Part shown: positions 1 to 64,000 of the stretch, piece after piece
Numbering within the stretch: position 1 is the stretch's first letter
Layout of the letters: the number at the start of each line of letters is the position of its first letter
From: Pseudofabraea citricarpa
Taxonomy: Eukaryota; Ascomycota; Leotiomycetes; Helotiales; Dermateaceae
DNA length: 64,000 nt
NCBI GenBank assembly: GCA_029641185.1
Contig: JAPWGK010000002.1
Coordinates: 2,170,001 to 2,234,000 of the forward strand
Direction: 5' to 3'
Notes under the pieces: model-generated
Told to the model about the DNA's origin: nothing
Seen by the model: only the letters and a program-made list of their open reading frames with translations
The model's database searches: none
Position numbers and translations under genes: made by a program

Positions 1-214
1 GTCAGTCAAGCCCCTCCAGCACAACCCACTTGTGAAGCTCCAGCACAACCCACCTGTGAAGAGGCAACTCGGCCGACTCGGTCAACATTGTTGCCTATCT
101 CCCGCCACACCTTTAAAATCCACGCTATCGAGGTGCCACCCGCCAAGCCATCCAGAGTATCCCGTTGACTCCTTAACCTTAATCTCCACAACTCCGCTTC
201 AACGATCCGAAACA

Positions 215-1195
215 ATGGCTAGCACAAAAACCCTCGTGCTGGGCGCCACGGACTTCATATGAGAGATGAGGACTTTTGTGGCTCCTGCAAGACTGACCAC
301 AGGAAGCAGCGGCACCGGTCTTCATGATTTTCTCCTGCACAAAAATCCATACGAGCCTTCGGCCTTGGTACGCAGAGGAGACCATACCGCTTGATTAAAG
401 GAAGTGGGTGCGGATTCCTAGTTCATTTAGAGCCTTGTAGATATTGAAGTAAATCGGAGAGCTGTGGCAGAAAACCTTGTAATCCTGGCTGCGGCGTCGG
501 CCCGCTATGAAGATTGCGCGCAAGCTTGTATTGAGGGACTTGGGGGAGCGGATGAGGACCAAAGACCACTGGAAGCGACGTGCATTTCTCCCACACCTCC
601 GGAACTTCCATGTTCAATGATTGGCCGGCATCGGGCGGCAGAGTCCATACATCATTCCACTCTCACGCCGTCGATGATATTTTTGATCATGAGTGAAGTC
701 TTTGGGAGCCTCGTAACCCGGTCAGAGAGATCAATCAGCTCAGCTGGCGATAGCCACAGTAAACGTGAGGGCGTAAAAACGTTACATTGAACCGCCACCA
801 CTCATCCTCAGAGCTGGCAGCGGTTTTGTTCTCCAGAAACAATATACGAGCTGACAGCCTCGTGCAGCTGCCCCTCATCCAAAAGCTGCCTCGGGCGGTT
901 GTGCTTGACGCAGGAGAAGGTGTCTGGATTCGAGTCATCACCCTTGATCTCAGCCATTCCTTCTACCTGCTGGTGCGGGCGGTAGGCTCCAGAAGCATTC
1001 CAAGCGGCAGGGAAGTATATTGCTTTGCAGAAACACATCGCAGAGCTAGTCGAGCATCTCCGAGACGAGTAGCAAAGCATTGAATGTACGCGGAGCACCG
1101 GAGTCCGAAGAGGTTGTGATGGATATTTCTGTAGGAAGGAAGCAGCAGATGGACGCGGTAATGGATGAGAAGGAAGCAGAGATGTCCCTTGGCTA
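215..1195 (+). pseudogene. Decayed NAD(P)-binding epimerase/NmrA-like gene
   Basis: An ATG at 215 opens a dinucleotide-fold start (a short stretch reading TLVLGATDF, close to the usual TLVLGATGFIG), but a stop follows within 15 codons. Further pieces of the same family appear downstream in shifted frames: an SALVRRGD-like strand near 350-385, HTSGTSMFND-like sequence near 590-620, an NNI-x-SLVQLPLI-like helix near 838-890 with a GEGVWIRV segment after it, and a GREVYCFAE segment near 1008-1030 that resembles the WGREGYYFAE signature of fungal NAD-dependent epimerases. The pieces lie in the right order for one ~330-residue protein but are separated by stops and frameshifts, so the gene is dead. 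No intact copy is in the window. The family call rests on recognised motifs only. Confidence 0.6.
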
Positions 1196-3719
1196 ACAAG
1201 TAAGTGCCGTCCCATACAACGTAGTTACTTTGCCCGACCCCGACTAAAATCGGGTCTGGGATGGGCTAAAGCATAAACTCGGCAGTGCGAGGACCAGAGG
1301 GGATCGTGCACGCCGTGTCTTGGGCGAGATGCCGGTACACAACCTTGGAGACTGTGTACACGACATAATTAACGTGGTCTCCATGATTGCCATGAGTCAA
1401 TCCAAATAGTCCGTGGGCTGTACGTACATGTCTCGAAAGAGTCGACGAACGATTTACAGTCAAAAATGGTGCGATCAAAACTTTGCTGATGGGTGCTCGC
1501 AAGGTTGATCCTTTCGAGCTCGAGATAAGCCGCATTGTTTGGGTGACTTGGGATGACACGGACAACAGATGTTTCCTCGGGTAAGACATATAACCAACGA
1601 CTATAGCTCGCGTACGCGTTAGCAGTTGACTCGCGCAAGCATACAAGCGTATACGAGTCGTTGAACAATGCAGAACCCCAGCACAGCAACAATGACCAAC
1701 AGCTTGCAAATTCTTAGAGTTCTGAGCGGTGTTTCGGCCCCCAATCAACCAATGCATACCCAAGTGTCGATCATGTGACAGCCCCAATGGTGTGGCCAGC
1801 TCGCCAAGCCCGACTTCAGTCCCTTGTTCTTTTTCTTCCTTTCCCTCGTCCTTGACAACAACCAGCTACTGCAGAGTCTATACTGTGCCAGCCTACTACT
1901 CACTACTGTGCCTCCATCACCATCACCCTGCTGGGATGACGCACAATTTTTCGCATTTACGAGAGAACCCAAGAGTACTCGCCTGGCTCCCCCGACGGCC
2001 TTGCCTTCCCCGAGATAACGGTAGACTTTCGACCGACTCGCCGTGTATGGGTGGTGACCCCATGAAGCTTCAGGTCGCCGAAGTGAGGCCTGTTGAGCCA
2101 TTGAACTCTCGCTCTCTCTTCAAGCTCCGTCCTGGAAAGCCATCCAGCTTGGGCAGGGCCCTGCTTGCCATCGGGCGATACGCTTAAACAGGATCGACTT
2201 CAGGGCTCAACAACACAGGATGGCGGTGCGATACGAACATTGGCAGGCTGGTTGCTCAGGTGCTGCATCTACAAGATTGTGGGGGACAAAAAGCGTCGTC
2301 AGCCTTTGACGATATATTTCGCTTCGCTTGTTTGACCCCCTAGGACCCCCCTACTCCATCCCTACAAGCTCCACCAAAAGTCCAGGCGGGATCCCGAGTG
2401 AGCGTTGGACCCATGCTCGCCCATGCCTGTAGGCACGAGGCTCGAGCCGGTGCCTTTCCCTAGTGGACCCAAGATGGGATGGATGCGGTTTAGTTCCTGC
2501 AACGTTAAGGGTCCTGATAAACCTCGATGTTGCTCGCTTACACAGCGGGAGTCCGGGTTCCTAATCTTGAATCGTGCGCCAAGACGTCTTTAATTCTCCG
2601 ACCTCCAAAGGATTTCGACGAGATAAACTTTGCCTCTGGAAATGGAGTCTTTTTCATTGGATGCTTCTATTGCTTCCCCGAATTGTGCAAAGAGGCCGCC
2701 GAATAAAGTAGTTCATCTCGGCCGAACCCGCCCCCAGGGGGAAAATATGCATTTTGCTCGACAATAAAGAATTGTAGGGATCGGATGAACTTTAACGCAT
2801 CGTGCCCTAATCTCAGCGGCCCATGTAGCCGCAGGATCAGACAACGGTGAAGAATGTCATCGCAGGACGTCCGTCAGGTACCCAGTGGATCGTTTGACCT
2901 CTCGACAATTCCGCTAAGCAGTCGAGGTGGTTCTAGGAGACGGGATCAGGAACAAGTTTATTTTGGGTTCACTGGCGTCTGGCCTTGCCTCTTGTTTTTC
3001 CAGATCGATTCTTGTCCCGCTGAAAGTCTCCGGCGCCTAGAGATTGTCAGGTGAACTTACTCTTCTAAGCTCTAGGCTTGACGCCAAATATGCATATCTT
3101 AGCGTCTGAGCTCTTGATGTCCTCTTTTGGTGCACGTGTGAGTGCATACTACGCTCGGAGGCCTTCCTTGACCGAGGGCCGCGTAAGACATAATTCTCTC
3201 CCCCACGATGGGAGCTGCATGTACTCCTGTCACAATCGCCCAGAGCGAGAGTGGAACTGATGGTGGCTCAACCCCAAAGCTCGATGTATGACCCACGCAA
3301 TAAGCGATGTACTTGGCACGCTATTTGGAGATCATCCCAATAGTTCACGGCTTCACTTTACTGTTTTGACTCTTAACAAAGCGCCTGTATATGCACCATG
3401 CAGGCTATGGGCACTCAAAATTTACCACATCCACTCCGGCAGTGCCACAACGGCAGGAACAACCTCAAAATGTGACCCTCGGATGCCGGAAAGAGACCTT
3501 TTGTGGAAGTATTATGGGTTTGATCATCATAAGATGCACATGGACTTAAGAAATATCTCAACGTCGTGGCGGCAGCAGGGTACGTACTCCTGTATGTTGC
3601 ATGGTGATCCTGCAGCGTTGGCGTCAAATGATTACCAAGGTAGATTATACTCGTACGAATAATACGACGGCGAGCAAGAATTCGCGATGTCCGATCAGGA
3701 CGTGGTCGAGAAGAGGAAT
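1196..3719. other. Gene-poor stretch, possible coding relic on minus strand
   Basis: No intact gene is visible. Between about 1266 and 1692 two overlapping minus-strand frames contain protein-like sequence (for example a segment reading SRWLYVLPEETSVVRVIP) that could be one frameshifted relic, but no family is recognised. An imperfect inverted repeat lies at 1233-1243 and 1250-1260. The rest, up to the laccase promoter, holds only short open frames without recognisable motifs. Confidence 0.3.
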
Positions 3720-3888
3720 GAAGATGTATAAGTACGAGAGTATATCCCACCGAATAACTTCTCTCCTCATCAAGCCATCAGCTTTCATCAGCTCTTCAGC
3801 TTCTTCCTCCTCCTCACCTCTTCTTCTCCCCCTTCTCCATTCGGAGCTCACATTCGTTTTTCCTTTTTAGGAACCACAAACTTCAATC
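3720..3888 (+). promoter_or_regulatory. Laccase core promoter with TATA-like box and CT-rich leader
   Basis: A TATAAG element lies at about 3726-3731, roughly 160 bases before the laccase ATG. It is followed at about 3780-3850 by a long pyrimidine tract made of CTTCTTC and CCTCCTC runs. TATA plus a CT-rich leader is typical of strongly expressed filamentous-fungal genes. The position of the transcript start is inferred. Confidence 0.5.
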
Positions 3889-5751
3889 ATGAAGACCACA
3901 CTCGTTACTTTGGCCGCATTCATTTGCGAGGCCTCTGCAGCATTCATTCCCTCCAGATCAAACCACAACCACATGCACAACTTGCACCCAGTCAGAGACA
4001 TCGCTCCCCGCCAGGCTTGTGAGAACACTGCTACTTCTCGATCATGCTGGGGCAACTACTCCATTGACACCGATTGGTACACTACAATTCCAAACACCGG
4101 TGTGACTAGAGGTAGGTTTGACTTTATTTCCCTAATATATCTTGCTAAAATTATCTTTAGAGTACTGGCTCTCGGTTGAGAACACCACAAGCCTCGCTCC
4201 TGATGGCTACTTGAGATCCACCATGACTTTCAACGGTACCATGCCTGGCCCTGCCATCGTGGCTGATTGGGGTGATAACTTGGTGATCCACGTTACCAAC
4301 AACATGGAGCACAATGGTACTGCCATCCATTGGCACGGTATCCGTCAACTCAACTCCCTCGAGTATGACGGTGTCCCAGGTGTTACTCAATGCCCTATCG
4401 CTCCCGGACAGTCTCTTACCTACCAATTCCAAGCTACTCAATACGGTTCTTCGTGGTATCACTCTCACTTCACTCTCCAATATGCTGATGGACTTCTTGG
4501 TCCTTTGATCATCAACGGCCCCGCAACTGCTGATTACGACGAGGATCTTGGAACTGTCATTCTCCAAGACTGGGGTCACCGATCTGCTTTCCAACTTTGG
4601 GATGTTGCCAAACAAGGTGGACCACCAACCCTTGAGAACGGTTTGATTAACGGCAACAACACCTACGACTGCTCCGCTTCCACCGATCCCAACTGTGTCG
4701 GTGGCGGTATCAAAACCTCCTTCAACTTTGAGGCCGGAAAGAAGTACAGAATGAGAGTCATCAACGTTGCCACCGATGGTCACTTCCAATTCTCTATTGA
4801 TGGACACTCCTTGACCGTCATTGCAAACGATTTTGTCCCACTTGTCCCATACCAGACAGACAGCATCGAAGTCAGCATTGGACAAAGATATGATGTTATT
4901 GTCGAGGCAAACGCTACACCCGGCAACTACTGGCTTCGCTCTGGATGGACTGATGCCTGCTCCAACAACGCAAATGCTGCGAATATCACTGCCATCATCC
5001 GCTACGACGCCTCTTCTACTGCCGACCCAACTTCAACCTCCACTGTCACAGTTAGCGACAGCTGCGGTGATGAGCCCCTCGCCAGCCTTGTTCCATACCT
5101 CGCTTTGAACGTCGATGATGTCGCAGAGACCACCACTCAATCCCTTGGCTTTGTCTTCTCTGACTACTTCCACTGGACTATCAACACTTCCTCCCTCATC
5201 CTCGACTGGGCCAACCCAACCACCCTCATGATCTTCAACAACCAGTCCATCTGGCCTACTGAGTACAACGTTGTGCCCATTGAGGTACGTAATTTTCAAT
5301 CTAACATCAATATTCTTTACTAACCAATTCGCAGAAGAAGGTCTCCGCCGATGAGTTCGCCGTCTATGTCATCTCCGACGACAGCGGTTTCGGACTCTCT
5401 CACCCAATCCATCTTCACGGCCACGACTTCTGGGTTATCGGACAAGACACCGGCATGTTTGACCCCGCCTCAACCACCCTCAACCTCGTCAACCCTCCTC
5501 GTCGTGATGTTGCCACTCTTCCAGGTAACGGCTACCTCGCCATCGCCTTCAAGAAGGACAACCCAGGATCTTGGATCATGCACTGCCACATTGCGTGGCA
5601 CGCATCTCAAGGTCTCGCCATGCAATTCGTCGAGAGCGAGAGCGAGATCAGCGTTGCCATGACCGATGCCAACACCTTCATGGATACCTGCGCTGCCTGG
5701 GAAGAGTATGCCGCCGTCGAGGTCTACCTCCAGGACGACTCTGGAATCTAA
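3889..5751 (+). CDS. Secreted ascomycete laccase (multicopper oxidase)
   Basis: Oxidises phenolic substrates with reduction of O2 to water, outside the cell. Three exons fit: 3889-4111, 4161-5284, 5335-5751, giving 587 residues, the usual size of ascomycete laccases. An N-terminal signal peptide (about residues 1-18) is followed by a short propeptide-like stretch ending near APRQ. All four copper-ligand motifs are present: HWHG (131-134), WYHSH (173-177), HPIHLHGH (472-479) and HCHIAWH (532-538). The residue ten after the type-1 copper Cys is Leu (543), the pattern of higher-potential laccases. The protein ends in DSGI, the C-terminal plug-type tail characteristic of ascomycete (asco-) laccases. 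Many NxT/S sites suggest glycosylation. Roles in pigment, lignin or phenolic detoxification cannot be told apart from sequence. Confidence 0.95.
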
Positions 5752-6683
5752 ACGCACTCACAACTAACCCATACTTTCATTATGATCACGACCGCACTTT
5801 TCATTGTCACTGTCACGCGATCTAGCGAGTCCACTGAGTTTTGTTTTTTCCTTTGTCTGCACCTTGATTTTTTGAGTTGGTTCCGTTGCTGCTGTTCTGT
5901 ATCACGGATAATGAGATGGATGGATGTTAATGCTTATTGCTGCCTGCGTTTGCCTTGCTTTTGATTGTAGCTTCTTTTGCATCCCGCGTACATGGACTTG
6001 GGAGGGATGAATGCCTGCAGGGGAGGAGCGAACACACTGAAAACAGATGACCCATATTTAGTAATTCATAATATCTGTCACCGCGAACCATCTGCCTCCG
6101 CTTTCTCTTTGATCATACTCAGGTGATTCTTAATTTGTATTTTCGGACATCCGCAAAATCTAAGTTCTCCGTATCAAACTCCGTCGTCTTCTTGCTCGCT
6201 TCCATCGCTTAACTGGCTGGCTTGGTATCGGAAACATCTCCGCTCCCGCGATGATCCACACAAACTTTCATGTTTTCTTAACTTGGGTACCTACTTACCT
6301 AAGTAGGCCAGTAATAAGTAAATAAGCATTGCCCCTCGTATACCAAAGTCGCAACCCGAAAATACCGAATTACGAAGTCCTTCTCCGTTCGAGGTCCGAA
6401 TCATGCGAAAGGAAAACAACACGAGTGAAACGCAAAGAGAAAAAAACAACGTCTCGGCAAATGCCTCCCCCGTCATTGGATGCAGAAGCCGACAAGCTAG
6501 CTATGGCAGCCTAATCGTGGCTTTGCTAGCTGGATTAATGCGCCGCTCTCAAGCGAATATATTCTGGATCGCTATCAAGCTTCCCCCGCCAAAGCTTTTC
6601 CTTCTATCGAATCCTAATCTATTCTTACGGCCTCGTATCGTATATCGGGTTTCTTCCCTTGAAAAAACAAAACAAAAAGAAAC
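5752..6683. other. Laccase 3' flank and spacer
   Basis: The first few hundred bases are T-rich and look like a 3' untranslated region. The remainder is the upstream region of the GFA-domain gene. No RNA gene or repeat was recognised. Confidence 0.4.
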
Positions 6684-7680
6684 ATGTCTTCTGTCAAGGA
6701 GTACCATGGCAATTGCCATTGCAAGGCTTTCAGATATACACTGCGATACCCTGAGATCACGAAAGTGTCAGAGTGTACGTGTGGGATCTGTGCAAGGGTA
6801 AGTGGAAGGAATCTAGTCTGCTTGTTGACATCAAATGGTCTCGTGTTACATATTGATAGACAATTGATTAACCGATATGTGGGTTTCATAGAAGGGATAT
6901 TTGTTCCCGGATCAGGGCGTCGAGCGTGAGACGGACATAACGGTACATAGCGATGGAGACAAGCTGAAAGAGTACCGGTTTGGAGATAAGGATATTGGCC
7001 ACTCGGTAAGTCGGATCAAGGACGGAGATATCAAAGCTTGATGCTCATCAGATATGGCCATGTAGTTTTGTACCATTTGTGGATCAGCTGTTTTCCGCTC
7101 ACGACTTGATGGGAAGTTAGATCTGAATGTAGGTATCTTCATCTCTATACTCGCAACATTACCGAAAATCAAAACTTATCTCCTTTTTCTTTTTCAAAAG
7201 CTCCGCATGATCAACAATCTCGACATCAACTCGCTCGAAACCTCTGTCATCGATCCGACTCCTTCTCCTCCAACTAAGCCCAAACCAACCTCTTCGTCCC
7301 CAAATGACAGATTCACATACCAAGGCAGCTGCCACTGCCAGTCTATCACGTACACCGTCTGCACACCTCCGCTCGCGACGCAGGAAATCATGAGCTGCAA
7401 TTGTAGTCTCTGCGCACGCAACCGGGACTTGTGGATCTACCCCTCCAAGGAAGACGTTTCCATCACCCGACCAGAAAACTTGACAGAGTATGCTTTTCTA
7501 AGTGATGACTCTCTGCATAGTTTCTGTAGCGCGTGTGGGGTGTCGGTATGTGTAAATGTGCTGGACGAGGAGGAAGACGTTTGTCCGCTTAATGTGAGGA
7601 CTTTGGAAGGTGTGGATTTGAGGACACTGACTTTTAAGTTTTATGATGGGTGGAAGAATGATCCTGTCTATATTGTCTGA
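6684..7680 (+). CDS. Tandem double GFA/CENP-V domain protein
   Basis: Four exons (6684-6797, 6892-7005, 7066-7128, 7201-7680) give 256 residues. The protein has two successive GFA (glutathione-dependent formaldehyde-activating enzyme/CENP-V) zinc-binding domains. Domain 1 has GNCHCKAF, CTCGICAR and, after the second intron, FCTICGSAVF. Domain 2 has GSCHCQSITY, CNCSLCAR and FCSACGVSV. Each set supplies the CxC, CxxC and CxxC cysteines that bind zinc in this fold. The linker, after about residue 97, is Pro/Ser/Thr-rich. Members are usually single-domain (about 130-150 residues), so the duplication is a distinguishing trait. The biochemical activity of fungal members is mostly unassigned; formaldehyde chemistry is only the family name. 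Start chosen as the first ATG before GNCHC. Confidence 0.88.
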
Positions 7681-7884
7681 TTTGGGTGATTGTTTATTAG
7701 CTAGAAGGTTGTGTTACCTGAACGTTTGTTTAGCGAGGTGATTGGTGAGAGAAGATAGGACTGGTAGGTTTTTTCTTCCTTTTTTGTCCATCAGCAGGCG
7801 GTAAGTATCTTGGGCGTACAAAGTAGAAAGTGGCAGCCAAGTTTATACGCCATTATTAATGTGTTATTCGGGAGAAACCAATTA

Positions 7885-9637
7885 TCAGTCTAAATCATCA
7901 CGATTTAACTCTATCCGTCGCCAAACCTCGAAATACCGATCTCGAGATTCCTTTCCCGTCCAAAACCATTGCTCCAAGCTCGACTCAATCTCTTCCCAGC
8001 TATTATAACTTAAGCGAGTACAAAGCAGACAGAGTTGGTCATCAAACCAATCAGCTACCGTACTCGTCTCTATACAAGCAGCAGCACCCGTAAAGAGAGC
8101 CCATAACATGAATCCCTCCAGGTCTATAGACACAAGTAAACCAGAATCCAAGATAGCTTCTCGCAGATTAACGACATTATTCGGGTTCTCGACTGGCGGG
8201 AATTTTTGATATGTATAATACGCTGCACAGAAATGAATTAGCAGAGTTAGTCGACACACTTCATTCAGAACCCAGCTCTCAGTGCCATCATATGGGCGTC
8301 TGAGAAGACGATGAAGAGTAGCATTTAGTCGCGGTCGAGCACCGAGGTTACTGACGTCGAGGAACTTCGACGTTAACCAGTTACTCTCTAGGACTTTTCC
8401 GATACTCGACGCTGCGATTTGGTCGGTTAGATGCTGGAAAACTTCCATGGTCTCCAGAAGATCTTTTCGTATGCCATGCTCCTGGAGTGGTGCCCACATA
8501 GGTCGGTCTACTGTCATGTTGAAAATCGGGATGGTGTTCTCCGGTAGAGGGAATCGAGGAATTCGATCCAAGACACAGGATACATTTGTGTCAATCCTGT
8601 GATTGTCAGCCGTCTTTTTCTCAGAACGTGCAGGTGTGATAAGTTTCGTTACCAGGCGATGTGGGCTTGCATCTTCAAGCTCAGATTTTGGAACCCTCCC
8701 CGAAGCTTGACGATACGTTCGAGTCCAGACATGTGTAGTTGCCAGACTTTGAGATCGCCAAAGAGATGCTTAATAAAATATTAACAAGCGTTTAAACACT
8801 CTAAAGTCATTACTTACCTCTTGCACTGATAGAGCGAGTATCGATTCAATGCTCTCATCAGCTAGTGCTCGCGAAGGATCACTCAACCTCTCGTTAACTT
8901 CTGCCAATGCCTGTGACTTGAGCTTGACAGATTGCATCGAGTATTCTCGGCCATGTAAACGAGCAATATGCGTAGCGGCTGTACAAAGCATCATGTGAAA
9001 AGCTGCAGGACTCGACTTTCCCAATGAGAACAAGGTTGACCGATGTCTGTTTGGCCAGTCACTCATGTCAAACATATTTGGTGCCAACACCTCGAAAACT
9101 TGAAAACGTTAGTGGAAGATACTCTTTTTTGGAAAGACAAGATTAATATATACGATGAGATATAAGAAATGCTGCATTCTTAGGAGCTTGAAGATCGCTT
9201 GAGATTAGCCAAGAGCCATGTAACCCTCGGGGATTATAGCCAACACCAGTGTGGTGAACAATCTCTTGGGGAATAGGAATTTCTCCAGTTATTATTTCGA
9301 CTTCTGAGTCGCTCGAACTAGGAGTAGATTCTGGGCTGGTTTCTGGTGTCTTCTTTGGAGCAGCAGACTTCTTGGGAAGGGGTTTTCTGGGCGGGACCAC
9401 TGCTCGAAGAACTGGAGAGGAAGCTGCCAATGGCCTATAATTCGGCCTTGGGCTCTTGAGTTGCACACGCTCCTGAGCTAGTGTCTTATGGCGGCGCCGA
9501 AGAACATGACTACGAACTTTATTGGAGTTTTTGGTGTTTGTTCTACCGTCTGGACTGGTGACCTGAACCCATGCAAGCTCTGCCGACGAGGCGGGCTCTT
9601 TTTGGTGCGGGGACGCAGACTCCTGTGTACCACGCAT
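7885..9637 (-). CDS. Fungal-specific transcription-factor-domain protein lacking a visible zinc cluster
   Basis: Four exons on the minus strand (9637-9154, 9098-8818, 8768-8653, 8596-7885) give 530 residues with consistent phases. The first ~100 residues are basic and low-complexity, with VQVTSPDGR followed by a VRSHVLRRRHK-type basic motif; similar basic leaders are seen in fungal proteins often labelled 'tachykinin family', which carry a DUF3468/Fungal_trans_2-type regulatory body. No Zn2Cys6 cluster is present. The rest is helical and typical of the fungal regulatory middle-homology region, including FHMMLCTAATHIARLHG and a KLRGGFQNL helix (RGG is a frequent signature). It is transcribed divergently from the sugar transporter that starts 535 bases away, so local regulation is possible but not shown. 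Confidence 0.75.
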
Positions 9638-10171
9638 AATTAGTCCTTAGAAGCAGTACAGTGCTAGAGGCCCATCAGCCTCCAAGTTCTCGATGCAACA
9701 GCTGAGAAAACAGGATTACCTGTTGCATAAAACCAATACTTGTGAAGTCAAATTCCGGAAAGCACCTGGTCGCTCGCTCTACTGAATCACTCCACTCGCT
9801 TACCACACCGGCGCCAGGGTAAAAGAACAAGTTGACCCCTCTCTACATGCAGTCGCTTTCTCCTCTTCAAATAGCTCCGTGTATAGCAACAATCGTCAGT
9901 GTGTCGTGATACTCTCCTGCCGCCTGGAATGCCCAGAGCTAGATGTTCTGCAATTTCTGCTCGCAGATGTCGCAGCCCCGCAAAGGCCTTGTCGCCAAGG
10001 CCCGATAACTGCACGATGCTGAATAACCTGCATATTTTACCACAGCATTGGTAAAGATCGATGTACAACATACTTGCAAATAAGAATGCATCAAGTCAAC
10101 GTGCGATAACTTAGTTCTATCGAAAGAAACCTTCTGGAGTTTAGCAACTTCGTTCATAAAATTTCGCTAAA
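9638..10171. promoter_or_regulatory. Shared divergent promoter region: regulator and sugar transporter
   Basis: A 534-base spacer separates the starts of the minus-strand regulator and the plus-strand transporter, so both promoters must lie here. No clear TATA box or repeated operator was picked out by eye. Confidence 0.4.
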
Positions 10172-11973
10172 ATGGACAACTCCATCCGCGCTGTCAGCTC
10201 GTATACCTGGAAATGTAGCGTTTTTGCGGCCGTCGGATCCCTGTTGTATGGAATTGATTCTGGAATTATATCAACCACCATCTCTCATCCTTCTTTCATG
10301 ACATATTTTGCTCCGTTTGATGCTCCGATCAAAGGTGCTGTCGTGAGCGTTTTCAATGGTGGTGCATTCTTCGGTGTCATTTTTGCTGGATGGTCAGCAG
10401 ATTCTTGGGGTAAATGACTCAGAAAAATTCAAAAACCACCTAGCTACTTACTGAAATTTGCGTATAGGACGGAAGAGAACAATTCAATTTGCAGCCGTTA
10501 CTGCTCTAATTGCTGGCATCATCCAAACGGCAGCGATAAATATCGGCATGCTGATTGCTGGGCGTGTTATTGGAGGGTTTGCAGTCGGGATTCTGAGTAA
10601 GTCCAATTCCTCCTCAGCTCTCAGTGTCGTTAACAAGAATCACAGATATGACGATCCCGATTTACAACGCAGAGCTTGCACCACCGTCGAAACGCGGTAT
10701 GATCTCAGGATTGCATGGGCAATTCGTTGGATTCGGATTCGCAGCTGCAAATGTAAGCTACAGCTTCTTACCAAACTACTGAGTCTCGAGTATGTCGCTA
10801 AACTTATTCCAGTGGATAGGATTTGGGTCTTCTTATGCATCGGGAGATTTTCAGTGGAGGTTCCCGCTTGCTTTCCGTAAGTGAAATCAGACCAGAACTG
10901 TGAAGGATAATCTAATCCTGGCACAGAATGCCTACCTGCATTTATAGTTGCGATCGGAAGTTTCTGGCTTCCGTTTTCTCCTCGTTGGCTGATTGAGCAT
11001 AAGAGGGATGACGAGGCTTTTATGGTGCTTAAGAGGCTTCATGGCGCTACTCAAAATGATGACAGCGCTGTCGTTTCGGAGTTTGAACAGATTCAGAGTC
11101 AGATCCGGCTAGAGCAAGCAACGGAAGCTGGGTTTAAAGAAATATTTACAAAGCCAAGCTATAGAAAACGGCTGGTACTTGCGATCCTGGTACGTATCTG
11201 ACTTTATGATGCCCAGTATCTGGATGGCTAAAGAGGATATGTAGGTTCAAGTATTCACGCAATTGAGCGGTATCAATGTGATTAATTACTATCAGACCGA
11301 TATGTATAAGGGTTTAGGTATCACGGGTCACACCGTCACGCTTCTCGCAAGCATCTACGGAATGGCTGGTCCTCTGGCCAATATTGTTTGTCTCTATTTT
11401 GTCGATAGCTGGGGTCGCAGAAAGACTCTCTGGGTTACCGGTTTTATGATGGCTATTGATATGTCTCTCGTGATGGCCATGACAGCTGCATTCAGCACGA
11501 CCGAGAACCAAATCGGGAGAGGATTTGCAATTGCATTCATTTTCTCCTTCACTATCATGTACGCTTTCCCTATTTCTTCTTCTTCTTTCGCAATGCTGCT
11601 GTTCTGGTTTATCATCCAGGCTGACCTCGATAGTTTCTCCCTCGGTTATAATTCCGTACACTACATTTACGTGCCGGAAATCATGTCGATGGCTATTCGC
11701 GCGCGCGGATCATCTATATCCGTATGCTTCAACGTGTTGATCAACGTCCTGTTCAACCAGATCTCCCCCATCTGCTTTGATGCGGTAGGGTGGAAATATT
11801 ACTCTCTGTTTGTTAGTACAAATATTTTAGGGGCCATTGTTGTATTTCTCACGTTTCCCGAGACCAAAGGCAAATCGCTAGAGGAAATTGGTGCTATCTT
11901 TGGAGATGATCTCTCACCTGAGATAGCTTCGGTTCCAGCAGAAAAGGTGGACAGCAAAATGGAGGAGAAGTGA
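10172..11973 (+). CDS. MFS sugar transporter (hexose-transporter family)
   Basis: A plasma-membrane proton-coupled or facilitative sugar carrier of the Sugar_tr family. Seven exons fit: 10172-10409, 10468-10596, 10646-10752, 10813-10876, 10927-11189, 11245-11558, 11634-11973, giving 484 residues. Family signatures are visible: GxxxYGIDSGIIS in helix 1, DSWGRKRT in the helix 2-3 loop, GRVIGGFAVGIL, PSKRGMISGLHGQFVGFG, the FSPRWLIE form of the PESPRWL motif, QLSGINVINYY, DSWGRRKT and PETKGKSLEEI near the C-terminus. The N-terminal tail is very short. The sixth intron (11559-11633) is 75 bases and open in frame; it is called an intron because removing it restores the FSLGYNSVHYIYVPEI helix seen in homologues. 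Substrate is not predictable. Confidence 0.88.
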
Positions 11974-13069
11974 CAACGGAAAGGCCACTGGCTTAAAAGG
12001 ATTAATAGACCTAAATAGCCTGCATCTTACTATTAAGTATCTTTTTTGGGGTGGTTTTTCAAAACAACTCTTATCGGCTGGGAAGATGAGGGTGCAATGT
12101 GAAAGTTTTAACATCTACGTAGTACGTTAAAATCCTTTACTCATTATTTCTCTTTCCTCTTTCCTTTCTCAGATAAAAGAAGAAAAGGAAGAGAAAAAGG
12201 TCTCAAGGAATTCCTATAGATGGAATTCGATAACAGCATTAGGTGGTGTGAGTACCTTGCGTACAATATAGATGCTGCTACTCCCTCTCATCCAACCAAG
12301 CATGCCCAGCAAACAATTAGACGACCAGAATGGTGGATCATGCCTGGAGGATTCGAGACCGAGATTGTGAGCGGTGGACTCGTACAGAGTATTAAGTTTA
12401 CTCATTCGCGTGCCTGAGCCTATATATTTACATTTTGCAAGAATATAGGAGATACTCGGTAGGGACACTGGATCATCTGAGCGACAATTCCATTATCGAC
12501 TTCTGCTGTTCGAGTTTGCTCTTCATTGGCATATATATGCCAAACAAAAGGGAAAACAATGTGATACAAGTAGAAACTTTTCTAATTTTTCAAAATGCGT
12601 GCACTATGTACTGAACAATAGTGCCCAAAAGCAAAATGAGCTGTTCAACAGCATCCAAGCATCTACGAAGGTAGCTGATTCAAAGTGCTCGAATGACCTA
12701 CAGATGCGAGAGTGAATCACTGTAATATTTAAACTAGAATCCAACCGTGCTGCTTCTGGAAGCTGTCGTTGCAACGAATGGGCAGGCGCGCTAGAGGCAC
12801 TATCTTTATTTAAGCTGTTTCCTCCGCTACAGGAGCTTCCCTCTCTTCAACCACCCAGACAATCAATTCACAATTCACACAACACATTCAGGCCTTTCTA
12901 CATCGTCTTTAATTAGGGAAGATAAAAGGCCGAGGTTGAAGGGAATACTTCGGAAGGGAAGATATCGGTGTCCGTATTGATGATCACGTGCTGATTCGTT
13001 GTTGGGCTTTCTCGGGGTTGGAGCTAAGCTTTGAAATTCTTCAGTTGTTTAGCTAATTCACAGCTGAAC
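11974..13069. other. Intergenic spacer
   Basis: A spacer of about 1.1 kb. Short open frames near 12220-12470 on both strands have no recognisable motif or conserved start context. The last ~250 bases, including a CCACCCAGACAATC-like stretch near 12855, form the SAM50 promoter and leader. Confidence 0.4.
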
Positions 13070-14792
13070 ATGGCTTCACCTGTAGATTCCGGAGACGATG
13101 TAAGTCTTATGGCAATGTGCTCATTTACACCTCCACAGCCAACCGTTTCACTAGCTAATTGACCAAGCTCTTCGAGAGTCTCCGTAAACAACGCGATCCC
13201 AAGGTAGAGGAGGAACATGCGAAAGCTACCGAGGAACGTTTGCACGCTCAGTATGTTAAGGCACAGCAGAGACTGGGAGCGCTGGTACGTTAGATCTCAA
13301 TCAAAGCTAGAAGGGAGGTCGTGAAGCTAAGATGGCGCAGATTGGTAGCAATTCAACTCTGCCAGTTACGGTATCGTCCATCCATGTCATAGGAGCCAGC
13401 CGTACAAGAAGATCTTTCCTCGACCGTCTATTTGATCCTATCCTCAGCGCAAACCGGGACAGGCCATATACGTTATCAGAGGCCCTGCAGGAAGTTGGTT
13501 CAGCAGCAGACAAGCTTCGGCGGTTTGGTATAGTGGGATGATAAACCCTGGCTAGGAAAGTGCTGATGGAATGGGCAGATATTTACCACGATGGGTTGTC
13601 TATGTTTATTGATAAGCCTGACCAAACCGACCCTTCGACCTCTGTCTCCGACATTGCCATAACGCTCTCTGCCCGTGAAAAGTCCCGTATCCTTCTAAAG
13701 ACTGGTACGGATCTTGGAAACGCTGAAGGTTCAGCTTATGGAAACTTGCTATGGAGGAATATCTTCGGCGGAGCTGAGTCCCTTAATTTGAATGCTTCTG
13801 CGGGAACTCGAACTCGGTCTGCATACCATGCCATCTTTGACACGCCTGTCTTGAGTGATCCCGATCGACGGATATCTGTTGATGCGCTGTCAAGTTCAAC
13901 AGCAAAGACATGGGCAAGCCACGAAGAGGCACTGAAAGGAGGTGGGGTAAAGTACAGCTGGGCAACAAAATCTGGAACACGACATCAAGTAGGATATGCG
14001 GGAACATGGCGGCAAGTCACAGGACTGGCAAATAATGCCTCTCCAACAGTTCGAAACGATGCTGGAGATTCAGTTAAGAGCAGTATAACGCACACTTGGC
14101 TCGCAGACAGGAGAAACCATCCGTTCTTGCCGAGTCGAGGATATATGGTCAAGACCTTCTCCGAAATTGCAGGCTGGGGCCCATTGAAAGGAGATGTTGC
14201 GTTCTGGAAGTCAGAGGTAGAATCTGCAGGAGCAGTTCCTATCCCGATTCCAGGCGTTGCGGGAGATAGCGGAATTTCTCTTACTGGTGGTTTCAGAGCT
14301 GGTATGCTTTACCCGCTACCAGTCGGATTTGGATCGCAATCACAGCCTTCCCGGGTCAATGATAGATTCCAATTAGGTGGTCCAACTGATGTCCGTGGGT
14401 TTGCTATGTCTGGATTAGGGCCACGAGATGGACCTGATGCAGTCGGAGGGGATATATATGCGGCCGGTAGTTGCAACCTTCTTATGCCCGTCCCTAGAGT
14501 AGGAAAAGACTCGCCTCTTCGATTTCAGCTGTTCGCAAACGGAGGCCGATTGCTGGCATTGAAAAATGCTGGCGATAAGGGCCATCAAGGTAGTAGTAGC
14601 ACACAGAAGAATGTGTACGGGACAGTGGCAGAGCTTGGCAATGGGTTACCCAGTGTAGCGGCCGGGTTCGGACTTGTTTATGCACATCCAGCAGCGAGGT
14701 TCGAGTTGAACTTCAGTTTACCACTCATCTTGCGGAAGGGCGAAGAAGCCAGGAAAGGACTGCAGTTTGGTGTGGGCATCAACTTCCTCTAG
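13070..14792 (+). CDS. sam50: SAM50, Omp85-family beta-barrel insertase of the mitochondrial outer membrane
   Basis: Core of the SAM/TOB complex that folds beta-barrel proteins into the mitochondrial outer membrane. Four exons fit: 13070-13099, 13168-13284, 13332-13527, 13579-14792, giving 518 residues; the third exon could instead begin at 13341, removing three residues, since both AG sites keep the frame. The N-terminus holds a charged helix (LFESLRKQRDPKVEEEH) and a single POTRA-like region (LPVTVSSIHVIGASRTRRSFLD). The C-terminal ~400 residues are a bacterial-surface-antigen-type barrel with alternating short strands, the family FDIYHDG turn after the POTRA domain, and the diagnostic VRGF motif inside TDVRGFAMSGLGPRD. 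The protein ends with a hydrophobic/aromatic strand (FGVGINFL), as barrel proteins do. Single-copy housekeeping gene. Confidence 0.93.
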
Positions 14793-15933
14793 ACTAATGC
14801 AGAGAGAGAGGCATTTTGTATTACTGTAGCCATACAGGTGTGTACGAGACTACTGGGCGCATAAAACAAGAAAGTCTGCTATTTGTGAGGTGTTTCCCGT
14901 CTACCATCAAGGTGTCTTGGTGTGCACGATTCGTTTCTTTCTGGGTTGTTCTCACCGCTTGCTTGCGTGCTGATGGTGTCATCTGAATGTGGAGAACTGT
15001 GCTCGGGCTGCGATCTTGTGCGGCTATAAGAATGCATGCTGCCCTCCCAGGTTCGTCCGAATTTCGTTTTTGTCCAGAGGCCGTTCCCGCGATGGGAGTA
15101 AGCTATCCATACCCACGTGATTTTACTGGCGATGCTCAACCCATCTAGCAATGATGGCAAAAGGTTACACAAGTATGGTCCCCTCGATCTTTTTATCCGG
15201 CAGTTGCCAGAATAATACTTTTGCAGTTTTGTTGGGTGCGGGCTTTGAAAAATAGCCGGATGGGGGTGTATAGCACTCTGATAAGGCAGGGAGGGAAGTC
15301 TCTCCAAAGTCCCAGAGCTCTGGACAATGATATTTTTTCTTCTCTCTCGCTCGAAGACGGTACAGATATCACAAGCACAATGCGGGCAGAGGTAAGCAAG
15401 CTCGGTGTGGCAGATGAATTGATTAGAATTCCAAGCTAATGAATGTATGTGCAGTACAAAGTTCCAAAGTTCCCAAAAAAAAAACACGTCGACGTTGCTA
15501 GCATGCTTGCACACGTCGCGTAGCCATAGCTATAGCTCAAGCTCAAGCTACCCCAGATCCTATCTCTCTTCCCACGAACTTATATGTTGCCGGCATTCGT
15601 CGAAGAGGAGTGAGGGCGAAGGCGGGGATTTAGTGCTGGCGGAAGATAACAGCATTAGCCACGAGGCAGCACAAAAGAAATCATCAGAACAAAGGGACAG
15701 GACATACAGAGCAGCAGGAGCAGCTCTCACAGCTGCTGCTAGAAGCGCCGTGGCTGCAAGTGGTGCAAGTGCAAGGACCCATGATGATGTATGGACTTAG
15801 GTTGGGGGCGGGAGCCGGTTGGGTTTGAGTGAGAGGTATGTATATTTTGATCTTGGAAGCGGTGATGTCGATGGAGGACTGGAGAAGGAAGGAAGGAAAG
15901 GGGGAGGAGGGAGCATACTTATAGGCACGAGCA

Positions 15934-16063
15934 GCAAGCAAGCAAGCAAGCAAGCAGCACGACGAGGATGAGGGGAATTCGCGCGACTTCTGCATCATAT
16001 TGGTCCTTTCTCGCTCTCGCCCTCCTCTTCTCACACCACCACCACCACCACCACCACCACCAT
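15934..16063. repeat. Two microsatellites: (GCAA)n and (CAC)n
   Basis: A run of about six GCAA units (15934-15956) and, some 80 bases on, about ten CAC units (16034-16063). The second encodes a poly-His run in one frame; nothing else supports that frame as coding. Confidence 0.85.
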
Positions 16064-17139
16064 CACTGCCAATATGGACCATCGTCCCAAACCCCATCTG
16101 AGGCTATCGACAAATGGGGAGCCGTGCAATGGCGCGGCACCCGTCCTCATTTGACGGCTCGACACTACCCGTTGGTGACACTGCACATGTACTACATCAC
16201 ATGAACGCCTTTTGCCATCCTGCCAACCTGCCAACGGTGCCAGGAGTCGGCGAGTGGCCTACCAGAAGAGCTGTCCCCCACGTGTGAGGGCAAGGGCGAG
16301 GGCGAGAAGTTGTAATCCAACAGAAGGGTACTAGAGCTTCAAGCCGTGCCTTTTAGCCTCTGGTGTACCGCGTACCGCGTACTTTTCCGACACGGTGCCA
16401 GCTCCGAGTTGCGAGCTATCGAAGTTATCTCCCGGATCGGTCTTCAAGCTCTATTGCACAGTATGAGAAGACCGAGCCAGAACCAGACGCAGAACCAGAC
16501 GCAGAACCAGAAGCAGAAGCGAAGTCAAATGTGCACAAGTCTGTTCTCTGTCTCTGAGACTAGGCTACAGTACAGCAACAACAAGGAAGGGTAAATCAGC
16601 TACTTGCCTTGCTTGCCCGATACAAGCGCTCCAAGAGCTCGATTAAGCTATCTATCCACCGTAGCGTATTGGTATTGGTAGCAGAGCAATCTATCAGATA
16701 ACAAGATATGATAACGATAGTGGCAAAACCATCCACCAGCAACCAGCAATCAGCATCTCACCTTCACCTCCACCACACACACCTTAAGCACCCGCGCTCC
16801 AAGGCTGGACCCTCGACCTCCCATCTAGCCAACCACCGCAATACCGATGCCAGGCGGGCCCTGCCCTGGAAAATCTCGGCCACGCTCGCCCATCCTGCCT
16901 CGGGACGTCCAATGATGGGGACCGATGCGCCTGGCCCCGAAGTTTAAATAGAGGGGATCCGGCCTGTGCGAGACATGAACGTGGCCGGTGGTAGTGGTGG
17001 TAGTGGTGATGTGTGAGTGGGGGAGGGGAAGTTTTGTGCTTTCTTCTTCCTCTTTGTTGGTTTTGGGCTGGGGACTTTGGAACTGTACTGTGCCGTACCG
17101 TACAGTACCATAGGCTGTTTGTTGCCAGGGAAGACGGAT

Positions 17140-17163
17140 GAGGGCGAGGGCGAGGGCGAGGGC
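17140..17163. repeat. (GAGGGC)n short tandem repeat
   Basis: Four hexamer units ending in GGCGCGAGG. It lies in the spacer and has no associated gene. Confidence 0.8.
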
Positions 17164-18070
17164 GCGAGGGAGGGGCCGCTGTATGCGATGTGGTTGTCTC
17201 GTGCGGGCAATGCACGATTGGATAATGCCAAGAGTGGGAGAGGGGGGAGGAGAGGAGGGACGAGGTCGTGGTGGTGTATGTACCATGTGGAGGTCGCCGA
17301 TGAGATGGGATGATGATGAGCCTTCAGGCTTCTCGAGAGCTGAGGAGGGAGGATGAGCAGTCGAGGATGGAGATGCCGCGACCTACGAATCGTAACACCA
17401 GCCTTGCAGGCGTGCAGTATCTCACGCTGGATGGTACGTTGCACGAGTTTACTCACCGAGAGAGAGGAGTCTTTGGGGAGTGGTCTGCCCTCTGGCCCTC
17501 GATGCTGTTTGTTCCAGGTAAGTGGTTCTGATTACATCCCATCTCATCTCAGCACAAGCACAGCCTGGACCCGAACAAGTCTGTTGTATCACCAAGCACA
17601 GGAAAAGTAGGTCAGGACAAGTGTCTAATCTTGATTTCAGAAGGGGTATTTTTTCAATTGATTCTGTAGAACACAAGTATTTTTTATCAATATCAAGCCA
17701 TCAACCAAGGCACAACCTGCCCACTCTACCCCTCTCCGTCTCCTTCCCCTTCACCCATCTATACGGCAACGTGCAGCAGAAACATGGGACTACAGGAAAA
17801 AAACAAAACCTCCTCCCATCCCCGCCCCTTCTTCAATGCAATTGCAGAACCAAGCCCATGCGGAAAATGTGCTGTAGTACAGAGCAAGAAATCGATCAAA
17901 AGGAATACCGGCCACTTGCGAAAGCGGAAGCGAAGTGAAGTTTTTTTTATTGTAGGTTGTTTATTATTTGGTTGTTGTCGAAGAAGAGAAGTGAAAGTGA
18001 TTGGTGACGATCGAGGTTCGGTGTGAAGGAAGTGGAACGGTGTGGTTTGTGGGTTTAGAAGAGGAGGCAT

Positions 18071-18305
18071 TTATTTGCCGCAGCTGGAGCAGGAGCAGCT
18101 GGTGCCGCAGTTGCCTGTGGTACGACGTGAAGTCAGCATCGTTGTATAATCCTCGATTGATGATCACAGAGGAGGAGAGGTATCGGCGGAGGCGGGGTCA
18201 TCCTCCCCTTCCCCTCCTCGAAGACAATAGAGAGCACAACACCCAGGTGAGGAGAAATGAAGACTTACAGCTAGAGGTACCGGAGCATCCGCATTCACCC
18301 TTCAT
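18071..18305 (-). CDS. Cysteine-rich fungal metallothionein, 26 residues
   Basis: Binds Cu(I)/Zn through cysteine thiolates in the cytosol. Two exons on the minus strand: 18305-18269 (ATG) and 18114-18071 (TAA), with a 154-base intron that has a canonical GTAAGT donor and CACAG acceptor. The split codon restores Cys. The product has seven cysteines at positions 5, 7, 13, 15, 19, 21 and 24, arranged as CGC, CNC, CSC and a final C before GK. This is the spacing and length of the Neurospora crassa copper metallothionein (also 26 residues and seven Cys), and most remaining residues are Gly and Ser as in that family. There are no aromatic residues or His. Both exons are too short for ordinary gene finders. 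No other gene lies within 2.7 kb on either side. Confidence 0.9.
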
Positions 18306-18446
18306 CTTGACTGATTTATGAGGTATTGGGGTTTGTTGGGGAGAAGAAGTTGAAGTGTTGTTTGGTTTGTGAAGTATGTTGATGTTGTGGTGGTTGAGAG
18401 ATCTGAGATGCGTAAGATGGAGGGGCAGAAGGTCTCTCTTTTATGC
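18306..18446 (-). promoter_or_regulatory. Metallothionein core promoter and leader
   Basis: On the minus strand a CATAAAAG TATA-type box lies at about 18438-18445, some 135 bases before the ATG. The leader that follows is rich in CAAC and CTTCTTC elements, typical of highly expressed fungal genes. Further upstream (about 18500-18550) short GTGCG/GTGTG-type repeats may be metal-response sites, but no exact consensus match was seen. Confidence 0.5.
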
Positions 18447-18809
18447 CACTCGCCGTCTCCCGTCTCCTCCCCCCTCCCCACCCCGCCTGGCCAATGACGC
18501 CCCGTGAGTACTTTGTGCGGTTTTTGCGTGTTTTGTGCGTGTGAGTGGGGCTTGAGAAGGTGGTGGTTGTGGTGGCGGGCGGGCTTGTCCTGGCTGGTCT
18601 TTGTGTCTGGACTCTGGTAGGTGGCTGCATTTTCGATGGACCCTGACCTTGCCCGCTTTTTCGGGGGTTTTCTACTTGGCTGTTCTCGTCTCGTCTTGTC
18701 TCGCCTGTACTTGCAAACTTCGGCCAGAGACAGAGACAGAGACAGAAACGAAAAGGGTAGCACTGATCTCATCTTATGTCATATTATCGATCAAGGATAC
18801 AGCATAGGG

Positions 18810-18842
18810 CGACTGGACTGGACTAGACTGGACTGGACTGGA
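18810..18842. repeat. (GGACT)n tandem repeat
   Basis: Six imperfect pentamer units (GGACT/AGACT). Non-coding. Confidence 0.75.
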
Positions 18843-19280
18843 ATGCGTCTGAGTCTGGCTGGCCTTTTGCGGTTCGAGCTTCGAGGTTCGAGGTTTGACA
18901 ATGCAACATTTCATCATCGGTTACCAAGTATCGGTCGCTCTTCTTCTATCAAAGGACCAGAACAGAATAGAACGGGACAGGACATAGCGCTTTACTTACA
19001 GTAGAAGGAAGTAGGAAGTAAGAAGTCCAGTTAAACCGCCTCTTCGGAAAACCCTCGACTTCTCTTCTGGTCCTCGTCTTTCTTGCAGTGGCTTTGGTTT
19101 GGTTTGGTTTGGTATAAAATAGCATGATATGGCTGCAAACAAGCAAGCAAGCAATCAATAGATAGCAGGCACGGTCGGAAGGATAATTCATTAAACAACG
19201 ATAATGCAAGTCATGGCCTGCAGCGGGGCCGGCAGTAGTTGGTCGGTGCTAGACCGGATGAGGTCGCCTCGTGCCCGCAA

Positions 19281-19323
19281 GCTTTCTTTTCTTCTTTCTT
19301 TCTTTCTTTCTTTCTTTCTTTTT
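19281..19323. repeat. (CTTT)n microsatellite
   Basis: A pyrimidine tetranucleotide run about 40 bases long in the spacer, with one CTTTT interruption near its start. Confidence 0.85.
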
Positions 19324-21090
19324 GATATGTTAAGATGGGATGGGATGGGGGGTTCTGTTCTTGTTACGAGACCTTGCTATCTTGACACGCGACATGTCTG
19401 TACGGCATCGTGGTGAGGAAGGTGAAGGAGAAGAAGTAGAAAGTGAGAAGGTTTTTGGAAACATGCTCACAATCACAAACTGGAACTGGAACGGGCTCCT
19501 CCTGCTCAATCAATACTCATCAACACGCGCCCATCAACACCTATCTACCTAGGTAGCTATACAACAACCCCTCTATCTTTTATGTTTCACCTCCTCTTCC
19601 TATCTTATACGTATAAGCCGCACCTGTTATGTTTTCTTGTCTTACCCCCAAAAGGAAAACCAGTGGATAGAGAGAGAGGAGATATGCGATCGCTTGTGAT
19701 CTCCAGCACGTCCTTCCTCTTTCGGCCGCCGCGTGCAATCCCCCGACGGTGTCTTTGATCTGCTCAAGGTGTACGTACGTACACGTCTACTCGCTAGGTA
19801 TAGTATCGTACGTATCTTTGGCACGGGACGCGGTTCGATAATGGTATGGATGGATGGATAAGCATGGATGGAGATCGATGCTGTGAGGTTTGGACTTGGT
19901 TGGAAAGCCTCACTTCACCTCTCCTCACCGCCTCTGGGCTGGGCGTTATGGTGGTGGTGTTGGTGGTGGTGCTGGTAGCCGAGCCTGGTGCTAGAGCTAG
20001 GTTGGAGGAGGAGGAGGAGTGCTGGTTTTTGGTAAAGAGACCAGCCCTTGATTGAAAGTAGGAAGAAAGAATACGTGTTTTGACACGACTGGATTCTAGT
20101 ATTTGCTGCAATACGCGCGCTGGCAGAGATAAATCTTGCTCTGGCTGGATTGGCTCTTCCGTCCCTCAAGGCTTGCTCTTCTCGGCTTGGAGATGTCCTA
20201 GGTCAATTCTATTATTCCAAAACGAGATCGCTTTGGATTTCTCTAGACTCCAATTAATCTGTATAGGATACTAGAGAAAGAGCCCTCTTTCCAGTATCGA
20301 ACGAGGGGATTCAGGACGTAGAAGCATCTGGGTGTTGTTGTCTTGACCATACGTGTTCACGTGACTATGCGAAACCTTGGATCATCATCTGGCTTGTACT
20401 TTATAGATTGATTCCTACGATAAACAGTGGGCGAGTTTGGTTCAAGCTCTATAGGTAGGTGGAACAGAGTATAATTATTTTAAACAGATTAACCTGTATC
20501 TGATTTATTCATTTGCACCGACCGACCTTAGCTGGGTGACTTCAGGATTAGGACCAAAATGCAGCAGAGCACAAGAGATGTGATCAGGATATTATTCTGT
20601 TACCTAAACATACTTCGTATCTGAAATGAGCCATGCCTGCGTTACGAAACAAAAGACTGGAACCCAGCACAGCTGACCATTGAATTAACCTGGAAGAAGA
20701 GAACCTGTATAGCAGTAAAGATAACCCGACTTCATGTGACGCCAGCCGAAGAAGAAACAAGGCAGATATCGCGCTCCGCCGCCCAAACCCCCCAGATCGT
20801 CGGCGAGTACCATCAGAATAAGCTTTCTGGCCTTGCTCCTTTCCCAATTTACAGAAGGGCCTCTGCGGTTGCCCATTCGCTCGCACCCCATCTTTGCTCC
20901 TGTCGACACTCCACTTCTCTCAGTCTCCAGAGACCAGACGCATGAGTCATCCGCCCAAGCAACTCTCTTATATACGGTACGCAGGCAGGCCACGCACCCG
21001 ATATCAGAAGTGCGATATTGAGTTTCGACTCCAGCTTCTCCAATCGCCTCTCCGTCCGGGACGTGTCATCCCAGGCCCCAGAAGAACAGA

Positions 21091-21633
21091 ATGGCAGCCC
21101 CACGCCAAGAATACATCATCACGCACCTCTCCACGCCGGAGCTAGTCCTGGAGCACATGGAGCAGCTGAGCCAGATCTTACAGACGTGTGTCGATGAGGG
21201 ATCGTCCATCGGGTTTCTCTCGCCCCTCTCGAGCGAAGAAGCCACGGCGTACTGGACCAAGATATCGAGTCTCGTGACGGGCGGGACATGCTTCCTGTAC
21301 ATCTTGACTTCGTCCACCTCGCCTCTCGTCCTCGGCACCATCCAGCTTATCACCATACCCAAGATCACGCACCAGCACCGGGCGGAGGTCGTCAAGTTGC
21401 TGGTGAGACCCGAAGGCAGGAGGAAGGGCGTCGCCAGTGCCTTGATGCGCCATGTCGAGGCCGTCGCGAAGGCCCAGGGCAGGGAGCTCTTGATGCTTGA
21501 TACGGCTACGCTGAGTGATGCCATGGCCATGTATCGCAGCCTGGGCTGGGAGGAATGGGGCACGTGTAAGGATTACGCGTGCTGGCCCGACGGAAGTCGA
21601 TGTGATGCCACTTTCTTCCGGAAGGAGATCTGA
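21091..21633 (+). CDS. GNAT-family N-acetyltransferase
   Basis: Transfers an acetyl group from acetyl-CoA to an amine; the substrate is unknown. A single exon gives 180 residues, the normal size of a one-domain GNAT protein. The acetyl-CoA-binding motif A is clear: a hydrophobic strand (AEVVKLLVRPEGR) followed by RRKGVASALM, matching the (R/Q)xxGxA pyrophosphate loop, at about residues 110-119. Motif B follows with LLMLDTATLSDAMAMYRSLGW, where the conserved MYRSLGW helix marks the end of the fold. No signal or membrane segment is present, so it is probably cytosolic. The start is the first ATG of the frame. Confidence 0.88.
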   Translation: MAAPRQEYIITHLSTPELVLEHMEQLSQILQTCVDEGSSIGFLSPLSSEEATAYWTKISSLVTGGTCFLYILTSSTSPLVLGTIQLITIPKITHQHRAEVVKLLVRPEGRRKGVASALMRHVEAVAKAQGRELLMLDTATLSDAMAMYRSLGWEEWGTCKDYACWPDGSRCDATFFRKEI

Positions 21634-22694
21634 GGTGATGGGGATGGAGTATTGAGGGATTGATTTCTTGTTTCTCGTCCAATCTCGGCTGTGACGCTGT
21701 CAAATATAGAATAGAGTAGAATGGAAGTATATCTGCCACTGCTTGGATGGAAGCTGAGCTCTGGATAAGCATCTCGCAAGGAAAAGCAGTCGAGAAACCT
21801 TGGTGGCTTTTGCCTTTGGAGAGAAAACTTGGATGCCCGCTGAGACTTGTCACGGCTTCTATTAAAAGGTTCAGCAAACCCACACGAAAAGCCTCTTCGA
21901 TGATTACTATACAGTACTGCCCTTCTCTCTCGCCCGAACCAGGAAATTAATGCAGACCCCAAAGCAAATATGGCATGACTCCTAGGCCATGTGAATGTAG
22001 AATAGAGAAGTATCAATAAGAAAAAAAAACGCAGAAAATAGATTCTCTAATCACCAACTAGGTAACAAATTCTGTAGTTTGATACGATAGCTCATCGTGT
22101 TGCATTTCGACTTCTCGATCATCATCATTTGATATCAACGAGCTGGGATTGGAATATGAAATAAGAAACATCAGGTGATCCTGTAATTCAAACGCACGCT
22201 TGAGAGGTCAAGGTGTAGTAATGAATGTTTTGAAATATTAGACTTCCCAGTATCACCTCACCTTCTTTTGTGATTGGGTCATGTCAGCATTTTCTAGGGC
22301 TTCCCAGATGTCGACGGGTGCCTGGACTAGTGCGGTTTATACTCTGTCCTCTGAACTGAGCAGTTCTACCGTAGTGAATACATATCAATACGTTATCGAG
22401 GCCATTGCGACTTGCATTGTTGAAATTCTTGTGTTGCGAACTGGACTGGACAGACCACTACATCATCTAGGCTGACTAATCACATCAGCCTCGGTCACAA
22501 CACGCTATCACCAAAAGCCGCCAGTATTCCACCTCACAATTAGAACGGGAAAGCATTTAGACACTCAGTACTTCATTTCCCTCGTCCTTCTCTTGCAGGT
22601 CAATATTACTCTCTGTCCCCATCGAACAGCCTTTACTGCGTATCACCACGCCATCATTTAAAGCCCAGCAGCTACAGCCTTGGGCCCCTTCAAA
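21634..22694. other. Intergenic spacer
   Basis: About 1 kb between the GNAT gene and ubc6. Short frames only; no motif, RNA gene or repeat was recognised. Confidence 0.4.
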
Positions 22695-23596
22695 ATGGCC
22701 ACTATGGCAGCGAACAAGAGGGTAACTATAGCTACGCAACCTCTCTCCCATCGCAGATTCGCTGACCCCTCTGTAGTTGACGCGCGAGTACAAGACCATC
22801 TCGGCGAACCCTCCACCATATATCCAAGCACATCCTTCCGAAGCCAATATTCTCGAGTATGTGTTCCCCCAGAACCCCGCCAAGGAGGACTCTAACACCC
22901 AACAGATGGCACTACATTATCACCGGTCCGGAAAACACCCCATACCATGGAGGTCAGTACTGGGGGACTCTCATGTTCCCGCCTGATTACCCCTTCGCTC
23001 CCCCGGCGATTCGAATGCACACGCCTTCAGGACGCTTCCAACCTTCAACCCGCCTCTGCCTATCCATCTCCGACTTCCATCCCAAGTCCTTTAACCCTGC
23101 ATGGGAAGTGAGTACGATCCTCATCGGCCTCTTGTCCTTCATGACTTCAGACGAGATGACAACTGGATCGATTGGCGCCTCAGACTCGGAGCGCAAGTGG
23201 GCGGCCGCACGCACGAGGTGGTGGAACAGCACAGGAGGTGGAAGTATCACGAAAGGCACATTTCAGAAAGGCAACATCAAGGCCGGCGACGGAGGAGCCA
23301 AGTTCAGAGCGGAGTGGCCGGAGCTAGACAAGGAGAACCAGGCTTGGATGAAGGAGAACGGGATCGATGAGGGTACGGGGGTTTCGTCGCTCCAGGAGAG
23401 CAAGAGCTGTAGCCCCACGGCAGGATTGACGAGACCCAGTGGCAGCCAGCCGGTTGTCGGTGCCGTAGTCGAAGGAGGAAGAGCTGCTGGCGACGCGGGA
23501 CAGAGCTGGTTTCGCCGGAACAAGCTGCTCGTCATCGGCACGGCCGTCTTCATCTACGTCCTGATCGCGAGGATCTTGGGCCAGGGAGGACCTTGA
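22695..23596 (+). CDS. ubc6: Ubc6, tail-anchored ER ubiquitin-conjugating enzyme E2
   Basis: E2 enzyme of ER-associated degradation; passes ubiquitin to substrates together with Doa10-type ligases on the cytosolic face of the ER. Three exons (22695-22721, 22777-22856, 22906-23596) give 265 residues. The UBC fold begins at LTREYKTISANPPP; WHYIITGPENTPYHGG is the family P-E-N-T-P-Y-x-GG turn, and the active-site Cys sits at residue 87 in STRLCLSISDFHP, the same number as in yeast Ubc6. SFNPAW follows, and the loop with FMTSDEMTTG is Ubc6-specific. A disordered linker (about 150-235) leads to a C-terminal hydrophobic anchor (KLLVIGTAVFIYVLIARIL), as expected for a tail-anchored protein. The first exon codes for only nine residues. 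Confidence 0.95.
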
Positions 23597-24763
23597 GCAT
23601 GAGCACGAGCAGACCCTCTGAAGCGGATATGCAGGTGCGCGGGAATGTATTTTGTCTTCTATACCAGCAAGGCGTTTGGGGCGGCCAGGTCAGGGCTACG
23701 GCGCTGAAGAATAGATAGGGCTAGGAAGGCCCTAACTTAGACATGTTTTAGCTACCTTGCTCAGAGGACTTCTCCAATCCATTTTCGTGACCGCAATTGT
23801 GCGTCAGAAGCTCAGACTACTCGTTGCATTCACATCTCTGCCGTCGCTTGCAGAGACGTTGGCGTCCTCCGCTCCCTAAGCCATATCCTATGCCGGGCCT
23901 ATGCGAACTCCTAGGGGTTCAAGAGCTTGTAGAACTCGAGAGTATGGAAACTCTGATCCCTCAAGTGGAGTTGACCAAGACAAAATCGTCTTTGGATTTG
24001 GGTCCTGGGATTGACAGTACTTGGTAGAAGAAATACATGTATACGTACGTCCTGAACAGAAAAGCGCAGATGGCTTTTCTCGGCCCATGTGATTCTAGCA
24101 GCTTTTTATTTATGTCATCTCTGATGGCTAAGCAATGCTTGATATTTGGTAAGGTGAGCTGCTGCTGCTGCTGCTGCTGCTGCTCCAGAAGATGGGCCTT
24201 TCTATCTCTTGCCAAAGACTTGTTTCGAGTGTCGCTGTGGTTGCGATTGTGGTTGGATATCCAGGAAGTTTGCAGTTCACAAGAGACTAAGGAAGGGGCG
24301 GATACTCTGAAGCTGGGATTCTGGTGTTTCAGATTTATGATAATCTTTACTTGCAGCAAATCATATGCGTTCGTCGCATCCTATTTTCTAGTGTTGATTG
24401 GATTGGATTCCATGCTTTCGATATCTGACACGAGACACCTTAGCGATACGTAGTATGAGCAGTCACATTCCGTCGAGATGCAGCTGCTGCAAGGGAGTCG
24501 CAGCATATGGATGTGTCATTGTTAAAATTAACATAAATTCATTATCCGAACACAATGCAGCTTTTCGACTCTTTCTCTCTCTGACGTTCACGCCCAGTCT
24601 AGATGACGAGTCAGTGAACGATTTACGAGAAACGGCGGAATGCTCGCTAGACTTCTTGCTCGCTCCATCGACTGAGCTGATATTCCCGCTCAGTAAATGG
24701 CCCTGTTATGCCTTGGTGTGAAATAAATCCCGAAGCTTTGTACACTGTATTTAGCACCTCGTT
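23597..24763. other. Spacer with a CTG microsatellite
   Basis: No supported gene. A run of nine CTG units lies at 24158-24184; the open frame crossing it (poly-Cys or poly-Gln depending on strand) has no other coding signal. Confidence 0.45.
24158..24184. repeat. (CTG)9 trinucleotide repeat
   Basis: Uninterrupted trinucleotide run in non-coding DNA; likely length-variable among strains. Confidence 0.85.
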
Positions 24764-25875
24764 ATGCCCTTCCATACCCATCGTTCTCTGATTGCGCTTC
24801 GGCTCGCCTCCGCCGTCTCACGACCCGAATGCATCCCGAACTCACGCAAAGGAGCCATCCTGCCTCTTTATTGTGGTTTCTTGCCGTGCAGGAAATCCTC
24901 GTTCCACGCTCCTGACCAGTTTCGAAGAGGCGACACCTATGCTCGTAGACGACTTATCCGCTGTTTCCCAGAAGAGCTCGATGGCACGAAGGTTATCCGC
25001 AGCATACCAGAAGACATGGAGGTGATGAAACGAGAGGCTGTGGCGGCAGAGGATGCTCAGATCTCAGACAGTGGGACACATAAGTGCGAGAGAAAGGACA
25101 CTGAGACGGAAAGAGAAGACCGTGATACGCCAGAGGACAGAGAGGAAGTCGACAACAGCAAGAGAAGAGGCGAAACAGTGGTATTTACTATTTTCCAGTA
25201 ACATTTGCACCCACAATACAAATGAGCTACCGCTGATACGTGTGAGTTTCAGACTGTATTTAGCACCACAAGACCTCCAGAGGATGGATACTCGTCTTTA
25301 GAAGCCGGTATTAATTTCATCACATTCCACTGCCGCAAAGAGACCCTAGCAGCAGGAAAGAACGTTTATGTCATCAAGGTACCCAACGCGCCCTTTCACA
25401 CAACAGCTTCAGTTTCAGCTTGCTTACATGAAGGCAGGAGAAAAATAAGGTAAAGCTATATAGCGTCGTGGGATACTGGTTTCCATTGGATATCCTTGAG
25501 AGGGTCACTGCTGCGTACGAGCATAAACGAGCCAAGTACTGCCACCAGATCCAGAAGCAATTCGAGGATGATTTTCCGCGTATACCTCCTAAAGACAAGG
25601 ACCGGGTCCTTTCGTCGCTTCTCGCTTCCTCTATTGGGATTGGGTCAGGTGTCGGGAAAAGAGAGATATCTGCAATGGTCTACATAGAGGTTCATAGCTA
25701 TATCCGTTGGAATTATACTGATCCCAACCTTGCGAACTCCAACCCTGGATCTAGAATGAGGGGATCTGAAAAATCGACGATTTGGAAAAGTATCAAACTC
25801 GAAGGGCAGACTGTAGGGACCAAAACAGGTCTGATGATGAAGGCCTGGGGCTATGTGAGGCTTGGAAATATGTGA
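24764..25875 (+). CDS. DUF2293-domain protein
   Basis: Function unknown. Three exons fit: 24764-25180, 25253-25378, 25438-25875, giving 326 residues. The middle exon encodes a PPEDGYSSLEAGINFITFHCRK segment; Y-x-FL...-T-x-(H/N)CRK is the usual start of the conserved region of fungal DUF2293 proteins. The last exon holds the domain proper: YWFPLDILERV, FPRIPPKDKDRVL, a shortened GSGVGKRE glycine loop (commonly GSGRVGRT) and a helix with VHSYIRWNYTD, matching the family (A)HIRHxxTDY. The first exon is less certain: the ATG at 24764 gives a ~85-residue leader without family support, and an in-frame ATG at 25016, before a Glu/Arg-rich stretch, is a good alternative start. Confidence 0.68.
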
Positions 25876-26178
25876 TTCCTCGGATCTAGGACTCAAATGT
25901 ATCAATGTGATTGTATCATATATACTTGTTGACCAAGAAGGTGCATAATAACCAGGGAATATTCACGGAATTAAGATAAATTCAAGACGAAGTTTACAGT
26001 TGCTCTCGATTAGAAGTTTGTCAAAGATATATAAGATGATTCCCCCATGCTTACTACACCCCTTAGCTAAAAAGTCCAAATCATGACCCATCCAGTGAAA
26101 TAAAATAATAAGGCAAGATAATTCTAAGAATAAATTTCTCTTCGCGTTACGTGAGGCTCCAATTGCTTATAAAAACCC
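25876..26178. other. Short AT-rich spacer between convergent genes
   Basis: The 3' ends of the DUF2293 gene and the minus-strand orphan face each other here. AT-rich with several AATAAA-like signals (for example near 26099-26110 and 26128), as expected for two overlapping 3' regions. Confidence 0.4.
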
Positions 26179-26718
26179 TTAGGCCTTTGGCTGATTTGGG
26201 CCTTGGAAAATAACCATCGTGTCATTCCAGTTATCCGCGTTGACCCTGATCACATCTCTAACGTTCGGATTGGCTCTCAAGAGCGGCCACTCATCGACAA
26301 CCCAGCAATCATCGGGATGCGGGAAGTTTACGCCGTTGGCAGCTGGACCCTTCAAAATCACCTTGACGTTGAACTGCGCATGTTTGGCGAAAGCTTGCGA
26401 GGCTCTCTTCCAAGTAATGTCCTGCAGCTTCGCGCGTGTGTTGTAGGTAAGAGTCGTTCCGGCAGCCGCTTTGAATTTGTTGAAGATGTCCTCCTCGGGG
26501 TATGTGTCGGGCATCAGGTGGCGAAGTAGCTGAAGATGATACTCTTTGGCGTACTCGATCGCGGCCTCCCTGGAGGAAAGCCCCTGGGCGCTACCGAGCG
26601 CTGACCAGAAAAGCAGAGCGCCCGGTTGAACTTTCTTGTCCATAGCTGTGTAGAATTGGTCCACGGTGGGGACCTTTCCAGTGTTCAATATAAGATTGAT
26701 TTTTTCTGTGAATGACAT
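26179..26718 (-). CDS. Orphan 179-residue cytosolic protein
   Basis: Not recognised. A single open frame from a good ATG (MSFTEKINLIL) encodes a soluble, mixed alpha/beta protein with no signal peptide, membrane segment or cysteine-rich pattern; only one Cys (in DDCWVVDEW) was seen. Helical N-terminal half (FYTAMDKKVQPGALLFWSALGSAQGLSSREAAIEYA), then a strand-rich end (FNVKVILKGP, DVIRVNADNWNDTMVIFQG). Amino-acid composition is that of a real folded protein rather than a chance frame. The upstream region on the minus strand, at about 26830, contains a TATATAT box, roughly 110 bases before the ATG. It may be a lineage-specific gene. Confidence 0.65.
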   Translation of the reverse strand: MSFTEKINLILNTGKVPTVDQFYTAMDKKVQPGALLFWSALGSAQGLSSREAAIEYAKEYHLQLLRHLMPDTYPEEDIFNKFKAAAGTTLTYNTRAKLQDITWKRASQAFAKHAQFNVKVILKGPAANGVNFPHPDDCWVVDEWPLLRANPNVRDVIRVNADNWNDTMVIFQGPNQPKA

Positions 26719-27727
26719 GGTGGAGTTGGTGGTAGTGATTATTTTGCGTTTGAGACCAAGTTGACTTGGGATTGGATTGTGAGTAACTGCAGAGGCTTAC
26801 TATTCTCAATGTGAAAATGGTCCCCATCCTGATATATATAAAACTGTCAGAAAGTCGAACAAGAACAATCGAACTCATCTTCTCTCTGTCAACCGACAAC
26901 CAGGGCTGCATAACCTGTCGCAGCTTATTGCCATAGCCGACGATTGCCGATTTGCTAAGCTGAGCTGAGCTGAGCTGACCGTGTGGCTGAACCTGTCTGG
27001 CAAAGGTGGCGCAATATATCAGTTTATTCCACAAGCCTTTAGATATCAACTGATCATTAAGTAGCCGAACTTATTGTAGCCAATTGCCGCAGCTGACAAA
27101 GTTTTTCCACGTTGACAAATGATGCTTTGATAACCCAAGCTAAGCTGACCACCAATACAAGCAGGCGTCTCCGATGATGACTGCGCCTATGGTCAGGCAA
27201 AAGAAGCACATGCTCTTTGAGTGAAATGAAATCAGAAAAAATAGGCATGTGAAATCATGCTGATATATTATCCAGGAGTTGGGAAACCTTGGCTTTTAAC
27301 AACAGACTTGGCTTGACGGACATGTCCGTACGAAGGACTTTCTTAGAGTAACGACGAAAAATAATGTAAGCGACGAAAACTCATTGCTCAGACATGGAAA
27401 TATGCTCAATATTGCTTTCTTCTTTCTAATCTATAGCCATATCGTGAGAAGAGTTGACGAGCGGTCGGGTTGTCCGACACGCAGCTGTCGCTTAACGATA
27501 GCTAACCATTCATTGACTCCGACTCAACATTGTCATGACCGACGCGAGGCCGACCATGAAAGTCGGCCTTCAAGCTAACATTATCGATTCTGGTGGATTT
27601 TGTGTGTCATTGATAGCATATTCCAGCGTCCTTACACCTGTTAGCTGGTCCCGCGGTCGAAGTATTTCTTTACCACTACTTCAACCTCTCTTCGCCAGCT
27701 CCCGAAACATCAAACCTAATATCAAAC
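26719..27727. other. Intergenic region with GCTGA repeat
   Basis: Contains the divergent promoters of the orphan gene and the class II aldolase. A pentamer repeat (AGCTG/GCTGA) lies at 26958-26979. Other short frames have no recognisable content. Confidence 0.4.
26958..26979. repeat. (AGCTG)n pentamer repeat
   Basis: Four near-perfect pentamer units ending in CTGACC. Confidence 0.7.
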
Positions 27728-28718
27728 ATGGCTCCAACTGCGATAAGAGAAGAACTGCCATCGGAAAATATAGTGAAAGTCACGAAACAAAATGGACCCG
27801 TTGACTTCACGAGGAATGAGGCTGCCATGCGGGGAATGGGTCATCAAGGCAGGCTTATACCTTCCATGCCAAGATTCACAACCTTTCAAGATCAACGTCA
27901 ATGGCAACTGGAGCATATGGCTGGAGCGTTCAGAGTTTTTGCGAGAGAAGGATATGCCGAGGGAATCAGTGGCCATATAAGTGTTCGGGATCCTGAATTT
28001 GAAGATCAGTTCTGGATCAATCCACTGGGAGTGCATTTTGAGATGCTCAAAGCTAGCGATATGGTTCTTGTAGACTTGAACGGTACCCAGGTTGGAGGAA
28101 ACAAGGTCAGGAAGGTTGTTGATTTCATACTAGAGATTACTGACTTGGTTTCAGGATGCTGCTGTGAACGCTGCTGGATTCACAATTCACAGTGCGGTCC
28201 ATAAAGCTCGGCCGGATGTTCATGCCATTTGCCATACACATTCAATTCACGGGAGAGCTTGGTCGGCTTTTGCCCGGCCACTTGAGATGCTCAACCAAGA
28301 TGTATGCTATTTCTACAATGCCCACGGGGTATACGATGATTACGGAGGAATGGCATTTGCACATGAAGAGGGTGAAAGAATAGCCAAAGCACTCGGACAA
28401 GGAAAGGGAGCTATTCTGAAAAATCATGGCTTGCTTACAGTCGGCGAGACTGTAGATGAAGCTGCGTTCCTGTTCATGTTGATGGAGAGAAGTTGCAAGA
28501 TTCAGCTGCTTGTCGAAAGTGCTGGCTTGGAGAAGAAATACGTTTCAGATGAGGAAGCAGCCTATAACTTTAGAGTTGCAAGCACACCGGTATGCTAGTT
28601 AACACTTGCTATATTTGATACTTTGGCTAATTGATTGTACTAGGAAACTTTATACTGCGAGTTCCAACCCCATTTGAACGTGGAGGACTTTCGAAGTGGT
28701 GGAGCGTTCAGAAAATGA
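27728..28718 (+). CDS. Class II aldolase/adducin-domain protein
   Basis: Zinc-dependent aldolase or epimerase-like fold related to fuculose-phosphate aldolase. Three exons (27728-28105, 28155-28589, 28644-28718) give 295 residues. The domain starts with a helix (HMAGAFRVFAREGYAEGISGHISVRDP), the normal 'ExGLxxGxxGNxSxR' region. Metal ligands are present in ICHTHSIHGRAWSAF (HTH) and in KNHGLLTVG (NHG). QDVCYFY, GVYDDYGG and the C-terminal YCEFQPHLNVEDFRSGGAFRK tail match fungal homologues of unknown substrate. The first donor is GTCAGG, less usual than GTRAGT, but it gives the conserved VGGNK-DAAVNAAGF junction. The regulator downstream starts 650 bases away on the same strand. Confidence 0.88.
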
Positions 28719-29368
28719 AATACCCAATATCCACCAAATCCAGTAAATAAATTCATGTTATCAAAATCTCTGGCTCACAAGACCCAGGACCTCACCGTTC
28801 AACTGTGCTCTCTGATGATTATGGATCCATGTGATTCACACGTGCCAGGGTCACGTGTTTGGATATGAACTCGAGTCGCCAAGACTTCAGGTCATGCTAT
28901 CTCCCTGGCTACTTTACTTTCCTCGCTCTCCTTGTCCTCTTAATGGGATTTATTGCCGTTTAAAGCCCCAATCCATAGTGGAATGAAATCCCAATGTGCT
29001 TGAACATACGCTAGAGAGCAAGCCCTGTAAAATCGTCGGATTAGCGTCCGACTGTGTCACAAGGTTTTGTGCCAGTGCTTGACGCCAGGGTGAAGCCTGG
29101 AGGACAATAGCAATAACATTGACGATTTGAGTAGTGTCCCATTACAAGAAACGTCCTCCTTGACCCTCGGCATATCAATATCACTGTATTAGTCAGCTGC
29201 TTCTTGGTAGAGTGGGATTTGGTGTTTGCGTTCTACCCGAGATCCGCAACGTCTAGGGATTCTTATAACACTGGTACTCAAGACTACATGTCAGTAAGTC
29301 GCTGATAGGATCCACTATCCGCATCATCAAAGTAGTGCGTCGTGATTAAGCATTCATGAATCCGTACA
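28719..29368. promoter_or_regulatory. Upstream region of the Zn2Cys6 regulator
   Basis: About 650 bases. Two ACGTG-containing sites (TCACACGTGCC near 28838 and TCACGTG near 28851) lie close together and could be bHLH/bZIP targets. No gene is seen. Confidence 0.4.
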
Positions 29369-31901
29369 ATGTCTACCACAGCACCAATGGGCTATGCAAA
29401 CCAGGCGTGCCAGAGATGTTATGGTCGGAAGAAGAAGTGCGACAGAGTACGCCCGAGGTGCCGTACTTGTACCTTAGCGAATGTTGAGTGTAGTTTCGAG
29501 GACAAAAGCGCAAAGACAGGTACATTTCAGATCAGGTAAGTACGTACCATGGTCCATGATATAGTTAAAGTCTGACGCACCAGTTCAGCTACGTTAAAGC
29601 ATTAGAGCAGCGTGTACAGCAGCTCGAAGACCAACTGCGATCCTACCAGACTCAATTTGATCAAGGGTTCTTCCAAAATGCCAATCCTAATCTTACTCGC
29701 GGCGTTGAGGTTGTCCCTGGAAGCTCTGTTTCTCCAAATAGCCTGAATCAAGATGGTATAGCGAGCGTGCCCTCATATTGTATAGCACCTAACGTTCAAA
29801 TGACAAACGAGAAGAAAACCGAGAATAGCTCAGGTGGATCTGCTTCTGACGATGTCTCTGAATCCCTTGAGTCTGGCATGAAATTACTATCACTAGAAGC
29901 CACTGCCGAACGATATTTGGGATCCTCTTCGGGCGTAGCTTTTGCTCGATTGACACAAGCTGTGCTTAAAAGGCTGAAACCTGATATTCAGAACTTCAAC
30001 GTGGAGAAGAAAATTGACATCCAGAAAGCAGAAAACGAAGCCTTGGATGTCAGCAATGAACAGGAGACATTGGAAGTACCAAAGGAGTCGGATCTAGCTT
30101 CAAAAATCATGGCTTCCCATAATCTTTTACCTGCCAAGGAGCACGCACATCAACTCGCTGAGTACTACTGGTGCCATAGCCACACTCTCTACCCCTTTCT
30201 CAGGAAGGGTGTCTTCATGAGTAACCTTAAAAAGATGTACGAACCAGAGGAGTTAGCCATTCATTCTAATGCCTCTTGGTTGTACACAATGTGGATGGTG
30301 TTCGCAATTGGATCTACAAGTCTCTCCTCAATTATGGTCACTGACGAAACCGAGTCAATTGAATATTTCAATGCCGCTATGCTTTATTTTGATGATACTC
30401 TTGGAGAGGGAAACATGGTATGTTTCTTTGTCACTTTGATGCGTAGAATAGCAGCTAATAAATTGTACACAGGCTGCTCTAAAAGCAATTATGCTTCAAG
30501 TATCATACTCATTTTTCAATCAGGTTGGACCAAGTACGTAGTAGCTCCTACCACTCCAAAAGACCTGAACCCGATGTTAATAAGAAATTTAGATACTTGG
30601 TTTCTTGTGGGAATGGCCATACGTTTAGCACTTGGGACAGGACTTCATACAAATCCAGGGAAATCTGTCGAGCAATTCCCAATTCATGTCCAACAGTACA
30701 GAAGTAGAATTTTTTACTCTATATACATGATGGATCGGTAAGTGGCTGTGATTCCTTTGATTGGATGTTGCTGATTAGGATAGCCTTGTATCCTTGACGC
30801 TAGGGCGACCGTTTGGAATAAGAGACGAAGATATCGAGATCGAGGTAAGGAAAATTGTGACCTCGGGAAACTCAACAGCTGAATCTTGAACAGCCTTTTG
30901 CCGCCGCCGACGACGGTGATATCCTTCCAGATAGAATACTTTCCCATTCTAAGCTCTCACTTCCATCAACAGCAATTCCACTTCATATCGTGTCTCTTCG
31001 GAAATTGGAAGGCGAGATATTCCATGAGATCTACTCCAACAAGAACCGACATTTGCCAGCAGCAGAGCGCGATGCTATAATAAGGATGCTCCACGAGAAA
31101 CTCATAGCATGGCGTCGCAATATGCCATTCCCATTACCCGAGTCACAAGCTTTACATGTCCCTCACCTGAGTACAACATGGTTCGACCTCAATTACCACA
31201 CGCATGTCATAGTTCTGTACAGACCATCACCGCTCTGCCCGTCAATAACGCTAGAAAAGGTTACGATTCTTGCGGATGCTGCAGCAATGTCTATCAGACA
31301 TGTCTCAACATTACATTGCCAGCAAAGATTTGCTTTTAATTGGTTGAACCTTTTCACTTTCTTTTCGAGCACTTTAGCTCTAATATATACGATCACTGCA
31401 CAACCAGAGCCTATACCTACCTACCTAGCACGGTCTGATGGGCTATCTGATTTGCGCTTAGCAGCCGATATACTGAAGACATTTGGAGAAAAGATTCCCT
31501 CAGCACTCAAATACCGGAAGATGGTCCTTGATGTCATGAATCGACTGGAGTCTCACATACATCCTGCTTCACTGAGTGACACCAGTGCTTCAACAACTGG
31601 GGATCTTCAACCTCCAAACCCTCAGCAAAATCTACCTTGGCCCACTACTCAAACCAACCAATTTCTGGCAACGGAAGCATTTATCAATCAAGGAGATAAT
31701 CAAGTATCTTGGCCAGTTACCAATTTAGAAGGCATGGATACAGAAATTAATATGTTGGCGAGCAACCAAAACCTCCCGCTTGCCCTTCAACTCTTTGAGG
31801 AGAACGATTTATTCAGTGACTTTACTGGAATGGATTTTGCGACGGGCTTTGATATTATCGACTCTATGGAGTCTCAAAGCGACGCTCTGGATTACTTTTG
31901 A
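29369..31901 (+). CDS. Zn2Cys6 transcription factor with fungal-specific regulatory domain
   Basis: Nuclear DNA-binding regulator. Six exons fit: 29369-29535, 29589-30417, 30473-30533, 30593-30737, 30784-30844, 30894-31901, giving 756 residues. The binuclear cluster is complete: C14-x2-C17-x6-C24-x6-C31-x2-C34-x6-C41, with GRKKKCDR between ligands three. A coiled-coil dimerisation helix follows across the first intron (YVKALEQRVQQLEDQL). The middle homology region shows YYWCHSHTLYPFLRKGVF, then WFLVGMAIRLALGTGLH and MMDRLVSLTLGRPFGIRDEDIEIE, the typical Fungal_trans core. The C-terminal ~100 residues are acidic and Asn/Gln-rich, likely an activation domain. The gene sits between a class II aldolase and a GH28 pectinase, so it may control sugar-acid or pectin use; that is inference from position. 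Confidence 0.9.
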
Positions 31902-32802
31902 CACTGACTAGTTCACTTGTGAACGGTGTTTGGAGCGACTTTAGATCCCAACTCCAGTGTGGATAGACATTTTGGCCGACACTAAGATACTACGGATGAG
32001 CTTCTGTCGGACAATGATATGACGATTTTGACATATTCCAAGAACATTCTAGTTTATATCGCCAATTTACACGCAACAAACGAACAGTAAGACTTTGGTA
32101 GGTACATGAAAGCGGCGCGCCTGGTTCCATGTAACCTGTGGTTTGTCAAAGCCATACTATATCCAATAACATTCGTCAATTTGTTGCCAATGCCATCGGC
32201 ACGGCACAGTTTCCGTTTTACTGGTATTCCGCAATATCTGCGTTGAAAAAAGAACGACTTATCTAACATCCAGAGCGAATGACCCGAGCGGCGGAAGATC
32301 TTTAAATTGCGGGAAAGTACAAAGCGACCACTATGCGGTTGTATCCAAGGCACAAGCAGACATGGGACGATTAGAGATAAACAACTCATCTTGGCCCCGC
32401 ATTGCCCTGCATGAAACAATATCCGAACCGTGATTTGGGATACCTGAACATTCAATCAAGCTCCTCGTTTTCAGCCTCGTTGCTTATCCACAACCAGCTG
32501 GCTAAATTGCGACGAATCATTCCAAGTCCCGACTTTATCATCAATTCCAACTCATGCCTCCGCCCAGAGTTGTTAGCAGAACCAAGACGGAAGAACTTTT
32601 GTGCTTGCCGATTGCCATCTTGGTATTCAGCTCCTAATGGCAGATTGAGAGCTGGGGTATGCGGGGTGCATATGCCAAGCCGGAACAATTCTGAACTGCC
32701 AAAATTACTGTGTAGCTAAGCATCGAAATCACATAAAGTGAGCAGTGAAGAAGCTTTCTTGGAAGGTCAACAATTAGGCTTCTGGTTGGTAAAAGCAAGA
32801 AA
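31902..32802. other. Intergenic region upstream of the GH28 gene
   Basis: About 0.9 kb. Overlapping small frames on both strands show no motif. The pectinase promoter must lie in the last few hundred bases; no TATA box was clear. Confidence 0.4.
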
Positions 32803-34502
32803 ATGGCTTCCATGTTGCATAAGGTTGTGGCACTTTTGGTGGTGTTGCTCGCTTGTGTCGCCCAGGCACACTCCAATATTCGTGGCAGTGCACTTGGTCA
32901 TTGGAAAAAGCCTGATCGACATTTTGGTCCTTACCACCACCCAAAACCCGATAGACGCAGGAAGGTCTATATTCGAGCTTCGACATCAGAGACCGATGAC
33001 GTTTCGAGCGAATTCTTGCGCGGACTGAAGAAGGCTAATCATGGAGGAACTCTGGTCTTGCCTTCAAACGAGACTTTCGTTATTGGCAAGAAACTTGACT
33101 TGACCTTCTTAGACGACGTCCATGTAAAATTGGATGGCGAAATTCTGGTATGTTACTAAAGAATGAAACGGAAAAACACGACTGATGTTAATATTGTAGT
33201 TCACGGATAATGATACATACTGGCAAGAGGAAGGAAACCACTTTTACCATCCATTCCAGCGCAGTATCATGTTCTGGAAATGGGGTGGCAAAGATATCAA
33301 GATCTACGGCGAGGGAATCCTTAACGGAAATGCTCAGAAATGGTGGGACGGTGCCGCCGGAACACAAATTTTGGTAAGCCAATTCTTCGAATTTTCAGAT
33401 CTGCCATGTGTACTTGCTAATGCTTAATTAGGACCCTAACAATGTCTACCTCAGACCAGTGTTATTCTATGCTGAGAACACGACGAATCTTGTGATTGAA
33501 GGCATTACTTTCAAAGACCCACCTTCATGGTCAAACTTCATTGTCACATCCGAGAATGTTTCCTACGACAACGTTTTGGTTACTGCGGTTTCTACAAACA
33601 AAGTACGTATTTGCAATCTCACTATTAGAAACCGAACGGAATTCGTATACACGGATACTAAAAAATTGTGATTAGAACGACCCCAAGAACTCAGATGGCT
33701 GGGATTCCTACAACGTGAAAGGCCTCAGCGTCACAAACTCCTACGTCAACAGTGGCGATGATTGTTTCAGCCCAAAGCCCAACACATCCGACATCTACGT
33801 GAAGAACTTATTCTGTAATGGTACTCACGGCATTTCGATGGGAAGTATCGGACAATATCCCGGCGTTCAGGATATCATCGAGAACGTATGGATCGAGAAT
33901 GTAACAATGGTCAATGGACAAGTGAGTCCCGATTCAGCCCAACGTCAAACCCATCAAAACATCGTTTACTTACCACACAATAGAACGGCGCCCGTCTAAA
34001 GGCCTGGGCCGGCCCGAATGTAGGGTACGGCTACATCAAGAACGTAACGTACAAGGACGTGGTTATCGAAAACACCGACTGGCCCGTCCTGCTAGACCAA
34101 TGCTACTTCAACATCAACGCCGTAAGTATTTATTTCGTTACTATTACTCCCAGGCCCTCCTTTCTCACACCAGACTAAAAATCCACCCTCTCACAGTCTA
34201 CATGTGCCGCGTACCCATCGAGTGTAGACTTCGTCGACATCCGCTTCCTCAACGTCAGCGGAACCAGCAGCGGCAAGAACGGCCGCCGCGTCGCGAGCCT
34301 GACGTGCTCGCCCGAATCGACGTGCTCTGGCATCCGCATTGAGGATTTCGACGTCACGAGCCCCAAGGGCGATCCCCCTGTTATCGTGTGCGATTATATC
34401 CAGGGGGATCTCGGCACTACGTGCTATGCGTCCAATAGCACCGAGGCGCTCGCGGCGGCGGCTGCGAAGAAGAGGTGGAGTGTCAATGTGGATGTGAATT
34501 AG
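32803..34502 (+). CDS. Secreted GH28 polygalacturonase, probably exo-acting
   Basis: Hydrolyses galacturonan in plant pectin, outside the cell. Six exons (32803-33147, 33200-33373, 33432-33602, 33676-33921, 33984-34121, 34197-34502) give 459 residues, larger than endo-enzymes (about 370) and normal for exo-polygalacturonases. A signal peptide covers about residues 1-22. The right-handed beta-helix carries every GH28 catalytic signature: NSDGWDS (general acid region), SGDDCFS (two Asp), GTHGISMGSIG (His) and ARLKAW (the RxK substrate motif). CNGTHGISMGSIGQYPG matches the exo-type subgroup. Many NxT/S sites suggest glycosylation. The mature N-terminus has an unusual His/Lys/Arg-rich stretch (HWKKPDRHFGPYHHPKPDRRRK). 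Confidence 0.92.
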
Positions 34503-34925
34503 TGAAATGAGTAGTAGTATTATTATTATTATTAGAAGAGCGAGGAATGAAAAGTTGTGCTGTTGTTCTTGTTGGATCGCCTCGGGATATATAACCTGAC
34601 TGTGTACCTACCGATCCACCGTCGAGATATTTCACAGCCATAAAAGAGGCGACGAGGTATATATATTAACAAATATTGTATTAAGGATAGTATTAGTTAA
34701 GAAGCCAGTTCTGTATATTAAGGATAGTCCTAGAACATCTCTCGTGCATTAATCATCATGCAGGAATCAATGATTCCCGACCAGGCGTCGGCCATATTTC
34801 TTTTCTGTCTCTCTCCCCCCAAAAGTCATCATCACCACCACCTTGAGTGAGTGAGCAAAATCACAAGTCGCAAACAAAGGAAATTCCAGTCCAAGTCCCT
34901 GCTTAGGAAAGCTAGAGCGCCTCTC
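34503..34925. other. Convergent 3' spacer
   Basis: Between the ends of the GH28 gene and the minus-strand LSLP-repeat gene. A short ATT microsatellite lies near 34518-34536. AT-rich, consistent with two 3' untranslated regions. Confidence 0.4.
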
Positions 34926-37900
34926 TCAAGCCGCGGCGGCGCCGATGCCGAAAGCTGCGTTCCCGAGCGCCCGTTTGATCCGCGAGCTGAGACCGTTCAC
35001 CGGCAGCTTGATGCCGTACCCGAGGAGCGACGTCTGGAAGTAGAGCGGGATCGGGACGACGGGCGCACTGTCGAAGTGCAGACCGGCTTGGTCGAGGTAC
35101 AGAACCTCTCCGGTAGGGAAGCGGCGGGTCAGGACTCCCGAGCGGGTGTTCAGGATTCCATCGATCGAGACCGTGTTGCCTGAGAGGATGGCCTTGAGAG
35201 TTATAGTTGGCACGAATGTGTAGAGGACGGATCCGTCGAGCGCAAATGTGTATGTGAGTCTGCCGGCGGTTGTTACGAGCTGCCCTACGAGTGGGACGAT
35301 GGCGGGTGTTTGTGGGGTCGTGGGAAGCGTGGCACTCGGGAGAGCTGGCGAGAGAAGGCTAGGCACGATGCTGGGAAGAACTGCTGATGGGAGAGCGGTG
35401 GATAAGGCTCCTGGAAGTTTTGACAGCGAGGACAACGCTCCAGGGATGGCTACGGTGGGGAGAGTTGGATTGATCGTGGGTAGCGAACCTCCTAGACCAC
35501 TAGTAGGGATTGAGGGAATAGTTGTTGGAAGTGCGATTGAGGGTACAACTGATCCCAGAGATGGTACGTTTGCTGAGATGACTGGGAGAATTGGCACATG
35601 CAAAGAGAGGGTCGGCACCTGAATATTACTGAGTGATAGAGTCGGTAAGGCAGCATTCAAGGAGATCTTTGTGAGTGCCAAATCAGGGTTGTTGATAGGA
35701 GCCACAGATGGCAAGCTAGTTCCAACTGGAATTGACAATCCTGGAAGTAAAGGAGTCAGAGAAGGTAGAGCGGGTTGAATTGTTGGTAAGACTAGGCTAA
35801 GGCTTGGAAGACCTGGGGTGTTGACTCCAGTAGGCAAGTTGACGATGGTGTTCAAGAGAGTTGTGACAGGCGGAATAATATTCAGTGTAGGCAGCGACAA
35901 AGATAATCCAGGAGCACCTGCGCCTGGCGTGTTACCAGGGTTAGAGCCAGAGCCAGAGCCAGGAGTAGAACCAGATCCAGGGGTGGAGCCAGAGTCAGGA
36001 TCAGAACCCGAGCCACCATTTGATCCTCCAGAACCTGGAAGTAGGTTACCAAGAGAGATGGTTGGGAGAGCCGATGGCAAAATGCTTCCAAGGGAAATGG
36101 TAGGAAGAGTGACCTGAGGAGCCGAAGGCAGAACATTTCCAAGCGAGATGGTTGGAAGCGTAACCTGGGGAGCAGAAGGCAAAACATCACCGAGCTGCAA
36201 GGTGGAGAGCTGAAGCACGTTGCTTAATGTAGGCAGAGTGACTCCTGGCAATGAAACGCTTGGTATCTGGATTCTGCTCAAAGTTGGGATGGCGATGCCT
36301 GCAGGAAGAACCCGGGTTGGAAGCCCAGTCTGAATAGCATTTCCAAGTTCTGGCAATACATCCAGGTTGAGAGATAGGAAAGGTGGCAAAGAGACAGACG
36401 AAACCTGTGGCTGAGAAGCTCCCAAAGATGGCAAGGTAACTTGAGGTGCGGAGGCTGCAGGTAGAGTGACTTGGGGGACCGGAGGCAAAATATTGCTCAG
36501 TGTGAGTTGAGGTACAGTTGGAGCTGACAAACTGACTTGAGGTAGTGACACTGATGGCAGCGTAACCTGGGGCACTGGTGGCACTGACAGGCTCAAAGAT
36601 GGAACCGATGGCAGAGTGACTTGAGGAACAGGCGGCAGCGATAAACTCAATGAGGGTAGAGTAGCCTGTGGCACTGGTGGCACTGACAAGCTCAAAGACG
36701 GTACTGATGGCAGTGTAACCTGAGGAACTGATGGCAGCGACAAGCTCAAAGATGGCAAAGTGACTTGAGGTACCTGTGGTAGTGACAAGCTCAAAGAAGG
36801 TACTGACGGCAGGGTAACCTGAGGAACCGATGGCAGCGACAGGCTCAGTGAGGGTAGAGTAACCTGGGGCACTGGTGGAAGGGACAAGCTCAACGATGGT
36901 ACATTAATCTGAGGAACCGGCGGCACCGATAAGCTCAAGGATGGTACTGATGGTAGCGACAAACTCAGAGACGGCACAGTTGGTGGAGTGACTTGAGGAG
37001 CCGGTGGCAATGACAAGCTCAACGACGGTACATTAATTTGAGGTACTGGTGGTAGTGATACGCTCAAAGATGGGACCGTTGGGAGTGTAAATTGAGGAAC
37101 CGATGGTAGCGATAAGCTCAAAGAGGGAACCGTTGGCAATGACACACTCAAAGAAGGCACCGTAGGTAGTGTGACTTGAGGAACTGCTGGCAGCGACAAA
37201 CTTAGAGATGGCACCGTTGGGAGCGTAAACTGAGGAGCTGGTGGTGCCGATACACTAGCTTGAGGAACACTTGGAGCTGAGAGACTAATCTGTGGAAGAG
37301 ACAGCGATGGCAACGTAGGTTGAGGTACCTGAGGCAGCGATAAGCTCAAAGACGGGACCGTTGGTAATGACACACTCAAAGAAGGCACCGTTGGGAGCGT
37401 AAATTGAGGAGCTGGTGGTGCCGACACACTGACTTGAGGTGCTGATGGGAAAATGTTGCTCGGCGTAACTTGAGGGACAGTTGGAGCTGAGAGACTAATC
37501 TGTGGCAAAGACAGCGATGGCAGCGTAGGTTGAGGTACCTGTGGCAGTGACAAGCTCAAAGATGGTACAGTTGGGAGTGTAACTTGAGGAACTGTTGGAG
37601 CCGAGAGACTGATCTGTGGCAAAGACAGCGATGGCAGCGTAGGTTGAGGTACCTGTGGCAGTGACAAGCTCAAAGATGGTACAGTTGGGAGTGTGACCTG
37701 AGGAACTGTTGGAGCCGAGAGACTGATCTGTGGCAGAGACAGCGATGGCAGCGTAGGTTGAGGTACCTGTGGCAGTGACAAGCTCAAAGATGGTACAGTT
37801 GGGAGTGTAACCTGAGGAACTGTTGGAGCCGACAAACTGATTTGAGGCAGTGATAGTGACGGCAACGTAAATTGAGGTACTGGTGGTAGCGACAAGCTCA

Positions 37901-39488
37901 ACGATGGTGGAGTAACTTGAGGTGCAGGGGGTGCCGAAAGACTGATTTGAGGCAGTGACAAAGATAGTAGGGTAACTTCAGGTATAGTTGGAGCTGAGAG
38001 ACTGAGTTGAGGCAATGACAGCGATGGCAATGTAACCTGAGGTACCGGTGGCAGCGACAAGCTCAGCGATGGCAGTGTAACTTGAGGAACCGTTGGTGCC
38101 GAAACGCTGATCTGAGGTAACGACAGCGATGGCAGCGTAACTTGAGGAACCGTTGGTACTGAAACACTAAATTGAGGCAATGACAACGATGGCAGAGTGA
38201 CTTGAGGAGCTGATGGAGCTGATGGAGCTGAAAGGCTAATCTGAGGCAATGACAGCGACGGCAGCGTAACTTGGGGAACCGTTGGTGCCGAGACGCTGAT
38301 CTGAGGCAATGACAACGATGGCAGCGTAACTTGGGGAACCGTTGGTGCCGAGAGACTGATTTGAGGCAACGACAAGGATGGTAGCGACACTGGAGGTAAC
38401 GACAAGCTCAAAGATGGGAGCGTAACTTGAGGTACCGATGGCAACGAAAGGGAGAGGCTAGGCAGTTGAAGAGTCGGGAGAGCATTGCCGACTTCTGGCA
38501 AGAAATCAAGACCCAACGAAGGAGTGGGACGCGAGACCGATGGCGCCGAGAAGCTGAGTGCTGGTAGACTGCTAGGCAGAGTGCTGAGAGTAGGAATTCT
38601 AGGTGGGCTCAGAAGGCTCCTCGAGGGAAGTGCAGTTGGAAGGATGTTGCCCAGCTCAGGCAAGAAATCAAGATTCAAAGAGCTTGGAAGAGCAGTTGAG
38701 ACTGGAGAAAGAATGGTGTTGATCACGCCTCCAACAGCTGTGAGGCTTGCAAGATTGACAGAGGGTACGATGTTGCTTGGTGTTACTTGAGGTGCAGCAG
38801 GCAGCGAAAGTACCGGGAGACTGAATTGAGGAATGATTGAAGAAGCTAGGCCCCCAACATCGAGATTCAAAGATGGAGTTGGGATTGCTGTAGGCAATAC
38901 TTTAGGTAAGGAGAGACTGCCAGGAAGGATGGTTGAAAGCACACTACCAAGACCTGGTAAGTTCAAGGCAGGGTCAGGGCTGGGACCAGCCGTTGGCAGG
39001 CTGGATTGTGGAGGTGCTACCACGGACGAGGCTGGCGAGGCTGGCGAGGCTGGCGAAGCTGACGAAGCTGACGAAGCTACCACGGACGACGCTGGCGAAA
39101 GAAGAGGGGCCGATGAAGATAGTGAAGGTGCTACCGCAGACGAAGCCGATGAAGGACGTGGAAGAAGTGGCAGAGCCAGCGATGGCACCGACAAGCTCAA
39201 AGAAGGCAGCTTGGGAGTGACAGATGGTAAACCCGGAGCCGTAAGCGACGGAAGGTTACCAATGGCACTCGTCAATTGAGCGGCGCTCAGGAAGTCGAGC
39301 AGCGCAACTCGAAGATCATCCGATAAGGCGTCAATCACAGCCGGCAGTAGTGAGAAGTCGGGGACGGATGGGCAAAGGCCACAAACGCCTTGCAAGCCCG
39401 TGGACTGTCGAGATTGAAGCGGGACGGCGGAAGCTTGACTGATCGAGGCTGATGCCAGGACGGCCATAGCTTGATTGATCTTCACCAT
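34926..39488 (-). CDS. Giant secreted LSLP-repeat protein, about 1520 residues
   Basis: Function unknown; probably a cell-surface or extracellular structural protein. One uninterrupted exon of 4.56 kb. The ATG at 39488 starts a signal peptide (VKINQAMAVLASASISQASA) ending before VPLQSRQS. A short head (about 100 residues) contains the only obvious cysteine pair (CGLC). Then come roughly 1000 residues of degenerate repeats built on PSLSLP, PQVTLP and PQISLSAPTV elements, where Ser-Leu-Ser-Leu alternates and Pro ends each strand. A Gly/Ser linker (about 35930-36040) separates these from a second, looser Ser/Leu/Pro region. The last ~120 residues are a distinct domain (VGQLVTTAGRLTYTFALDGSVLYTF...) without repeats, ending in AAAA. 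Alternating polar/apolar residues suggest stacked beta-strands. No GPI signal is obvious. Confidence 0.85.
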   Translation of the reverse strand: MVKINQAMAVLASASISQASAVPLQSRQSTGLQGVCGLCPSVPDFSLLPAVIDALSDDLRVALLDFLSAAQLTSAIGNLPSLTAPGLPSVTPKLPSLSLSVPSLALPLLPRPSSASSAVAPSLSSSAPLLSPASSVVASSASSASPASPASPASSVVAPPQSSLPTAGPSPDPALNLPGLGSVLSTILPGSLSLPKVLPTAIPTPSLNLDVGGLASSIIPQFSLPVLSLPAAPQVTPSNIVPSVNLASLTAVGGVINTILSPVSTALPSSLNLDFLPELGNILPTALPSRSLLSPPRIPTLSTLPSSLPALSFSAPSVSRPTPSLGLDFLPEVGNALPTLQLPSLSLSLPSVPQVTLPSLSLSLPPVSLPSLSLPQISLSAPTVPQVTLPSLSLPQISVSAPTVPQVTLPSLSLPQISLSAPSAPSAPQVTLPSLSLPQFSVSVPTVPQVTLPSLSLPQISVSAPTVPQVTLPSLSLSLPPVPQVTLPSLSLPQLSLSAPTIPEVTLLSLSLPQISLSAPPAPQVTPPSLSLSLPPVPQFTLPSLSLPQISLSAPTVPQVTLPTVPSLSLSLPQVPQPTLPSLSLPQISLSAPTVPQVTLPTVPSLSLSLPQVPQPTLPSLSLPQISLSAPTVPQVTLPTVPSLSLSLPQVPQPTLPSLSLPQISLSAPTVPQVTPSNIFPSAPQVSVSAPPAPQFTLPTVPSLSVSLPTVPSLSLSLPQVPQPTLPSLSLPQISLSAPSVPQASVSAPPAPQFTLPTVPSLSLSLPAVPQVTLPTVPSLSVSLPTVPSLSLSLPSVPQFTLPTVPSLSVSLPPVPQINVPSLSLSLPPAPQVTPPTVPSLSLSLPSVPSLSLSVPPVPQINVPSLSLSLPPVPQVTLPSLSLSLPSVPQVTLPSVPSLSLSLPQVPQVTLPSLSLSLPSVPQVTLPSVPSLSLSVPPVPQATLPSLSLSLPPVPQVTLPSVPSLSLSVPPVPQVTLPSVSLPQVSLSAPTVPQLTLSNILPPVPQVTLPAASAPQVTLPSLGASQPQVSSVSLPPFLSLNLDVLPELGNAIQTGLPTRVLPAGIAIPTLSRIQIPSVSLPGVTLPTLSNVLQLSTLQLGDVLPSAPQVTLPTISLGNVLPSAPQVTLPTISLGSILPSALPTISLGNLLPGSGGSNGGSGSDPDSGSTPGSGSTPGSGSGSNPGNTPGAGAPGLSLSLPTLNIIPPVTTLLNTIVNLPTGVNTPGLPSLSLVLPTIQPALPSLTPLLPGLSIPVGTSLPSVAPINNPDLALTKISLNAALPTLSLSNIQVPTLSLHVPILPVISANVPSLGSVVPSIALPTTIPSIPTSGLGGSLPTINPTLPTVAIPGALSSLSKLPGALSTALPSAVLPSIVPSLLSPALPSATLPTTPQTPAIVPLVGQLVTTAGRLTYTFALDGSVLYTFVPTITLKAILSGNTVSIDGILNTRSGVLTRRFPTGEVLYLDQAGLHFDSAPVVPIPLYFQTSLLGYGIKLPVNGLSSRIKRALGNAAFGIGAAAA
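36540..38450 (-). repeat. Coding tandem repeat array of the LSLP protein
   Basis: The array uses basic units of about 60-66 bases (PQVTLPSLSLPQISLSAP-like). Within it, near-identical 114-base (38-codon) higher-order units begin at about 37511, 37625 and 37739, judged from the repeated ACAGCGATGGCAGCGTAGG landmark. The rest of the array is more diverged. Confidence 0.85.
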
Positions 39489-39575
39489 CTTGAGCAATGA
39501 AGAGGAGTGTGAAGGAGAGAGGAGGAGCTGGTTGATGATGCTCTACAGAAGCACATCTTGTTCTTCTTATACATC
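39489..39575 (-). promoter_or_regulatory. Core promoter of the LSLP-repeat gene
   Basis: A TATAAGAA box on the minus strand lies at about 39564-39571, about 80 bases before the ATG. A CTCCTCTCTCC pyrimidine stretch sits between box and start, which suggests strong expression. Confidence 0.45.
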
Positions 39576-40324
39576 ATGACAACTGCTGAAAACAGAACAT
39601 CGCGATATCCAAGGGTCAACATAAAGCCACTGATCTGCAAACATGATGGTTCAGGAGAGCAAGTTGACTGTATGAAAGCATCGCCATCGTGATTGTTCTA
39701 GTGGTGCTGCTATGGCTGTCAGATGGAAAACTATTGGATCTGTGGCTTCACACTTGTGTTGTTTGGGCTACACCCTCGCGAGTCAAGCGACTAGGACGAA
39801 GTGATGCGGGCATTCTTGACTGGCGAGACCACCAGCACCATCTCGATCCGATTAAGGTTAAGATTTAACCTGCGCCTTTCCCGTACGTAGAAGGCTAAAG
39901 TTGAGCCAAGAAAAAAAGGGAAACCCCAGACCCAACCCCACGATAGGAGAGCTGCAGAATCGGATCTGTTTCATGGCCACGATCGAGAGCTTATGTAAGG
40001 AACGCACGCAGAAGACGCCCTTTGGGCAACGTTTTTTGACTAATCAGCCTCTCTACACCGCCGGATTACTTCGTCCGATGATTGCATCTCTCGTTGACTC
40101 CGAGAAGTCTCTCAAAGCATCAATTATGCAGTCTTGAGCGAGCCAAGCTTGTATTCCGGAATGGGAGTCTTTGGAGTCTGTCTTCGACAATTGAAGTTAT
40201 TCAAGTCTTTGCGGACTAAGATTTCTCAATGAGACATAACGCAAACTCACATAACGCAAACTCACAACTCATTCTCATTGCAATCTAACTCTGGCCCTTC
40301 ACTAAAATACACCTACCTCAAAAG
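39576..40324. other. Intergenic region
   Basis: About 750 bases between the repeat gene's promoter and the 3' end of the next minus-strand gene. A short direct repeat, ACATAACGCAAACTCAC-like, occurs twice near 40236-40264. No gene was recognised. Confidence 0.4.
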
Positions 40325-42856
40325 TCATCCAATCCAATCAACACTGGGCATCCTGGATTCCGAATCCGTAGAACATTCATGACAGTGATGTTTACCACCA
40401 GGCATAAGACTTGGCCTCTTTTCGCTTGTGGACCCAGTGATTTTGTTGTAGATGCCCACCCTGTCTATCGTCCCAGGTAGTAAGGGTGTTTTCTCTTTCA
40501 GCATCTTCTCCCTATGAGTATGGAAATTCTTACCGGTATGTTCGAAATGGCTATGCTGGCTATCATCGTCTGGGGATACAGGTTCAAGTACAGTAGGGTA
40601 GCAAGAATCCTCCCTTGCTTTCCTCCATGTCGAGCCAGGTTTGTCAACGCCAAAGTGATCAGGAATCCGAATATGAGGCATCGAACTCTTCCGTCGAGAA
40701 CCCAAGCTCGCTCCAATAGAGGACCCAGAGGTCAAAGTAGCACCAGTCCTAGCTGAAGCATGGGGATGCAAAACACTTCTGCGATGTAGATCTTGATCTG
40801 AGCTGAAAATCGAAGTTCTGAGTCGAATCGTCTGCTGAGGTTCTTGATCAAAATTCGATACACTTCGACGTTGTCTTGAAGACTTAGGGGTTGGAGCTTG
40901 GAGGGGTATTCTAGGAGTTGATTCTCCACCATATGTAGCATCGATCCCAACATCATGAAGAGTTAACTCATTAGGCTCCGGTTGAGTAATATCTGGAAGA
41001 GGAGTGATCCACTCAGATGTTGCCCTTCTCTCATTCAATGGTGGAAATGAAATGACATCGGACTTTGGTGAACCAATCCGAAGCTTCTTGTGATCGCGTG
41101 GCTTCGTTAATCCGTCACAAGTTCCAAAATACTCCGAGTTTCCAGTGGAAGATCGAATGTGCGGAGTAGACACAGGGGGGTCAGGACATGCCCATTTCCA
41201 TTTTTTAAGAGAGCTATGTGGACGGTCGATATTGCTCAAGGGCTCTGAATTTGACGCGTTGCTTCCTCTTCGAGGGGTAAAGAATGGTGTTTCAGCAGGC
41301 GATGGTTGATTTGACACTCGGCCATCGCTCATATCATTTGACATTGGAGATGTTGTTGAACTGCGCGTGAGAACATCATCCCATAGAATTTCGTGCAGGC
41401 TCCTAGTGGATGGTGTATGAGAGATTGCGCGTTCCTTGCCGTGGGTGCTAGATATTCCAACATGAAGACGTGCCGACGCATCGCGTGCAAGTGTGTACGG
41501 GCTTTGTACACCATCCGTTGTGACTGTAGCATGAGCTGGTGACCCAGACTGGGGAATTAAACCATAACTAGTGATGCTTGGTCGCTTCAAAAGAATCGAA
41601 GGAGGCGCTAGAGAAGGCTTCTTTGCTGGAAGCACTGTATCTTCTGATGATATGCCACGCCGCAAGCTTGCATTAATCAACGCTGTGATGCAGTCGATAT
41701 CCTGATTTGTGATCAAGTATGCCGTAGGAGTCTCGGTCTCTTCCACCAAAGCAGGGGAGCGTGGATTTGCAGATTCAGTACCAGAACCTTTCACGAGGTT
41801 CGGATTAACCATCCTGGTGATAGCGCTGGGTCGTCGCAAAGTGATGGAGGAAGGGAGATCCATACGGGGCACATGTCTTGTAGTCAATGTCCTCCGGATA
41901 CTATCTACCAGGTCTCTATCGGACGAGAGAGCTGGAGGTGAAATGTCCGACGGTTTCAGGCTGCGAGACGTATCGTTGAAAGAGAAAGATGCCACCGGTA
42001 CAGCAGGACGGGAATGATGAGCCCCGATCTCGACAGAACTCCAGCGTCTAGTTATGATACGTTTCAAAGTTGATGCTGACTTCTGAGGGCTCTCATTGGA
42101 ACCTTTCAGCATCGCACGGCATCCCTCTACCAGCCGATTTCCCGTGTCGCCCTCACAGAAATTTCGTAACTTTGACGGTGCTGTCGGCGCCATCTGACAG
42201 CCGGGGATCCACCAGTAGGCATTTTGACGGTGTTCATAAAACGTAAAACTGGTAGACCTTTGGGCTTGGCCACGGCGTGAAGGCCGGGGGCTTCTTCTTT
42301 TAGACTTCCGACTCTTCCCTTTCTTTCCACTTGAATCCTTCATCGTAAGGCTCTTTGAGTCTCGTCGAGAGGCTCTGTATGGCGGAAGATCAAAATCGCG
42401 TTGAGCAGCAGGGGGGGTGAGATAGTCGCCGCTGGACATGCCAGTGGATGAGAACACGGATGCACTAGAGGACTGCAGTGGCGATTCAAAAGTTGGGCTG
42501 ATACTTGGGCTAGCAGACTGCTCCCCCATGTGGCCATGTTTGGTCTGCTGAACATTGCGAAGGAAACTGGATGAACTTTCAGCTGTGGCCGATCGTATCA
42601 ATGAAGGTCTGGTGACGATGTCTATAGGAGGAGATTCAAGAAGGCCAGGTGTAGGAGGATTTGGCGATGAGAAATGGCTCGGCCTTGTTAGTACACTGCG
42701 GGGCAGAGAATGCGAGGGCCTCCATGGATAGAAGTAACTTTCGGTTTCCGTACTTCGAGGCCTCGAATGGTTTCCAAGAGCTGCATCGGAACTTGCATCA
42801 GTAGTAATAAGAGGAGCATTAGTAGGAGGGGTTGGAGGTAGTTGATTGGACATCAT
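40325..42856 (-). CDS. Large Ser/Pro-rich, mostly disordered conserved-type protein
   Basis: Not recognised. One exon; the ATG pair at 42856/42853 (MMSNQLPPTPPTNAP) gives about 843 residues. A further in-frame ATG at 42976 would add 40 hydrophobic residues; I prefer the shorter form because that extension looks like translated leader. The protein is rich in Ser, Pro, Thr and Arg. A basic patch (KKGKSRKSKRRSPRPSRRG) resembles a nuclear localisation signal and precedes the best-ordered part, SFTFYEHRQNAYWWIPGCQMAP, with FCEGDTGNRLVEGCRAML after it. Short ordered islands occur later (LITNQDIDCITALINASLRRG; ARSTRSLHEILWDDVL-like; a C-terminal HHCHECSTDSESRMPSVDWIG). Many SP/TP sites suggest phosphorylation. 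Possibly a cell-cycle or signalling scaffold, but that is a guess. Confidence 0.65.
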   Translation of the reverse strand: MMSNQLPPTPPTNAPLITTDASSDAALGNHSRPRSTETESYFYPWRPSHSLPRSVLTRPSHFSSPNPPTPGLLESPPIDIVTRPSLIRSATAESSSSFLRNVQQTKHGHMGEQSASPSISPTFESPLQSSSASVFSSTGMSSGDYLTPPAAQRDFDLPPYRASRRDSKSLTMKDSSGKKGKSRKSKRRSPRPSRRGQAQRSTSFTFYEHRQNAYWWIPGCQMAPTAPSKLRNFCEGDTGNRLVEGCRAMLKGSNESPQKSASTLKRIITRRWSSVEIGAHHSRPAVPVASFSFNDTSRSLKPSDISPPALSSDRDLVDSIRRTLTTRHVPRMDLPSSITLRRPSAITRMVNPNLVKGSGTESANPRSPALVEETETPTAYLITNQDIDCITALINASLRRGISSEDTVLPAKKPSLAPPSILLKRPSITSYGLIPQSGSPAHATVTTDGVQSPYTLARDASARLHVGISSTHGKERAISHTPSTRSLHEILWDDVLTRSSTTSPMSNDMSDGRVSNQPSPAETPFFTPRRGSNASNSEPLSNIDRPHSSLKKWKWACPDPPVSTPHIRSSTGNSEYFGTCDGLTKPRDHKKLRIGSPKSDVISFPPLNERRATSEWITPLPDITQPEPNELTLHDVGIDATYGGESTPRIPLQAPTPKSSRQRRSVSNFDQEPQQTIRLRTSIFSSDQDLHRRSVLHPHASARTGATLTSGSSIGASLGSRRKSSMPHIRIPDHFGVDKPGSTWRKAREDSCYPTVLEPVSPDDDSQHSHFEHTGKNFHTHREKMLKEKTPLLPGTIDRVGIYNKITGSTSEKRPSLMPGGKHHCHECSTDSESRMPSVDWIG

Positions 42857-43676
42857 GTAGGATAAGAGAAATGTAAAAAGAATGCAAAAAGAATGCAAAA
42901 AGAATGAGATATGGCCGAGCCCTGCCCGGTTCAGGAGATACGAAGAATACAGAACGACTATAAAGAGAAGCCACATCTAACTTGAAGATGCTGATGGTGA
43001 GGAAGTTGCAGGACATGGTGATCTCTGAGCAGGAGCTACCGGAGCCACTACATTGTGTGCTTCCGAGAGTTGCTGTTTCCGGATACAGTAGACAGATAGA
43101 CATGTAGATTACTTCTTGTCATATCCGTTGGTGCTTACTGTAGGCAGGGTTTCTTGATCAATTCCAGACAATGAAGCTGTGATGTCGTGTTCGCGTCGTT
43201 CGCGTCACGAAGACACGAAAACTGAGGCAGTCAGTTGGCGCTGACTAAGCTAAGCACATCACTCGGCCGAGATAAAAAGCACTCTGATATCATTCCTCGG
43301 CGCATAATCGGAGCAATTTCGTTGACAGCAGAAAACCCGGGTTCGAATTTCGAAAGCGGAGTCTGTGGAGTAAGTTTAAAAATAAAGTTGTGCTTTTCAA
43401 CGTCTATGAAGTTAGCAGTCACATGTTGTATAACTTTGTAACTTCTGATCAAGTTGTGCTTGTATGACTTCACCATTTAATACCTTGCTTCTCCTCCTTA
43501 GACTACATATAAGTATAATCATAGTGGGAAACTGTGGACGACGTAGCAGAACACTTGGACATGTTCACAAAAATCACACAAAACACAAGAAGTGGTTAAT
43601 ATAGTTTAGATATTACATTAAGTACAAGATATTATCCCTGATCCTCTAGACCCATTTCTGCGAATTTTATGCCGGT
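42857..43676. other. Intergenic region
   Basis: Promoter of the disordered-protein gene and 3' flank of the GH17 gene. A triplicated AAAGAATGCAA unit lies at about 42877-42905. A GGGTTCGAATTTCG sequence near 43338 resembles a tRNA T-arm, but no cloverleaf can be built around it. Confidence 0.4.
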
Positions 43677-44564
43677 TTAACAGGTCAAGTCGTAGATGGC
43701 GTTAAAGTTGGCATCCAAGACACCGAAAGATGGCGAGACGTTGTAGTCTTGGAGGACATACATGAATGTGTGGCCCTGCTCGAAAGCAGCACATCCAACA
43801 ACATCCCAGAATTGCTTTGCGTTTGCAACATTAGGAACGGCCTGGTTCTCGGTGGCTCCCGTAACAGGCCATCCAGTCTCAGTGACCCAAACCCAGGCTC
43901 CACTTCCAGCATTCTGCACAGTATCGCGGACTCTTTGGAGAGAGTCGAAGAACAAGTCAGCGGCGACATCGATGCTATTGGCCTCGGTGTTCTGGAAGTA
44001 TGGGTAGCCGTCGGTACCGACGAAATCGCAGGCCTTGATAACGGCAACGTTGGCTGGGTCGACCCAAGCGGTCCATGTATCGACGTGGCCAACAGCAACG
44101 TTGGTGCTGTATCCGGGTACGGTGCTTAACATACCACGGACATCGTAGATCTGCTGGGCCAACGTGTTGGCATCGGTATCTCCACGATATAAATCCTCGC
44201 TACCAACGCTGACCGAGACAATCCAGTCAAAGCCGTGAGTTTGAACTGCCGACAAGAGAGCTTGCTTCTCGGCATCGTAGTGAGCAGCGTCCTCGGTCCA
44301 CACACCAACAAGGAGAGTGGTTCCGGTGTTGAGAGCTGCGGGTACGGCATTGGCGAGGGTGTTGCAGTCTGAGGAAGCATATAGTCTGGCCGAGGTGAAA
44401 CCACCGGGGAGGGCAGCCATTGTTGTGAAATCTCTCTCCCAGTCGGCTTGTGTCTTGCAGGCTCCATCAGCAGATCTGGTAGCCGCAATGTTGAATCCCT
44501 TCCAGTAAGCATCTGCTCCGATGACAGTGGCTGCAAGAGCCAGGGCGTAAGAGGCGGTCTTCAT
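43677..44564 (-). CDS. Secreted GH17 beta-1,3-glucanase/glucanosyltransferase
   Basis: Acts on cell-wall beta-1,3-glucan. One exon, 295 residues: a signal peptide (about 1-19, MKTASYALALAATVIGADA) and then a complete TIM-barrel GH17 domain with no linker or GPI tail. The start KGFNIAATRSADGACKTQADWERDF is the fungal 'KGFN' form. The acid/base Glu lies in VSVGSEDLYRG and the nucleophile Glu in WVTETGWP, both in the expected order. The chain ends at IYDLTC. Size and layout match soluble, non-anchored Ascomycete GH17 enzymes of the Bgl2-like/EglC catalytic type. The strong promoter (next entry) suggests an abundant wall protein. Confidence 0.92.
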   Translation of the reverse strand: MKTASYALALAATVIGADAYWKGFNIAATRSADGACKTQADWERDFTTMAALPGGFTSARLYASSDCNTLANAVPAALNTGTTLLVGVWTEDAAHYDAEKQALLSAVQTHGFDWIVSVSVGSEDLYRGDTDANTLAQQIYDVRGMLSTVPGYSTNVAVGHVDTWTAWVDPANVAVIKACDFVGTDGYPYFQNTEANSIDVAADLFFDSLQRVRDTVQNAGSGAWVWVTETGWPVTGATENQAVPNVANAKQFWDVVGCAAFEQGHTFMYVLQDYNVSPSFGVLDANFNAIYDLTC

Positions 44565-44690
44565 GATGCTGATTGTGATGAGGATTAAGGAACTTGAACG
44601 ATTGTAAATAAGAAAATAGCGAGTGTGGGAGGTGAACGAATTGTTGGAGAGAGAAGGGGAGAAAAGAAGAGAATGCTCAGTTACTTATAC
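44565..44690 (-). promoter_or_regulatory. GH17 core promoter with TATA box and CT-rich leader
   Basis: GTATAAGTAA lies on the minus strand at about 44681-44690, about 120 bases before the ATG. A CT-rich leader (CTTCTCTTTTCTCCCC) follows at about 44640-44665. Confidence 0.5.
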
Positions 44691-45298
44691 TTATCCTCTC
44701 AAAGCCCCTGAGCCAACAGCCTCGTGAACAACGAACTATTGACAACAGCGCTGCACCTGCTGGCATTGTACGGATATTGAAGTCGATCATCGTCATAATG
44801 AGAAAACGAGGTCGAGTTTTCTTGCGGGCGAGATGCGATTTCCAGGGTCAGGGGAGCTCGGGAACTCTATATTTAGTTGTCGGCAGTGGCAGTGGGACGA
44901 ACGAATTACTTTCACGGCACGCGGAAGAATAATAAGCCCTGGAGCCTGGGGCCTGGTGGCCTGCAAACTCTCATCCATCAGCTCACCCTCACCTCACCCA
45001 ATACGAACTGAAGATATATTCTTTTCTCAATGTCATCGGCCATTCAACTGACGACCGACGTTGTGTGACAGAGGTTCTGTCATCCGATACTTCAGATGAA
45101 CCGATTTGCTTACAACAAAGCGATGAACTGCCGTCAATCGCACCCGCCTTACCAAGAATCATTTCGCCGAAGACGGAAGTCCAGAAGGTATCCACTCTTC
45201 CCTGCCTTACAAATTCCCATGTCATCCAGGCCTGCTGTGGTACAGTATATTTCCTTATAACACGGTAGGTTTCGATCTCCTTTCACAGCCATGCAGAG
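44691..45298. other. Divergent spacer GH17 / MFS transporter
   Basis: About 600 bases. Short frames only. The transporter's promoter must lie in the right half; no clear TATA box. Confidence 0.4.
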
Positions 45299-46891
45299 AT
45301 GGAAGAATTGAAGAAGGACGAAGGCGGCAGCGATGTCGAGCGACAATTAAAGGCCGAGCTTCCCTCATCGTCGAATTCTTCAGCCCACGACGATAACAAG
45401 CCTGCAGAACCACCGCTTCCACTCCTTCAAGAAATCGCCTTCGTGGCAACGGTTTGCTCTGCACAACTCCTCACGCAGGCCGGCCTGGGACAAGTCATCG
45501 CACCTCTCCACATTATCGGCGCCTCCTTCGATGTCACCTCTCCTGCTCAACTGAGTTGGTATGCCGCAGCATACTCTCTCACTGTCGGCACATTCATTCT
45601 TCCTTCGGGGCGATTAGGAGATGTGTACGGACACAAGAAGATATTTGTGATAGGATATGTGTGGTATGGGCTATGGAGTCTGATAGCAGGATTCAGCATA
45701 TACGTCAACTCGAATTACGGCGGCCATGTTTTCTTCTCGATATGCCGTGCTTTCCAAGGCATTGGACCTGCGTTGTTACTCCCAAATGCTCTCGCTTTAC
45801 TGGGAAGAGCATATCCCGATGGACGGAGAAAACATATGGTATTCAGTCTGTTTGGAGGTTGCGCGCCCAGTGGATTTGTGGTCGGTGCTGTATTCTCCAG
45901 CTTGTTCGCACAGAAGGCTTGGTGGCCATGGGCATACTGGACGATGGGAATCTTCTGCGCCGCCATGGGAGCACTCAGCTGCTTCACCATACCAACAGTC
46001 GACGAAGGTGAGTTCCGCCGAACAATCTCAAGAGGTGGCATTGGTTGGAAGGCGCGCTGGAATCATCTTGATGGTGCTGGTATGATCAGTGGTGTTTGTG
46101 GGCTTGTTCTCATCAATTTCGCGTGGAACCAAGGCCCGGTCGTTGGATGGTCCACGCCATATGTTTTTGTTCTGTTCATCATTGGCATTCTCATCATCTC
46201 TGGGTTTTTCTACATCGAGCATCAAGTTCCGAATCCCCTGGTTCCTGTACGTTCTTTATCCCGAGACACATTGTTCGTATTGGGTTGCATCGCAGCCGGC
46301 TGGTCATCCTTCGGTATTTGGGTCTTCTACCTCTGGCAATTCCTCGAACTAGAGCGACATGTTACTCCTCTTCTGGGCTCAGCCATGCTGGCCCCAACAG
46401 CTATTTCGGGTCTGACAGCATCCATCGCTTGTGGCTACTTACTCGGGGTTCTTGGTCCTCCGAAGATCATGTTATTATCGATGACAGCGTTCTGCCTCGG
46501 CAACATCCTACTGGCAACCGTACCGGTCAATCAGATATTCTGGGCTCAGACATTTGTTAGCATTGTGATCACGCCTTGGGGAATGGACATGTCTTTCCCA
46601 TCTGCGACAATCGTCTTGAGCAACTCGATGCGCCGCGAGGACCAGGGAGTGGCTGCAAGTTTGATCAACACGGTTGTCAACTACTCCATCTCCATCGGGC
46701 TCGGCATCGCGGGTCTCGCTGAAAGCAAGCTGAACGACGAAGGGAGAAACCTGCTCAAGGGGTACAGAGTCGCCTGGTATGTAGGTATCGGCCTTGCGGG
46801 CATGGGCATACTGATTTCGATTCTTTTTGTAATTTTAAGTAGAATCAAGCCGGAGAAGAAGGAGAAGGAGGGGCCGGCTAATGACGAATGA
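45299..46891 (+). CDS. MFS drug:H+ antiporter, ATR1-like (DHA2 type)
   Basis: A membrane exporter; relatives in yeast (Atr1) export aminotriazole and borate. One exon gives 530 residues. A hydrophilic N-terminal tail (about 45 residues, acidic) precedes about 14 hydrophobic segments. Signatures are LPSGRLGDVYGHKK (motif A between helices 2 and 3), RAFQGIGPALLLPNALALLGRAYP (helix 4, motif B region) and GCAPSGFVVGAVFSS in helix 5 (motif C type). HHH/short lysine-rich tail (KPEKKEKEGPANDE) at the C-terminus is cytosolic. It lies between the GH17 and the VAO-type oxidase; co-function is not evident. The substrate cannot be predicted. Confidence 0.88.
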   Translation: MEELKKDEGGSDVERQLKAELPSSSNSSAHDDNKPAEPPLPLLQEIAFVATVCSAQLLTQAGLGQVIAPLHIIGASFDVTSPAQLSWYAAAYSLTVGTFILPSGRLGDVYGHKKIFVIGYVWYGLWSLIAGFSIYVNSNYGGHVFFSICRAFQGIGPALLLPNALALLGRAYPDGRRKHMVFSLFGGCAPSGFVVGAVFSSLFAQKAWWPWAYWTMGIFCAAMGALSCFTIPTVDEGEFRRTISRGGIGWKARWNHLDGAGMISGVCGLVLINFAWNQGPVVGWSTPYVFVLFIIGILIISGFFYIEHQVPNPLVPVRSLSRDTLFVLGCIAAGWSSFGIWVFYLWQFLELERHVTPLLGSAMLAPTAISGLTASIACGYLLGVLGPPKIMLLSMTAFCLGNILLATVPVNQIFWAQTFVSIVITPWGMDMSFPSATIVLSNSMRREDQGVAASLINTVVNYSISIGLGIAGLAESKLNDEGRNLLKGYRVAWYVGIGLAGMGILISILFVILSRIKPEKKEKEGPANDE

Positions 46892-47831
46892 ATCGATTCC
46901 ATAGACTGTTAGATTATTAGACTTAGACAAGAACACAGAGATGAGTTAGGAAAGCCTCGGACACGAAAGGACTCTGCAATATAGAATTTATAAACATTTT
47001 TGATCCTTTCATTTTCTCTTACTTGTTCGACTGATGGAAAAATTCCCGATGTGTTCCTTGTAAACCTCCCATCGTTTTGTACGAAAGATATAATGCCCAC
47101 CAAGCACATACAGAATCAATACCATGACATGACGTCTCCTTCTAGGAGAAGAGAAGCAATTTCTCAAAGTTGGCTTTTTATTCCAACGAAAAGAGTGCTG
47201 CTTTCGTATGCTGCTAGCTGTAAATTTTTGGTTTATGTTATTGCTCCCCTTGAAACTACCAATTGACATAGGCTTGTGTTCGATAATATTTGATTTGATT
47301 GGACAAAGTTTGAATCACCTGAAAAATAGATCTCTAATAAGCTCGTGAGGGGATCATTGATTTTCTAGAACCGCTTCTTTCAAGTGAAATTTGTATACTA
47401 CTTTTTTTTACATGGGGCTTTTATTCCGTTCATCCAAAAACGATGGAAGATCACACCTTCGCACTGCCTCGCCCTTATAAATTGACTTGAACCTATCTTG
47501 TCATCTAATATTACTTCGTATACTAAAATTTACCTATTGTCTATGAGTATTGCAATTCTCTGTCTTCTTTCACAATATGCTTCCTTTGCTCGCTTAGCTC
47601 AAGCTGGTTTCTGAACCTCGGATGTTGTCGATCACTGGAATTCGCGAGGGGGTGGGGTTCGGTGAGAGCCCACCTTCTTACTCTCCCGGGCGTTCCATAG
47701 GGAAGCTCCACAGGTGCACATAACTCCTCAAGTATAATTTACTATTACAGTATCCTCAAGTTGATTCATCCAACTAATAGCAGTTGATTTTCATTCTTGT
47801 GATTACATATTTCATTTGGCCGGATCCGGGA
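46892..47831. other. Convergent spacer
   Basis: About 0.9 kb between the 3' ends of the transporter and the VAO gene, AT-rich. No gene or RNA was recognised. Confidence 0.4.
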
Positions 47832-49997
<2,166 letters not shown>

Positions 49998-52423
49998 TTC
50001 GCCTAGAACAAACTTTTCGAACGATCGTAACGCTTTTCAAGTCTTATCGGGGCATCTCAGAAGTAGGAGACCCAGGTACAAGCTGCAGAGCATGGAAATA
50101 TATAGTGCTCACAGTTTTGGGGGACACGGCGGGGAACTGGCGGAACATGGCCGCGGGAGGTGCGAATGTGTGATATTCCCGATGCATCTGCTGGTTTATC
50201 CCATGCGGCTTCGATTTGTGCCTATCCTTTGAAATGTGGGGGACTGCTATGTCATCGCCGACTCGGTGCAGCAATCCTGGTTGTGATCTGTAAGTATGCG
50301 GAAGTAGGAAGTACCGCACCACCGCAACCCTTCATAAATAACCCACCTCCAATTAAGAATGTGGGGTCTTCCCGATCATCTGATCAACCCCACCATATCT
50401 CGCCCTTGCTCAACAAAAGTCGCTGAATATACTGTCTGATGAGATGTTTAAGAGCTGAGAAGAGATTGGGTTTGAATAGAATTCGTTGTGGTTTTTGTGG
50501 ATTGTTAAGTGAGGTTGGTGTGATTAGAACAAGGGCATCGGCAAACAAGCAACTAAACATTTATTGACAGAGCACATAACCGACAAGCATATTAAAGACC
50601 TTCAAGTTTATCTTTGGTTTTAAGTAGTTTGATTTGCTTCCTCTTATTATCCCGTGTCATATGATAAATCGTAAGGTCCAGCTATTTGTAGGAGAAACAA
50701 ATGTGGAGTGCATTCAATGGATGGCTTTCTGAATCACTTCCTACCATGTAGCACAATCATGTATAATACTATTTAAATACGATCATGATCATCCACCAAT
50801 ATATAAACTGGGACAAAACTAGACTTATGATAGGTTATGGTGGTCTTTTATACTTAAAAGAATTTAGTCATCTTTTTCAAACCATGCAGAATTTGCTTCC
50901 GCGGGTTACCCCAACTATAATTACATTAGATCCAACCAACCATGATTCTTCCTGTCATGCTTCTTCTACACGTAGTAGACTGCTTGAAAGCGTAGAATTA
51001 CAGATACAACGCGACAAAATCCATAATCTGTCATTTGCACATCGTTTCATTGGAAAATCTCCTATCGAATTACAAATAAGCAAAGTCTTGTGAAAGCAAA
51101 GGCAAGTTGAATCTATTTCAGTACCTTGTCTGCGAATTATAACATTTCATTTCCCGCACGTCTTCTAGAAGGGAGGTTGGAAAGCCCAGACAATTTTCTA
51201 AGCGTGGAGGGATTCAAGGACATTAAATTGCTAGTAGTTCTGATATCCTCTCCAAATCTTAAGCAGTCAATTATTACTATCGCTATCCGGTGATCTGTAT
51301 TACTCTCACTAGTGATGAAGTCGAGAAGCCTCGATCGTGGAAAAGGGTACCGGGCGATCTGCTGAAGGATTGAAAGACCCATGGAAAAATGTGCACTTGA
51401 TGAATCCTCTGGTCTTACAAGAAGAATGGAAAAGAAAATCATAATCTATAAATCGGGATGCGTTTTCTGTCGAGTTAAATACCTGCCCAGGTAAATAAGC
51501 CGATAAAACAACAAAAGAACTGAGGACTAACCACTTTCCTCTCGGTAAAACCATTTCCTGTCAGTAGATTGATTGTTATTATAGCGACAAACCAAAGTAG
51601 CCATGTGACTAGCTATGTAACGCGAGACTTCAAGAGTACATATCTATGTATATAGAGCTACTTCTTTCAATCAGCATCTACTATTTAATCTCTATTCGTT
51701 CTTTATCTCTTATTTCTAATTCTTTGTTATTTAAGCGAGCTAAGGTCTCTTCCATTCCTCTATTGCAAATACTTCTCTATATTGCTAACAAGATGGATAC
51801 TCCTAGATACCAGTGGAGTAATTTAGTACAAAGTTTCATTTTATTTTGTTTGCATTCTTCTTCCTCTTTCTTTTCGCCATACCCCGAGTATCTGATCGAG
51901 TTCTTCCGTTCAGAGGCTGGATCATCCAGCATTATAACAGTTTCAGAAAAGTGCATCTAGTTCGGTACGGATTGACCAAAGGCAACTAACCACCTGTGCT
52001 TGTATGAGGAAGGATTGTATGTATTTAGAATCAGACGTCGAAAGATAATAAACTGGGTAGGCAGCGGAAAATATCACAAGGAAAGCAAGAGCACCCTCTC
52101 CACACGCCCCGGCGGAGAGATTTGGTAGTGAATAATCTGGATTGAATAACTGATATGGTATCTTCTATAATGCACGGGCTATAAACAATATCCGACACAT
52201 CTCTGCATGTGCAAGCAGCAATCTAAGATAAGAGATGGTCGAGAACCTCGACTTCGTATCAAGAAATTACAACTTTTGTTCCGAGACAAAAGAAAAAAGG
52301 AAAGAGCAAAGAAAGAACACCCATGTGAATGCATTAACATTAAACGTTATGGTTTCCCCCCCCATGCTATGTATGCCATGCCCAACCTAGGCCATTATAA
52401 AAACATAAAAAACAAAGAAGAAT
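49998..52423. other. Gene-free, AT-rich 2.4-kb stretch
   Basis: Left part (49998-50560) is the promoter of the VAO gene. From about 50560 to 52060 the sequence is visibly AT-rich, with short frames on both strands and no motif, which could be decayed repeat or RIP-mutated DNA. No intact transposon gene, terminal repeat or tRNA was found. Confidence 0.45.
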
Positions 52424-53800
52424 CTACGCCTTGCTGCACTCCAGAAAGTTCCAGATATCCTTACAGCACGTATCGAGCGACTTCTTCGTCTTCCACTCGA
52501 GTTCCGTCTCAGCACGGCTCGGCATAGCCACGCAGATACCGACGTCACCCTCTCGTCGACCGGCCATATTGAGGGGGATCTTCGAGTCGGACACATTCTC
52601 GAGGGCGCCGACGACATCGAGGACCGAATGGCCCGTGCCACTGCCCAGATTATAAGTGCGGAAGCCTTTGGCGACGCGGCCATTGGACGCCGCAGCCAGA
52701 GCGGCGATATGGCCATGAGCCAGATCAGTGACGTGGATGAAGTCGCGGACGGCGGTGCCGTCCGGCGTCGGGTAGTCGGAGCCAAAGACGTTGACGGTTG
52801 GCGACTGGCCCGTCATGACCTTGACGACGACGGGCAGCAGGTTCGTCGGCGTGCCGCGCGGGTCTTCTCCCAGCAGGCCAGACTCGTCGCAGCCGACGGG
52901 GTTGAAGTAGCGCAGCGCGATGATGGTCCATTCCGGGTCGGCTAGCGCCAGGTCAGCCAGAATGGCCTCGCACATCCATTTCGTTCTTCCGTACGGGTTC
53001 GTCAGCCCTGAGCAGCCTCCGTCGATGGTCCGCGGCTGGCCGTCGTAGTCGACGAACGACTCCGTGGCGTGCGTGCAGTATTCTTCCCGCAGCGGGCGCC
53101 CTGAGTTGGCAATCGACCCGTATACGGTTGCCGACGAGGAGAAGATGAAGGTCTTGATGTTGAAGGTGTTAAGGGTGGAGCAGAACTCGACCATGCCGGC
53201 TACGTTGTTGGCGTAGTAACTTAGTGGATTCTTGATGCTTTCTGAAACGGATTTGTATGCGGCGAAATGGATCACGCCTTGGATTCTGGAAGTCACCGTG
53301 GCATCGTGGCTCGGTGCTGTGTTCAGCACCTGTGGTGTCTCCATGTACTGTTCCAGTATGTCTTTCATAGCCTTGGTGTCACGGTAGTCGGCTTCATGCA
53401 GGACCATGAGAGGTGCTGCCTCGCATCGTGTCTGGTAGAACTGGTTTACCAGTCTTTCGATCCGGTCATAGACGCCTCGGTAAGAATTGCTGAGGTTGTC
53501 GATGATGATGATGTTGTAACCGGCCTTCAATAACTCGAGACATGTGTGACTGCCGATATATCCAAGTCCACCCACTACTGCAATGTACTGACGGTCGGGG
53601 AGTAATAGGTCCTGGACCGAATCACAATAGATGGATGCATCCAAGGGTGTCGAGGCATCATGGTCAAAAACAGAACTCGAGCGAGAACACCTCAGCGATG
53701 AAGCCTCAGAATCCGAAGAAAGATCCAGCGAGGCATAATCTTCTGGGTCTGAGTGCAAGATCATCGGACTCGATGGCAGAGAGACGTGGTGGAAATCCAT
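52424..53800 (-). CDS. uge3: Uge3: UDP-glucose/UDP-GlcNAc 4-epimerase (GAG cluster)
   Basis: Interconverts UDP-Glc/UDP-Gal and, in A. fumigatus Uge3, UDP-GlcNAc/UDP-GalNAc, the precursors of galactosaminogalactan. One exon, 458 residues from the ATG at 53800 (a GTG further upstream is not used). An N-terminal ~70-residue Ser/Asp-rich extension precedes the Rossmann fold: GGLGYIG (77-83) binds NAD, IDNLSNSYRG follows, HFAAYKSVSESIKNP is the catalytic-face helix, SSSATVYG gives the catalytic Ser/Thr, and NPYGRTKW contains the YxxxK Tyr and Lys. LRYFNPVGCDESGLLGEDP and PDGTAVRDFIHVTDLAHGH are the GalE sugar-binding loops. GDVGICVA places Cys at about residue 423, aligned with the human GALE gate residue. 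Divergent from sph3, with 453 bases between starts. Confidence 0.93.
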   Translation of the reverse strand: MDFHHVSLPSSPMILHSDPEDYASLDLSSDSEASSLRCSRSSSVFDHDASTPLDASIYCDSVQDLLLPDRQYIAVVGGLGYIGSHTCLELLKAGYNIIIIDNLSNSYRGVYDRIERLVNQFYQTRCEAAPLMVLHEADYRDTKAMKDILEQYMETPQVLNTAPSHDATVTSRIQGVIHFAAYKSVSESIKNPLSYYANNVAGMVEFCSTLNTFNIKTFIFSSSATVYGSIANSGRPLREEYCTHATESFVDYDGQPRTIDGGCSGLTNPYGRTKWMCEAILADLALADPEWTIIALRYFNPVGCDESGLLGEDPRGTPTNLLPVVVKVMTGQSPTVNVFGSDYPTPDGTAVRDFIHVTDLAHGHIAALAAASNGRVAKGFRTYNLGSGTGHSVLDVVGALENVSDSKIPLNMAGRREGDVGICVAMPSRAETELEWKTKKSLDTCCKDIWNFLECSKA

Positions 53801-54253
53801 TAGGTCGAAGTGAAGCACGTGAAGAATATTAGGCGAGGTATGTAAGAAATTCTTTGGAATGAGAGACGACCGACTTTACTTAAACTCTCTAGACCAAGGA
53901 ACTGTGATCCCTGAAAGTCAAAGTGCCAAAGGTAGCGATGACTGGAGGACAATTAAGTAGCCGTTCCCTAGGAGATCTCGGGGCCGGGGAGACACGAGGA
54001 TCGACGTTGCTTTGGGAAGTGTTTGTAAGGCTTGTTGTTTCGCATCATCTCAACGCCCCTATAGGTATATATATATATAGCGGCTGAATAATTTCAAGCT
54101 AGATATTTTCTCTTCTCGCCTCCGAGCCAGACTTGTATCCATTTTCTTGCCTGCAACCTTGGCATGATCGTTCGTGCATAAAGCCAAAAGAGCCGTCCTT
54201 CCTCTTCTCGCTCACGGCTCAACACGAAACAACACCGGAGCACGTTTTCTCTC
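53801..54253. promoter_or_regulatory. Bidirectional uge3-sph3 promoter
   Basis: The 453-base gap must serve both divergent genes. A TATATATATATATAG run lies at 54065-54079, about 180 bases before the sph3 ATG. Co-expression of the pair is expected from this layout. In A. fumigatus the cluster is controlled by MedA, StuA and SomA; no specific binding sites are claimed here. Confidence 0.5.
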
Positions 54254-55326
54254 ATGACTTCCCTAGACGCCATTCGCCGTTCAAAGTTCTGGTCACGCAA
54301 GTACCTCCTGGGTCTACTCCTGGCAGTGGTTATTATAGCTATTGTGGTTCCCATTGCGGTCGTATTTGGAAGGAAGAAGGGAAGCTCGACAAGGTCCGAT
54401 GTCCTTGTGCCTCTCTATGTGTATCCAGCACCTGGAGCATGGGATCCCTTGTTTACAGCGTAAATTACCATTGAGTTTTATCGTTTTTGGTTCTTGTCAG
54501 GACTAACAGTCCATAGTGTAGAGGAGCACCCTGGTCTTCACTTCACGGTCGTAGTGAACCCAGCCAGCGGGCCTGGCCAGAGTGGACCCGATTTGAACTA
54601 CACGAGAGAGATCCCTAGGTTGAATGCTTATGCCAATGTGCGCACTGTTGGATACGTTTCGACCAACTACACCTCCAGAGCAATCGATTTAGCGCTCGAA
54701 GATGTCCGCACATGGGCGACATGGTCGGACAACCCCGACCAAAATATCTCCATGCACGGCATCTTTCTCGATGAGGCTGTTTCCCTGTACGAAGAGACTA
54801 GCTTGCAATACTATGGGCAGATTGCCTCATCAATATGGTCAAGCAGTGGACTTGGTCGTGATCCTTTGGTGAGTCCTACCCCGGTGCCAGTCGAACGACT
54901 GCCAATATCATGAGGCTTTCGAGGGGTCCAGTGGCATCATAGTCGATGCGCTTAAAGCAGCAGCCCTCGCTTCCAGTTGAAAGAATTAACAGAGATCAGA
55001 TAATACACAACCCTGGCGTGATCCCTGACGAGCGCTACCTCGCATTTTGCAACCTTACCATAGCGTTTGAGGGCAGCTACTCCACCTACCAGATCCGTGA
55101 CCACTCAAGAGCCGTCTCGGAGTTTAGTAAATCGTCCAAGTACGGTCGAGACTACTTCGCCTCAATCGTCCATGGAGTTCCCTCCGGCATATCGAGGAAG
55201 GATGAGAAGGCCTTTGTCAAGGATGTACGATCGTCTAGTGGTAGTGTCTTCATCACTGGGTTGACGATCGATTACTACTCCAGCTTTTGGTCTGGATGGC
55301 TAGGATTTGTAGACGACTTGGCGTGA
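54254..55326 (+). CDS. sph3: Sph3: membrane-anchored spherulin-4 GH135 glycoside hydrolase
   Basis: Endo-hydrolase that cleaves partly N-acetylated galactosaminogalactan; in A. fumigatus it is required for GAG production. Three exons (54254-54459, 54517-54868, 55000-55326) give 294 residues. An N-terminal basic stretch and a hydrophobic anchor (about 17-38, YLLGLLLAVVIIAIVVPIAVVF) make it a type II membrane protein. The catalytic TIM-barrel begins with LVPLYVYPAPGAWDPLF, the spherulin-4 start. The acidic pair in HGIFLDEAV (D154, E155) and the Glu in IAFEGSY (E210) fit the catalytic residues D166, E167 and E222 described for Aspergillus Sph3. IIHNPGVIPDERY and ITGLTIDYYSSFWSGWLGFVDDL complete the domain. 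The second intron (131 bases) is the least certain junction. Confidence 0.9.
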
Positions 55327-56326
55327 GGTTTTTGGCAGGTAAACAGGACAGGCTAAGCGTTGGAACCATTGCGTCTACGAGTATGCGACTGGTAGAGCTT
55401 AGGTTAGTGCCAAGTTGGGGTTTTGGGGGTTGTTAGATTTTTCACAATTGCATGCTGCCATTGGAAAACTCAGTTTTGTCGGTGAAAAAGTAGCTTATAT
55501 CCGCGATTCCAGGGATGGACAAGGACTTTGTTGACAACAATGCACTCGTATATGCACTCTCCGATCACAATCGTGGAGACCCAAGAGCCAAGGGGTAGAC
55601 TTTTGCCAGGATGCTTGAAGTTTGGCTCCTGATATTTGTAGGGTTAGCGAGTGCCATGGAACTGGTCGTTGAGCCCCTGCCAGTCAAACGTTTTTAGTCG
55701 GCTGGCTCTGGGGCTTTTGCAACCGCCGCCTCTCCCCGAGCCCCTCCCGCCAAGCGACCGCTTAATTGTGGTGTCACTGGTGTGTGTTGTCTTGAGCTTC
55801 TGAGCCTCGTGTCTATTTTAGGTAAGTAAGTTTGAATGACTGATCTTGTGCTGGAAAGAGACTTAGCCACCACTTGGCCATGGCAAGCATGGAGCGACAA
55901 GTCAATCTCAACAACCTCAAAGCCTTTCTAGAACCCCAAAGCGCCCACAAAAGCTCGGATGAAGGGTGCTCAAGCATCGATTTGTGCTGGGCAGACTGGG
56001 TTCCTCTCTTTCGCTCACCCTGAATCACGGCGTCTAGCCTTTATTGTCCAGCCTCACGAGCCTGTCAGCTCTTGTTGTCGCCATAAGAGCATGCTCGTTG
56101 CTTGACGTGTTTCCACCACCAAGAAAACACTCTCCGGAGCGGGGGAATTCCTGGCTCGGTCCTCTCTCGTTTTTTTCCTTTCCACATTTTTCTCCAACAC
56201 GGCGGCATCTTTACTCCTTTCTCACCTCACCCATCTCACCTCTTTCTGCATACCTACACGCACGCCGGTGCCCCCAACCGCCCAGCACCCAAGCAGACCA
56301 GACAGCCAGTATCCACCGCGTCGAGG
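55327..56326. other. Spacer between sph3 and ega3
   Basis: About 1 kb with the 3' end of sph3 and the promoter and leader of ega3. A CT-rich tract (CTCTCTCGTTTTTTTCC) lies near 56160-56190. An open frame runs into ega3 from 56102, but it lacks an ATG before 56327. Confidence 0.45.
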
Positions 56327-57367
56327 ATGTCGGCATCGTCATTCTCGCACTCGTCCTCACCCTCGCCCACCAGACACGACCACGGCGGCAGCGACATGAA
56401 GGCAGCGACAGGAGCACCGTCGTCGTCGCCGTCCTGGCTGGCTCAGCGGACGAAGAAGTTCTGGATAGCCGTGGGGATCCTGCTAGCGATCGCGATCGGA
56501 TTGGGAGTGGGGCTGGGGGTCGGATTGACCCAGGGACAAGGCGACGATGATTCTGATAATGATTCCGGATCCGGCGGCGATGCGGGCAGCACGCCATCCC
56601 CACCACCAAGCAACAACACCAATGCCACATCGGGCGATTTCTGGAGACCCGCCGCGTCGGAATCCTGGCAAATCGTGCTCGGCTACGCGTTAAACGACAG
56701 CTCGGCCAGCGTGAGCGTCTACGACATCGACCTGTTCGACAACTCGGCCGCCACCATCCAGGCGCTGCACGACCAGGACCGCCGTGTCATCTGCTACTTC
56801 TCCGCCGGCAGCTACGAGGACTTCCGCCCGGACTCGAGCGACTTCGAGAAGAGCGACTATGCGAAGCCGCTCGATGGCTGGCCCGGCGAGTACTGGCTCA
56901 ACACGAACTCCACCAACGTGCGTGGTATTATGACTAAACGGCTGGCCTTGGCTGCTGAGAAGGGCTGCGACGGCGTGGATCCGGACAATGTGGACGGCTA
57001 CGACAACGACACTGGCCTGGATCTCACCACGGCCGACGCCGTCGACTACCTGACCTTCTTGGCCATTGGAGCCCACAGCCTCAACATGTCCATCGGGCTC
57101 AAGAACGCCGGCAGCGTGGTCAATGCTACGCTCCCCATGATGCAGTGGGAGGTCAACGAGCAGTGTGTGCAGTACGACGAGTGTGAGCTCTTCCAGCCCT
57201 TCATCCAGGCGGGCAAGCCCGTCTTCAACATTGAGTATCCCAACTCGGCACCCTCCATCAGCCAGACCACCAAGGACAGAGCGTGTGGAGATGGCGATGC
57301 CTCGACTCAAGGATTCTCATCCGTCCTCAAGGAGATGAATTTAGGCAACTGGGTGGAATATTGCTGA
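56327..57367 (+). CDS. ega3: Ega3: membrane-anchored GH114 endo-alpha-1,4-galactosaminidase
   Basis: Cleaves alpha-1,4 galactosamine stretches of galactosaminogalactan. One exon, 346 residues from the first ATG in the frame. A Ser/His-rich cytosolic tail (1-40) precedes a transmembrane anchor (about 44-68, with GLGVGLGVGL) and an acidic Gly/Ser/Pro linker (70-105); the catalytic domain is thus luminal or extracellular, as in A. fumigatus Ega3. The GH114 barrel starts at SWQIVLGY; RRVICYFSAGSYEDFRPD (152-169) and GCDGVDPDNVDGYDN (213-227) are the two strongest family motifs and carry candidate catalytic Asp residues. MSIGLKNAG and PVFNIEYPN follow. Two Cys near the end (320 and 346) could pair. 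Same strand as sph3. Confidence 0.9.
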   Translation: MSASSFSHSSSPSPTRHDHGGSDMKAATGAPSSSPSWLAQRTKKFWIAVGILLAIAIGLGVGLGVGLTQGQGDDDSDNDSGSGGDAGSTPSPPPSNNTNATSGDFWRPAASESWQIVLGYALNDSSASVSVYDIDLFDNSAATIQALHDQDRRVICYFSAGSYEDFRPDSSDFEKSDYAKPLDGWPGEYWLNTNSTNVRGIMTKRLALAAEKGCDGVDPDNVDGYDNDTGLDLTTADAVDYLTFLAIGAHSLNMSIGLKNAGSVVNATLPMMQWEVNEQCVQYDECELFQPFIQAGKPVFNIEYPNSAPSISQTTKDRACGDGDASTQGFSSVLKEMNLGNWVEYC

Positions 57368-58507
57368 GCAGCGTGAAAAAAAGAATGTCATAGTTAATTA
57401 TAAACCTATAGTACCTAATCAATGAATACCACATACACTTACACTTCTGCTTCTTGCCACCATCATGACGACGATGACGATGACGATGATGGGACATAGA
57501 GGAACCCGTGAAGGACCAACCGAGATTCGCTGCCTCCTTCGCGTGAAGAGAAAAGGCAAAAGGGAGAAAGCTATGGTAAAGTGATCAAACTCAATCGGGC
57601 TCCATACGGACTATCTTTCGATTTCTCCTTTCTTTTTTTCTTTCTTTTTGGGTTTGCTTCTCTCTCTATACGACACCCGACGAACCCACCAACCCAACCC
57701 ACTCTCTCCATCTTGCAGCAACCCTGCAGGACCCTGATCGCGAGCCCTGTTCTCCGTACGGAGTACAGTATCGATTCTCTCCTTTATGCGTGCGGCGCCT
57801 CTCCTCTCCGATCCATTCGGTAGTACGGTACTGTACCTGGGCATCCCTGTTTTGCGTGACCTGAGATCTACACAAGTCGAGGACGGTACAGTATCGATTC
57901 TCTCCTTTATGCGGCGGCAAGGCTCAAGGCTCAAGGCTCAGGCTCAAGCACGCTCACAAACTCACGAGCCCTCTCGGCCGGCTCATCCCTGCGCCAGCGC
58001 TTCCCAATCGGGTGCTATTTTCGTTTCAGGGCAAAGCCAAAATCAAGTTTTGGCAACCATCAGAAAGCTTGAGTTTTGCTGCGGTGCGTAGTTACTGCAC
58101 AGGTGTGGTGCAGTTGGTTGGCATGCCCTTGTTGCAAGATTTCAAGATTTGGGGGAAAGGTTAAGGTTGGTTGTTGTGGACCTGTGGTTGGCGAGGGACA
58201 GTAGCTAAGGCAAGGGTACAGTACAGTAGGAATGGATGCTACAGTAGTGCACGGTACATTATTATGGTAGGATATGATAAACTCTGTTTGTTCATTTCAT
58301 TACTGTACGCTGAGCTTGCTAAAAAAGTAACGCTGCAAAGAAACCATGCTGCTGCCATGCTGCTAATATTATTACAGTCACGAGATTATGTATTATGCTT
58401 TTTGTCTTTTCTTCTTTTTCCCGTTCCCCGTTCCTTTTGGCGCCGCTTGGAAGAATGCGCGCGCGTTGCTGCCCCCATCCGTCGCTATACCGTACATATT
58501 CCTTTTA
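57368..58507. other. Convergent spacer ega3-agd3 with direct repeat
   Basis: About 1.1 kb between the ends of ega3 and agd3. It carries a 27-base exact direct repeat (57764-57790 and 57887-57913, beginning TACAGTATCGATTC), a CTCCGTACGGAG palindrome at about 57753-57764, a CGATGA microsatellite near 57467-57490 and several TACAGTA motifs near 58200-58260. No gene was recognised. Confidence 0.5.
57764..57913. repeat. 27-base exact direct repeat, 123 bases apart
   Basis: The copies at 57764-57790 and 57887-57913 are identical (TACAGTATCGATTCTCTCCT then TTATGCG). A perfect CTCCGTACGGAG palindrome abuts the first copy. The origin is unknown. Confidence 0.85.
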
Positions 58508-61156
58508 TTAGTACGCGATGGCTGTCGCCAGCTTGAATGACACGGGGGATCCAGACATGTTGACCCAGATGGTCAGTGGATCCGACCCGATCTGCTCGGT
58601 TGTGTGCCCATCAGTGCTGGTCACAGTGCCTGGCACCGTGACGGGGATGGCGGCGCTGCATGTGTTGTCGTTGGTTGTCAGTGTGACGCCCGTGATGGTC
58701 TTGCTGGCTTGGTCGACCGTCCATGTGAGCTTTGGAGCACAGTTGTCTCTCACGACACGACCAGCGAATGCTGCTGCGATCTGTTTCGGACTGTCAGCGC
58801 TGTATCATTCAGCGTGTGCGCTTTCATGTCTGTACTTACATCGTCGTGCTTCAAGCTGATAAGAGGCCAGTCAGTAAGTCGGACCATTTCTTGCGCAACG
58901 GTCTCAACCCAGGCTTGGATCAGAGATAGCTTGGCTGACTCGCCGTTGATGGTCGTGGTGCCTGCTGTGACATAGTTCAGGTTGGCCTGATGGAACATGA
59001 AAGGATCACGTCGGAGACCAAGAAGATGGCGCGTGTTGGTGTTCTTCTCCAAGGCGAGGAGAGTGTCCCAGTCTCCATTGCCAGCGGAAGTATCGATCCA
59101 CTCCTGAACTGTGCAAGCAGGAAGGTCACACTGTCCGTGTCAGTAAAGTACAGCCAATTCATTTAAGAGAATGCATACGTTGTAGTAGATGTTAGTGGCC
59201 CAGCGAGGTGTGATCTGGATTCCAGCGAAGCCATGTTGCTCTTCTGTGGTAATAAGAGGCCAGTGCTCATTTTGCTGCCAAGGTGAATTAGTAACTAAGT
59301 CATGAAGTGGACTAGGTTCAACTAACAGTATTCAAGAGTGCTGGTCTGGTATTATCTCCGACAACGTTTGTGATACCGTTCTCCTTCCATGCCCTGAGAG
59401 CATCTCCGTTGTTTAGACCGGTGATAGCAGGGGGGATTATGCCTAGGGGACTGAACTTGGTCGCTTGGGAGATCCCACTCTGGGTAAGCCATGCTGTGTT
59501 CCAAGAGATCTCGCGAGAAACATCAAAGTATGTCGCATTGTTCTCGTCCTCATGGGTGAAGGTATGAGACAGATGCGCAAAGGCGTTGAGATTATCGGCC
59601 GTGGAGAACCAAACCTTAAGGGGATCCAGATTCAGACAAGTCGTCGTATACGGATAAGAGTCAGGGGTCGAGGGCCAGAGGTTCACGCCAGTGCCAAGAG
59701 GTTTCTTCCACTCGAGTGGAGTGTCAATTTGCTCGTCATACTCGATTGGGCCGATGCCGCACTGAGTCCCGTCGTTTGCGTTCTCGGCGGCCTAATCGCG
59801 TTAGCAATCGTCAACAGTTAAGCTTTCGAGTATTATTCTCACCTCGATGTTGCCGTTGCCGTTGTGTCCAATTTCCAGGAAGTATACACTCCCGGCCGGC
59901 AGCTTCCTGTTCAGGGCGGTCGTCCAGGTTCTATGATTGTCCAAGTCGGCTGTCGTAATTCTATAGTTGGTGTCTACGGGTCTATAGAGAGCAGATTCGA
60001 GAAACATATCATCAACTACAGGAAAATAACGAAGATTAGCCGGAAGTCAGATATATGCTTTGGATGGAACCACGAACCTTGTGTCCCAAGATTGACTCGA
60101 CGGTAACCGGTGTCTGCAATTATTAGCATCTCTGCTCGGATTCCGAACATGGAACGTTGAAATCTTACAGAGGCCTCTGGTAGCCCAGTGGATCCATGCA
60201 TGTTGGAGGTAGTTGGATGCTTGAGCCCACTCTGTTGCCCAGCTTATGAAGAACACCATCTGGGATTGCGTTAGTAACGATGCATCCTCATCTGAAATAT
60301 ATTAACTACTTACTTGTTGTCGATCTCCAATAGTGTTGATGACGCCGGCAGTCGAGTCGGTTGTCAAAGTAGCAGCCGGAGCAAAGGACGCAAACTCAGT
60401 CGCAATGGAGTCATTGGTGATAGAAGCTGGATAATGCCAAAGACCTGAAGTACTGACACCAGCTCCACTGCAAAACAATTAGCCTCTGCATGCGGGTAAA
60501 GTAGAAACAAGCACTTACACTTTCAATCCTGCAGTAGGGAATTCATCCGTGTTGGAAATGCTGACGAGCTGCTCAACTCCGGTTTCACAACATCCACCCA
60601 ACGTTGTAGTGCCGAAATCTGGGCCCGGGAAGACGTCAATTCTGACCATTCGCACGCCGAAATCAATCTGGTACTGGTATAATTGTGCCCATTGTTCGGC
60701 AGTCAAGGCACTTTGGAACCCCAAGGTTTCGCCATAGTTGTAGCTGACTTCAGAGAGGACAAGAATGGCTCCGTAGTTACCAGTTGATCCTGTGCTCAGT
60801 TCAGGGAGCGTTACTCCCTCTTGAGGTACAACGACCACCTGGTAGGGAATTGCGTAGCCATTCAATCCACTATAAGCAGAGTACGCAGAGGCAGTATCTC
60901 GTGCGAAGATTAAAACTGTGCTCTGGACATCGGTGGCTGCGACAGCAACAGCAGCTGGTTCGGCAACATCTAGACTGGTTGTTGTTGTATTTGCCTGTAT
61001 GGTAAGCCCGTTGACTTCTGCCGCTGCAAGAGGTACATCAGGTGATGCTGCAACCGTGACTTCTTGGGCGGTGGTGTCCTGGCGGCGGTGATGGCCGGGG
61101 TGTGCTGTGACAACGGTTGCAGCAAGTGCGAGCAGCACGGAGGCGGAAAACTTCAT
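58508..61156 (-). CDS. agd3: Agd3: secreted galactosaminogalactan deacetylase (CE18)
   Basis: Removes acetyl groups from GalNAc in GAG, giving the positive charge that makes the polymer adhesive. Nine exons fit: 61156-60519, 60467-60314, 60259-60169, 60113-60078, 60015-59843, 59791-59327, 59274-59179, 59130-58840, 58780-58508, giving 738 residues; A. fumigatus Agd3 has about 800. A signal peptide (about 1-18) is followed by a short propeptide and the N-terminal domain (STVLIFARDTASAYSAYSGLNGYAIPYQVVVVPQEG), a hallmark of the family. The middle has WATEWAQASNYLQHAWIHWATRGLYTGYRRVNLGTQ. The NodB-like catalytic region has HLSHTFTHEDENNATY (His at about 437, 440 and 444), the metal-binding H-x3-H. 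The C-terminus is beta-rich (CBM-like), ending AYstop. Exon 4 has a non-consensus GTTCGT donor. Confidence 0.92.
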
Positions 61157-63144
61157 GGTGAAAATACACGAACCGTACTGTTCACTGAAGAAGTCGGGCT
61201 GGAAACAATAGAAGTCGTAGAAACGGCGTCAATGTCCTGAACATTCCATCCAAGACTGGCTGGCACCACGGCTTCATAAGGGAAGCCCTTCAGAATACGA
61301 TATGCCCAAGTGGAGGCCGCAAAGGCCAACACGAGGACCTAGTTCATGCCAGTGGCACCATAAGAGATTGTCCAAAATGCGTAGTAAGCCTACCATACTT
61401 GGTCTTCTATTTCTGGCTCGTCAAGAAAATCGAGATCTCTGCCGCAGGGAAGTAGATTCAGTAGCGAGGTCTCGGCAAGTAAAGTGCGAAGCGACGGTCG
61501 GTGAGTACAGTAGTGTGCGTTGTCCATCATCCTGCAGGCAATAATAATCACGAAAAACGACCGTATTTCTCGTGTCATAGCACTGACCCAAAGGGTCTTT
61601 GGCTGTCCGGAAGTGGCGTTGCACGGTTATCATATGGTTGTCGAGTTAGGCATAGGGGCACCCTGGCCTGTGTGATGCGGGGAACATCGAGGTGGTAGTG
61701 TGATGGTGGTGGTAGAATTCCCCGAGGTGTGATGCCGTGGCGGTACTACTACTGTACCTTGCCTTAGACCCCCATGGCGTTAGAGGACCCCGATATGAAC
61801 CGGGTTGCAATTATCTACAGTAGCATGTACAGTAAGTAAGCTAGAACGTGGGGCTTTACTTTCGGTGCATTGGGACTGGAGCTGGGACTGGGGCTGGGGC
61901 TGGCAGTTGGGAGTAAAGGCAGCGAGTGTTTCTGCTTGCTCTAAATCACCGCAGTTCTAGCGACTAATAGGGGAACCAAGCCAAGCGAGCGGAACGCCCG
62001 GCTACAGTAGCCAACGCCAACGCCAACGCCAACGCCAACGTCAACGGTCGACTGTCTTTAGCGAGAACAATGCAATTCTCTCCTTTCAACCTTTTTTTGT
62101 GCGCACTTCCAACTCTCCAACTCCCCAGACCTCCTAATGGCCAAAACACCTACACCATCCCTCCCTACTACTACCACTACCACTACTGCATTTGCCCCTC
62201 TGACTCTGCCACCTTCTGATCCATAAGTTGCGGAAGTCTCTTACAATGCCCTACCGTCAACCAACCATGGTGGATCCTTGGCTGGCTACTGACTATGAGC
62301 CGACAACGGGTCGGCGGCAATTGACACAGAGCAAGACGGCTCGCTCCAGACGAAGAGCACGACCTTGTATTTCGTGCGATAATCCCGGCATGTGCACAAT
62401 TGAGCAATTCGGATCACTGCCCCAGCCGTACCCTCGGAATCCCGCTACAAGGCCCCCTCCAGAGCCAAGATAGCTTCATAGCACCATGTTCGCTTTCCCT
62501 TGTCATCATCCTACAGTACAACGCACGAGCTTCTGCATGCCCACGTCAAAGTTTTGCTACTTGGAGCATACCTTCTGTCATCGAATGCTCGTTTCGTGTT
62601 TGCGGCCTTCTAGTGAGCCAAGCTCAAACAGACCCTTCTGCATGTATGAGATGCATGATTCGAGGTTAATCAATACGAGTTCTGCTCCGTCGATACAATG
62701 GGTGATCCCAAGACTGGCCCAATCCCTGAAAATAGTAACTTTCTGCAGCTTTAGCAACTTGCTTGTCAAGTCATGGGTCTGAAAGTCAGCCGTGTCAATC
62801 CCGTCACTTGCCTTCCTGCTTACAATTTCTCATTCGCATGTGTTTCTCTGTCTCTCTGTGTCAACGCCTCCCCAATCGATAGTCGAGAGTTGAACTGGTG
62901 ATTTACCAAGAGCTTTCACTCAGCACACATGTTCACTTAGACACGAAGGAAAGATCCTGGCTCCGTGCCGTCCTATCATCTCGTCATTCTTTATTTCTTC
63001 CTCGGCCTTCAGACTTGCCACAAGGCTGAACTAGGTTTGATGCTTGCCCCGCCGGTCTTCAACAACTGTACCCGTCTGTCTTTATCCAGTCTGTAGGAAG
63101 TTGTCTTTGGAGAGTGAAATTGGTTGATAACCAAGGACGCAAAC
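61157..63144. promoter_or_regulatory. Two-kilobase divergent promoter agd3 / gtb3-position gene
   Basis: No gene supported. It contains a (GCCAAC)n repeat (62010-62046) next to GCTACAGTAGCC, a GGGACTGGAGCTGGGACTGG-type repeat near 61875-61910, and scattered TACAGTA/TACTGTA motifs (61750-61840). The open frame near 62228-62473 has no recognised content. The unusually long spacing suggests complex control of both genes. Confidence 0.45.
62010..62046. repeat. (GCCAAC)n hexamer repeat
   Basis: About six units in tandem, the last diverged to GTCAAC; adjacent to the palindrome GGCTACAGTAGCC at 62000-62012. Confidence 0.8.
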
Positions 63145-64000
63145 ATGGCCAACATCACAGGCGTACATGCCGGATCAGGACGTGAACTGGTCCAGCATTG
63201 GTGGCAATGGGTAAGCTTCCTCGCCCTTACGAATAACATGTAATTAATTTTTTTCAGGTTCTACTTGGTCTTACTTTTGGATCCGTCTTGATCGGATCTA
63301 GCTACATCATATATTCAGTGGTCCGAAAGCTCAGAAGGAGGATCGCGTCAAAGGTATGGAGTTGAGGTCGAAGCATTTGAGTTGTGTGTGATCTGTAAAC
63401 TAATATATCCGAATACTAGGATGGCCCTTCTAAAGCACTCGCGGCTAAAGCTTCATCCCATCTACAGAAATATGCTGGCTCGCGATCTCAATTGACCTTA
63501 GAGAAATCCGAGAAACAACGGCCGACTTCACTGGCAGTCTACCTCGGCGCGTTTGATGCGCCAAATACATTTGCACAAACGCGATTGCTATCCACCCACG
63601 ATACAATAATTCTCAACCCACTGGAGAAAAATGTTATGAGTGTAGTTTTAGAACTTCGACAAAATGCTGGAACACCCATCAACTTGATTGGTAGACTTGA
63701 TCTGGAGACGATATTGAAGGTTTCGCAAAGTGACAGTACCAAGGAAATGGAAACGTCTCTTATCACCGGCTTAGACGAGATCATGACTATTGTAACATCC
63801 CGATTTCAGGACTCTTTCACAGCCATATTACTTGCTGGCTGGGAAACCCTCCCAACCTCAATATTCATTGAGCTTAGCGATGTACTTTCTACGCTGGGGC
63901 TCGGTGTATACTTGGAAACTTCTGCCCCCGACTTTTTGAAACAGTCAACAATCCTGGGAGTTGAATCAGTGACTGGAATCGTGATTAGAAATGGTCTGAT
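63145..64000 (+). CDS. gtb3: 5' part of large membrane protein in the Gtb3 glycosyltransferase position (cut by window end)
   Basis: In A. fumigatus Gtb3 is the multi-domain membrane glycosyltransferase that polymerises GAG. Visible exons are 63145-63210, 63258-63353 and 63420 to beyond 64000. The N-terminus is short and luminal or cytosolic, followed by one transmembrane helix across exon 2 (WVLLGLTFGSVLIGSSYIIYSVV, about 22-44) and a basic stop-transfer (RKLRRRIASK). A soluble domain then starts (PTSLAVYLGAFDAPN, TIILNPLEKNVMSVVLELRQ, LIGRLDLETI, IMTIVTSRFQDSFTAILLAGWE), alternating strand and helix as in a TIM-barrel. The GT4 domain, if present, lies past the edge. The assignment to gtb3 is from cluster order, not from catalytic motifs. 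Divergent from agd3. Confidence 0.6.

Follow-up and report, generated by a model that had tools for sequence, protein, structure and literature searches.

Sequence evidence for a complete galactosaminogalactan cluster in a helotialean fungus, with a second, strongly diverged locus in the same genome

The 64,000-nucleotide stretch analysed here (the window) comprises bases 2,170,001-2,234,000 of contig C12, in an assembly of 43.98 Mb and 43 contigs. Near its end begins what is, with high confidence, a complete helotialean biosynthetic cluster for galactosaminogalactan (GAG), an adhesive sugar polymer familiar from many moulds. We base this reading on gene content, gene order, domain content and catalytic residues, which together bear out the initial annotation of the locus as a GAG cluster. 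The genes uge3, sph3, ega3, agd3 and gtb3 adjoin over positions 52,424-72,453 in the order of Aspergillus fumigatus, with gtb3 extending 8.4 kb beyond the window. The order uge3-sph3-ega3-agd3-gtb3 had already been proposed, and both Pfam and our gene models agree with it. The cluster had also been called complete. All five genes are present, but the window itself holds only 856 bases of gtb3, and completeness comes from the contig beyond it. The claim that this is the published A. fumigatus order is matched by the locus tags of four genes in PMC4817252 (3G07910 for uge3, 07900 for sph3, 07890 for ega3 and 07860 for gtb3). Genes for an epimerase, a GH135 protein, a GH114 protein, a CE18 deacetylase and a glycosyltransferase thus lie side by side. 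In A. fumigatus, agd3 lies between ega3 and gtb3.

Exon models were built with a small dynamic-programming gene finder on the window and the contig beyond it, and were corrected by comparison: agd3 gained one short exon, and gtb3 gained one that two homologues showed to be missing. The models are self-built and not transcript-verified; all five modelled proteins are free of internal stops (Table 1). The pair uge3/sph3 is divergently transcribed, and so is agd3/gtb3. Pfam assigned the open frames of the four other genes in the window to their expected families, and found no domain in the gtb3 open frame there, which covers only the beginning of the gene. A scan for StuA-like motifs returned 0, 0, 3 and 0 sites in the four intergenic regions, all three in 57368-58507 (ega3/agd3) and none in the two divergent regions, compared with 45 in the whole window. 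Shared regulation is therefore neither supported nor contradicted by this uninformative motif scan.

Table 1. Coordinates of the cluster features (positions in the window unless a contig is named)
Feature	Position	Strand	Basis and remarks
AT-rich flank preceding cluster	50001..52423	none	GC per 1-kb bin
uge3, UDP-glucose 4-epimerase family	52424..53800	-	one exon, 458 aa; Pfam Epimerase 2e-37
uge3/sph3 intergenic, 453 bp	53801..54253	none	gene models; presumed shared promoter
sph3	54254..55326	+	gene model; 3 exons, 294 aa
sph3 exon 1, short tail and hydrophobic anchor	54254..54459	+	gene model
sph3 exon 2, GH135 barrel first part, GIFLDE motif	54517..54868	+	Spherulin4 6.8e-38
sph3 exon 3, GH135 barrel second part, conserved Glu in IAFEGSY	55000..55326	+	Spherulin4 4.7e-18; 5c5g alignment
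ega3, GH114 endo-alpha-1,4-galactosaminidase	56327..57367	+	one exon, 346 aa; GH114 1.6e-87
agd3, CE18/CBM87 GAG deacetylase	58508..61156	-	9 exons, 738 aa; three Agd3 Pfam domains
agd3 exons	58508-58780, 58840-59130, 59179-59274, 59327-59791, 59843-60015, 60078-60113, 60169-60259, 60314-60467, 60519-61156	-	
agd3/gtb3 intergenic, about 2 kb	61157..63144	none	gene models
gtb3, GAG synthase	63145..72453 (window part to 64000)	+	13 exons, 2880 aa; window and contig beyond
gtb3 exon 2, N-terminal transmembrane helix, then basic cluster	63258..63353	+	hydropathy
gtb3 N-terminal (beta/alpha)8 barrel	63471..64325 (window end 64000)	+	
Second locus	contig C9, 1,066,498-1,089,536		ega3b(-), agd3b(-), uge3b(-), gtb3b(+), sph3b(+), ega3c(-), agd3c(+)

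The four smaller proteins resemble characterised enzymes in detail. Uge3 has about 70 residues ahead of its epimerase domain and its best PDB matches are UDP-glucose 4-epimerases (E 3e-85). In the sequence alignment one of its Cys residues meets a Cys of 3enk which, from the human and E. coli enzymes, we take to be the substrate-gate position; this would fit a UDP-GlcNAc-permissive site, and Uge3 may act on UDP-GlcNAc too. Whole Sph3 matches the solved structure 5c5g (E 4.9e-68). Its Glu222 is kept, and Asp is kept at both 166 and 196, the catalytic Asp being printed as 196 in PMC12054363. Ega3, with an N-terminal hydrophobic anchor, aligns to 6ojb (1.7e-92) and 6oj1 (about 2e-92) and keeps the catalytic pair D189/E247, 58 residues apart. 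Agd3 starts with a signal-peptide-like N-terminus and carries CBM87 (3e-59), CE (5e-70) and C-terminal (3e-29) Pfam domains; residues 77-737 align to 6nwz (E 1.2e-265). All six catalytic residues published for Agd3 are conserved (D377 as base, D378, H510 and H514 at the metal, R613, and H668 as acid). Its best match among those listed is a Phlyctema vagabunda protein (74%). Since the best Gtb3 match (Cadophora gregata) is helotialean as well, the host is probably a Leotiomycete related closely to Phlyctema. A predicted protein of Cudoniella acicularis combines all Agd3 domains with GH114, either a fusion or a merged agd3/ega3 model. The initial annotation had considered that the enzymes might be closer to paralogues than to cluster members. 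The PDB entries matched by Agd3, Ega3 and Sph3 are instead the cluster enzymes of A. fumigatus or A. clavatus.

The occurrence of the cluster outside Aspergillus had been presented as noteworthy, a view that is not supported, as surveys and knockouts cover other Pezizomycotina. Lee et al. (2016, PMC4817252) surveyed more than 250 fungal genomes and detected the GAG cluster in 28. Knockouts or characterisation are published for Metarhizium (PMC8224951), Neurospora (PMC11356417) and Verticillium (PMC13245733), and in these three reports the orthologous clusters make GAG when tested. Metarhizium and Neurospora have the same five functions, with deletions affecting GAG (PMC8224951, PMC11356417), although gene order and orientation differ in Metarhizium (PMC8224951) and a sixth small gene belongs to the Neurospora cluster (PMC11356417). 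With the A. fumigatus cluster (PMC4817252), the locus shares the five families, their order and the catalytic residues. It differs in belonging to another fungal class, in an agd3 without serine-rich stretch and in the second locus of its genome. By itself the cluster extends a known pathway to a further host. More unexpected are the very different second copy of the system and a synthase that resembles pieces of the bacterial Pel biofilm machinery within one chain.

The enzyme activities and the polymer are taken over from published work on orthologues. By that analogy, Uge3 would make UDP-galactose and UDP-GalNAc, which the GT4 domain of Gtb3 would polymerise on the cytosolic face, while the Gtb3 membrane block would pass the chain through along a presumed transport path. 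Sph3 and Ega3 would be anchored by their N-terminal helices with the barrels outside, a predicted topology, and would cut acetylated and deacetylated stretches. Secreted Agd3 would remove acetyl groups, rendering the polymer cationic and adhesive. This fungus may make GAG and use it for adhesion or aggregation. Since the genome has a second locus, the window cluster could also be silent or specialised.

Further information came from the synthase. The initial annotation had allowed for a last gene devoid of a glycosyltransferase domain; the extended gene encodes both membrane helices and a GT4 domain (Pfam Glyco_trans_1_4, 3e-13) near the C-terminus of Gtb3. For this Pfam scan and for the homologue search, a 2832-residue version without the added exon was used. 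The best match, a Cadophora gregata protein, is 59% identical over 99%, Aspergillus sequences are about 45% identical, and in 55 of 62 homologues the alignment spans 90% of the query or more. Lysine and arginine are commoner after the N-terminal helix in 55 of the 56 rows that have such a helix (65 rows tested). In structure models of parts of Gtb3 outside residues 357-814 and 1396-2179, the barrel fold is nearest to GH191 and PelA and the membrane block matches MOP transporters. For the Asp and Glu expected at the active site of a GH166, GH191 or GH114 galactosaminidase, a strand count of the Gtb3 barrel gives mostly A/G/Q/N/S/R at the end of strand 4 and an invariant Asn at that of strand 6.

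With the bacterial Pel system Gtb3 shares a PelF-like glycosyltransferase, a barrel fold nearest to GH191/PelA and a predicted MOP fold. That Gtb3 and PelF correspond functionally, both being synthases, has been pointed out before (PMC9030451). Three Gtb3 homologues, the window protein not among them, scored 58.9, 75.0 and 86.8 bits, under the NCBIfam PelF cut-off of 100; PelF was nevertheless the best model in each of the three. Profile comparison by hhalign of the fungal synthases with PelF (22 fungal rows, window Gtb3 included) gave 99.93% over 415 columns, and homology spans the DUF3492 and GT4 halves. DUF3492 exceeded its cut-off of 23.3 in all three deep-clade homologues scanned (25.6-43.8 bits) and was not seen by Pfam in window Gtb3 at E 0.1. 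For PelG, hhalign gave no profile signal in Gtb3 (0.24% and below). In this Gtb3 differs from Pel, its likeness to the MOP fold coming from the fold model, compared with MOP transporters rather than with PelG. In a tree of the glycosyltransferase domain with bacterial PelF as outgroup, fungal rows stand together and Taphrina falls outside the deep clade described below; owing to the very long PelF branches and to this placement of Taphrina, the tree does not settle the origin of the domain.

We tentatively suggest, as something possible rather than likely, that Gtb3 may unite an entire Pel-type synthase and exporter in a single polypeptide. It would consist of a PelF-type glycosyltransferase, a MOP-fold channel and a cytosolic, probably non-catalytic galactosaminidase-type barrel, perhaps holding the nascent chain. 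As part of the same suggestion, the fungus would possess two machines of this kind, which belong to anciently separated lineages and are each accompanied by their own deacetylase and hydrolases, and may make two different cationic polymers. Among the open-licence papers listed, we found no report of a Pel-type domain map for Gtb3, nor of two GAG clusters in one fungus.

Bacterial operons containing agd3 have been published, with transfer between bacteria and fungi discussed (Bamford et al. 2020, PMC7229062), so agd3-pelF-sph-ega operons are not new. The words PelF and PelG are absent from the main text of PMC7229062. In Kocuria and Streptomyces, an Agd3-like deacetylase, a PelF-type glycosyltransferase, a membrane-type protein, spherulin-4 and GH114 adjoin; the transferase and the membrane protein are separate genes there, whereas the fungal synthase is one chain. 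On the plasmids of both genera, PelF is flanked by a large gene, a second unnamed gene, which we take as the membrane protein, spherulin-4 and GH114. By best Pfam domain the large gene is Agd3-like in Kocuria (2e-5, just below the cut-off), Thermus (3e-7) and Deinococcus (1e-17); for its Streptomyces counterpart, which is 43% identical to that of Kocuria, Pfam returned no match. A scan of bacterial genomes with an Agd3-like alignment returned 421 relatives, and the best 80 of the 421, all Streptomyces, were kept. Within the stretch covered, PelF accompanied 76 of these best 80, spherulin-4 68 and GH114 52; at the 60 loci of at least 20 kb among them, the numbers were 60, 60 and 48. These neighbours were counted with self-made profiles at E 1e-15, partly seeded with Streptomyces. 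On the Kocuria rosea plasmid NZ_CP126484.1, typed as mobilizable, the set of Agd3-like gene, pelF, unnamed gene, spherulin-4 and GH114 (2517-11585 of the retrieved stretch) lies between two copies of one transposase, of the same accession and on opposite strands, an arrangement resembling a composite transposon that carries a GAG-like operon.

The second locus lies on contig C9, and its gene models are free of internal stops, those of agd3b and gtb3b depending on the intron penalty chosen. Identity to the window proteins is 30% for Gtb3, 35% for Uge3 and 33% for Sph3, 55% (ega3c) and 36% (ega3b) for Ega3, and 59% (agd3c) and 43% (agd3b) for Agd3. The sph3b model has no obvious membrane anchor. 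Elsewhere in the genome, the search placed Spherulin4 on C9, C16 and C17, Agd3 twice on C9, GH114 twice on C9 and once on C41, Uge3-like proteins on C9 and C27 and a Gtb3-like protein on C9. The counts of other places for Agd3 (2), Spherulin4 (3) and GH114 (3) are lower bounds from the best candidates scored. The C27 protein is 37% identical to window Uge3 and, with 35% for that of C9, neither paralogue is close. Genes outside both loci encode Spherulin4 (C16:206020-206826 and C17:134425-134958) and GH114 (C41:1437578-1438321, 51% identical to ega3 and 56% to ega3c).

The tree of Gtb3 was computed with FastTree on 51 rows, 49 chosen from 68 homologues plus the two of this genome. Window Gtb3 lies inside the clade containing Aspergillus and Botrytis sequences. 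There it belongs to a 6-row clade (support 100) with Cadophora gregata, Rhynchosporium, Lachnellula willkommii, Diplocarpon and one Mollisia copy; the sister is a 16-row Leotiomycete clade with Botrytis, Erysiphe and the other Mollisia copy. The second-locus gtb3b, whose homologue search gave 6 proteins only, falls in a deep 10-row clade (100) with Taphrina, Dactylellina, Aureobasidium, Fusarium, one Venturia copy, Coleophoma crateriformis, Claussenomyces and two unnamed proteins, nearest to C. crateriformis and Claussenomyces. In this tree Mollisia scopiformis is thus represented in both Leotiomycete lineages, Venturia effusa by one canonical and one deep-clade copy, and the present host by the lineage of the window plus a deep-clade copy. 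An Agd3 tree, from 57 of 120 listed homologues (703 found) plus three rows of this genome and rooted on agd3b by choice, puts window Agd3 beside Phlyctema a in a clade with Leotiomycete Agd3, agd3c beside Phlyctema b (86% over 736 columns) and agd3b on a long branch (1.69). The trees group window Gtb3 and window Agd3 with cluster members. Among the matches listed, counting only species with comparable tags, gtb3 and agd3 have adjacent locus tags in at least seven species: Sclerotinia sclerotiorum, Ciborinia, Cudoniella, Lachnellula suecica, Paecilomyces lecythidis, Penicillium verrucosum and Cirrosporium. In Glutinoglossum the two tags differ by 5 and in Monilinia vaccinii-corymbosi by 175; the deep-clade gtb of C. 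crateriformis and the agd3 listed for it come from contigs of different length.

As an alternative, the window cluster could be a Leotiomycete-specific duplicate (lineage I) with a changed product, of other sugar ratio or acetylation, another cluster making ordinary GAG. The well-supported 6-row clade beside the main Leotiomycete clade, with one M. scopiformis copy in each, would fit such a duplicate, as would the second full locus in the same genome. So would a window Agd3 without the serine-rich stretch that agd3c has and that is reported for A. fumigatus Agd3. However, at the catalytic positions checked the proteins match the canonical enzymes and no sequence feature indicates another sugar, and we consider a changed product unlikely. 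Much less probable still is a cluster in decay that persists by chance, with the second locus carrying the function: with two loci one could be dispensable, but no stop interrupts the five modelled frames across about 20 kb, their splice sites fit and the catalytic residues are conserved. That the five genes are chance neighbours from unrelated pathways can practically be dismissed for, although epimerases occur elsewhere in the genome, the Agd3, Spherulin4 and GH114 families, with at least two, three and three other places, all recur at the second locus, and published synteny in other fungi (PMC4817252) contradicts it.

A GAG cluster thus remains the preferred reading of the locus. In the Metarhizium paper (PMC8224951), GAG chain elongation and export are called elusive and the patchy distribution of the cluster is left open. 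The predicted domain map of Gtb3 (barrel, MOP-fold block, PelF-type transferase) would offer concrete domains and a bacterial machine for comparison. With two complete, deeply diverged loci in one fungus, the question of whether GAG systems differ in their polymers could be addressed within one organism, and loss and duplication may help explain the patchy distribution.

Upstream of the cluster, the AT-rich stretch described by the initial annotation was confirmed: GC is 0.423 in the 50-51 kb bin and drops in the next (51-52 kb) to 0.386, the minimum of 64 bins (maximum 0.600). A laccase gene had been noted as well, and a frame with a multicopper oxidase domain, as a laccase would give, is found at 4136-5323. 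Other frames of the window carry Omp85 (13545-14792), fungal transcription factor (29569-30741), GH17 (43677-44684) and MFS transporter (45269-46891) domains. A 1538-codon open frame on the minus strand (34926-39542), with no Pfam match, sits in a strong GC skew of 0.27 to 0.35 over 35-39 kb.
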